Shown one piece after another: positions 1-39,183 of a stretch of DNA of 39,183 nt. This stretch comes from a virus, in IMG/VR virus record IMGVR_UViG_3300018023_000021, positions 1 to 39,183 of that record, one strand, 5' to 3'. The translations under genes and the position numbers were made by a program. Position 1 is the first letter of the stretch. Each line of letters begins with the position of its first letter. Below the pieces are notes generated by a model. It had not been told where the DNA came from. It saw only the letters and a list, made by a program, of their open reading frames with translations, and searched no databases.

Positions 1-2
1 AA

Positions 3-530
3 AACTTTGACAAAAATCCAAAAATTAAGTCCGGAAGATGTGGGCATTGCCGATCATGTGCTAATGCGTACAAGGCAAAATGGGAGAAAAAATGGCGAAA
101 AGAGCATCTTGAAGAGGCACGAGCCAGAGATCGGGCATATTTGCGTAGCGAACAACATCGTGCTTGGTATTTGCGCCGCCGCGACGAATTAAACGCACTA
201 GCTAAAGAATGGAGAAAGGCCCACCCAAAGCACGTAAAAGACTTATCTATTAAGAAAAGGTTTCGACAATACGGAGTAACTCCAGAGTGGTACGAAGAGA
301 CTTTACGCTTACAGGGGGGTAAATGCGCTATCTGCGGCTCGTTTGATCCAAAAAGTAATGGAAAGACCTTCCACGTTGACCACGACCATTCTTGCTGCGG
401 TAATTCGTGCCACGCTTGTGATAAATGCAGACGCGGTTTGCTTTGCGCCGTATGTAATACGAGGCTTGGAATTTTGGAAGACACGGATTGGATCAAGCAA
501 GCAACTGCGTATCTAGCTCGATATAAATAA
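3..530 (+). CDS. Endonuclease VII-family HNH nuclease, 5' end outside window
   Basis: The reading frame is open from the window edge to TAA at 528-530, so the N-terminus is missing. The early part holds a CGHCRSC cluster followed by a Lys/Arg-rich helix. The C-terminal part has CAICG, then HVDHDH, then CDKCRRGLLCAVCNTRLG. This is the layout of the recombination endonuclease VII family (Pfam PF02945): zinc-binding cysteines around a DHDH catalytic core. These proteins cut branched or homing-site DNA and in phages are often free-standing homing endonucleases. It is one of only two phage-side genes on the plus strand and faces the tail gene ending at 737. An ATG at 141 would give a shorter protein, but the upstream cysteine cluster argues that translation starts before the window. 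Confidence 0.85.
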   Translation, partial: NFDKNPKIKSGRCGHCRSCANAYKAKWEKKWRKEHLEEARARDRAYLRSEQHRAWYLRRRDELNALAKEWRKAHPKHVKDLSIKKRFRQYGVTPEWYEETLRLQGGKCAICGSFDPKSNGKTFHVDHDHSCCGNSCHACDKCRRGLLCAVCNTRLGILEDTDWIKQATAYLARYK

Positions 531-572
531 CTTGCAAAAAGGCTTGACCAAAATCCCATATTCCCCCCAAGC

Positions 573-649
573 AAAAACAAAAATGGCCCAGAGGCCACTT
601 CGGACTCTGAGCCATTGCTTGTTCCCAAAAGGGGGGCATGCTGCTCGAC
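573..649 (-). promoter_or_regulatory. Two-hairpin RNA element, copy 1 (terminator-like)
   Basis: Read on the minus strand: a GAGC box, then CATGCC, a short C/G hairpin (CCC-TTTT-GGG), the conserved linker AACAAGCAATGGCTC, then a long hairpin (ATGGCTCAGAG pairing with CTCTGGGCCAT) and TTTTTGTTTTT. It lies 3' of the last tail gene (end 737) and is a good intrinsic terminator for it. The upper stem CAGAG/CTCTG differs from CAAG/CTTG in other copies by paired changes. The rest of the 531-736 gap shows nothing else that I can support. Confidence 0.75.
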
Positions 650-736
650 AACTTCTTTCCCGTACAGTTTACCGCTATTACGCAAATAAGACTATCGACA
701 AATCAACGTCAATTCCAAGTTTTTTATATTATTAAA

Positions 737-1867
737 TCAAGGAAAAACAACAACTTCGAGCGTAATTGTATCCCAAGAAACGCCAATATTTGGACAAGTA
801 ACTTCCGCTGAAACTGTATTTGTTGCGCTTACACCGCATAAAATATTTTCCAGACTGGCAGCCGGAGTTCCTGAAACAGGCCCTCCCAACGGGCTCGCAA
901 CAGCACACATTCCCACTGTCGCTCCAGTAACCGTAGTCGAGCCATAAAATGTACCGCTTGATGCACCTCCGGCGTTAATCGTGATTGTTCCCTTTAGATA
1001 ACCGGTTCCGCCACCTCCGCTTGCTGTAATTGTTTGATCCGGCCAGCTCCCCGTGATGGTGATGTTTGTACCGGCTACCAAGCTGGGACTTGCTGTACCC
1101 GTTCCACCATTTGCCACAGACACCGGCGTCGAAAGCGACAGCGTCACATTTCCGCTTGTACCGCCGCCAGTCAGCCCGGTTCCAGCCGTTACACCAGTAA
1201 TTGTTCCGCTTCCGCCCCCCGTCGAATTGACGGTAACAGCTCCCACACCACTGGTGGGCGATATTGTCACATTGGTTCCCGCAACAATCTGCGTAACCAC
1301 GTTTCCAATATTTGGAACCAGCTCCGCCCAAAAATTTGTGCCATCGTAGACCACCACCGCCACACAGCCTTGTGGAACTGGCATCGAAGCTGCAGCCAAA
1401 TTATTATCGTAAGAAATCGTTCCGGTAATAGGCGTCAATGTCGCCGTACCGGCGCCATAATTCAAGATGCTTGTAAACCAAGGTACGGTAATTGCTGGGG
1501 AAGACGAGCCCACGCTTAACGTCACCGCAATCGCCGAGGCATTATCAAGAATAATGTATTTTCCGTAATCCGATTGCACCGTGGTGTAGGCTGTCACTCC
1601 AGATTGATCGTTCACGTAACCAATCGTTGTTGTAGAAGTATTAGTAACAACCGTCTCTGAACCCGAAGACGTGCTCGCCGTTGATGTTGTTGTCGCCGTT
1701 GTTGTCGTTGTTGTTGTCGAAGTTAATTGCGATTTTAACGAAGCAACCGCTTGATTTAGGTCAAGAATTCCCTGAAAAGCATTGCGATGCGCTGTTTTCG
1801 CCCCTTCGCTTTCGTTGGCAATTTCCGATTCAAAAGGATAACGAAACGATTCCAGATTAATTGCCAT
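737..1867 (-). CDS. Tail fibre-like protein with Thr-rich linker
   Basis: The protein has 376 residues if it starts at the ATG at 1867. That start gives MAINLESFRYPF, with AAGG upstream. Upstream codons are better explained by the small zinc-ribbon gene at 1857-1979. After a helical N-terminal part comes a run of about 20 Thr/Ala/Ser residues. Then follow beta-rich Gly/Thr/Ser repeats such as GITGVTAGTGLTGGG and VANGGTGTAS, typical of phage fibre shafts. The role is inferred as a distal tail fibre or tail-spike component. It is the last minus-strand gene before a terminator-like element. No enzymatic domain was recognised. Confidence 0.7.
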   Translation of the reverse strand: MAINLESFRYPFESEIANESEGAKTAHRNAFQGILDLNQAVASLKSQLTSTTTTTTTATTTSTASTSSGSETVVTNTSTTTIGYVNDQSGVTAYTTVQSDYGKYIILDNASAIAVTLSVGSSSPAITVPWFTSILNYGAGTATLTPITGTISYDNNLAAASMPVPQGCVAVVVYDGTNFWAELVPNIGNVVTQIVAGTNVTISPTSGVGAVTVNSTGGGSGTITGVTAGTGLTGGGTSGNVTLSLSTPVSVANGGTGTASPSLVAGTNITITGSWPDQTITASGGGGTGYLKGTITINAGGASSGTFYGSTTVTGATVGMCAVASPLGGPVSGTPAASLENILCGVSATNTVSAEVTCPNIGVSWDTITLEVVVFP

Positions 1868-1979
1868 TGTGTTTGGCCTTCCATATCGTGCAATTTGGGC
1901 ATAAACCGTTGGGAGGTGGTGTAACCTGTATCGCTCCACAACGTTTGCATCGCCGATCAGTTATCGTAATTTTTCCCAT
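1857..1979 (-). CDS. 40-residue zinc-ribbon protein
   Basis: This short gene starts at an ATG sharing its A with the TAA of the upstream large tail gene (TAATG junction). A strong purine-rich GGAGGTGGAGGA lies just before it, so it is probably translated by coupling. The product contains CKRCG and CPNC, two CxxC knuckles 12 residues apart, the signature of a zinc ribbon. It ends by overlapping the start of the fibre gene by 11 bases. Its function is unknown. Such small zinc ribbons bind nucleic acid or stabilise protein assemblies. The tight coupling on both sides argues that it is real. Confidence 0.7.
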   Translation of the reverse strand: MGKITITDRRCKRCGAIQVTPPPNGLCPNCTIWKAKHNGN

Positions 1980-4900
1980 TATCCTCCACCTCCATTTTCA
2001 GCAAAGGGCTGCACCTCTCTGTACGCCCCTGTCGATCCCCAATCTTTTACTTGCACCACAAAGTCTTCCAAATTAAGTTGAAACTGCACTGTTGAAGTAA
2101 ACTGAAACCACAACAACTTCCACTTGCTCGCGCCGCAAACAAGTTTTAATTTCGTCAGCGCACCGCTTGACGAGGGAATCGTAATAGCTGGTGGCCCATA
2201 ACTGCCGTTATCCGCATCCGCCGCATAGCCGGTCAGCGTAATCGTAGACGTGGAAGAATATTCCACAATCAATACCGGCCCCAGCGTCTGCCATCCCTTT
2301 CCCCCGATCGCGGGAGTCTGCACAATGGCGGTTCCTGTTTCCGTGCCGCCGCTGGCTAGCTGACGAATGCTGCCATCGTTGCAACCTACCAGCACCCCTT
2401 GCTGGCTCAAACCTTCGTTGGTTGCGTGGATTGTGGCTGGCCATTCGTACACATCCCACACCCAGCCCATCGCCTGAATATCAAAAACCAGTGTCCGCGG
2501 CACATTGGTCGTGTCAACATAGTCGTAGTAAAGATATCCGTTTACAATCGAAAATTTTTGTAATTGCGATTGTGTGTCATCGGGCGGATAGATCGTTACA
2601 CCTTCTCGCGTCACCGGCTGAGGAACGCTTGTTCCACCATCCTCGTTTTCATGCGGAAAAATTGGATACAAACTATCGTCGGTAATCGACTTTGACGCGC
2701 CGCCTCCAGGTGAAAAGTGAATTCCGTCGTCCACGCGAAAGAAAATAAGTCCGCCGCCCTCGATCGCTACACAGCGCGGCATAAACAGCCCGCGGTTAAT
2801 GCTCGTGGCTTGCAAGGTCCAGGTTGATCCCGTGGTTCCCGTTACAGTGGCAAGAGCATTAAAAAAGTTAGGCATAATAACCCATGCCCGTCGGATCGAA
2901 AACAGCACACCCCGCCCCCCAGACATGGCGCCGTTAACCAGAGGCTCGCCAGGATCGGTTACGTCCATTTGGTTAGTATCCGGCGCCGCATCAAGATTCG
3001 ATCCTGAGCACCAATAAAGTGTTCCCGGTCGCAGCGTATCACCTACACCAAATGTGTAGTTAATATTATCCGTGGGGCCAAATAGATACGGCAACGGCTG
3101 AGCGGCAAGAATGGGTTCGGAAATTTCATAAGCCAGATCTGTTCCATCAGGAACACCAGGAATCGTAATTTCGTTGACAAAACCGTCAGGAACAACAATG
3201 CCCTTATCCGTAAAGATTACCGTTCCGCTGACCGTCGTACCTCCCGTAGTGCTAAAGGTCGGGGTTGTGCTGCCTGAAATTCCCGCCGTTGTAACAAGCT
3301 GGTAATGGCCATTGGTATCTTCAATGACCCAGTCCAATGCATATGCGGTTAAAGCAGCAAAATTACTGGCTGAGGGGCGCGAAATGAAGGTATAGGCCAA
3401 GGAAGTCGGGGAACCTATTTTAATGATTGTTCCCGCTAGCCATCGCGTATTAAATCCAGTAGCTGTACCTCCAATCGCCCCCCCGCTGACCCAAGTAATT
3501 ACGTTACTTGAAACTGTACAAATTCCTTTTTGCGGCAAATCAATCGAAGGAAAGGGTTCGTAATTGGTGTAAACAAGTATATTTGTGCCAAGTTCAGTAT
3601 CCGTCAGCGAATCAGAAACTGGAGTATTAGTTCCCCCTCCGCCAAGGTCATCATTTGGCCCCGTGCAAACGTACGTAAAATCTGTAATAGCGGAATCGAC
3701 ACGGTAATAATCAACCTTGTCTACTTGAGGATCGTTCGACCAATTTGACGTAATGGTGTTTGCTTTGACAGGAACAGATTCCGCCGTCGACTCAGGCGAA
3801 GGATTAGAAGTCGCTCCCGTTGCGCTGGAGCGATACGTGTAGCGATACTGCACCTCTTCTCTAACCGTGTCGCTCAAGGGAAGAACAATCGTTGGCGTGG
3901 TCACGCCAGAGATTGTTGATGAGGCAGTGGGAGAAACCATCAAAAGAAGAATACGGCCGGAGTGGTACCAAAAGTCATAGTCGATCTCGATTGAATGAAT
4001 TCCTGCTGACGCAAAATGTAAAATCACGGTCGTAACCGTGCATTGGCCACCTTCGTTGTAATAAGTGCCGTTATATTTCAGCGGAGCAACAGGAAGAAGA
4101 GCAATTCCGCTTACCACCGAAATAGTTTGCCCGTAAGAAGATATTTGAGATTTGCTTAATGAAACCGTTCCGGCAGTTGTTTCTTCGTTACCGGTCATGT
4201 ATGTTGCACTCGCCGAAACAAAGGTGGGGCTTCCGCCAATACCCCAGATTGTTTGATCTTTATTGGTTAGAACAAATTTGTAATATCCACCTGCAGGAAT
4301 ATAAATGCTTCCGGTCAAGCAAAAATTAAAGTTTGTATACGTCGTACTGGTTGTATATGTCGATGTGAGAGGCGAGGCAAACACGGCATTTGAACCTGAA
4401 ACAACGCCCTCCGCAGTCAATTGAAACCATTCCATCGGGTTATTTATAACGTAATCAGAAGTTCCGTTAGAAATATCCACGCCAGGCAATCCAGGTATTC
4501 CGGCGGCAAGGGGTGGAACGCACGCCGTTCCAAACGAGGCATCAAAAATAAAGGAATTTCCTGTTGTACTTCCGTCCGCATTTGACGTAGAGCGAGTTGG
4601 TCCACTTCCGCCAGAATCGTCTGGATTTTTCCAGATGTAAGACCCAACTTGGCCTGACGACGGAGAATCTCCCCAGTAACTAAGCGACAATGTGCCGAGT
4701 GTGGATACAACCAACGGCAATGCATTTGTTGTTACTGTTACCGTAATGCTAAAAGAACCAGAGTTATTGCTAAAGGTGTTTCCAGTCGAGTCAATGCCGA
4801 TTTGCATCGATACGGCCGTGCTGGGAACAGTAATTTCTACACCCAGATTTCCACCCACGTCCACAATATTTTTGATATAAAGCGGTGCCTGTCCAGCGGC

Positions 4901-6244
4901 AATCACGTTGCCGTCGCCATCCGTAAACGCTCCAATAATGATCGATGGAACTGTCGACGGAGGAGACACTCCGCCCGTAGGTTGTACGTAGTAACCTGGA
5001 TTGGTCGAGGCCAGCGGTAGCCCTGTGGCCGTCGGGGTTGTGATTACGTTTCCGTTGATAATCACCGTGTCCGTGGGATCAGGAATAGTAATTGTCACGG
5101 TGGTCGCATTTTGCACGTTTACCGTGTACGGTGCGGTTCCATCAACAGGTGGAGTGGTATTTGGGTACCCTTCGGTTTCGCCGTAATCAAAATCCGAGTT
5201 TGTTCCTGTCGGATAGTTTGTCCAAGGAATCGCCGTCGCGTAAAGCACTCCGGTTGTCGTCACACTAGAATTTTCGGTGGAGACAGAAGGAGCAAGTTGC
5301 GGCTCCTTAATGCCCATTTTGTAGCAAACATTATCCGACCGAACCTTCATCATACCGTTCGATGGGAAATTATCAGCGGTATGGCCACCGCTGGCATTGG
5401 TAATTAAAAATTCCGTTTCGAGAGTAACGTCTCCTTGTATAGCCGAATCGCCAACATACATCCACGGCTGCACTGAAGAGTTGGGCCTAAACGGAATCAT
5501 CGAAACCGGATTGCCACTTAAACCAATCGCTACCACGGCAGTGCTAGAAAACAAAGTAGTATTGACGCCAGTCATTAGCACATATCCATTCGCTGGTCCG
5601 TTGGGCGTGGAATCGTTTAAACGACGAATTGTATGTAGAGCGGCAGGAGTCGTGTAATAAATTGTGACTACGACACTGTTGACATAGGTTGTGGCTGTTA
5701 TGCCGCTTAAGTTATCTACTTCAAATACGGGTGTAAATCCAGCGTTGATAATTGCCGGAGTGACAGTCGCGCCCCATAAAGAAGTGTTGCCGCCAAACGT
5801 ATATGTTGCCGCTGTTGTTGTTAGTGTTGCTTTATCAAGGGTTGCTCCAGAAATTCCAAGTCCAAACGATAACGATTGCGATCCCGATGTGGCATAAGCG
5901 TTGCAAGTTATTTTTATGCCCGCGATCGTTGCCGTCGTTGGAATTGTTTGTGCGCCAATCGCTAACGATAACGTGCCTGATCCCATATCGGCAGCTACAG
6001 AAACTGATGTAAATAATGAGGTAGATGTTGCATTTGCAGGATTAGTCCAATAACTACTGCTGCAAGTAAGAGTCGGAACGAGCGTAAACGGATTTCCAAC
6101 GGTTTCAATCGCATTTGTAAGCAAATTGCGAAAGTTGACGCTACCAGCCGAATAGGTACGGACGTTTTGAGCAATGCTTACCGATCCGCTAGGCTCGCGG
6201 TTTGGGGGGTGAGTTAAATCGAAACCTTTAAAATTAAGCGCCAC
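1979..6244 (-). CDS. Very large beta-rich tail/neck structural protein
   Basis: The product has about 1,421 residues from GTG at 6244, which has AAGGG five bases upstream and gives (M)ALNFKGFDL. The frame stays open upstream to 6340, but that part coincides with repeat element copy 2, so I prefer the downstream start. The sequence is Ser/Thr/Gly/Val-rich and beta-strand dominated, with no signal peptide or coiled coil. About residues 1220-1340 contain aromatic-rich blade-like strands (FSIVNGYLYYDYV, MGWVWDVYEWPATI, VLVGCNDGSIRQL), suggesting a beta-propeller. It lies just after the 443-residue gene, in the place where short-tailed phages encode tail hub or needle proteins. The exact role is not recognised. 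Confidence 0.7.
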   Translation of the reverse strand: MALNFKGFDLTHPPNREPSGSVSIAQNVRTYSAGSVNFRNLLTNAIETVGNPFTLVPTLTCSSSYWTNPANATSTSLFTSVSVAADMGSGTLSLAIGAQTIPTTATIAGIKITCNAYATSGSQSLSFGLGISGATLDKATLTTTAATYTFGGNTSLWGATVTPAIINAGFTPVFEVDNLSGITATTYVNSVVVTIYYTTPAALHTIRRLNDSTPNGPANGYVLMTGVNTTLFSSTAVVAIGLSGNPVSMIPFRPNSSVQPWMYVGDSAIQGDVTLETEFLITNASGGHTADNFPSNGMMKVRSDNVCYKMGIKEPQLAPSVSTENSSVTTTGVLYATAIPWTNYPTGTNSDFDYGETEGYPNTTPPVDGTAPYTVNVQNATTVTITIPDPTDTVIINGNVITTPTATGLPLASTNPGYYVQPTGGVSPPSTVPSIIIGAFTDGDGNVIAAGQAPLYIKNIVDVGGNLGVEITVPSTAVSMQIGIDSTGNTFSNNSGSFSITVTVTTNALPLVVSTLGTLSLSYWGDSPSSGQVGSYIWKNPDDSGGSGPTRSTSNADGSTTGNSFIFDASFGTACVPPLAAGIPGLPGVDISNGTSDYVINNPMEWFQLTAEGVVSGSNAVFASPLTSTYTTSTTYTNFNFCLTGSIYIPAGGYYKFVLTNKDQTIWGIGGSPTFVSASATYMTGNEETTAGTVSLSKSQISSYGQTISVVSGIALLPVAPLKYNGTYYNEGGQCTVTTVILHFASAGIHSIEIDYDFWYHSGRILLLMVSPTASSTISGVTTPTIVLPLSDTVREEVQYRYTYRSSATGATSNPSPESTAESVPVKANTITSNWSNDPQVDKVDYYRVDSAITDFTYVCTGPNDDLGGGGTNTPVSDSLTDTELGTNILVYTNYEPFPSIDLPQKGICTVSSNVITWVSGGAIGGTATGFNTRWLAGTIIKIGSPTSLAYTFISRPSASNFAALTAYALDWVIEDTNGHYQLVTTAGISGSTTPTFSTTGGTTVSGTVIFTDKGIVVPDGFVNEITIPGVPDGTDLAYEISEPILAAQPLPYLFGPTDNINYTFGVGDTLRPGTLYWCSGSNLDAAPDTNQMDVTDPGEPLVNGAMSGGRGVLFSIRRAWVIMPNFFNALATVTGTTGSTWTLQATSINRGLFMPRCVAIEGGGLIFFRVDDGIHFSPGGGASKSITDDSLYPIFPHENEDGGTSVPQPVTREGVTIYPPDDTQSQLQKFSIVNGYLYYDYVDTTNVPRTLVFDIQAMGWVWDVYEWPATIHATNEGLSQQGVLVGCNDGSIRQLASGGTETGTAIVQTPAIGGKGWQTLGPVLIVEYSSTSTITLTGYAADADNGSYGPPAITIPSSSGALTKLKLVCGASKWKLLWFQFTSTVQFQLNLEDFVVQVKDWGSTGAYREVQPFAENGGGG

Positions 6245-6260
6245 TTTGCCCTTGTCTGGT

Positions 6261-6338
6261 AAAACAGCAATGGCCCAAAACCATTGCTGGTCTTGAGCCA
6301 TTGCTTGTTCGCCACAGGGCGAGGGCATGTTGCTCGAC
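6261..6338 (-). promoter_or_regulatory. Two-hairpin RNA element, copy 2 (no U-tract)
   Basis: It has the same order as the other copies: GAGC, CATGCCC, a first hairpin (TCGCC-CTGT-GGCGA), AACAAGCAATGGCTC, then a 14-bp hairpin AATGGCTCAAGACC/GGTTTTGGGCCATT with two wobble pairs. The first stem differs completely in sequence from copy 1 but still pairs, which supports an RNA fold. Unlike copies 1, 3 and 4 it lacks the following T-run. It sits directly before the chosen start of the large tail gene, so here it is a 5' leader rather than a terminator. Confidence 0.7.
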
Positions 6339-6375
6339 AACTTATTTTATACTTTTCATTATTTCATATTTAAAC

Positions 6376-7707
6376 TTATTTTGTTCCTTCGCTTGGCTGC
6401 GATTTCTGCCTTGCGTCGTTGTACCGCTCTTGATTTCGATCTTGCGCCTGTCCGCGCTGCACCAGAATATCGCTAAAGCTACCCATGCTCTTAAGTCGCG
6501 AGTTCTCCGCCGAGCACGCTTGAATAGCGCGTGCCTCCAGTTCCAATGCCGATTGGAATTCGGCACCAGCCATTTTAAAGGTCGCATAAGCCTGAGCTAG
6601 ATCTAAAACAACATCCCAATTGCTGCGCGAAACTTGAACATAATCGGCATCCAATGACGGCACTGGCGCATTCGCTAAAACGGTTGCCCCAATGCCAGAT
6701 CCCGTAGGCGCGGCTAAAAAATCAATACCCCCAATCACGATGCAAGGGCCAAAACTTGTTGGCGTTGAATCCCACTCCGGCGCATACCGGTCCATAGCGG
6801 CAATCGACGGCATATCGGTAGCTGCGTTGTTTACCTTTGCCAACATGATCCAGGGCGTTTTAAGCAACAAATTCAAACCATCCTGGTATCTGCGTAAGCA
6901 GTATGCAGCGCGCAGACGATCCGTGGCCTCGCTTTCCCTTCCCAAAAGATCAGCCATTGCCCCCCAGATCAGCACCCATGCAAAATCATCTGGAATATTC
7001 AATAACGTCGCCGTAGGTGGAGAAAAGGCTGCGCCCGATTTCAACACCACGGCTTCATATGTTCCCGGCAAGTTAGGCGTAATGTCTACATCCCAAGCAA
7101 GTGGCGGTTCTGAAGTCAGCATAAAGGTTTCGGGCGTTCCAGAACCTAATTGATACAATGGTGCTTCATAAAACTCCTGCGCCACTGTATCATCGCGATA
7201 AAGAGTATTTGGATTTCCGGTTACCGGAATATAGCGAACCCGCTCAACGTCTATAACTGTGTCAGGAAGATAGGTTCGACGCGTATTGGGAACTATCGCA
7301 ACGTTAGAAAGCAACATCTGGTTGCAATTTGATATTTGCAGCATTTCGTCGCGTCGATGCTGCAAAGCTGTTGAAAAATCGTTGATGGTAAATTGCGAAG
7401 TTCCACTCCAAGTTCCTCCTGTTGGCGGTTCCAACAGCATGTATTCCATCAACGTATAGCAATAAGTATCTGTAAGCGTACGTATGCGCGGCGAATTGGT
7501 CAAAGTTGCTAGCGAATTCCAAAGCGTTGATGAATTAAAGACAAAGTCCTGTTTCCAAGTAAACGTAAGCACATTAAACATTCGCAGCGCTTGGCAAACA
7601 TAAATTCCGCATTCAGTGTCCGTCCAAAACACATTTCCGGTATCCGCCAGCCGCGACGCAAGCTGTTGGCGTGCAGTCAGAAATGTAAGCCAGCTATACG
7701 CCGTCAT
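6376..7707 (-). CDS. Phage structural protein, probable neck/tail component
   Basis: A 443-residue protein starting at ATG 7707, with GGTAAGGA just upstream and the TAA of the previous gene only a few bases away. The N-terminal half is soluble and mixed (TAYSWLTFLTARQQLASRL, then DFAWVLIWGAMADLLGRE). The C-terminus has helices with charged ends (QRGQAQDRNQERYNDARQ). No known enzymatic motif is visible. It sits between small basic proteins and the giant tail protein, so a virion role is inferred from position. I do not recognise a named family. Confidence 0.6.
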   Translation of the reverse strand: MTAYSWLTFLTARQQLASRLADTGNVFWTDTECGIYVCQALRMFNVLTFTWKQDFVFNSSTLWNSLATLTNSPRIRTLTDTYCYTLMEYMLLEPPTGGTWSGTSQFTINDFSTALQHRRDEMLQISNCNQMLLSNVAIVPNTRRTYLPDTVIDVERVRYIPVTGNPNTLYRDDTVAQEFYEAPLYQLGSGTPETFMLTSEPPLAWDVDITPNLPGTYEAVVLKSGAAFSPPTATLLNIPDDFAWVLIWGAMADLLGRESEATDRLRAAYCLRRYQDGLNLLLKTPWIMLAKVNNAATDMPSIAAMDRYAPEWDSTPTSFGPCIVIGGIDFLAAPTGSGIGATVLANAPVPSLDADYVQVSRSNWDVVLDLAQAYATFKMAGAEFQSALELEARAIQACSAENSRLKSMGSFSDILVQRGQAQDRNQERYNDARQKSQPSEGTK

Positions 7708-7710
7708 TCC

Positions 7711-7965
7711 TTACCTTTTTGATGCCAAGCGCTTCCGGCTACCCTTTTTCCCTTTGCCCTTTTTCAAGCCACTAACAGCAATTCCAGGGAACTTGGCATG
7801 CACCTTACGCCGTACTTCAGCTTTTTCTTGCGAAGAACCAAACTGTGATACACGCGCTAATGCATTCTTTGCATGCGCACGATCATGAATTGGGAAGCGA
7901 CGTCCTTTAACCGCGAACGCTTTACTTGGCAACTTTTGCCGCTTTTTGTAGGTCAACTTCGCCAT
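7711..7965 (-). CDS. Small basic phage protein (DUF6582-like)
   Basis: An 84-residue protein rich in Lys and Arg. The central segment FPIHDRAHAKNALARVSQFG, followed by EKAEVRRKVHAKFP, matches a motif that I recall from small phage proteins and from the ends of some prohead proteases (DUF6582-type), which use 'PIHDRSHARNALARVSQ'. The name is from memory. The C-terminus is a Lys/Gly tail. It starts at ATG 7965 behind GAAGGTGAGCT. RNA element copy 3 lies 21 bases upstream of the start. A nucleic-acid or packaging-associated role is possible but not shown. Confidence 0.7.
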   Translation of the reverse strand: MAKLTYKKRQKLPSKAFAVKGRRFPIHDRAHAKNALARVSQFGSSQEKAEVRRKVHAKFPGIAVSGLKKGKGKKGSRKRLASKR

Positions 7966-7985
7966 AGCTCACCTTCTAGGGCCAC

Positions 7986-8063
7986 AAATAAAAATAGCCC
8001 AAGGCCATTTCGGTCTTGAGCCATTGCTTGTTCCCTAAGAAAAGGGAGGGCATGCTGCTCGCG
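7986..8063 (-). promoter_or_regulatory. Two-hairpin RNA element, copy 3
   Basis: Minus strand: GAGCAGCATGCCC, a first hairpin CCCT-(loop)-AGGG, AACAAGCAATGGCTCAAG, a second hairpin closing with CTTGGGCTATT, then TTTTTATTT. Pairs change from C-G to U-G relative to other copies and the stem is kept. It lies between the 66-residue and 84-residue basic proteins, 3' of the first and 5' of the second. Confidence 0.75.
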
Positions 8064-8088
8064 TTTTTCCTATACAATCATCTACCAG

Positions 8089-8283
8089 TTACTTTCTGGT
8101 GACAACTTTTTTTCTGTGTTTACTCTTCTTGGTTAAGGATTTACGTGATCCAATTCGACCTTCCTTTCGTAAATACGAAAGCAAAATCGCCTTTGCTTGT
8201 TTCTTGTTACGAACGATCTTTCCTCCCTTACCAGAATGTAGCTGATGCTTGCGGAACTTTTTCATGATTTCGCGAGCGGGCAT
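8089..8283 (-). CDS. Small basic protein (DUF6496-like)
   Basis: Sixty-four residues from ATG 8283 (a GTG two codons upstream is also possible). The pattern MKKFRKHQLHSGKGGKIVRNKKQAKAI resembles small proteins of bacteria and phages with 'EFKxGxLxSGxGxxVxxRKQAIAIALSEA', which I recall as DUF6496. The C-terminus is very Lys/Arg-rich. The start follows the TGA of the holin candidate by a few bases, so the two are translationally linked. The function of the family is unknown. DNA binding is plausible from its charge. Confidence 0.65.
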   Translation of the reverse strand: MPAREIMKKFRKHQLHSGKGGKIVRNKKQAKAILLSYLRKEGRIGSRKSLTKKSKHRKKVVTRK

Positions 8284-8289
8284 AAGCAC

Positions 8290-8622
8290 TCACTTTGCTG
8301 CGTTGTCTCCTGTCACAGCCGCAGGTTTAGAGGAATTTGTTAATTTGGACACTGTTCCATGAATTCCAGCAGAACCAAGCGCCGCAGTTAAAATAATTAA
8401 AAATGAATTGGCTGTATAAAGCTGATCGGACGGTATTGCCACCATTGCACCAAGTGCATTTAAAACCAAGTTAAGCGCTGCCGCTGTAGGGCCTGTAATA
8501 TACTGCCCAATCAATGGAGACTGTTTTAATATTTGCAATACGCCATATACCACCACAGCAATTGCAAGAATTTTTGCAGCAGGTGGAAAAGTAAGTATCA
8601 CCCCAAATAAAATCGTTGCCAT
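8290..8622 (-). CDS. Small membrane protein, holin candidate
   Basis: From ATG 8622, preceded by AGGAGGAGAT, the product has 110 residues. Hydrophobic stretches lie at about residues 3-28 (ILFGVILTFPPAAKILAIAVVVYGVL), 45-62 and 72-92. A short polar tail (SSKPAAVTGDNAAK) follows. It lies directly after the lambda R-like endolysin gene and a small coiled-coil membrane protein, so a holin role in lysis is the best reading. No holin family signature was recognised, so the call rests on size, membrane segments and position. Confidence 0.6.
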   Translation of the reverse strand: MATILFGVILTFPPAAKILAIAVVVYGVLQILKQSPLIGQYITGPTAAALNLVLNALGAMVAIPSDQLYTANSFLIILTAALGSAGIHGTVSKLTNSSKPAAVTGDNAAK

Positions 8623-8644
8623 ATCTCCTCCTTTTCTCAAATGC

Positions 8645-9160
8645 CTATGTAGCTGTTGCAGCGCTTAAAAACTGTTGATAATGCTCAACCAATTCAGTTA
8701 AGTTTTTACCGCCGTGTTCCGCGTAATCATTACCAGGAAAACTTGCCCAAATATTTGAGCAAGCATTGATAGCTAAAGCAATTTCTCCTTTTTCAATTTC
8801 ATCAATTGCGCTGCGTTCTTGAATCTGCCGAACAGCAACCGCATCTTGACTAGCCGGGCTAAAATCATTCAAGTGTAACATCAACTTATACGCCTCCCAC
8901 CATTTTAGTTCTAATTGGTAGCGTCCGCTAGCCGTTGAAGTAAGGCGTTTTGGTCCAGTGCAAATAACTTTTGCTGGACGGCCTGTAGCAAATGGATGAT
9001 CGATATAAATTGTAAAGATCTCTAAACCCTTTTCTCCGGCAGCTTCATCGCCAGATACAATTACGTCGTAACCGTCGTTTTTAGTTAATGGATGTGTACT
9101 GGTACCTTCGGACCATGCAATGGTATCGAGAAAGGCGCGGATTTTATTGTTAATTAGCAT
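8645..9160 (-). CDS. Endolysin, lambda R-like (GH104 lytic transglycosylase)
   Basis: The 171-residue product aligns by eye along its whole length with phage lambda endolysin R. Matching segments include RAFLDTIAWSEGT with the catalytic Glu at about residue 18, GYDVIVSG, DHP, STASGRYQL, WWEAYK, DFSPASQDAVAVRQIQERSAID and CSNIWASFPG. GH104 enzymes cleave MurNAc-GlcNAc bonds in peptidoglycan to form 1,6-anhydro-MurNAc. No signal peptide is seen, so it needs a holin for export. ATG 9160 was chosen because it matches the start of R. A GTG at 9199 would overlap the upstream gene. Confidence 0.93.
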   Translation of the reverse strand: MLINNKIRAFLDTIAWSEGTSTHPLTKNDGYDVIVSGDEAAGEKGLEIFTIYIDHPFATGRPAKVICTGPKRLTSTASGRYQLELKWWEAYKLMLHLNDFSPASQDAVAVRQIQERSAIDEIEKGEIALAINACSNIWASFPGNDYAEHGGKNLTELVEHYQQFLSAATAT

Positions 9161-9164
9161 AATG

Positions 9165-9422
9165 TCAACGTCGGCTAAAAAACCATTCCAATGCTCCACC
9201 GATACAAGTTCCTAAAAAGCCAAACGCAGTCATAAATCCTCGTTGCTGATCCCGTGATATTTTTAGGGAATCTACATCAGCAATAACTTCACCTAGTCGC
9301 CCATTGGTACCTTCAACGCCAACAAGCATGTTCATTTTGGCGCGAAGATCTGCCATACCAACTTTTACTTCCAAGATTCCTTCCAGCATTTCTTGTTCAT
9401 ATTGGCTCGTTTTGTAATCCAT
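9165..9422 (-). CDS. Coiled-coil protein with C-terminal membrane segment (XhlA-like)
   Basis: Eighty-five residues from ATG 9422, which has AGGA seven bases upstream. The first 60 residues are a charged helix with heptad character (YEQEMLEGILEVKVGMADLRAKMNML). A single hydrophobic segment near the end (FMTAFGFLGTCIGGALEWFF) is followed by SRR. This is the shape of XhlA-type lysis or membrane-associated phage proteins. It precedes the endolysin by four bases and probably belongs to the lysis cassette. No sequence-specific family match is claimed. Confidence 0.6.
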   Translation of the reverse strand: MDYKTSQYEQEMLEGILEVKVGMADLRAKMNMLVGVEGTNGRLGEVIADVDSLKISRDQQRGFMTAFGFLGTCIGGALEWFFSRR

Positions 9423-9453
9423 CAATGTCCTACCATCAAACCAGTTATTATTT

Positions 9454-12400
9454 CTATGGCAAATACAAACCGGTTGCAGTTGACGCCCCACAATCACCCG
9501 TCGTGATAGTTAAAGTTCCAATTGGTAGCGTTCCAGCCGTAGTACAACGATAAACTTGATTAGTGCCGCTATTTATTGATGCGGTACCAACGACAATTAG
9601 TTTATAGCCAGAATCTGTACCATTACCTATGGACACATTACCACTGCTAAAAATAACCAAGCCGTCCCGCCCATAAATATTTATTAATCCATAATTTGAT
9701 GCCGATCCAGTTCCGCCTGAATTAATAAAATTAAAGTCTAGTGCATTATAGTTTGAAACATCGGTACCTAATATTATTCTTGTATAATTGCCAGTTCCAA
9801 TATTGGGGCCTAGAAATATTGCTCCTGTAATAATACCTGTTGAAGTATTAGTAAATGTGCTGTACGTGCTACCGCTTTCCGTAATTACTCCCGTGCTAAG
9901 CGTGCCTCCGATTGTAGTATTACCCGCGGAGCTCACGCTAAGCACGTTAGTTCCTTGCTTTACTAACTCAAATAAATTTCCAGTAGATGCAGTTGTATCC
10001 TCTCCACGAATAATAGCGCCGGTCGAGGTATACGAACCAAGAGTTTGATTTCTGTAAGCGTATAAAGTCGAATGTGTGGTAGAAGCTGTAAGTGTTCCAT
10101 CCTGCATAAAATATCCTGCTTCATTACTTAAACTTTCACCTTCTACACCTGTTCCTGATGTGCTAGATCCGTACACACCTTCGCCACTTGTAGCATTTCC
10201 CCATATAGCGTTTCCGCTAGTGGCGCTTCCTTGAACACCTACTCCACCTGTGCCCGTTACCGATCCAAATACGCCAATTCCAGCACTACCACTGTTAATA
10301 GCAGAAAGCAAAGCTACATTTGCTATTGCTCCACTAAACGTATTGGTTGTTGAACCACTCTCCGTAATTGGGCCTGTACTTAAGCTGGTCAACGTGCCCA
10401 CGCTCGTAAGGCTAGAACTTACCACATTACTCGCCAAGGTAGTACCGCTAAGTATGCTTGCAAGTAACGGCGTAGCTGATGCACTTACATAATCGGTGTT
10501 GGTGCTGCCATATTGCAACATAGGAGCAGAAAAACTTACCGTGTTAGCAGTGGTAAAGACTACAGAAGGATCGTTCCAAAGTATTTGTACTGACGTAACG
10601 CCGGTAGGGATTGTAAATAACATAAGAATACGGCTTTGACTCTGACCAACCGTCAAATAATAATTTTTAATGTTTGTTCCTGAAGGATAACTTGGATTAG
10701 TACTATCTATTACGATTACATTTAGATTTACTTGGCCACTAGTTGCACTAGACTCATTCATGCAAGCAGTTAATGTATAAGTCGCTCCAGGAACAACATC
10801 AACCGGCTCAAGCCAAACGTCTGCTGCAGTGCCACTTGTTGTGGCAACAAAAGCAGTAGTATCTTGGCAACCTACCCCCGAAACTACTGCTGCCGCACTT
10901 GTGGCGTTCCATACTGAGGTGCCCTGAACAAAATCCGTATCTTGCAAAAGATTTGGCTGGACTTTTTGCTGAAAATCATCTGTTTGTTCAAATATGTTTC
11001 CGAAGCCCGCCGTAGATGGCGGGTAAATCGCTATAGAAATGCCACTGATGTAATTGAATGTGGCAGCTGCACCCATTACCAATGAATTTCTACTAGGACT
11101 GTCCCAAGCCACAAAATCAATAAAGCGATTAAATGAAATCTGGCTTGCAACCGTACCTGTCATGTTGAGGTAGTTTCCGGTCTGACCTTCGCACTGAAAC
11201 TTCGAGACAATATTGCCATCAATACTGTCTCCAGCGACTCCCTGAGACCCTGTATTCATCGTAATGCAATTCACGGGAGATACAGCCACAAAATCATCAA
11301 TAATATTGCCGTTGATAAATTGTCCTCCCGATGTTCCAGTTCCAACACTATTATCCATATCAAGGGCGTTTAAAAATCCTGTTGTACGCACATGCTCTAG
11401 TTTTACAAACGTTTGATATTGTGTTCCTGTAGTATTATCCGTCAAAAATGCAATTGCATTTCCAGTTGTACCATTGCTAAATATGTTTGCATCTTGAAGA
11501 AGGGTTGTATCGGCCCCTGCAATAGTCGTGTCAAAAACGACTACATTGCCATAATACGGCGATGTAGAAACTGGGCAGTTTGCGTCAGCATTAACACTTA
11601 ATCCTATAAGCTGACCGTTTTGTTCAATTTCAAACACTTTTGATCCTGCCACACAAAGCGCAGAACTTGGCCGAAACGTAGTCGCATTGCTCATAATTAC
11701 TTTTATAGGGTTATTTCCACTATTTCCTACAGTGACTGTTGCAGCAATTGTTTGATTTGTTGCACCGTAACCAGTTGCATCGCAAATGCCGCCAGTTAAA
11801 GTAGTAAGTTGCGCAATACAAGCATTTAACTGTACATCAGCTGTTGCACCAGAAAACTGTTCTACTTTATATACATTATTAAGGCTTTTTGCAGTTGCAT
11901 TTCCAATGTTGGGCGTTACTAGCGTTGGACTAGTCGCCAAAACCACACTTCCGCTGCCGGTCGTACTTGCTACCACAAGCTGCGACGAACTGTTACTGCC
12001 AAGAACCGTTGCCGATGCTGGTATTGCTGCACCATTAATTCGAACTACAGTCGCTACTAACGATCCAGATCCTGGCCCAGCAAGCACGTCTCCAGTCAAT
12101 TGCGTTATGCCAGCAACTATATTTGTTCCAGGATACATCCCTGTAAGAGTAACTGCAGAGGAATAAACATTGGGACTTATGCCACCGCTTAACGAAACAT
12201 CGTATCCTTGGTTTGCAGCCGCAAAAAACAGCCAATAGCCAGGATTGGTTGACGATGCCGCATTTGCGGTAAACGGATTAGTTAATGGCGTTTCGCTTGA
12301 ATCGGAATAGATCGTTGCTAGTGTCGTAGTCCCGGTTAAATAGACCTTAACAGTGCAACTAGGGATAATACCTAGCAAATAATTTGACGACGACAAACCA

Positions 12401-12510
12401 GAAGTAACCGACTGCGCGCCGCCAAGGTTGCAATAGCCGTTAATCGCGGCAATTTGCGCTGACGCGCTTACGGTAAAAATCAACACGCATAAAGCATAAA
12501 GATGCTTCAT
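9454..12510 (-). CDS. Large fibre-like protein with signal peptide and carbohydrate-binding-like domain
   Basis: The protein has 1,018 residues, with AAGGA before ATG 12510. The N-terminus MKHLYALCVLIFTVSASAQ looks like a Sec signal peptide cut after ASA. Residues about 130-500 are Ser/Thr/Gly-rich with parallel-beta-helix-like character. Residues about 525-680 look like a carbohydrate-binding jelly roll of the CBM4/9 type (LLQDTDFVQGTSVWN, then PGATYTLTACMN). Residues about 720-800 carry GVxGxxTSGxGVxG repeats. The C-terminus resembles short fibre tips ending in a Gly-rich segment. A receptor-binding fibre is the likely role. A Sec signal on a virion protein is odd because phage assembly is cytoplasmic. 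Confidence 0.7.
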   Translation of the reverse strand: MKHLYALCVLIFTVSASAQIAAINGYCNLGGAQSVTSGLSSSNYLLGIIPSCTVKVYLTGTTTLATIYSDSSETPLTNPFTANAASSTNPGYWLFFAAANQGYDVSLSGGISPNVYSSAVTLTGMYPGTNIVAGITQLTGDVLAGPGSGSLVATVVRINGAAIPASATVLGSNSSSQLVVASTTGSGSVVLATSPTLVTPNIGNATAKSLNNVYKVEQFSGATADVQLNACIAQLTTLTGGICDATGYGATNQTIAATVTVGNSGNNPIKVIMSNATTFRPSSALCVAGSKVFEIEQNGQLIGLSVNADANCPVSTSPYYGNVVVFDTTIAGADTTLLQDANIFSNGTTGNAIAFLTDNTTGTQYQTFVKLEHVRTTGFLNALDMDNSVGTGTSGGQFINGNIIDDFVAVSPVNCITMNTGSQGVAGDSIDGNIVSKFQCEGQTGNYLNMTGTVASQISFNRFIDFVAWDSPSRNSLVMGAAATFNYISGISIAIYPPSTAGFGNIFEQTDDFQQKVQPNLLQDTDFVQGTSVWNATSAAAVVSGVGCQDTTAFVATTSGTAADVWLEPVDVVPGATYTLTACMNESSATSGQVNLNVIVIDSTNPSYPSGTNIKNYYLTVGQSQSRILMLFTIPTGVTSVQILWNDPSVVFTTANTVSFSAPMLQYGSTNTDYVSASATPLLASILSGTTLASNVVSSSLTSVGTLTSLSTGPITESGSTTNTFSGAIANVALLSAINSGSAGIGVFGSVTGTGGVGVQGSATSGNAIWGNATSGEGVYGSSTSGTGVEGESLSNEAGYFMQDGTLTASTTHSTLYAYRNQTLGSYTSTGAIIRGEDTTASTGNLFELVKQGTNVLSVSSAGNTTIGGTLSTGVITESGSTYSTFTNTSTGIITGAIFLGPNIGTGNYTRIILGTDVSNYNALDFNFINSGGTGSASNYGLINIYGRDGLVIFSSGNVSIGNGTDSGYKLIVVGTASINSGTNQVYRCTTAGTLPIGTLTITTGDCGASTATGLYLP

Positions 12511-12527
12511 CGCTTATTCCTTTGCTG

Positions 12528-12803
12528 TTACTTAATTGCAGTCGGTTTAACTTCCTTGCTTTCCAGCTTTTTCTCTATCGGTTTCTTCTTTTCTTGCTCG
12601 ACACGCAATGCATTTTGTGTGTTTTGAACTTCCTGCTGAATCTGCGGGGCTTGGCATTGTAAAAATGCAGACTGCAATTGCAAAACCTGCAACTTAAGCT
12701 GCGCTATTTGCGCCTTTAACTCAGTTACTGTTGGTTCATTTGTTTGCTGAGAAAAAGCTGGAATAGCCAGCAACAAAAACAATACATATACAATCTTTTT
12801 CAA
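12528..12803 (-). CDS. Small exported coiled-coil protein
   Basis: Ninety-one residues starting at TTG 12803, with AAAGGAGAAGACC before it. KKIVYVLFLLLAIPAFS is a clear signal peptide. Residues 25-65 form a coiled coil (VTELKAQIAQLKLQVLQLQSAFLQ). The tail is Lys/Glu-rich. No lipobox cysteine is visible. Size and shape recall spanin subunits or periplasmic spacers, but neither is shown. It lies between two other genes with signal peptides, and the three look like one secreted module. Confidence 0.65.
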   Translation of the reverse strand: MKKIVYVLFLLLAIPAFSQQTNEPTVTELKAQIAQLKLQVLQLQSAFLQCQAPQIQQEVQNTQNALRVEQEKKKPIEKKLESKEVKPTAIK

Positions 12804-12826
12804 GGTCTTCTCCTTTTCGCTTTAAA

Positions 12827-14302
12827 CTAGTAACCACATTGGTAATGGATGGTGTACGTCGTACTAGCCGATGGCGCGCCAAATGAGTAGCGGGTAAACC
12901 CGGTACTGGTTTCCACTGTGTAGTCCGTTGCCCCAAGTGACGTTGGTGTGTGCACCTCGGCCGAGCAGTTTGGGTAGTATGTTTGTGCTGATCCGTATAG
13001 CACTACCGTAACTTCAGTGCCAGTCGTTGTAGCTGTACCGGTTGCAAGCGTCAAATCGCCGCTATTAGTAGTGCAAGTGTGATTTGTTGCGCAAACGCAA
13101 CTCGCGCCCGTGCCGGCTGCTACACCAGGAGTGCAAGAAAAGTTAGTAGAAACACCGGCATAAACTGACGATGTAACTGTTCCTAAAAACGTAGTCGGCC
13201 CTTGATAACCTGTAACTAAGGTGCAGTTTGTGATTGAAGACAAATTAAACCCAAAGGCAACATAGGTTGTAGTGCCAGACGCACAAACCACACCTGATCC
13301 TGTCCCAGTGATCAAGCCGCTAATCGCATGGAGTGTTGAAACGGAGTTGGCCGTCGGCAAATAGATATTTGCAGTTCCCGCCACTGTATTTAAAAGTCCA
13401 CCACTTAAAAGCAACTGACCGCCTGAGGTCATGTCGATGTTATATCCACTTGACTTGGTCATATTCGGGTTGTACATCGCCAATAATGCGCTGCTGCCAC
13501 CCGATTTAATTTTCATGCTTCCAGTTAGCGCTTCACCGTATAATGTCCCATTTACAGTCAGCGTATAGCTGTTTCCGCTTAAATTTGTTCCGTAAATATG
13601 GTTGTAGCAACTCGCGCCAAGCGTTACATTTCCGCCGCTATAGCTGCCGCCGTGGCGCTCACTACGTATTGTGCTAGAGCAAGTGGCATATGTCGTCACT
13701 CCAACTGTATTTAAGTCATAAATGATTGTCGGCAAGGAATTAACCGTTACTCCGCCACTAAAAGTCCACGTCGAGCTATTTCCATAGATGGTTATTGGAA
13801 TTGCCGGTAAAGTTGCGGCAGACGAAACAGAATAGGAAGAGTTCGGACTTGTAAAGATTGATGCCAGTCCCGTACTAGGTAAAGCAGCCGTTAAAGCTGA
13901 AAGTGTTTTGTATGGGCGTTCAATTGTTCCATCTGCTGTGTATGTGTCTGTTCGGTTTGCGTCCAGAGTCAACATGGCAGTGTCGGTTGCAGGGTAAACA
14001 AAAGCCGTTGTGCTTGCGGCAGTTTGGTATGGCTGCGCGCCAGTGGAACCGTTCAATAAACTTGCAGCGGTGGCCGATGATCCTCCCGAGCCAAATGCAA
14101 CATACGTACCACCATTGCAATAGTACGGAACCCATGTTGTCGTCAAAGTAAATACAGAGCTGCCGCTGCATGAGGACGGAAGCGGTGCTCCCGACTGAAA
14201 CGACGTTGCCGTGTAATTTCCAACAATAATCTGCCCATGCGCCGCTGTAGCCACTATTTCCATCACAAATATTGTCGAAAATAATGCAATCAGCTTTTTC
14301 AT
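12827..14302 (-). CDS. Fibre-like beta-helix protein with signal peptide
   Basis: The product has 491 residues from ATG 14302, behind CGAGGTAGAGCG. The N-terminal region MKKLIALFSTIFVMEIVATAAHGQ is a signal peptide, probably cut after AHG. Next come an 'SGAPLPSSCSGSSVFTLTTTWVPYYCNGGTYV' adaptor and beta-helix-like repeats rich in Ser, Thr, Gly and Asn (residues 130-350). The C-terminal 100 residues contain several Cys pairs, fitting disulphides in an exported protein. TIERPYKTLSALTAAL resembles the start of pectate-lyase-like tail spikes. No catalytic residues can be assigned. Confidence 0.65.
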   Translation of the reverse strand: MKKLIALFSTIFVMEIVATAAHGQIIVGNYTATSFQSGAPLPSSCSGSSVFTLTTTWVPYYCNGGTYVAFGSGGSSATAASLLNGSTGAQPYQTAASTTAFVYPATDTAMLTLDANRTDTYTADGTIERPYKTLSALTAALPSTGLASIFTSPNSSYSVSSAATLPAIPITIYGNSSTWTFSGGVTVNSLPTIIYDLNTVGVTTYATCSSTIRSERHGGSYSGGNVTLGASCYNHIYGTNLSGNSYTLTVNGTLYGEALTGSMKIKSGGSSALLAMYNPNMTKSSGYNIDMTSGGQLLLSGGLLNTVAGTANIYLPTANSVSTLHAISGLITGTGSGVVCASGTTTYVAFGFNLSSITNCTLVTGYQGPTTFLGTVTSSVYAGVSTNFSCTPGVAAGTGASCVCATNHTCTTNSGDLTLATGTATTTGTEVTVVLYGSAQTYYPNCSAEVHTPTSLGATDYTVETSTGFTRYSFGAPSASTTYTIHYQCGY

Positions 14303-14306
14303 CGCT

Positions 14307-14684
14307 CTACCTCGTTAGCAGCACCGATACATTCACGGGATTTGTTAAAGCGACTAGTTTTACGCGCACGTATTTCGTATAAAACGACGGCGATTCTATG
14401 CGCGTTACATACGAAGCATTTAGTCCGACCGTGATCGCGTCAACCGTTACGTAATGTGAATCCATATCGATATCTGCATCCTGAAGATCAACTTCAAAAG
14501 CGCCAGGATTTCCACTAAAGAAAATCTCTAGCGAAATACCCCACGGATAAAACGTGCGGTTAACTCTTTCAATTTGGAAGGCAATGCTTGCCTCCCCCAC
14601 CGCAACCGTTTCGTTGTTCCACAAATATTTCTGGTTGTTGTCACGAATCAATGCAGCTTGTGCTGTTCCCGCATAGCCTGGCAT
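14307..14684 (-). CDS. Phage protein of unknown function, likely structural
   Basis: A 125-residue protein with an ideal GGAGG six bases before ATG 14684. It reads as an all-beta domain (AFQIERVNRTFYPWGISLEIFFSG, then VTVDAITVGLNASYVTRIES) and has no membrane segment or cysteine cluster. Its position just after the connector gene suggests a small virion or tail-attachment protein. Its family is not recognised. Its ribosome binding site lies inside the promoter region of the divergent HNH endonuclease gene. Confidence 0.6.
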   Translation of the reverse strand: MPGYAGTAQAALIRDNNQKYLWNNETVAVGEASIAFQIERVNRTFYPWGISLEIFFSGNPGAFEVDLQDADIDMDSHYVTVDAITVGLNASYVTRIESPSFYTKYVRVKLVALTNPVNVSVLLTR

Positions 14685-14713
14685 TACAAACCTCCTGCAT
14701 AACTGGGTATAAT
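14684..14713 (+). promoter_or_regulatory. Candidate sigma70 promoter for the HNH gene
   Basis: TTACAA at 14684-14689 and TATAAT at 14708-14713, spaced 18 bases, with TGGG before the -10 box. It points toward the HNH endonuclease on the plus strand. This gives the gene its own transcription against the direction of the phage operon. Confidence 0.5.
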
Positions 14714-14734
14714 AAAAAAGCGGTTGAACACCGC

Positions 14735-14755
14735 AATCTCATTCAAGGTGAGATT
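14735..14755 (+). promoter_or_regulatory. Hairpin masking the HNH ribosome binding site
   Basis: AATCTCA (14735-14741) pairs with TGAGATT (14749-14755) around the loop TTCAAGG. The only ribosome binding site, AAGGTGAG, lies in the loop and 3' arm, and the ATG follows at once. A second small hairpin (GCGGT/ACCGC, 14720-14734) abuts it. The arrangement resembles the translation-blocking hairpins known upstream of phage T4 homing endonuclease genes such as I-TevI. Confidence 0.55.
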
Positions 14756-15274
14756 ATGGCCAAGCGTCGCGTCGAGCGCGAGCCTGTTGTCCAACCGCTC
14801 GATCAATCTATCAAACTTATTCCACTGACAAAAGGCCAAGTTGCAACTGTCGATGTTGCTGATTACGAATGGCTGATGCAATGGCCTTGGAATGCTTATT
14901 GGCACCCCAGGACCAAAAGCTATTATGCCAGACAAGCTCATGGAAAATTGATGCACCGTCTGATCCTTGGCCTGACAGATCCAGCGATTAAATGTGATCA
15001 TCAAGATGGCGATACATTGAATAACCGTCGTTATAATCTTCGCGTTGCAACTGATCAACAAAACGCTCAAAATCGTAAAACAAGAAGCGACAACAAATGT
15101 GGCCACGTTGGAATATGGTGGAGAAAAGACGTGCAGATGTGGCAAGCGTCGATTTTTGACAACGGGAAGCCTCGTCATTTGGGATACTTCCGTAACTTTG
15201 ATGATGCTTTTTTCGCGCGCAGTATGGCGGAGATCGAAGTGTTTGGTCAGTTTGCGCCAATTTTGCGTCATTAG
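14756..15274 (+). CDS. HNH homing endonuclease with AP2 domain
   Basis: 172 residues from ATG 14756. The nuclease core has HRLILGL, then DHQDGDTLNNRRYNLR and QNAQNR, the HNH_3 pattern with its catalytic His and Asn. The C-terminal part GHVGIWWRKDVQMWQASI…HLGYFRNFDDAFFARS is an AP2-type DNA-binding domain. This domain pair is typical of free-standing phage homing endonucleases. The gene is inserted on the opposite strand between two structural genes. It ends by overlapping the stop codon of the convergent connector gene by four bases, which suggests a clean insertion. Activity and target are unknown. Confidence 0.92.
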   Translation: MAKRRVEREPVVQPLDQSIKLIPLTKGQVATVDVADYEWLMQWPWNAYWHPRTKSYYARQAHGKLMHRLILGLTDPAIKCDHQDGDTLNNRRYNLRVATDQQNAQNRKTRSDNKCGHVGIWWRKDVQMWQASIFDNGKPRHLGYFRNFDDAFFARSMAEIEVFGQFAPILRH

Positions 15275-16284
15275 CTTCCCCAGTTGCCCAAATTTAGTTG
15301 TCCAGTAACACTTGAATACGGCTCACCAAATGCAGACGGCAAACGTTGCATCTTGCTAAAATACAGATCCACTAGACTGCGATCCATTACGCGAATATGT
15401 TTAAGCCGGTCATCGTATTCGGCTCGCGCCGCTTGCAATAGGAATTGCCAATTCGCTCCCGCGCCGCGCTCCATCTCATCGCCCTTTTGTGATTCCTTCC
15501 ACAAATAGAGCATTTCGTACGCACGCAACTTAACTAACTCGTCATTTAGCGGATACGGCACGGTGTCAGATGGATTGCTTAGCGACGGCCAATTCGCTTG
15601 GCAAGCGAACGTATAAGGGAGTTGCGTAATCGGATGCGGCCACAGCTCATACAGCATTTGGCCGTACGTTGTACTTCCCGCGCGCGTATCCATCTTGTAC
15701 GGCACCACATACAGCGGCTCGTCAAAATCGGTTCGTTCGGCATCTTGCTCCGAAAGATCGATTTCCGTTCTGCTCCACCAATCCATATAATTGTTGTTGG
15801 TGGTATCGCGAATGTTGTACCAGCGCTTAAATCCAGGCGGCGCGGCATAATACGCTTGGTAGATCATGTATGTGCCGCTGGTTTGCCTTGGTTCCATCCA
15901 TGGCCGATCAATAGTCAATACCACTGCGTTAGGATTCGATACGTTTGCAGAAATAATGTTGTAAAGCGAATAGTAAGGAACGCGTATTTGTTGCTGCGTA
16001 AGTAATGGAGGGCTGATTAATGCTGCTGTCCACGCGGCAGAAGCCGTTGCATCCCCTGTAATAGAGGTAGTAAATGGCGTAACGGTAATTCTTCCTGGAC
16101 TAAGGAATTCCGTAGTCGGTCCGCCCAGCAATCCAGGCGTTAGCCAACCGCCATCAATTAGCTGGAAACTCCAAACGTTTTCATTCTGAATTGCAGCAAA
16201 AGCCTCATTGAGCTTAGTGGTCACTAAGCCAAAGTTTGTTCCCGGAATTCCTAATAGCTCTTGCCGCATGTTTTGAAGTGCCAT
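15271..16284 (-). CDS. Head-tail connector/adaptor-like protein
   Basis: A 337-residue protein from ATG 16284 with AAAGGC upstream. The helical N-terminus (MRQELLGIPGTNFGLVTTKLNEAFAAIQNENVW) and the helix-rich end (DELVKLRAYEMLYLWKESQKGDEMERG, then WQFLLQAARAEYDDRLK) flank a beta-rich middle. This layout is common in neck proteins of short-tailed phages encoded between capsid and tail genes. I cannot name a family. The role is inferred from shape and position. It is separated from the upstream decoration gene by a terminator. Confidence 0.55.
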   Translation of the reverse strand: MALQNMRQELLGIPGTNFGLVTTKLNEAFAAIQNENVWSFQLIDGGWLTPGLLGGPTTEFLSPGRITVTPFTTSITGDATASAAWTAALISPPLLTQQQIRVPYYSLYNIISANVSNPNAVVLTIDRPWMEPRQTSGTYMIYQAYYAAPPGFKRWYNIRDTTNNNYMDWWSRTEIDLSEQDAERTDFDEPLYVVPYKMDTRAGSTTYGQMLYELWPHPITQLPYTFACQANWPSLSNPSDTVPYPLNDELVKLRAYEMLYLWKESQKGDEMERGAGANWQFLLQAARAEYDDRLKHIRVMDRSLVDLYFSKMQRLPSAFGEPYSSVTGQLNLGNWGS

Positions 16285-16294
16285 ACTTTGCCTT

Positions 16295-16336
16295 TAACAA
16301 AACGCCCCCTGCGAGTCGACCCCGCAAGAGGCGTTA
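16295..16336 (-). terminator. Intrinsic terminator after the decoration genes
   Basis: On the minus strand AACGCC…GGCGTT encloses an inner CTTGCG/CGCAG pairing and is followed by TTTTGTT. It lies between the gene ending at 16364 and the connector start at 16284, so it would limit head-gene transcripts before tail genes. Confidence 0.65.
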
Positions 16337-16363
16337 AGTTTGTCCTTCGGGAGAAAGACTCCG

Positions 16364-17371
16364 TTAAAACTGTCCGACAAACGCTAAAAGCTGAACGGTT
16401 TCTCCAGATAAATTTTGCCCGGATACAACCTCTGATCCAATTGAAGCTGCTGCACTCACAGTCACATTGGTTGCCCCCGAAATGGTTACTGCGCCTGTCG
16501 TAGTAAGTGCTCTGCCATTAAGTGTGCCGCCGCCAAGGGTAACCCCACTTACCGTCAAAATGTTTCCGTTTACTGTCGAAGTTGCTACCGAGGTAAAAGC
16601 GCTTCCAGCTACAAAAACCACATTTGCGGCTTGTGCGCCGTTAATCAGCGCAACCGTCTGTCCACTAGCAAGGTTGATCGTTGATCCCGCAACGAACACA
16701 AACACAGCACTTGAATTTCCTTGAGCGTCCAGAATAATTCCCGTAGGCATTGTCAAACTGGTCGACCCAAAATAATATCCTGGCGTGTAAGTCGATGCTG
16801 TCGAGCCATTGCCACCCGTGCTTAGATTGGTCAGGCCAGACAATGTCGGGGTCAACCCCTGGTAATAAATGATTGCCGCCGTCAACGCTGTTTGCGCAGC
16901 GGATGCAGCGGTGTTGTCAATTACCGCCGGAGAAGTCAAAGTGCCTGGAGGAAATCCGCTAATGCTTGTGGTGGGATAGCTTCCGATGTTCCCACCCGTA
17001 ATGACGGAACTTCCAGTGTTTGTGATGCCGGAGTATGCCAGCAACGCGTAATTAGCGGCTGTGCCAAGGCGTGTCGTGACAACGGAGCCCCCACCGCTAG
17101 TGCTTGCAAGAAACCAACGTAAATACCACTGCTGCCGAACGCCAATTCCCGTGGGATTGGCATAAACCACGTAATTTTTGCTTATGCTTTCTTCGCCGCC
17201 GATAAGCGCATCAATGTAGTAATTCGACAAGTTCAGTGTTACCAAATCTCCTGTACCAGCAACGTAAGCCGTCGGTCCAGTACCACTTCCGACAAAAAGT
17301 CCGCGCCGTCCAACAAATTCTGGATAGAGTGGACCTGCTCCGGTACCTTTTCCGATCGCTGTAAGAATCAC
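16364..17371 (-). CDS. Decoration-type protein with inserted ice-binding-like (DUF3494) domain
   Basis: 335 residues, GTG start at 17371 behind AAGGAGCAATT. Residues 1-94 and 308-335 are clearly paralogous to the whole neighbouring 120-residue protein: both begin with LTAI-KG-GAGPLYP and end with LSGE-VQL-A-VGQF. Between them, residues about 101-305 read as a complete DUF3494 ice-binding-protein domain (PF11999). The signature blocks are LGTAANYALLA, TNTGSSVITGGNIG, GFPPGT, AAQTALTAA, LDAQGNSSAVFVF, LINGAQAANV and GNILTV, then TLNGRALT-TGAVT. The known fold is a right-handed beta-solenoid that binds ice or acts as an adhesin-like domain. A role on the virion surface is inferred from the paralogue and from the capsid neighbours. 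Confidence 0.85.
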   Translation of the reverse strand: MILTAIGKGTGAGPLYPEFVGRRGLFVGSGTGPTAYVAGTGDLVTLNLSNYYIDALIGGEESISKNYVVYANPTGIGVRQQWYLRWFLASTSGGGSVVTTRLGTAANYALLAYSGITNTGSSVITGGNIGSYPTTSISGFPPGTLTSPAVIDNTAASAAQTALTAAIIYYQGLTPTLSGLTNLSTGGNGSTASTYTPGYYFGSTSLTMPTGIILDAQGNSSAVFVFVAGSTINLASGQTVALINGAQAANVVFVAGSAFTSVATSTVNGNILTVSGVTLGGGTLNGRALTTTGAVTISGATNVTVSAAASIGSEVVSGQNLSGETVQLLAFVGQF

Positions 17372-17392
17372 AATTGCTCCTTGCTGCGACTG

Positions 17393-17755
17393 TTAAAACT
17401 GACCAACCAGCGCACCAAGCTGAACAGACTCGCCTGAAAGGTTAGTCGTACTTGTCACTTCGGTTCCGACCGTGCCAGCAGATGCCAAAGCGTAGAACCA
17501 GCGTAGATACCATTGCTGTCGTGCACCAGTTCCTGCAGGTGCTGGGTAAACCAAATACTTGCCGCTTACGCTTGTTACGCCACCGAGAAGAGCATCGATA
17601 TAGTAGCTAGGCAAGGGCAATGTCACCAGATCTCCCGTGCCAGAAACGTAGGATGCAGGCCCAGTACCATATCCGACAAAGGTTGCGCGTCGACCGATAA
17701 AGTCCGGATAGAGTGGACCAGCGCCACTGCCTTTTACGATCGCTGTGAGAACCAT
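17393..17755 (-). CDS. Small decoration-type protein, paralogue of the upstream-inserted form
   Basis: 120 residues from ATG 17755, with AGGAG five bases before it. It is the uninterrupted version of the framework seen in the 335-residue neighbour: GAGPLYPDFIGRRATFVGYGTGP, then SYYIDALLGG, RQQWYLRWFYA, and the end LSGESVQLGALVGQF. Tandem duplication followed by domain insertion in one copy is the simplest explanation. The location directly after the capsid and putative decoration genes suggests a head-surface or accessory head protein. No named family was recognised. Confidence 0.7.
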   Translation of the reverse strand: MVLTAIVKGSGAGPLYPDFIGRRATFVGYGTGPASYVSGTGDLVTLPLPSYYIDALLGGVTSVSGKYLVYPAPAGTGARQQWYLRWFYALASAGTVGTEVTSTTNLSGESVQLGALVGQF

Positions 17756-17792
17756 GGTTGCTCCTTACTGCAATGACTCGATGGCAATGTTC

Positions 17793-17818
17793 GGGAGCAA
17801 GCATTGCTGCTTGCTCCC
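17793..17818 (-). terminator. Strong 11-bp hairpin without U-tract
   Basis: GGGAGCAAGCA pairs perfectly with TGCTTGCTCCC around a TTGC loop. It lies between the 288-residue decoration gene (end 17827) and the 120-residue gene (start 17755). No T-run follows on the minus strand, so it may protect or process mRNA rather than terminate. Confidence 0.5.
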
Positions 17819-17826
17819 AATCGCAA

Positions 17827-18693
17827 CTAGTCCTGGACTACCGGCACGCCGTTCATGTAAATCTTGAACAGATTGGAGGCAACAGGTTTATCAACCGCTT
17901 GACCAACAGTCGCGGCAATCGGAGATCCACTTGCAGCAGTCGATGTAACTGTTCCAGCCGCGCCAGTGCCAATGGTATTAACCCAATCGCCGACATTTGC
18001 CGTACCAATTGTCGCGTTGCCCAAGACCGTTGCCGTGCCAAGTTCCTGAACAAAGCCGTAGTTGCCCGGCGTAATCGAGTTCAAGAACACAACCGGCCGA
18101 ACGGTGCCGACACCCGGCAACGCAGCATTACCAGCCGTAGCAACGTCGTAGCTAGTCACAAGATTCGGAGTGGTGTTTAGCTGCGCAGCGACCGTGCCGC
18201 CATTTGTACCGGTCACCGTCAGCGAGAACGATGGAACAGAAGTGTAGCCGTAGCCAGACTGCACAACGGTCGCGCTGGTGATCGTTCCCGTAGAGCCAAC
18301 AACAACCTGAATCACCGCATTAAAGCCGCCGCCGCTGCCAACAGTTGCAGCAATGTTATAGGTTCCCGTTGTCGCGCCTGTGCCGGCTACCGTAATCACA
18401 ACGCTAGCAACAGTGCTCCCAGCGCGCACGTAGCCAACGGTTCCGGTCTTCACATTTGCCGCCGTGGCGCCAGAATCGACTTGCACAAAGCGATAACGCC
18501 CAGCAAACAAAATGCCATTGGTCGTATATGAACCTTGGTAAGCTTCTTGGTTAGTAGCGTCAAAGAAATCGCCAAGATTTAGTCCACCAGCCGCAAACGG
18601 TTGGCCAGTACGGAAATCCGTAATCGCAGTCGGCGAAGTAAAGTTTCCGTTATTCCATGCCAACCAAGTAGGTACGATCGGTTGAAAGGGCAT
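17827..18693 (-). CDS. Capsid decoration/head fibre-like protein
   Basis: A 288-residue protein from ATG 18693 with AGGAGAAAATC before it. The N- and C-terminal parts (PTAITDFRTGQPFAAGGLNLGD, then TPGNYGFVQELGTATVLGN and GDWVNTIGTGAAGTV) resemble small head decoration proteins in which a beta-barrel domain is exposed on the capsid. Residues about 95-165 add a Gly-rich beta unit ending in SGYGYTSVPSFSLT, a motif common in phage fibre and decoration proteins. It directly follows the major capsid gene, which supports a capsid surface role. Confidence 0.65.
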   Translation of the reverse strand: MPFQPIVPTWLAWNNGNFTSPTAITDFRTGQPFAAGGLNLGDFFDATNQEAYQGSYTTNGILFAGRYRFVQVDSGATAANVKTGTVGYVRAGSTVASVVITVAGTGATTGTYNIAATVGSGGGFNAVIQVVVGSTGTITSATVVQSGYGYTSVPSFSLTVTGTNGGTVAAQLNTTPNLVTSYDVATAGNAALPGVGTVRPVVFLNSITPGNYGFVQELGTATVLGNATIGTANVGDWVNTIGTGAAGTVTSTAASGSPIAATVGQAVDKPVASNLFKIYMNGVPVVQD

Positions 18694-18708
18694 GATTTTC
18701 TCCTAACT

Positions 18709-19941
18709 TCAGGCAGTAAATCCAAACGCGTAATTGGAATGCCGCGGCTGGGTGTTGTATAAATTGGTGCCAAGCCGCATGAACAAAGCATCAATGCTCA
18801 CGTTGTTCGGCATGGGCGCGCGCCGCAGTCCAAAGTTCCAACCCTTCTTATTTGTCGGGCGGATCTTGAAGCTTTCTGGCTCCAGGAAATAAAGCACTTC
18901 AGACGGCTGAATCGTCGCATTCGAAGGCAACCCAGAACCGGTCGGCGATACAGATACAGGAGCGCCATTCTTCGTAAACTGCGGCGTGGTAAACGAAACC
19001 GTCGCCGTGCTCGATCCAACGCCGTCAGCAAGATTTGTGTTTCCAGCCGCGCCATTGGCTGGTGCCAGTTCAAGATAGTTTTGAGCCTGAACGGAAGGAG
19101 CTAACGGATCGGCATAAATGTCAACGCCGTTAAAGTTCAGACCATCCCACTTAATGTCGTGCTTGGTATTCGAAATATCGCGACGCTGCGCATCAAGCGC
19201 AACCGCAACAGCCTTAAATCCAAACACGTTTGTAATGCCCAACGTCGGATTGCCGCCGGTCACTTTGCACTGCGACCAAAGCTGCATCAGCGCCGCAAAA
19301 TCAATTTGACCAGTTGCGCCAGTCGATGTACCCAAATACAGCGGCGTGGTATTTAGCGCTGTACCAATATTTCCATTGCGCGCCTGGCCACCGTAAGTGG
19401 TATAAATGTTGCCGTACACCGAGGGATCAATTCCGTTATTCAGCGCTTCATCCAGGCCATTGATCGTCTTAATACGATTGTCCTGAACGGTCGTCGAAGA
19501 AGGCTGGCCGTGGCGGAACGAATCCATCTCTTGCATGGTGTTCATGGTCATAACCATGGCTTCCATGAAGAGCTGGTACTCATCCACAATCCGCGACGGG
19601 CCGGAATTGATAACGCCTCCGGTGCCGGAGCCATCATCCATTTCCCAGTCATCCAGCGGATACCAGGTCGCATACGCCTTCGGCAGGAACTTGATGCCGG
19701 TGTTGATCTGCTGGCGCGTAACCGTCACGGTCTGGCCAGGATTCACCGCTGCACCCTGCGTACGCCCGTACAGGATGCCTTCCATCATGCCCGCGCCGCC
19801 TAGGAACTCGTCCCAAACACCAGCACGACGCAACTTAGCCTGAAAGGGGGTATCCACGAACAAGTTGTTATAAACTACATTTTTGCGGACGCTTTCGAGG
19901 TTACTAGCGTCAATCTCGTTATACAGAGGATCTTGTGGCAT
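18709..19941 (-). CDS. Major capsid protein
   Basis: 410 residues from ATG 19941. There is no strong ribosome binding site, and a GTG two codons upstream is possible. The N-terminal region (NLESVRKNVVYNNLFVDTPFQAKLRR), a central TRQQINTGIKFLPKAYATWYPLDDWE, a long spine-like helix (RIVDEYQLFMEAMVMTMNTMQEMDSFRHG) and the C-terminal beta-rich domain fit an HK97-fold capsid protein. The context is decisive: scaffold-like and portal genes upstream, decoration proteins downstream. A LAGLIDADG endonuclease gene lies only 12 bases upstream and has taken the place of the normal leader. Confidence 0.8.
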   Translation of the reverse strand: MPQDPLYNEIDASNLESVRKNVVYNNLFVDTPFQAKLRRAGVWDEFLGGAGMMEGILYGRTQGAAVNPGQTVTVTRQQINTGIKFLPKAYATWYPLDDWEMDDGSGTGGVINSGPSRIVDEYQLFMEAMVMTMNTMQEMDSFRHGQPSSTTVQDNRIKTINGLDEALNNGIDPSVYGNIYTTYGGQARNGNIGTALNTTPLYLGTSTGATGQIDFAALMQLWSQCKVTGGNPTLGITNVFGFKAVAVALDAQRRDISNTKHDIKWDGLNFNGVDIYADPLAPSVQAQNYLELAPANGAAGNTNLADGVGSSTATVSFTTPQFTKNGAPVSVSPTGSGLPSNATIQPSEVLYFLEPESFKIRPTNKKGWNFGLRRAPMPNNVSIDALFMRLGTNLYNTQPRHSNYAFGFTA

Positions 19942-19953
19942 AATCACGACCAG

Positions 19954-20550
19954 CTAGGCAATAGCTAGAACTTTTTGAACTGTTGCCGTATGCTGCTCCT
20001 TTCGATTTTTCCAATCAATTCGAGCTTTTTCGTTCTTTGCTTGAAGCCAAGCTGGATCAGATGCTTTGCGCCGGTAATATTCCGCTTTTTGCTCCCTACG
20101 CGCTTTAGCAGTTGGGCTACTACGCCGTTCCCGTTCCTCTTCATAAAACGAAAGGAGACTATTTTTTAAAAAATCCATCGAAAGTCCGCTTGTAGACTTT
20201 CCTTTTAAAAACTCCAAGCTATTAGTTGCATCGACTTGTCCCTTACGCCGTGCCGTCAAAAATTCGTAAATAAGAGCTATAAAAATACGCGCGCGATCGC
20301 CACAAATCTCCCAAGAATGGCAACCGCTTTTATTTAGGCCACGGATACTTCCGCCAAACCAATCACGCAACCAATAAAGAAGTTCCGGATCTTTTTGTGG
20401 AACAGTAACCATAAATCCGCGTTTGGTATGCCCACACAACCGGCACGTCCCTTCGCCCTCGTAGATTCCTGCGGACCATGCGATATCAGTCGCGGTAGGA
20501 ATCTTTGTGGCTTCAAGCTCGGGTTTGTTTGGCCTTGTCCAGTTATTCAT
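19954..20550 (-). CDS. LAGLIDADG homing endonuclease, free-standing
   Basis: 198 residues from ATG 20550 (TTG at 20559 is an alternative). Residues about 25-37, AWSAGIYEGEGTC, form the LAGLIDADG helix with its catalytic acidic residue. They are followed by VTVPQKDPELLYWLRDWFGGSIRG, the usual beta-beta-helix of a monomer or half-domain. The last 60 residues are a Lys/Arg/Glu-rich helix. Only one LAGLIDADG motif is visible, so it would act as a homodimer. The gene sits between scaffold and capsid genes and is led by RNA element copy 4, as expected for an inserted mobile gene. Confidence 0.88.
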   Translation of the reverse strand: MNNWTRPNKPELEATKIPTATDIAWSAGIYEGEGTCRLCGHTKRGFMVTVPQKDPELLYWLRDWFGGSIRGLNKSGCHSWEICGDRARIFIALIYEFLTARRKGQVDATNSLEFLKGKSTSGLSMDFLKNSLLSFYEEERERRSSPTAKARREQKAEYYRRKASDPAWLQAKNEKARIDWKNRKEQHTATVQKVLAIA

Positions 20551-20571
20551 TGCAATCAAGCTTTCATGCCT

Positions 20572-20645
20572 AAAAATAAAAATGGCTCAAGCCATTGCTG
20601 ACTTGAGCCATTGCTTGTTCCCCGAAGGGGGGCATGTGTCTCAAC
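20572..20645 (-). promoter_or_regulatory. Two-hairpin RNA element, copy 4
   Basis: Minus strand: TTGAGACACATGCC, a first hairpin CCCC-TTC-GGGG, AACAAGCAATGGCTCAAG, then a perfect 11-bp second hairpin closing with CTTGAGCCATT and TTTTTATTTTT. It is the most terminator-like copy. It separates the scaffold gene from the LAGLIDADG gene. The 5' TTGAG can also pair with CTCAA in the terminator arm. Confidence 0.8.
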
Positions 20646-20669
20646 TTACAAATTCAAAACGTCGCCTCA

Positions 20670-21689
20670 TTACGCCGCTACTGCTTGCTCCGTAATTTCT
20701 TGATGAATGGACTGCGAAGTAGACTGCCGACGTTGCTGCTCATTCAAATTCAACGGATCGGGGCGTTCATTGGCCTTTACGGCACGCGCTACATCGGCAA
20801 ATCGCGATGGTTGCGCAATGCGAACATCCGGGTTCGAGCCAATCTTTTCCGCCCATTCCTTATCTTTCGCCACCAGTTTTTCTTGGATTTCTTTATCTTT
20901 GGCGGCTAACTGCTCTTGCAAAGGCTTTTGCGCAGCGGCAGCAACTTCGGCATCGTGTGCCTGTTGCGCTTTTTGCTGCAACGCTGTTTGCTTAGTAGCG
21001 AAATCATATTTGCGCGCCACATAATCGCGGAATGGCAAACGAGCGTTTGATGCTTCTTTCGCTAAGACATCAAAACTGTCGGGCAAAAACTGACCACCGC
21101 TCAGCCGCGCATATTCCTGCATTGCCCAACCGACATTGCTGATGCCGGCACCCAAGCGTTCGTCAATGGCCTCCATTGAAAAGACCGGAGAGCCAGGCGT
21201 CCCATCGCCCGTGCCAGCCACATAGCGGCCTTTCGCATCGCGTACTTGGTTGGGTAAAGCGGCTGGTGCTGGTAAGTTTTGCGGCTGATACCCTGGCGCA
21301 TCCTGCGGAATAAATCCTCCGCTTCGCGCCGACTCATTTTGAGTTTTATAAAACGCGATTTGCGCATCTAAATTAGCTTTTTCCGTACCCCATGTATTAA
21401 GTGCAGGCGCGATACTTTCGTCGTAGAACTGACGATAGCTGCGCTCTGCGACTTCGGCCGCTTCTTTTGCCTCAGCGGCCGTCTTGCGTTCTTGTTCAGC
21501 CTTAGTCACTGCCTCAGCGGCGGCTTTTCTTTCCTGCTCAGCTTTTGCCGCAGCTTGCTGTGCAGCTTGGCGTTCCTGTTCCGCGGTCGTCAATACGCCG
21601 CTAAAAGCTTCAACAGCCTTAGCGTCGATTGCGGCGATTTGCTCATCGGTAAAACCGGATTGTTTCAGTATTTCTTGAACAGTGGCCAT
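20670..21689 (-). CDS. Scaffold-like head assembly protein
   Basis: 339 residues from ATG 21689, with GGGAG about ten bases upstream. Residues 25-95 are an Ala/Glu/Gln/Lys coiled coil with repeated AEQERxAA units. A Pro/Gln-rich middle (PGYQPQNLPAPAALP) and a second charged helical part (AKDKEIQEKLVAKDKEWAEKIG) follow. Length, composition and position between portal and major capsid genes fit a capsid scaffolding protein. These line the procapsid interior and leave before DNA packaging. No protease gene was found. Confidence 0.7.
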   Translation of the reverse strand: MATVQEILKQSGFTDEQIAAIDAKAVEAFSGVLTTAEQERQAAQQAAAKAEQERKAAAEAVTKAEQERKTAAEAKEAAEVAERSYRQFYDESIAPALNTWGTEKANLDAQIAFYKTQNESARSGGFIPQDAPGYQPQNLPAPAALPNQVRDAKGRYVAGTGDGTPGSPVFSMEAIDERLGAGISNVGWAMQEYARLSGGQFLPDSFDVLAKEASNARLPFRDYVARKYDFATKQTALQQKAQQAHDAEVAAAAQKPLQEQLAAKDKEIQEKLVAKDKEWAEKIGSNPDVRIAQPSRFADVARAVKANERPDPLNLNEQQRRQSTSQSIHQEITEQAVAA

Positions 21690-21712
21690 AACAGTGTTTT
21701 CTCCCGAAATTT

Positions 21713-22027
21713 TCAATATTGCGGTTGTTGACCCATAGGCGTAGGCTGCGGCGGCGTAATAAGTGCCGTCTGCATATCTTGAATGCCTTGAGAAACTTTT
21801 TCGGCGCCTGCGGCAAGACGAGGATCAGATGCAGCCATTTGCTTAACAACCTGGTACCACTGAGCTAGTAATCTTTGTAGATCGGTACCAGGAGCTTGCG
21901 AAGGCGCTTGCTGCGGTTGCTGCGAGGCATCAGGCTGGGAAGGAGTTTGCGGAGGCGCGCCGCCTCCCTGGGGGGGAGCGGCGCCCTGGGCTTGTTGATC
22001 TGGCATTGGTGTGGGTGTAGTCGCCAT
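21713..22027 (-). CDS. Pro/Gln-rich small protein in head operon
   Basis: 104 residues from ATG 22027. The first half is low-complexity Pro/Gln/Ala/Gly. The second half is a helix (DLQRLLAQWYQVVKQMAASDPRLAAGAEKVSQGIQDMQTAL). Only AAGG about nine bases away is seen as a ribosome binding site, and it lies inside the end of the upstream 35-residue gene, suggesting coupling. Such proteins occur beside scaffold genes in many phages. Function not recognised. Confidence 0.6.
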   Translation of the reverse strand: MATTPTPMPDQQAQGAAPPQGGGAPPQTPSQPDASQQPQQAPSQAPGTDLQRLLAQWYQVVKQMAASDPRLAAGAEKVSQGIQDMQTALITPPQPTPMGQQPQY

Positions 22028-22031
22028 TTAA

Positions 22032-22139
22032 TTAAGCCTTGATGGCGCTTTTCTTGCCACGGCCCTTGCGACCACGGCCCTTGCGGCCCCGTTTCAGATG
22101 GCTCGCCTTCATAGCTTTAACACGACGTCTCTTTGCCAT
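22032..22139 (-). CDS. Very basic 35-residue peptide
   Basis: A short gene with a strong AAGGAGAACATC before ATG 22139. The product is about half Lys/Arg with the repeat GRKGRGRKGRGK, like a nucleic-acid condensing tail or a ribosomal-protein extension. It follows RNA element copy 5 by 18 bases. It is followed after four bases by the Pro/Gln-rich gene. A DNA-binding role in packaging is only a guess. Confidence 0.65.
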   Translation of the reverse strand: MAKRRRVKAMKASHLKRGRKGRGRKGRGKKSAIKA

Positions 22140-22157
22140 GATGTTCTCCTTGGGTTG

Positions 22158-22233
22158 AAATAGAAACGGCTCAAGGCCGTTTCGGTCTTGAGCCATTGCT
22201 TATTCCCCAAGGAGGGGGGGCATGCATCTCAAT
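22158..22233 (-). promoter_or_regulatory. Two-hairpin RNA element, copy 5
   Basis: Minus strand: TTGAGATGCATGCC, a first hairpin (CCCC…GGGG), AATAAGCAATGGCTCAAGACC, then a second hairpin closing with GGCCTTGAGCCGTT and TTCTATTT. Relative to copies 1 and 4 the base pair U-A is U-G, and the T-run is interrupted by C. The ribosome binding site of the 35-residue peptide follows within about 20 bases. The rest of this gap (22234-22279) shows nothing else. Confidence 0.75.
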
Positions 22234-22279
22234 ATCTTTTTGAGATATATGACTTATTTAGTTGTTTGTCAAGCACTAA

Positions 22280-22519
22280 TTACAAAATTTTTGTACCTAT
22301 GCCTAACAAGTTTCGAACTTGATCAACTAAATGCTCCGGAATTTTGGTTCGCTGCTCCACATTAACTCCTTGCACAGTGCCCTGGTTATACTGAATCGCC
22401 ATTTTCCCATTCGTTCCGATCGCTTTAAGCAATTCATCGACCTCGGCGACATTAGTTGGTAAACTAACACTTACCTCAGTCAAGATGTAATCTTTTTGAA
22501 CTTTGATTCCAACAGTCAT
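22280..22519 (-). CDS. Small phage protein, unknown
   Basis: Seventy-nine residues from ATG 22519, with AAGGAG eight bases upstream. That spacing decides this start over one eight codons earlier. The product is compact and mixed alpha/beta (VGIKVQKDYILTEVSVSLPTNVAEVDELLKAIG, then KIPEHLVDQVRNLLGIG). No motif is recognised. It lies between portal and scaffold genes, suggesting a head accessory or regulatory role. Confidence 0.6.
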   Translation of the reverse strand: MTVGIKVQKDYILTEVSVSLPTNVAEVDELLKAIGTNGKMAIQYNQGTVQGVNVEQRTKIPEHLVDQVRNLLGIGTKIL

Positions 22520-22557
22520 GCTCAATCTCCTTGCTATCGGCAAAATAAGTCATTCGC

Positions 22558-24627
22558 CTAAGATTCACTTACAACGGTTCTAGGACTGCCGCCTTGAGAC
22601 CCTTTTTGTTTTAACTTTGGCGCTTTTGCTCCGCTCGGGGGACGGCCGCCGCCGCCTTTTCCCCCACCGCCACCTTTACCGCCACCCTTTTCACCGCCTT
22701 CTTGCGGAATTTGAATTCCTAGTTGCTGCATTAACTGCTGAGCAGCCGCGGCAGCTAAAATTTTGAGTTTTTGCATTTCAATTTCTTCGTTAAACCATTT
22801 TTCGCGTTCAGTATTGCCGGGAACATCGCCGTAATTCGGCACATCGAGTTTCTTCATTACCGTTGCCCATGAAATAGGCGCATTCCCGCGTTTTAGCTGC
22901 AAATACTTCATCTGTTCCTGCATCTGCGTAATGCGCAGCAATGTACTAGGAACGGAAACCAAGCGTATTTGTTTAGCAAACCAACGAGCGCGCGTTAGCC
23001 GATCATACTGGGATGGATTTTCCGGCAATACGCCGTTAATAAGCTCATCCGGCATATGGCTAGGAACCAGATCATCCGGATTAAAGTCGAATACCGTCCT
23101 ATCGAGTTGATCCGGTCCCACGTATTCCATAATCCGTTTTACGTTAAACCATTGCAAAATAAGAAATTTCATGCGATAACCAATCGCTTTATTGGCTTTT
23201 TCAATTCTTGCCGCAATGCCCTTTGCAATGGGCCCAATCGATTCGAGCATCTTATCGGCCGTATCATTGGCCAGATTCATTTTCATATTTTGCAAGTTTC
23301 CCAAATCCTGCAATCCAAGTTGCGATTGCTTGCAGTTTTTCAAGTATTCCAAAAATTTAAAATGCTCACTATTAACGCGAACTTCTTCAGGCAAAATCGA
23401 CTGCATGATTTTTTTGGGTTCGCCATCAACGCCATATCGAACGTCTTCTTCAAAAATGTCGAAGTGCTCGATTTTTGGGCCGCCGGTTGCGGTGTGATCG
23501 TAGCCGATCGGGGGATTTAGCGTAGCCGTAATCACTTGATCGATTTTTCGTTCAATTTTCCGAGTTGTAATTTCGATTGAGCCAACATCGCCGACCAAAG
23601 ATCTTCCCAGCGGTTCCCACGCCCAATCATCTACGACGTATTGGATGACCGGCATCTTGCCGTCCCAATCAAATGCCGGGCCATCGTACATTGGCCGATC
23701 CAAGCCAGCAGAAGTGATGATGAGCCGCAGATTGGGATAGACGCGGCAATCTTCAACACTTGCCGGACGCATAAAAGGCATACCGTTATGCATGCCGCCA
23801 AAAATCATTTGGCCAACAAAAGGAACTTTGTAAAACCAGCTGGTGCCCGGATCGCCCATCGGCAGTTCAAAGCCCGTAGTATTAATACGAAGATCGCGAA
23901 TAAACGTATAGCGGATCTCCGTATAGAGATTTCCAAAACTACGCCCTTGTTCGCCATAGCGATAGCGTTCAGCATAATCCAAGCGTCTCGCCTGAACTTG
24001 CGTTTTGTAGCTACGCGGCCCAACTGTTTGTAAAAGTCCCTGGTAAAGCGGAAATCTGCCATGTGCTTCTGCGATTGGCATGTAATCGTAAATTGTTACC
24101 GCATAGGCGTCTTGCACATCATTGGTTCGCGGAATTTGTACCGGAACAACATCCAAAAGCCCTAACGCTTCAAAAACAATCTTACGTTCGCCATATCCAT
24201 ATTCATCAGCGCGAACTTTTGGCCACAGATAGCCAATGCCCATCACGCTGGCATATTGCAAGACTTTTAGAATCTGAAAGGGAAAATCTGACTCTAGATA
24301 GACCGCTCTAGCAACTTTGGTAAGCATTTCTGCAAATTTTTTATAAGCAGGAAAGTCAGAACCATAGGCTGCAATTTCACGTACTTCCGCCAAAGTTTCG
24401 CAGAATTTACGGATGTCATACTTTAGTTCGTTTGTCAGTAGGGTCGAACGCGACTTATCGCGAAAAATCGCATCAAACACACGCAGATTGACGCCCAAAT
24501 TCTTGAAGCAGGTTTGGCCCTCCAAAAACCCTTCGCCCTCTTGAATTTGTTCTTCAATCCATCCAGCGCGAACGCTGGGGGACGACTCAAATACCGGGGC
24601 CTGCCATGCCGTGGTATCTAATTCCAT
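22558..24627 (-). CDS. Portal protein
   Basis: 689 residues from ATG 24627, with GAGGAGG upstream. The N-terminal half contains RKFCETLAEVREIAAYGSDF, LQYASVMGIGYLWPK and IYDYMPIAEAHGRFP. The middle contains a long wing/stem region and VRVNSEHFKFLEYLKNCKQSQLG, typical of large portals of short-tailed phages. The C-terminus is low-complexity Gly/Lys (EKGGGKGGGGGKGGGG). The portal forms the dodecameric DNA channel at one capsid vertex and binds the terminase. Position one to three genes after terL and before scaffold and capsid supports the call. I see no diagnostic short motif, so certainty rests on length and order. Confidence 0.75.
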   Translation of the reverse strand: MELDTTAWQAPVFESSPSVRAGWIEEQIQEGEGFLEGQTCFKNLGVNLRVFDAIFRDKSRSTLLTNELKYDIRKFCETLAEVREIAAYGSDFPAYKKFAEMLTKVARAVYLESDFPFQILKVLQYASVMGIGYLWPKVRADEYGYGERKIVFEALGLLDVVPVQIPRTNDVQDAYAVTIYDYMPIAEAHGRFPLYQGLLQTVGPRSYKTQVQARRLDYAERYRYGEQGRSFGNLYTEIRYTFIRDLRINTTGFELPMGDPGTSWFYKVPFVGQMIFGGMHNGMPFMRPASVEDCRVYPNLRLIITSAGLDRPMYDGPAFDWDGKMPVIQYVVDDWAWEPLGRSLVGDVGSIEITTRKIERKIDQVITATLNPPIGYDHTATGGPKIEHFDIFEEDVRYGVDGEPKKIMQSILPEEVRVNSEHFKFLEYLKNCKQSQLGLQDLGNLQNMKMNLANDTADKMLESIGPIAKGIAARIEKANKAIGYRMKFLILQWFNVKRIMEYVGPDQLDRTVFDFNPDDLVPSHMPDELINGVLPENPSQYDRLTRARWFAKQIRLVSVPSTLLRITQMQEQMKYLQLKRGNAPISWATVMKKLDVPNYGDVPGNTEREKWFNEEIEMQKLKILAAAAAQQLMQQLGIQIPQEGGEKGGGKGGGGGKGGGGRPPSGAKAPKLKQKGSQGGSPRTVVSES

Positions 24628-24704
24628 TCATAACTGCTTTCCTCCTCGGTAAGCTGCTATTGTGCATAGTAAAACAATTCGATCTTTTGTCTACAGCAAG
24701 TTAG

Positions 24705-25085
24705 TTATCGCCCCTGTTCGTAAGCTTCGCTGTGTAAATAACTAACACGTTTTTGCTTTGTACGATTTTCTTTTTTGTCATAATTTGCTAAATGCCGTTC
24801 CAAAAATTCCCGGTTAATAGAATTGCGCGCATTTGATGCCAACCATAAAATTTCCTTGCGTAGTGCATCCCGCATTGGGCCTTCAACCATTTCGCGCTTT
24901 TGATCTTCTATCTCGCCGTTCATTGCTTCCCATATGCGCATTCTTTCTGAACATAGTTCGGCTTCGTGCGCCGTATTACACACTACTTTTTCGAATCCAT
25001 CTGGTGCTGGATAAACCTCGGGTAGCCCCATTCGCCATTCGCAAGTCATCGGATTAAACCAAAATACAATTTTTTTGCCAAGCAC
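24705..25085 (-). CDS. Phage protein of unknown function (between terL and portal)
   Basis: A 126-residue protein starting at 25085. The N-terminal beta hairpin (KKIVFWFNPMTCEWRMGLPE) is followed by PDGFEKVVCNTAHEAELCSERMR and a long charged helix. No catalytic motif is visible. Genes of this type commonly lie between terminase and portal in phages of this kind. Its stop is followed by a 77-base gap holding only the portal ribosome binding site. Confidence 0.6.
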   Translation of the reverse strand: MLGKKIVFWFNPMTCEWRMGLPEVYPAPDGFEKVVCNTAHEAELCSERMRIWEAMNGEIEDQKREMVEGPMRDALRKEILWLASNARNSINREFLERHLANYDKKENRTKQKRVSYLHSEAYEQGR

Positions 25086-25086
25086 T

Positions 25087-25689
25087 TTACGCCTCCGGTT
25101 TATCCAACTTAAATTGGTTTTTTGATTGAAGCCATTTAGCTCGCATTTTCCTAAATTTATTTCGCAAATCTTTTTGCGTCAATCGAGACAATCGCTTAAA
25201 TTCTTCAGGATCTAAAACAAATTGCGAATCGATTCCATCATCATTTACTGGAAGTAAGCTGTTTACAATTCCTCCGCTTTCCAAAGCTTGTAAAGTTAAT
25301 GGCGTGGTCATTGCTTCAACAAACGTCTTGCTCCACCGCATCTTGCGAACAACTTTTGCGGTTTGGTCATGACGCTGCATAGGCGTCATCATAGTTGGAT
25401 GAAGCCTTTTTCCCTTTTGAATAGCTTTTTCCTGTTCACAAAAAAACTTTTGTTGCTTTTTCCACCAACCCAATTCGGCAAAACAATGACGATCAAGTCG
25501 AACTATTTGTAACCAAGAATGACCTTGAAGTCCCCAAACACGCTTTTGCACAGTTATATCGCCATTTTTTTCTTTAACTATCGTTCCCAAATTAAAAACA
25601 AGTTTTTTCCAAAATAAGTGAACAAACATTTTATCTTCATCACGCTGAACGTTTAGCCATTTTCCCAAATGGATTAACTCTTTTTTCAT
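25087..25689 (-). CDS. Phage protein of unknown function, following terL
   Basis: 200 residues, strongly basic, with many Trp/Phe (WKKLVFNLGTIVKEK, GLQGHSWLQIVRLDRHCFAELGWWKKQQ). The C-terminal third is a basic helix (RLSRLTQKDLRNKFRKMRAKWLQSK). It starts one base after the terL stop, so it is in the same transcript and probably coupled. A packaging-linked or nucleic-acid role is possible. The family is not recognised. Confidence 0.6.
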   Translation of the reverse strand: MKKELIHLGKWLNVQRDEDKMFVHLFWKKLVFNLGTIVKEKNGDITVQKRVWGLQGHSWLQIVRLDRHCFAELGWWKKQQKFFCEQEKAIQKGKRLHPTMMTPMQRHDQTAKVVRKMRWSKTFVEAMTTPLTLQALESGGIVNSLLPVNDDGIDSQFVLDPEEFKRLSRLTQKDLRNKFRKMRAKWLQSKNQFKLDKPEA

Positions 25690-25690
25690 T

Positions 25691-28600
25691 TCAATCCCAT
25701 CCTCCTACAGCAACGGCATTAAGCGAGCACGTTGCGCGGCAAAGCGGCGGATTTAGACTCGTTGGCGGCGAATAACGACGTTGCGCACGATCCGCAAGTA
25801 CATCCATGTCGTGAACCGTAAAGTACGATTGCGCGGCCGCGCGCACACGATCATCATGGTAGCCACTGCGATGAACCATTTTTGAAGCCCTGCCGGCAGC
25901 CTCATGACGCTCTAGGGTTTTAAGTTCTTCAATCAACCACCTAGACGAGGGTCGATACCAACCGCCATTTACAGCTTCCGTAAAGCGCGTCATCAAAATT
26001 GGCACGCTCCATACATTTGAAAACCATCCCTCTTTCTTTCCGGAATCGTCTTTAATTTTTTTGCTGTCGTATCGCCGTGGTTTGTGATGGTAATGAAATC
26101 CCATCAGCTTGAGCTGGTGCTGGCAAGTATCGCCAGGTCGGCTAATCTGCTCTACGCAAAATTTGACGCCCAGCGGATTTTTAGTTCGTTCGCCATACCA
26201 TGCAGCTAAACATGCCGCAAAACCTACGATTTGCGCCGAATTAATTCGATTTGAAGTTAGCTCACAAACCTGAACGTCGCACTCATCGCCAAATCTATTG
26301 CGCGTCATTGAAACGCAAGTACGGTCTTCGTCTTCTTTTCCCAAGCCGTCGGCTGTATCAATTCCGCAGCTATAGTCGCAGCCCGGTTTTGGTTCTTCAT
26401 AAACCAGCAGTTTGTCCAGGGTATCGTTTTCGTCTTCTTCGTCTACCGTTTTTAAGGGCACCAGCGTCCAGAAAAATCTTTGCCCGCGGTCCGAAGTCCA
26501 ACTAACGCGAATATGTTGCTTTTCGTAGTCAATGATCGATTCATCTGGATAGAATTCTTTGACAATTGAATCGCCAGTAATCGCGTATGCTTGAACAGGA
26601 TTTTTTCTTTCCGCTCTTCCATTGGGCTGGATTTCATAAACATACTTTTCGATTTGATCAATTACGTCAGAATCAAAAACGCTGTCGTAAACACCAGTTA
26701 GGGCTTCAAAATCATCGGCAGCCATTTGTGCTAGCCATATTTTTTGGGTATGGTTCTTACATGCTTGGAGATAATTAAATTCCCAAAACCATTTTTGCTC
26801 AATTGGCATCCGCCAATCCTTGCCAACAACTTTAGTTAAATATGAGGTGTTACGAACATAGAGTTCGCAACGCGTTATATGTTTACGCGTTGCATCGGTT
26901 GGTTGCCAGCCGCCTGGAATAGGAAATTTTCGAAGCCAATCATCTTCGGGATATAGATCTGGCACCATAACCCAAGGAATGAAGATTGGGCACAAGCGGG
27001 AGCGCCCCTTTGGCCAATCTTCTTTGGATGCGCGCCAAGTATCGGCTAGCCAGCCGGTATTACCACCACCGGTTCCTTCAAAAACCAAAAACAAGTTGCG
27101 CGATGAGTGGGTGGCCCTAAGTAGACCTTCCTCGATCACTTTCTTCGGTTTAGGTATATCGGCCAACTCTGAGTTTTTTACGCAGCAATGGACTGTGCAA
27201 AAGCTGTGCTCAGGAGTATCCACTTCCAAATCGAAGAAGGAATCGGAAAACGCAGCTTTGTTGTTAAAAATTTGGATGTCGATAAACTTTTCATCGGCGG
27301 AATAGTGCCAGTGCTTGGGCGCATGCTTGCAGCGAACGTCCGAAGCATCCAATTTATAGTCTGTACGCTCGAATGTATTCCATCCCATTGCCGTTCTAAA
27401 TCTGTTTGCGTACAAGCTGTTTAAATTAAGTGACCATTGATCATGGCAGTTTCTACCGTAATAAGTCCCTGCCGGCTTAAAATACAGCGATGCCCATCCA
27501 TATTTGCGCGACGCAAGAAGATCTCTAATCTGTATTAAGAGCGACATGGAAATGGAGTGGCAAGTAATTGTTGTAGCATCATTGCAGATATGCCCATCGC
27601 CTTCGTAATAGCCGCACAACAAACCATCGATATAATCTTTTCCTGATTCAAAAACCCAATCCGGGATTTTCTTTCCTTCAGCCAACTTGCCAAAGTTTTC
27701 CATTAACCAGCGAGTCATTCCTGAGTCGTAAAGAACATAAGTTGCTGTCAAACTGTTTTTGCTTTCGTGATAATGCAAATGCTGAAACATGCCAACAACT
27801 CGGCGAAGGCCGAGAAGCACATAATCTTTTTCTTTACGATGAATGGAAAAATAGACAGCATCAGCTGGCTTATCCGCGAGCCGCGCGTTGTAATGAATAC
27901 TTCCTTCCGCCAAGTAAAATCCGCAAAACCAACCGAACCCGTAATCCAAATTAAACTTTTGAGACTCAATCTCTCTCTTTTGCGCCCTTCTACCCTTTGG
28001 CGTCCACTCAATTTGAACTTCTTTTCTTTTTTGAGTAATTGGCCGAACAGGCATCCGAACAAAATCGCCTTTGCCTAATTCTTCCGCTGGCTTAAACCCT
28101 TCTGGTGTCAATAGCGGATGATCTCGCGTAACAATAAGCGACGAATAATTTCCCCAAAGCGCGATTTCGCAAGCCACTTCATTTACTCGTGGGCTTCTGA
28201 CAACAGCTTTTACCTTTGCTAGCCGATTTTTCGATGTCACAACAAGATCGCCAGGTAGAACCTCGGCAATTGGCTTTACGTCGCCATTCTGAATATGAAT
28301 TAAAGTGTTAGGCGCTAAACAGACGTGGATGGCCGTTGGTGTCCATCCTTGGGCGATACCGGTCGCTTGCATACCAGACTGGATCGATAAGATCGATCCG
28401 TTCTCGTAGGAGTTTTTAGATGTGGCTCTAGGAACAAGCCACCAGGGGCATTGATTGTAGACAGTATTTAGAATGCGGCCAATTAACTCGGATTTATCCG
28501 ACTGCACAGAAGCCATGACGGCCTGCGTATGCGGAATGAATAGCATTTTATGGATAAACTTTAGGGCTGTTTTTGTAGAATTATGCGATACAAATCCTTC

Positions 28601-29842
28601 GGCAATAAAGGTATGCGTCGACGTCTGGATGTCAATCATCCGCTGAGGCGGGAGAAGTTCCACTTTAACGACTTTGCACCACCCGATTCCAGATTTTTTT
28701 CCAGGTAGTCCTTTGCCTTCCCACCATCTTTTTCCAATAAAACGCACAGGCCGAGTTTGGCCAATCAACCGGAATACTTCATCCATACGTGCAACGGAAA
28801 TCCGGCCTACATCTTTTTTCCCCAACTTGCTTAACCGATTAGGATCGGGTTGTCTACAATCAAGCCCTTCCTGAAAATTGTATTTACGGTCAATTACATA
28901 CTGCTTAAACCGGTTATATACGCCATTTAATACTTGCGAAAACTTTACTTCAATTCCATTTTTGCTTGTGTTAAGAGATCCCTCACCATCCAAAGCTCCG
29001 GCAACCCACGCATCATCTATATTGGTTTTATCCCATGGCGAAGTTATGTACCTGACTTCATCGTTTAAGCCAATATATTTAGTCAGTTGCCAGTGCAGCT
29101 CACTACCACCATGCTGTTTAATTAAAAAGCGATGCTCTGGTGTTGCTGTTAATACGCGACCGTCCTCGAACGTTAATCGAATCGCATGTTGGAATGTATC
29201 CCATTTAGATACAATCGTTGCGGTACGCATTTTACGTTCTTGATTATATCTGTATTTTTTCCGTGTATGTTTTACTCCTTGGCTTCTTTCAAATGCCATT
29301 TTTGTATAAAAAGCTCGTCTTTGTTCAAGCGTTAAACCTTCATCTACAGCAACTATTTCTTCACCTATAGATAAGTCATCGATCCGTTTCCATTCCAATT
29401 GTGCTGTAAGTACTCGTGTATCTCCTGATAGGCACATTCCCACTTGTCGCGCTTTGATCACGAGTAACTCAATTGATACTTGTCGTTCGTCAAAGTCCGC
29501 AATTACCGAATCAAATATCTGTTGGGAAAGCCGGTTCTTGAATTTATAGATCTGGCCTTTCTCATTACACACATAGGCATAGCGGCTTTCAAAATAGTTA
29601 GAGTCAAGGCCGCACAATGCCTGCTCATTTTCAACCCAATGCCAAACTTCCTTACGACGCTTCTCGGAGATGGTACGGGTAAGAGTTACGTAAGATGATC
29701 GAGAATTGCTCTCGATTTTTACAATAGAGTCGATATAATGCTTAAATTCGTCTACTTGTTCAAGGGTATGATAGGTCGGCATCCAACCTTCACGAGATGC
29801 GAACTCGTTTAAGTTGGCAACAATAACGCGTTCAGAGTACAT
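25691..29842 (-). CDS. terL: Terminase large subunit with two inteins
   Basis: 1,383 residues, of which about 715 are the mature terminase. ATG 29842 has GGAG upstream. The ATPase part has Walker A ARQVGM/STKTA (split at 136/137), Walker B TAIHV/SELADI (split at 507/508, with the catalytic Glu just after) and a coupling motif FEGTGGG. The nuclease domain has GIDTADG, then CVEQISRP and HDDRVRAAA as its acidic RNase H-like residues. Terminase cuts phage DNA and drives it through the portal using ATP. Both inteins interrupt catalytic motifs, so without splicing the motor would be dead. No small subunit gene was recognised in the window. Confidence 0.95.
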   Translation of the reverse strand: MYSERVIVANLNEFASREGWMPTYHTLEQVDEFKHYIDSIVKIESNSRSSYVTLTRTISEKRRKEVWHWVENEQALCGLDSNYFESRYAYVCNEKGQIYKFKNRLSQQIFDSVIADFDERQVSIELLVIKARQVGMCLSGDTRVLTAQLEWKRIDDLSIGEEIVAVDEGLTLEQRRAFYTKMAFERSQGVKHTRKKYRYNQERKMRTATIVSKWDTFQHAIRLTFEDGRVLTATPEHRFLIKQHGGSELHWQLTKYIGLNDEVRYITSPWDKTNIDDAWVAGALDGEGSLNTSKNGIEVKFSQVLNGVYNRFKQYVIDRKYNFQEGLDCRQPDPNRLSKLGKKDVGRISVARMDEVFRLIGQTRPVRFIGKRWWEGKGLPGKKSGIGWCKVVKVELLPPQRMIDIQTSTHTFIAEGFVSHNSTKTALKFIHKMLFIPHTQAVMASVQSDKSELIGRILNTVYNQCPWWLVPRATSKNSYENGSILSIQSGMQATGIAQGWTPTAIHVCLAPNTLIHIQNGDVKPIAEVLPGDLVVTSKNRLAKVKAVVRSPRVNEVACEIALWGNYSSLIVTRDHPLLTPEGFKPAEELGKGDFVRMPVRPITQKRKEVQIEWTPKGRRAQKREIESQKFNLDYGFGWFCGFYLAEGSIHYNARLADKPADAVYFSIHRKEKDYVLLGLRRVVGMFQHLHYHESKNSLTATYVLYDSGMTRWLMENFGKLAEGKKIPDWVFESGKDYIDGLLCGYYEGDGHICNDATTITCHSISMSLLIQIRDLLASRKYGWASLYFKPAGTYYGRNCHDQWSLNLNSLYANRFRTAMGWNTFERTDYKLDASDVRCKHAPKHWHYSADEKFIDIQIFNNKAAFSDSFFDLEVDTPEHSFCTVHCCVKNSELADIPKPKKVIEEGLLRATHSSRNLFLVFEGTGGGNTGWLADTWRASKEDWPKGRSRLCPIFIPWVMVPDLYPEDDWLRKFPIPGGWQPTDATRKHITRCELYVRNTSYLTKVVGKDWRMPIEQKWFWEFNYLQACKNHTQKIWLAQMAADDFEALTGVYDSVFDSDVIDQIEKYVYEIQPNGRAERKNPVQAYAITGDSIVKEFYPDESIIDYEKQHIRVSWTSDRGQRFFWTLVPLKTVDEEDENDTLDKLLVYEEPKPGCDYSCGIDTADGLGKEDEDRTCVSMTRNRFGDECDVQVCELTSNRINSAQIVGFAACLAAWYGERTKNPLGVKFCVEQISRPGDTCQHQLKLMGFHYHHKPRRYDSKKIKDDSGKKEGWFSNVWSVPILMTRFTEAVNGGWYRPSSRWLIEELKTLERHEAAGRASKMVHRSGYHDDRVRAAAQSYFTVHDMDVLADRAQRRYSPPTSLNPPLCRATCSLNAVAVGGWD
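27173..28321 (-). mobile_element. Intein 2 in TerL Walker B, with two LAGLIDADG motifs
   Basis: Residues 508-890, 383 residues. It begins CLAPNTLIHIQNG (block A), has block B IVTRDHPLLT, and ends FFDLEVDTPEHSFCTVHCCVKN. Here the penultimate residue is Lys rather than the usual His, while the terminal Asn is kept. Ser follows as +1. Two endonuclease helices are seen: GWFCGFYLAEGS and YIDGLLCGYYEGDG. Removing it restores TAIHVSELADI. Confidence 0.93.
28580..29434 (-). mobile_element. Intein 1 in TerL Walker A, with LAGLIDADG motif
   Basis: Residues 137-421 of the precursor, 285 residues. It starts with Cys (CLSGDTRVLT, block A), has block B TATPEHRFL, and ends with IDIQTSTHTFIAEGFVSHN, with the terminal His-Asn and Ser as the first extein residue. 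One LAGLIDADG-like helix, WVAGALDGEGS, lies near residue 285, so it probably encodes a single-motif endonuclease. Removing it restores ARQVGMSTKTA. I checked both borders against codons. Confidence 0.93.
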
Positions 29843-29869
29843 GCAGCTCCGGAATTCCGAAGCGAAAAG

Positions 29870-29995
29870 CTATGTTTTTCCTCGCACACCTTTGCTCGAT
29901 ACTTTGCCCATCCGTTTACCAACACCGTGAACAGGCGGTCGCATCTTTTTCAGTTGTACGAGAACTACACGGCCAACACGCTTTTGAGATTTCAT
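29870..29995 (-). CDS. Basic 41-residue peptide
   Basis: A short gene with GGAG about six bases before ATG 29995. The product is Lys/Arg/Val-rich with no membrane segment (MKSQKRVGRVVLVQLKKM…GKRMGKVSSKGVRGK). It lies between another basic peptide and terL. The function is unknown. Composition fits nucleic-acid binding. Confidence 0.6.
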   Translation of the reverse strand: MKSQKRVGRVVLVQLKKMRPPVHGVGKRMGKVSSKGVRGKT

Positions 29996-30018
29996 GCGGA
30001 ACTCCAGGGCGATGATTG

Positions 30019-30132
30019 CTATCCTTTTACGGCAATAGTTTTGCTGGCGCGTTTACCCAGCTTTTTAAGGCGATTAGTGCCCTTACGAACTTCCGCACAT
30101 TTTGCTGAACTAATACGTTTGCGAGATGCCAT
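30019..30132 (-). CDS. Basic 37-residue peptide
   Basis: A strong AAGGAGAACGCA lies before ATG 30132. The product (MASRKRISSAKCAEVRKGTNR…) is about one third Lys/Arg. The leader is RNA element copy 6, in the same arrangement as the 35-residue peptide at 22032. It is the first of three tandem genes leading into terL. Confidence 0.65.
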   Translation of the reverse strand: MASRKRISSAKCAEVRKGTNRLKKLGKRASKTIAVKG

Positions 30133-30157
30133 TGCGTTCTCCTTGGGAATAAGGTGC

Positions 30158-30239
30158 AAAAACAGAAACGGCTCAAGGCCGTTTCCGGTCCCGAGCCATT
30201 GCTTGTTCCCGCCAGAAGGCGAGGGGCATGTCGCTCAAC
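30158..30239 (-). promoter_or_regulatory. Two-hairpin RNA element, copy 6
   Basis: Minus strand: GTTGAGCGACATGCC, a first hairpin built on CGCC-TTCT-GGCG, GAACAAGCAATGGCTCGGGACC, then a second hairpin closing with GGCCTTGAGCCGTT and TTCTGTTTTT. Pairs C-G, G-U and G-U replace C-G, A-U and A-U of copy 4 while the stem is kept. It directly leads the 37-residue peptide gene. Confidence 0.75.
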
Positions 30240-30314
30240 GATTGTTTTAGATTTATGCCAAATTTTGTTTAATGTCAAGCATAACTTAAGCTTTAGATCA
30301 CTTGGCGATCTAAT

Positions 30315-30455
30315 TTAGTTTTCATCGCTGCTAGATTTTGCGTTTTCTTTGTCTAAGCGAAATACAAGACGGACTAAAGCCGTAATTAACAGTAGTGTGG
30401 CTAGACATCCGCAAGCGAATCCATCCCAAAAGGTGCGTATATCAAACTGAATCAT
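30315..30455 (-). CDS. 46-residue single-pass membrane peptide
   Basis: ATG 30455 with ATGGAG seven bases before it. The product begins MIQFDIRTFWDGF and has one hydrophobic segment (CLATLLLITALVRLVF) and a charged tail. The function is unknown. It might be a lysis accessory or a membrane-docked phage protein. Its position before RNA element copy 6 suggests that the element also terminates this gene. Confidence 0.5.
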   Translation of the reverse strand: MIQFDIRTFWDGFACGCLATLLLITALVRLVFRLDKENAKSSSDEN

Positions 30456-30476
30456 CTGTAACTCCATTTTCAAAAG

Positions 30477-30905
30477 CTATCCATTTAAGACTTTAATCGC
30501 CCGATCAGCATGTTTTTCTGTGAGCCCGGTTGAAAATGGTGTTTGGACTAAAAAGGGCTTTAAATGGTCCATATCATCGTCATCGTCAAGAATAACAAAG
30601 GATTCGACTTTTGGAAATTTTTTAAGATACTTGGCTATTTCTTTGCCACGAGTTTCACCACAAAGAATTGGGGTTACTCCTGTGACATCGCCAGTTACAC
30701 CCCAGGATTCGAGTAAATTCTGCATTTCTTTAAGTCCAGAACCACGCCAGGCACTACTTACAACTATTTGAGCCCCTGTGGTTTTTGTAATACGATTTAA
30801 TGCGGCAATACACGATGGCCATGCTTTACTTTCAAGCGGTCGCCTTGTTTCATGCGACTGCTTGGGAATAATTGGTCCATCGAAATCTAAAAACACGATT
30901 TTCAT
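30477..30905 (-). CDS. HAD phosphatase of the Swiss Army Knife RNA-repair type
   Basis: 142 residues from ATG 30905, which overlaps the previous stop as ATGA. The N-terminus KIVFLDFDGPI carries the HAD motif I DxD, followed by TGAQIVVSSAWR (motif II), a conserved Lys region, and FVILDDDDDMDHL (motif IV). This matches the compact HAD domain called HAD_SAK_2 (PF18143 as I recall), found with RNA-repair proteins and in phages, with the pattern 'WGVTGxVxGxTP…RGxEI'. It would hydrolyse phosphate from a small molecule or RNA end. The specific substrate is unknown. Confidence 0.85.
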   Translation of the reverse strand: MKIVFLDFDGPIIPKQSHETRRPLESKAWPSCIAALNRITKTTGAQIVVSSAWRGSGLKEMQNLLESWGVTGDVTGVTPILCGETRGKEIAKYLKKFPKVESFVILDDDDDMDHLKPFLVQTPFSTGLTEKHADRAIKVLNG

Positions 30906-31432
30906 GACGAAGTAAGTTGCCGCTGTCGAATCGGTAGTAGCTTTTCCTGCATAGTCGAACAAGATGGGAATAGATCATCAAGGTCGTCATCTTCGCCAAA
31001 AGTTGCTGGTGCTTCTGACTCACTATTATTGCTTGTGGTTGGCTGTGGCCCAAAAACGGCTTTGCCAATAAAGGTTGGGCCTTTGGGGGAGGGAAGAAAG
31101 CCAAGTGCGGTATCGATAGCCGTACGATCACGATCGCCAGAGGGCAGTTGAGCGTATTTGACGCGAGCCTGAGTAATCAATGGATGGGAAGTGTAGGCAA
31201 TCACTTTAACCATATTGACGGAAAGCGCTTGGACTGCAAACAAAATTGATCCCAGCAGTTGGTTCATTTCGATTTTGGCGGCGAGAGCAATTGCTTCCCA
31301 AGGCAATCGTTCGCGATCACCAACGGGTATCGAATCATATTTTGCGAGGAAAGCAGTAATTACGTCGTCATGAGGAGCGAAGCGCATAGCGGTTAAGACG
31401 GCGGGTAAGCCACCCTCAGCATGTTGCAGCAT
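30902..31432 (-). CDS. Phage protein of unknown function; start uncertain
   Basis: 176 residues if it starts at ATG 31432. The frame remains open upstream to 31732 and overlaps the preceding gene in a different frame. The product has a helical first part (MLQHAEGGLPAVLTAMRFAPHDDVITAFLAKYD), a middle KIEMNQLLGSILFAVQAL, and an acidic end EDDDLDDLF. No family is recognised. The last bases overlap the HAD gene start (ATGA), so it belongs to that operon. The upstream open frame could mean frameshifting rather than a separate start. Confidence 0.55.
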   Translation of the reverse strand: MLQHAEGGLPAVLTAMRFAPHDDVITAFLAKYDSIPVGDRERLPWEAIALAAKIEMNQLLGSILFAVQALSVNMVKVIAYTSHPLITQARVKYAQLPSGDRDRTAIDTALGFLPSPKGPTFIGKAVFGPQPTTSNNSESEAPATFGEDDDLDDLFPSCSTMQEKLLPIRQRQLTSS

Positions 31433-31463
31433 TGGAGTAATTTGCGGAACATTGGCGACGTCT

Positions 31464-31802
31464 TCAGCTCGAACTTTCAGCCGTTGCAGAGCTTCCGTCG
31501 CTCGTTTCCTCTGTTTTAGAAGTTTGGGCACTTCTTTCAAGGAATTCGCGCTCGCGCCGGCCAACGATTTCTTCTTCGCCGAGTTCGCCGAGCCATTCTT
31601 TGAGCGAGTTGGTGCTGGAGCCGAGGGCTTCGCGGATTCGTTCTTCTTCGGTAGGGATACGAGTAACAATGGCTTCCCTAAATTTTTGGGGGTCCGGGAA
31701 TTGCCGTTCGAATTCTTTCCGTTGCGTGACATGAATGCCCTCTAGCGCCGCTGCAATTTGTTCAACGGCACGCACAAATCGTTCATCTTGTTCAGAAAGC
31801 AT
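31464..31802 (-). CDS. Phage protein, acidic coil, unknown
   Basis: 112 residues from ATG 31802, chosen because AGGAG lies seven bases upstream; longer starts overlap the previous gene. The sequence is charged and helical (FVRAVEQIAAALEGIHVTQRKEFERQFPDPQKFREAI, then EEERIREALGSSTNSLKEWLGELGEEEIV), with a Ser/Thr-rich tail. The function is unknown. It lies in a run of small genes between the repeat array and the HAD gene. Confidence 0.55.
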   Translation of the reverse strand: MLSEQDERFVRAVEQIAAALEGIHVTQRKEFERQFPDPQKFREAIVTRIPTEEERIREALGSSTNSLKEWLGELGEEEIVGRREREFLERSAQTSKTEETSDGSSATAESSS

Positions 31803-31827
31803 CGGCATGCTCCTAGTAAGCACCGTC

Positions 31828-32253
31828 TTACTGGGATAGTTCGACGGCTTCCGATGCTGCCGCTTCGACATTTCGTCTTTGGTAGCGGCGTTTTTGGATC
31901 ACTGGATTGCCAGATTCGTCGCGGCTAAGAGTAGGAACATCCTGATTGCTGCGTTCGCGCACGACGTTGAGCTGGGTTTCAAGGGGAACGTTTATGCGAC
32001 CTTCCACGACTTTTTCAACCATGCCGGCAAGAGGTTTAATAGGCGGCGCGCCGACAATAACTTTGGAATGAATTTCTGCTGTATCCATACCGCGAAGTTG
32101 CAGATGGTATTCAAACCAGCCATCGTAGCCGCCAGGATAGGAATCCGTCACGCGCAGATTGCAATCGCTGTGGAGTTTTCCCTCTACTTGATCGAGAAAG
32201 TCGTTAATGATCTCTTCCCCGTTCAAACCTTCAACATAATCATCTTCCGCCAT
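31828..32253 (-). CDS. Phage protein of unknown function
   Basis: 141 residues from ATG 32253, with AAGGCGG nine bases upstream. The N-terminal 60 residues are acidic (EDDYVEGLNGEEIINDFLDQVEGKL) and the middle contains DSYPGGYDGWFEYHLQL. The C-terminus has basic RRYQRRN followed by an acidic end. There is no known motif. It is the first gene after the palindromic array in the leftward direction, so the array could form part of its 5' leader. Confidence 0.55.
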   Translation of the reverse strand: MAEDDYVEGLNGEEIINDFLDQVEGKLHSDCNLRVTDSYPGGYDGWFEYHLQLRGMDTAEIHSKVIVGAPPIKPLAGMVEKVVEGRINVPLETQLNVVRERSNQDVPTLSRDESGNPVIQKRRYQRRNVEAAASEAVELSQ

Positions 32254-32284
32254 TTAGAACCGCCTTCATTAACACACATTGCGC

Positions 32285-33082
32285 GTTGCATCTGTTCGAT
32301 GCACTTTGCACGTTTACTATATCACTAGCACAAAAACGGATTTACGTAACGACCTATTTATACGTTCCTTGAAATTGTTGCATCTGCTCGATGCACTTAA
32401 AAACTTTGCTACTTTGGTCGTTTTGAACAAATCCGCACCATTAATGGTTGCATCTGTCCGATGCACTCAAAGCCAGATGCTACACTTATTCGCCTTGATC
32501 GTGCCTACGTGAATATCTGGTTGCATCTGCTCGATGCACTTAATTCCCGTTGCTATAAAACCCAAAAAGCCTTGCCCAGCTATAAAAAAGTTGCATCTGT
32601 TCGATGCACTGCTTGGAGAGTTTTGAATGTGATACTTATTCAGTACCCTTTGCGTTCTACCACTCCATTACATCAACTCAATTCAAGTTGTGCTTTTGCA
32701 CGGTTGCATCTGTGCGATGCACTGCAACTTGCTTACGATCCATACACGCGGCGCAAACCACGGACTTGCATGTGTTGCATCTGTTCGATGCACTAAAAAC
32801 ACGCTGCTACGACGTCCTAACCAGCACACTCCAACGATCATTACGTTGCATCTGTCCGATGCACTGAAAATCCGCTGTTACCGCCCCAAGGCAAATCGCC
32901 TCCGGCTTCACTCAAGCAGTTGCATCTGTCCGATGCACTGTAGCTTTTTTGCGACTGATTGTTTACGCACATTTCGTGCACCTGAAATAGTTGCATCTGT
33001 TTGATGCACTTTAGCTTTGTTGCGACAACCCACCCAGTGCAAATCGGCCCCAACCAAACACGTTGCATCTGCTCGATGCACT
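32285..33082 (+). repeat. Array of eleven 21-bp palindromic repeats
   Basis: Repeat starts are 32285, 32377, 32447, 32520, 32590, 32703, 32774, 32845, 32919, 32990 and 33062. Each is GTTGCATC + five-base centre + GATGCACT, with palindromic arms TGCATC/GATGCA. The centre varies (TGTTC, TGCTC, TGTCC, TGTGC, TGTTT). Start-to-start spacing is 70-74 except 92 and 113. The intervening DNA is mostly unique, but seven of ten spacers share a T-G-C-(T/G)-A-C-like motif about 11-16 bases after the repeat, and several a GCAMA motif near +30. The last repeat touches the stop codon of the XRE gene. No cas genes are seen. Confidence 0.95.
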
Positions 33083-33368
33083 AAGCTGCTTTCCGGCGTT
33101 TGTATTTTGCCTTAAGCACCAAAAACTTTCGAATCGTCTCCGGATGCGGGTAAAGTACCTTGCCGCCTTCGATCATTTGTATTGTACGTCGGCCGACGCC
33201 TAAAATCTCGGCAAGTTTTTGTTGGGTAAACAAGTTGTCGCGCCTAAATTTCGACCATTCTCTGGCGCGGTTCTCGCTTTCTTCTTTGAGCGTCGATTTC
33301 TCATCCAACGTTTTTGTCATGACGGACTCGCTTTTTGCTAACTTGCTCCCGGTTCTGCGCTTTGTCAA
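33081..33368 (-). CDS. XRE-family HTH regulator
   Basis: Up to 95 residues from TTG 33368; ATG 33320 would give 79. The C-terminal part carries a full HTH: NLFTQQKLAEILGVGRRTIQMIEGGK, then PETIRKFLVLKAKYKRRKAA. This is the Cro/CI-like XRE fold, which binds DNA palindromes as dimers. The stop codon overlaps the last array repeat by two bases. The array units are palindromes with 5-bp centres, so this protein is a natural candidate to bind them, though there is no direct proof. The long overlap with the upstream gene suggests that the later start is more likely. Confidence 0.8.
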   Translation of the reverse strand: MTKRRTGSKLAKSESVMTKTLDEKSTLKEESENRAREWSKFRRDNLFTQQKLAEILGVGRRTIQMIEGGKVLYPHPETIRKFLVLKAKYKRRKAA

Positions 33369-33699
33369 GCCGGCTTTTCATCATTTTCCGCAAGCGATCG
33401 ATTTCAACCCTCAAATCCTCGATTTGCGTATCCGCACAGTCAATTACTTGTTGCAGATAATCGCGCTGTTCGGCCGTAATCTGTAAATGATACTGCGCTT
33501 TTTGTTCCACGAGGAACGCTTGCGCCATACGACGAACGGAACCATTTAACCGATCGCGTTCCACCTTAAAAATGTCGCGTTCGAGCGCTTCCTTTTGCAG
33601 ACGCAGAATCTCAGGTATGATCTCTTTTTCGTCTATGCCACCCATTTCTTCGCGTATGGCGTCGACGAGTTCCTGTGCATTCATCAGCTTTTTCTTCAC
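33301..33699 (-). CDS. Coiled-coil protein, unknown
   Basis: 132 residues, GTG start at 33699 overlapping the upstream TGA (GTGA). Nearly the whole protein is helical, with heptads at residues 20-70 and 80-115 (YLQQVIDCADTQIEDLRVEIDRLRKMMKSRL), and a basic tail. No known domain. It sits in a three-gene operon with the GIY-YIG-like and XRE genes. It might regulate or bridge DNA, but that is not shown. Confidence 0.6.
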   Translation of the reverse strand: MKKKLMNAQELVDAIREEMGGIDEKEIIPEILRLQKEALERDIFKVERDRLNGSVRRMAQAFLVEQKAQYHLQITAEQRDYLQQVIDCADTQIEDLRVEIDRLRKMMKSRLDKAQNREQVSKKRVRHDKNVG

Positions 33700-34043
33700 A
33701 ATATCTCCCTTGTTTGCACAGCATCCATAACGTGCGTTCTCTGCTTAATATGATTGCAAGGGGGATTCAACGTGTAGATCAAATACTTTTCTCGACTTTT
33801 TCTTGCATCAGGCTTTAGTATTTTTTCAAACGCAAAGTGCGATGGGTTGTAGCTTAAAACCCATAGCCATTCACTTTTGTCGCAATAAAAGATCGACAAT
33901 AGCCGCTTCTGAATATTTTCAGTTGCTTCAATGTAGATCCACTCTTCGCCGGTTTTGAGCCCCAGAACGCCAGCTACGACCGGTGCATAGTCCAGGATCT
34001 GGACTTCGGTAAATGGCAGCATTCCCTCTTTCTCAAACGGCAT
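33696..34043 (-). CDS. Degenerate GIY-YIG-like protein
   Basis: 115 residues from ATG 34043, with AAAGGAAAGACA upstream. The segment VVAGVLGLKTGEEWIYIEATENIQKRLLSIF aligns by eye with GIY-YIG proteins of the form 'GVYGLxxxxEWIYVGExDNIQxRLLEH', and the end ARKSREKYLIYTLNPPCNHI with their last helix. The first catalytic Tyr is Leu here and the Gly of YIG is Glu, so nuclease activity is doubtful. It is the first gene of the leftward block, next to the chromosomal flank. Confidence 0.5.
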   Translation of the reverse strand: MPFEKEGMLPFTEVQILDYAPVVAGVLGLKTGEEWIYIEATENIQKRLLSIFYCDKSEWLWVLSYNPSHFAFEKILKPDARKSREKYLIYTLNPPCNHIKQRTHVMDAVQTREIL

Positions 34044-34117
34044 TGTCTTTCCTTTGCGTACGGTCGATTTGATCTCGGGAGCCCAGAAACCATTATTATC
34101 TAACTTTTAAGATTCGA

Positions 34118-34162
34118 AATAAGATTTTTCGGCTATTCTCATTCAAGTAATGAAATCTTATT
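34118..34162. repeat. 10-bp inverted repeat upstream of the leftward operon
   Basis: AATAAGATTT (34118-34127) and AAATCTTATT (34153-34162) are exact inverted copies 25 bases apart. They flank the region from which the leftward phage operon would start. A role as operator or junction site is possible. Confidence 0.6.
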
Positions 34163-34167
34163 GCGAG

Positions 34168-34206
34168 TGCCAGCTACAATTAATCCCTTCGTAGCTGGCA
34201 TTTTTT
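34168..34206 (+). terminator. Intrinsic terminator, perfect 10-bp stem
   Basis: TGCCAGCTAC pairs with GTAGCTGGCA over a 13-base loop and is followed by TTTTTT. It is on the plus strand, where no gene ends, so it may close a short unannotated RNA. Confidence 0.75.
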
Positions 34207-34346
34207 GCCCTTTTTCAAGATCAATCACGACCTTTGTGGTCTATACTGTCTCAAATGGAAGTGGTAGTAGGCCGCCTAATCTCCGATCTCGCATTGCCGC
34301 TTTTGTTTTGGTAGATGGATCGGAGCTCATCCTCCTGCCATTTGCC

Positions 34347-34392
34347 AAAATGCACCAGTCTTTACCACCTCGGTTTGGCTGGTGCATTTTTT
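34347..34392 (+). terminator. Intrinsic terminator, 12-bp stem
   Basis: AAAATGCACCAG pairs with CTGGTGCATTTT, with TTTTTT on the plus strand and AAAA on the other side, so it could act in both directions. No gene ends next to it. Confidence 0.7.
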
Positions 34393-34453
34393 ATATTATT
34401 TTTAGATTTTTACGCTCAGCCTCGACGATTTTGTAGTAAACTGGCCTCCATAC

Positions 34454-34590
34454 AGCAGAAGCCTTTATTCCTTTCATACTCCATGGCCTTCTGCTTGATA
34501 GTGGCAGAATCTTCCTTGGGCCCTATCTGCCATTTAGGGTGCCAGCTGCGTTGGGGGAATGTAGCTGGCGCCCAATCTTCTCCTCTTTTT
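34454..34590 (+). repeat. Three further hairpins before the TubC_N-like gene
   Basis: AGCAGAAG/CTTCTGCT (34454-34495), TGGCAGA/TCTGCCA (34502-34532) and GGGTGCCAGCTGC/GTAGCTGGCGCCC (34537-34573, two wobble pairs), the last followed by a pyrimidine-rich stretch and TTTTTT. The last stem repeats the sequence of the terminator at 34168. I see no gene between 34044 and 34627. Confidence 0.6.
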
Positions 34591-34627
34591 TACGCTACGG
34601 GCTTATGCCGTATCAAAGGCCGTTGCC

Positions 34628-35071
34628 ATGTCTTTTAGCATTCCTGAATTGATCCACGCGGTCGAAGCCCGCGGCGGCCACTTCTCTATCGACAACGAAT
34701 GCCTTTTTGTCCTTCCAGAAGACGCCGCCCAACCGCTCTTCGAAGATCTCCGCCAGCACGAACAAGAAATTATCGCCGCCATCCTCGAGCGCGATGCCGC
34801 CGCTTGGCAAAAACCATTCCAACGCTGGCTTTATACCCTCTGCATCCAAAGCCCACGCGACGCAGCGAACCTCAATTCACTTCTCAAAAACTTTCAAGCC
34901 TATACCGCCGCCCAAAACCGCGATCCTTGCTACCGCGATCTTTTCGAATATTTGCTGGCCGAAGCCGGCTTCAAAATCCGCATCATTTCCGGCATCGATC
35001 TCGTCTTCGGCCTCATCCTCGCCGAAGATGCCAACATGATCAAACTCTGCGAAGGATATCTGCTACCATAA
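34628..35071 (+). CDS. TubC_N-like domain protein
   Basis: 147 residues from ATG 34628. The first 55 residues (ELIHAVEARGGHFSIDNECLFVLPED, then LRQHEQEIIAAILERD) match the compact TubC N-terminal docking-domain pattern (PF18563 as I recall), in which a short helix-beta hairpin-helix ends in 'LRxHKxEIIALL'. Outside polyketide synthases this domain is frequent in short proteins on plasmids and phages, with unknown function. The rest is helical. Base composition is more GC-rich than in the phage genes. It is the first rightward gene of the flank. Confidence 0.65.
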   Translation: MSFSIPELIHAVEARGGHFSIDNECLFVLPEDAAQPLFEDLRQHEQEIIAAILERDAAAWQKPFQRWLYTLCIQSPRDAANLNSLLKNFQAYTAAQNRDPCYRDLFEYLLAEAGFKIRIISGIDLVFGLILAEDANMIKLCEGYLLP

Positions 35072-35077
35072 AAAACC

Positions 35078-35305
35078 ATGACCACAAAATCAATTGCCGA
35101 CTACGCCTACTACAAATACTGCATTCTCCTGGTCTACGATCCCGACGGCTATTGGGTCGCCAGAAACCCTGAACTCCCCGGCTGCACCGCCGACGGCAAA
35201 ACCGAACAAGAAGCCATCGCCTCCCTCAAACTCTCTCGCGAAGCCTGGATAGAGTCCCGCCTAGCCACCAACCAAGATGTGCCAATCCCAACCTTACTGC
35301 CCTAA
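35078..35305 (+). CDS. HicB-like (UPF0150) antitoxin-type protein, orphan
   Basis: Seventy-five residues, only six bases after the previous stop. YCILLVYDPDGYWVARNPELPGCTADGKTEQEAIASLKLSREAWIES is the classic HicB partial RNase H-like fold, with its 'PELPGCxxxGxTxEEA' signature. No C-terminal DNA-binding domain and no HicA toxin gene is found beside it, so it is an orphan or works with a distant partner. Confidence 0.85.
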   Translation: MTTKSIADYAYYKYCILLVYDPDGYWVARNPELPGCTADGKTEQEAIASLKLSREAWIESRLATNQDVPIPTLLP

Positions 35306-35360
35306 AACCATCCCAAAACTACAAAAAATAACGCAGTTTATGAGCGCTCTTTCTTGATCC

Positions 35361-36917
35361 CTATTTTCTATTTCCTGTTTCTTGGCTGCGAAGTAGCGGA
35401 AACAAAATCACGTCGCGAATAGATTTCGAGCCGGTCAGCAGCATCGTCAGCCGGTCGATTCCGATGCCTTCGCCGGCCGTCGGCGGCATCCCGTAGCCAA
35501 GAGCGCGAACATAATCCTCGTCCATCTGGTGAGCTTCGTCGTCGCCGCGTGCGCGCTCGGCTAACTGCTGCTCGAAGCGCCGGTGCTGCTCTTGCGGGTC
35601 GTTCAGCTCGCTGAAGGCGTTGCCCAATTCGAAGCCGCCAACAAAAATCTCGAAGCGCTCGACCCAGTCAGGATCGTCGGACTTCTGCTTGGAGAGCGGC
35701 GAAACAACCGTCGGGTAGTCGTAGATGATCGTCGGCTGGATGAGGTGCTCTTCGGCAACAGCCTCAAAGAGATTGGCAATGGTTTTGCCCGCCGACTCGT
35801 CTGCCTTGTAGTCCACGTCGTGCCCGGATTGGCGCAGCGCCGAGATCCAGCTATTCAACTTTTCCGCGTCGTTCAATTTGGCCAGCTCGGGTTTCGGCCC
35901 GGCATTCTTTGGCCAGAATTTCACAATCGCTTCCTTCATCGTCAGCCGCGTCCAATTTTCTTTGGCGAAGTCGATCTTGTTGCCGTCGAACTCGGTTTCT
36001 GTCGTTCCGTTCACTTGGCTCGCCACGTAGGCCACCAGATTCTCGGTCAGCTCCATCAAGTCGTAATAGTTCGAATAGGCTTGGTAGAACTCGATCGTCG
36101 TGAATTCGGGATTGTGCGAAGTATCGATCCCCTCGTTGCGGAAGCAGTGGCTGATCTCGTACACGCGGTCGATGCCGCCGACGATCAGCCGTTTTAAATA
36201 AAGCTCCGGCGCAATGCGCAGGTAAAGATCCATGTCGTAGGTGTTGTGGTGCGTCTTGAAGGGCCGCGCCGCCGCGCCGCCAGCCACCGGCTGCATCATC
36301 GGCGTTTCCACTTCCATGTAGTCGCGCTCGTCAAAAAAGCTGCGCAGCGCGCGCAGAATCTTGGCTCGCTTGACGAAGACCTCGCGGCTCTCCAGATTCG
36401 TAAACAGATCGACGTAGCGCTGGCGATAGCGAACTTCGACGTCGGCCAGTCCGTGAAATTTTTCCGGCAGCGCGAGCATCGCCTTCGACAGAAACGTGAT
36501 CGTCTCCACGTGCACGGTCAGCTCATTGGTTCGCGTGCGGAACAAGTAGCCGGTAACGCCGATGTGGTCGCCCAGATCAAGCAGCTTGTAGAGCGCGAAG
36601 CCATCGTCGCCGACGGCGTCTTTGCGAACGTAAATCTGCAGCCACACGCCCTCCTGTTGCAGAGTAGCGAAGCCGGCCTTGCCCTGCGCGCGAATGGCCA
36701 TCAGGCGCCCGCAGACGGCAACGGTCGTGCGCTTGGCCTCGAGCTCCTCGCCAGTTTTCTGGTCCCAGTCGGCGCGAACCTTCGACAAAGGCGTGGCCGT
36801 CTGCCCCCGCGTGACAGGAAATCGGCTAGGATAGGTGGCCTGGCCGAGCTGCACGATCTGCGCCAACTTTTCCTTGCGCAGATTGAATAGATTCTCTTCA
36901 AATTCCGAGTCGAACAC
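35361..36917 (-). CDS. lysS: Lysyl-tRNA synthetase, class II
   Basis: 518 residues, GTG start at 36917 with AAGGA seven bases upstream. The N-terminal OB fold (VAVCGRLMAIRAQGKAGFATLQ) reads the tRNA-Lys anticodon. The catalytic domain has motif 1 (YMEVETPMMQPVAGGAAARPF), motif 2 (FRNEGIDTSHNPEFTTIEFYQAY) and motif 3 (GEGIGIDRLTMLLTG). It charges tRNA-Lys with lysine using ATP in the cytoplasm. Full length and a GC-rich sequence unlike the phage genes mark this part as bacterial chromosome rather than phage. Confidence 0.97.
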   Translation of the reverse strand: MFDSEFEENLFNLRKEKLAQIVQLGQATYPSRFPVTRGQTATPLSKVRADWDQKTGEELEAKRTTVAVCGRLMAIRAQGKAGFATLQQEGVWLQIYVRKDAVGDDGFALYKLLDLGDHIGVTGYLFRTRTNELTVHVETITFLSKAMLALPEKFHGLADVEVRYRQRYVDLFTNLESREVFVKRAKILRALRSFFDERDYMEVETPMMQPVAGGAAARPFKTHHNTYDMDLYLRIAPELYLKRLIVGGIDRVYEISHCFRNEGIDTSHNPEFTTIEFYQAYSNYYDLMELTENLVAYVASQVNGTTETEFDGNKIDFAKENWTRLTMKEAIVKFWPKNAGPKPELAKLNDAEKLNSWISALRQSGHDVDYKADESAGKTIANLFEAVAEEHLIQPTIIYDYPTVVSPLSKQKSDDPDWVERFEIFVGGFELGNAFSELNDPQEQHRRFEQQLAERARGDDEAHQMDEDYVRALGYGMPPTAGEGIGIDRLTMLLTGSKSIRDVILFPLLRSQETGNRK

Positions 36918-37078
36918 GTGTGATTCCTTTGCTATGGATCGTTTCTTGCTTTAATCGTCAGTATATCGGCTGTGCAGAGATGGAATGAACCACTCCTGCA
37001 CGCCCTTTGCCGATCAGCAGACAACTTCGTTCCCTCCTCACCGTCGATCTCGACGCCCTAATCCCACCCCAAAACAGC

Positions 37079-37099
37079 AAAAAAGCGCAGCTTCTGCGC
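37079..37099 (-). terminator. Intrinsic terminator, minus strand
   Basis: On the minus strand GCGCAG-AAG-CTGCGC is followed by TTTTTT. No annotated gene ends here, so it would end a transcript coming from the gene-free region to its right. Confidence 0.6.
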
Positions 37100-37967
37100 G
37101 CTTTCACCCTAAATTCCCGCACTCCAAAATGCCCAAATCCCCTATAGGCCAGTACAAAAACCACAACTTTCCTTAAACCTTTTAAATTCATATTCTTCAA
37201 TCGCTTTTGTCTGCGCTAAAACTGCGCTGTGCTCCCCAAATACGTCTGCGCTTTTTTTGCGCTACGTAAATACGTGCTGGTTCTGCGCTAAAATTGCGCC
37301 TAACGGACTGGGGCTTTACAAAATACCGGGCGGTGAAACGTCGACGACTACGCGCCACCCCCGGGGTGCCGGACAACTCCAAACGTCCGATAACGCGCGA
37401 ATCAGCCGCAAACAGACCCGCGCATCGCCCCCCCGTTCCGCGTTCGTATTCTGTATAGGAAGCCGAACGATGCTTGTTTTCAGTCACTTGCAGCAACAAT
37501 GCTCAATTATGCCAACAATGTAGCACCAAAATGCTTGAGACAACGCTTTGCGCAGCATCTGGCGCTATGCCCCATCCATGCGCCAGACGCGCGTTTACGG
37601 CCCGCCGAGTGCCACGTGGGGCGGTTCTGCGCGGTGTATTGATATGGGCCCAAAAAACGCCATGGAACGCGATAAAGTTTCATCGCATCCGGCCGTTTTG
37701 TTGCTTGTCTGTGCACAAAAACCGTTTTGTTTGGCGTGTAAGTTGTTTGTTTTGTTTGCGCGCGTATGCAGACAGTTGTTTTGCTAGCTGCATGTGCGCG
37801 AAAATCATTGGCTGTCTGTACGTTGGCGTGAGCGTGGGCAGCATTGTTTGAGCGCGCGCGGTGAGTTGGTTTGTGTGCTAGCGTAGTTTGTTTGCGCGTG
37901 CGAAGCGCTAACTATATATAGGGAAGGATGGGAGTAAAGGTAAATGAGAACGTATGAAAACCACGGT

Positions 37968-37992
37968 TTTGGGGCACGATTTTTAGGCCGCG
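37968..37992 (+). repeat. 25-bp direct repeat, left copy (toxin-antitoxin flank)
   Basis: This 25-bp unit, containing GGGGCACGATTTTTAGGCC, recurs identically at 38607-38631. It is followed after nine bases by GTCCGGAATCTGGACTGT (38002-38019). The two copies bracket the DinJ-YafQ pair. Confidence 0.85.
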
Positions 37993-38001
37993 ACGCAGTT
38001 T

Positions 38002-38019
38002 GTCCGGAATCTGGACTGT
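38002..38019 (+). repeat. 18-bp GTCC…GGAC palindromic repeat, copy 1 of 3
   Basis: GTCCGGAATCTGGACTGT, with AGTCC/GGACT-type arms, recurs at 38671-38688 (identical) and 38763-38780 (one mismatch). It could be a small operator or part of a repeated mobile unit. Confidence 0.8.
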
Positions 38020-38035
38020 TAGCCGTCTGCATGCA

Positions 38036-38317
38036 TTACAAGCTAAGTTCTGAATGTGAGCCCATACGCGCGAGTTGCAAGGTGTTATCGTCCGGCTTGC
38101 TGTAGATCAAAACCAGGTCGGGGCGAATGTGGCAATCTCGGAAGTCTAGCCAATCTCCAGAAAGTGCATGATCGTAAAAAAGCACAGGAAGCGGCCCGTC
38201 ATTGGCCAGCATATTCAGGATCTTAGTCCAGTTTTCCCGGAGAAATTGACGGTGTTGTCCTCTCGCTTCGCGCTTGAAGTCCCGTTTGAAACGGGAAGAC
38301 TGGTTAATCGTTCGCAT
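38036..38317 (-). CDS. yafQ: YafQ-type mRNA interferase toxin
   Basis: 93 residues from ATG 38317, inside the end of the antitoxin gene (14-base overlap). YafQ family residues are all present: DHALSGDW (His), FRDCHIRPDLVLIY (Asp, His and Asp) and GSHSEL (last His), matching the E. coli catalytic set His50, Asp61, His63, Asp67 and His87. YafQ enters the ribosomal A site and cuts mRNA at Lys AAA codons. It sits with DinJ between direct repeats, suggesting transfer as a unit. Confidence 0.95.
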   Translation of the reverse strand: MRTINQSSRFKRDFKREARGQHRQFLRENWTKILNMLANDGPLPVLFYDHALSGDWLDFRDCHIRPDLVLIYSKPDDNTLQLARMGSHSELSL

Positions 38318-38564
38318 CAAGCATAGCATGCATACTGTCTAAGGAAACGGGCTCGACTTTGCCGGCGCGAACGGCTTTCATCGCTGCGATGGTCTCTCTA
38401 TTAGGGATTAATGGCTCAAACGGAAGCGCTTTGTCATGGGCGACGCGGGTAAGCATCAAACGAACCGCATCGGAAACAGTCAAGCCAATCGCCTGCAGGA
38501 CAGTAGCGGCTTGCTGTTTAATCACTACGTCAATCCGAGTCTGAACAAGTGCATTGGCTGCCAT
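38304..38564 (-). CDS. dinJ: DinJ-type antitoxin (RelB/DinJ family)
   Basis: 86 residues from ATG 38564, with AGGAG eight bases before it. ALVQTRIDVVIKQQAATVLQAIGLTVSDAVRLMLTRVAHDKALPFEP is the ribbon-helix-helix and linker region of DinJ proteins. The C-terminal tail wraps the toxin. The RHH part binds the operon's own promoter. The stop overlaps the toxin start, fitting coupled expression. Confidence 0.95.
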   Translation of the reverse strand: MAANALVQTRIDVVIKQQAATVLQAIGLTVSDAVRLMLTRVAHDKALPFEPLIPNRETIAAMKAVRAGKVEPVSLDSMHAMLDAND

Positions 38565-38579
38565 GGTAATTTCTCCTGA

Positions 38580-38592
38580 ATTACATTGTAAT
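38580..38592. promoter_or_regulatory. Candidate DinJ-YafQ operator
   Basis: ATTACATTGTAAT is a 13-bp palindrome (arms ATTACA/TGTAAT) placed 15 bases upstream of the dinJ start. RHH antitoxins normally bind such sites for autoregulation. No binding evidence is available here. Confidence 0.5.
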
Positions 38593-38606
38593 ATGGATGG
38601 GACGGC

Positions 38607-38631
38607 TTTGGGGCACGATTTTTAGGCCGCG
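38607..38631 (+). repeat. 25-bp direct repeat, right copy
   Basis: Identical to 37968-37992. It starts 42 bases upstream of the dinJ start codon, so the toxin-antitoxin pair is bracketed by the two copies 639 bp apart. Confidence 0.85.
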
Positions 38632-38670
38632 GCTTTGGGGAAGTCGTGAAACGTCGAACGTGATATAAAA

Positions 38671-38688
38671 GTCCGGAATCTGGACTGT
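38671..38688 (+). repeat. 18-bp GTCC…GGAC palindromic repeat, copy 2 of 3
   Basis: Identical to 38002-38019. A third copy with one changed base (GGGATC for GGAATC) lies at 38763-38780. The array-type 21-bp repeat lies between copies 2 and 3. Confidence 0.8.
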
Positions 38689-38717
38689 ATGCCGGCCGGC
38701 CGCCGTATGCTGTTGGG

Positions 38718-38738
38718 AGTGCATCGCACAGATGCAAC
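38718..38738 (-). repeat. Twelfth copy of the 21-bp palindromic repeat
   Basis: The minus strand reads GTTGCATC, TGTGC, GATGCACT, base for base the same as array repeat 6 at 32703. It stands alone, 5.6 kb from the array, and in reverse orientation in chromosomal-looking DNA. Confidence 0.9.
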
Positions 38739-38794
38739 CTTGATGAGCGTTTCCGTACAAGAGTCCGGGATCTGGACTGTCTGATTATTTTTTA

Positions 38795-38823
38795 TTGCAC
38801 TATACAAAGTAGTTTGCTATATT
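38795..38823 (+). promoter_or_regulatory. Sigma70-type promoter for the MGWT gene
   Basis: TTGCAC (38795-38800), a 17-base spacer, and TATATT (38818-38823). A GCGGC/GCCGC hairpin (38831-38845) and then GGAG follow, eight bases before ATG 38860. Confidence 0.65.
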
Positions 38824-38859
38824 AATTGCAGCGGCTACCGGCCGCGTGGAGCGTACACA

Positions 38860-39183
38860 ATGGGATGGACCACGGAACATGCATCGCGCGATGAAGTTGT
38901 CAAAAGAGAATCAGGCCCTTGGCAAGCTGTAGAGGGCGCCACGGTCACGGCCGTCAAGCATTCCCGCTCTGGCAATGAAGACTGGTTTCTCTATCAGGTC
39001 GAGAAAGACGGCAAAGTCGACCACAAATTTATCTCTGTCATGGTTTGGGAAGACGGCGCCCACAAAGAAATAGATGAGGCTTGCGGGCCCTATTACTACG
39101 GCTGCCCGGTTGAATGGCTCGATGAAGTGCCCGCGCCTAAAGGCGATAGTGCAGCCACTTGGCGCGCTGAAGTCCGCCGCCGC
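38860..39183 (+). CDS. 'MGWT' family protein, 3' end outside window
   Basis: 108 residues from ATG 38860, open to the window edge. The start MGWTTEHASRDEVV, the centre WFLYQVEKDGKVDHKFISVMVW, the segment EIDEACGPYYYGCPVEWLDEVP and the end TWRAEVRRR match a family of unknown proteins from plasmids, phages and genomic islands that begin MGWTxxH and contain 'GPxYYxCPxxILxLL'. I recall it as DUF6927 but cannot confirm this. It has its own promoter and a good ribosome binding site. Confidence 0.65.
   Translation, partial: MGWTTEHASRDEVVKRESGPWQAVEGATVTAVKHSRSGNEDWFLYQVEKDGKVDHKFISVMVWEDGAHKEIDEACGPYYYGCPVEWLDEVPAPKGDSAATWRAEVRRR

Follow-up and report, generated by a model that had tools for sequence, protein, structure and literature searches.

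In an uncultured soil phage, one of two adjacent copies of a small protein from the head gene cluster carries a complete DUF3494 (PF11999, Ice_binding) domain, which by its sequence belongs to a virus-only lineage common to dozens of phage proteins. The phage is represented by a single linear IMG/VR record (IMGVR_UViG_3300018023_000021, 39,183 nucleotides), called the window for simplicity. The gene pair and its neighbours comprise the following features:

16364..17371 (-): 335-aa fusion protein, a small head-cluster core with an inserted DUF3494 domain (ORF, profile, BLASTP)
17090..17371 (-): N-terminal core of this carrier, residues 1-94 (BLASTP)
16448..17083 (-): DUF3494/PF11999 insert, residues 97-308, predicted solenoid with flanking helix (profile, AlphaFold2, Foldseek)
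16367..16450 (-): C-terminal core of the carrier, residues 308-335, where the paralogue's last strand resumes (..NLSGE-VQL; BLASTP, AlphaFold2)
17393..17755 (-): 120-aa paralogue with the insertion slot empty (ORF, BLASTP)
17827..18693 (-): 288-aa protein downstream of the capsid gene (sequence reading)
18709..19947 (-): major capsid protein, podovirus type (sequence comparison)
15271..16284 (-): 337-aa protein, probable head-tail adaptor (weak SU10_adaptor match)

The two ORFs are separated by 21 bases with the 335-aa ORF second, and each is preceded by an AAGGAG Shine-Dalgarno motif which, as read from the sequence, lies at the same distance from its start codon (GTG for the 335-aa ORF, ATG for the 120-aa ORF). 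The initial annotation had described both ends of the 335-residue protein as being like those of its 120-residue neighbour, and BLASTP bore out this homology: residues 1-94 are 68% identical and the last 31 are 58% identical. Where the 120-aa paralogue has a 17-residue linker, the larger protein has 232 residues. The two proteins are tandem paralogues that differ by about 210 residues (originally counted as about 205), and these extra residues of the larger one match PF11999.

The Pfam match spans residues 111-301 and profile positions 2-206 of 208 (E 2.5e-33, 116 bits against a cut-off of 28.7). All PDB sequence matches were ice-binding or DUF3494 proteins, the best being 6eio (E 1e-23). In an AlphaFold2 model built from window and locus sequences, pLDDT was about 90-98 across most of the insert, and all 31 of the best significant Foldseek matches of this model in the PDB were DUF3494 ice-binding proteins, with AnpIBP at the top (TM 0.88). 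Profile and model together confirm the insert as a complete DUF3494 domain, predicted to form a beta-solenoid with a flanking helix as first proposed; neither of the outcomes that the initial annotation had named as refuting it came about. The fold is not Immunoglobulin-like. A crude hydropathy test detected no signal peptide or hydrophobic N-terminus in the 335-aa protein. Secretion signals are usual in cellular DUF3494 proteins without defining them.

Five further IMG/VR contigs, whose metagenomes bear different numbers, have the same gene pair at the same place. The fusion was present in all six contigs that have the pair, variant fusions occurred in other contigs, and all frames were open. 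Chance similarity or mis-assembly is therefore excluded, and we regard the idea of an assembly chimera as refuted, its probability being practically nil. Between the window and locus L006, codons of the insert differ synonymously in 82 cases and nonsynonymously in 14, and among divergent contigs the identity of the insert to the window (91-93%) exceeds that of the N-terminal part of the carrier (82-87%). This shows that the DUF3494 insert is under purifying selection.

Genes in this part of the window are ordered portal-like, scaffold-like, major capsid, 288 aa, 120 aa, 335 aa and 337 aa, which places the pair between the major capsid gene and a head-tail adaptor gene whose identification is itself weak. 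A phage region (L132) from an Acidobacteriales MAG (G187) shares this order, with a single plain version of 106 aa that lacks DUF3494. The nearest cultured capsid relatives of the window phage infect Tunturiibacter; among them is Tunturi_1 (PP887698), a podovirus of cold-soil Acidobacteriota whose major head protein is 27% identical to that of the window. Its unannotated gp10 (L087:8975-9301) is encoded between capsid and tail-protein genes, in the same gene slot as the 120-aa protein, and is a weak match to it (E 9e-7 in a small database). It is likely a homologue and would provide an experimental handle on the 120-aa protein in a cultured Acidobacteriota phage. The Tunturi_1 genome gave no PF11999 match, and its gp10 has no insert.

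The gene position points to a head or neck protein, and the carrier is probably part of the virion. The initial annotation had named it a head or decoration protein; the neighbours are indeed typical of a head gene cluster, while the decoration part found no counterpart, as comparison of the carrier with known decoration proteins gave no PHROG, Pfam, PDB or BFVD match at E<=0.001. The fold model of the 120-aa protein, which is only moderate (pLDDT 74), likewise matched nothing in PDB and BFVD at E<=0.001, the best BFVD hit being an unnamed 113-aa phage protein (E 0.0056). A 'head decoration' PHROG match among the carriers was rejected as evidence: it lies in the middle of a large protein (L211) and not in a small carrier.

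Comparison of related loci indicates that the site before the last strand of the small head-cluster protein is a module slot. The loop is empty in L132, L144, L145 and L146, holds 75-90 residues in the second copy of L148 and in L154-L156, and holds DUF3494 in the window group, L147, L148-L151 and L153. In L148-L151 and L153, the DUF3494 copy lies beside a copy with a small insert, and in L147 the fusion was found with no second copy in the locus. The initially proposed course of events, duplication followed by capture of a module, stands insofar as the BLASTP results and a core-only tree place the insertion in a tandem duplicate; as L147 indicates, duplication is no precondition. In the core tree, the DUF3494 carriers of the window group cluster with their plain 120-aa paralogues and the L147 and L148 carriers fall elsewhere. 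Because a single clade of carriers was rejected (p-AU 2.5e-9), DUF3494 appears to have entered the slot at least twice, a tree pattern which gene conversion between adjacent paralogues could partly mimic.

A 75-90-aa module with the pattern TGTY.V..GSGYT..PTFTLTGGTPAT was read from the sequences of four proteins and shows weak matches to Hc2 and baseplate PHROGs:

17827-18693 (window): 288-aa protein, residues about 90-170
L148:7977-8534: small head protein, in the slot
L154:7983-8537: small head protein, in the slot
L132:8595-9839: adaptor

Two scans of viral contigs yielded 88 distinct DUF3494 carrier ORFs of 239-2098 aa with many unrelated flank families; PF11999 matched in 31/31 representative carriers tested. 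In a quick domain tree, 70 viral domains formed one clade with no cellular members (SH-aLRT 94; 99 for the inner 61). Many non-homologous carriers hold domains of this clade, and the same domain occurs in several virion-type proteins, as expected of a promiscuous module. Phage carriers are not confined to the small head protein, as a large structural protein of the window illustrates:

1979..6340 (-): 1453-aa structural protein without DUF3494; its homologues in L207 (1290 aa) and L211 (1440 aa) carry the domain
2340..2350 (-): the corresponding empty site, LASGG / TETGTA (coordinate computed from the residue position)

The L207 and L211 proteins are 49% and 58% identical to it, respectively, and hold DUF3494 between '..IRQLAS.GG' and 'TE..TA'. 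L207 shares its contig with a DUF3494 small head protein, and the 86% identity of the two domains suggests copying between virion genes of one phage. The L199 carrier has tail-fibre PHROG matches. The carriers of L209 and L185 are encoded downstream of N4-gp56-type capsid genes, and the placement therefore recurs in phages with another capsid type. Since most individual carriers have no PHROG match, the term virion protein rests on the subset with tail-fibre matches, homology to window structural proteins or capsid neighbours. Among the listed carriers, the crude test picked up a signal-peptide-like N-terminus only in L169 and L171. Two DUF3494 domains per chain occur in L177:5449-7923, L184:4288-6810 and L228:4455-6968, each pair being split in the domain tree, and a stretch of ~60 aa beside DUF3494 (VYTGTITGGA.NA..GQ.F.VSGF.N..NNGTF..ST.TTLTL.N) recurs in L162, L176, L177, L183, L187, L228, L237 and L242.

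The module had initially been taken to be captured from a bacterium. Direct capture from a closely related cellular gene is contradicted by the virus-only clade and by an identity of only about 36-45% between the window domain and the best Acidobacteriales DUF3494 domains. Among 397 genomes of the same order, 56 matched the phage DUF3494 profile and one matched the carrier, and the genome scan with this profile gave no cellular relative with the two short patterns used. No match was obtained in 50,697 cultured phage records searched by tblastn with both proteins of the pair and with a cellular DUF3494 domain.

Several further features of the window were recorded:

141-530 (+): Endonuclease VII-like free-standing ORF
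14588-15274 (+): HNH_3-type free-standing ORF
19954-20559 (-): homing-endonuclease-like free-standing ORF (sequence reading only)
35361-36917 (-): complete lysyl-tRNA synthetase, closest to Acidobacteriaceae MAGs (71%; sequence comparison)
38036-38329 (-): YafQ-type toxin (PF15738) at the right end (profile)

The free-standing ORFs lie beside or between structural genes. The lysyl-tRNA synthetase, which was not found in five related phage contigs, and the toxin may represent host flank or phage cargo. The large terminase ORF (25691-29842, minus strand) appears to be interrupted by two inteins, as judged from N- and C-terminal intein splicing models and homing-endonuclease-like matches. In the structural region, three consecutive ORFs (9454-14302, minus strand; 1018, 91 and 491 aa) start signal-peptide-like, which is unusual for phage tail proteins; so does a 1524-aa ORF of L132. 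A palindromic 21-mer, GTTGCATCTGnnnGATGCACT, is present in eleven exact-pattern copies at 32285-33082 with a spacing of about 71 bases and unlike spacers of ~50 bases, a CRISPR-like layout of the wrong sizes. One more copy lies reversed near the right end (38718-38738, minus strand; 0.03 expected by chance), and among 284 loci only one copy was found (L282).

For AnpIBP, the segments of the ice-binding b-face have been defined (PMC7277481). They were mapped onto the phage domain via conserved sequence motifs, not superposed coordinates, and correspond in the window to SGITNT 114-119, GAVTIS 293-298, SGVTLG 275-280, SAFTSV 257-262, STINLA 230-235 and TSLTMP 204-209. Across 69 phage-clade domains, columns 1 and 2 are 95-98% A/G/S/T and column 4 is 75% Thr, and T/S/N occupies at least four of six rungs in every domain. 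Conservation in the outward columns 1, 2 and 4 exceeds that of random columns (P 0.016). On this motif-based mapping, the phage clade as a whole has kept the ice-binding face, and ice binding by the phage domain is therefore plausible. An all-Ala column 2 has been linked to strong ice activity and S/G/T to weaker activity (PMC12337378); column 2 of the phage domains is G/A/S/T, i.e. of the weaker kind by that account. The b-face pattern is a family trait and might have been kept for the sake of folding.

We propose that the product of the 335-aa gene is a second form of the small, all-beta head-cluster protein, with the solenoid in place of the surface loop that precedes the last strand. Its core would bind to the particle in the manner of the 120-aa version and display the solenoid on the outside. 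Through the flat, nearly uncharged and Thr-laddered b-face the virion would then cling to a surface, in cold soil most likely to ice or to freezing pore water, and particles would thereby remain with frozen-in hosts or be shielded during freeze-thaw. The fusion would be one product of a DUF3494 lineage of phages whose modules have repeatedly become part of different virion proteins. Surface binding by the displayed module is likely, ice as the ligand falls a little short of an even chance, and we consider the account as a whole, with ice as the most likely surface, to be evenly poised between right and wrong.

A displayed module could instead bind sugars of the host envelope or capsule, an extracellular polymer or a mineral surface, as is thought for Ig-like and other beta display domains of phages. 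This would fit with its presence in both tail-fibre-like and capsid-neighbouring proteins, with a slot that also accepts unrelated small beta modules and with the abundance of carriers in viral contigs of many metagenomes. We nevertheless consider it rather unlikely, given the retained ice-binding face pattern and a window domain sequence in which no groove or charged site is evident (two acidic and two basic residues of 212); moreover, among the adhesive domains of fibrillar adhesins, PF11999 has been described as the only one with ice and not cells as its target (PMC8286594). The tolerance of the slot for empty, 75-90-aa and 210-aa states is also what a neutral filler or capsid stabiliser would lead one to expect, that is, a rigid, stackable solenoid without ligand in a permissive loop. 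Such a role is improbable in view of the purifying selection on the insert, the repeated, independent capture of this one fold and the excess conservation of the outward columns.

Three PF11999 genes in Arctic marine vOTUs have been read as serving host cryoprotection (Rahlff et al., 2024; PMC11515562), and the window gene could accordingly be an auxiliary gene for an ice-binding protein made for the infected cell. This is highly improbable here: rather than standing alone as an unfused, host-type gene, the domain is joined in frame to a head-cluster protein inside a structural gene cluster, the product has no signal peptide, and among the other carriers are tail-fibre-like proteins and neighbours of capsid genes. 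S-SKS1, the only cultured phage that the same study names, gave no PF11999 match above threshold.

Display of the domain on the particle, which we favour, is without described precedent as far as the open-access literature (preprints excluded) goes: no report of DUF3494 in a virion protein was found there, nor any paper that names DUF3494 and phage together, in line with the initial annotation, and published viral PF11999 genes are read as cryoprotective. The phage domain is like AnpIBP (7bwx/7bwy), EfcIBP (6eio) and FfIBP (4nu2) in solenoid, flanking helix and b-face columns, but those ice-binding proteins are secreted, whereas the phage module resides in a structural-type protein without signal peptide and in a separate, virus-only clade. 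The Arctic genes are likewise phage-encoded DUF3494, but marine; here the domain is a module of a virion-type protein in phages linked to Acidobacteriota via their nearest relatives. Surface presentation is shared with Ig-like lipoproteins of Acidobacteriales that end in a C-terminal DUF3494; these appear from their sequence to be of the secreted cell-surface type, and their domain falls outside the phage clade.

Ig-like domains are a mobile beta domain found in many unrelated head and tail proteins of phages. DUF3494 is similarly mobile but differs in fold, and that fold has known ice ligands. Swappable beta domains of virions are known with ligands that are mostly unknown; since the DUF3494 fold has a well-studied one, the question becomes directly testable. 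Our data suggest that the particles of some phages expose a part that binds ice or a surface. A class of soil phages with ice-adhesive virions, in which phage-specific DUF3494 has repeatedly been put into head, neck or tail proteins and free particles bind ice and so stay with frozen hosts or survive freeze-thaw, is a possibility we raise tentatively. The phage domains are candidate ice binders for capsid display in the cold preservation of phages. If ice is bound, viral PF11999 genes now listed for host cryoprotection would need re-reading, and retention at ice fronts or protection from recrystallisation would provide a physical mechanism for phage ecology in freezing soils.
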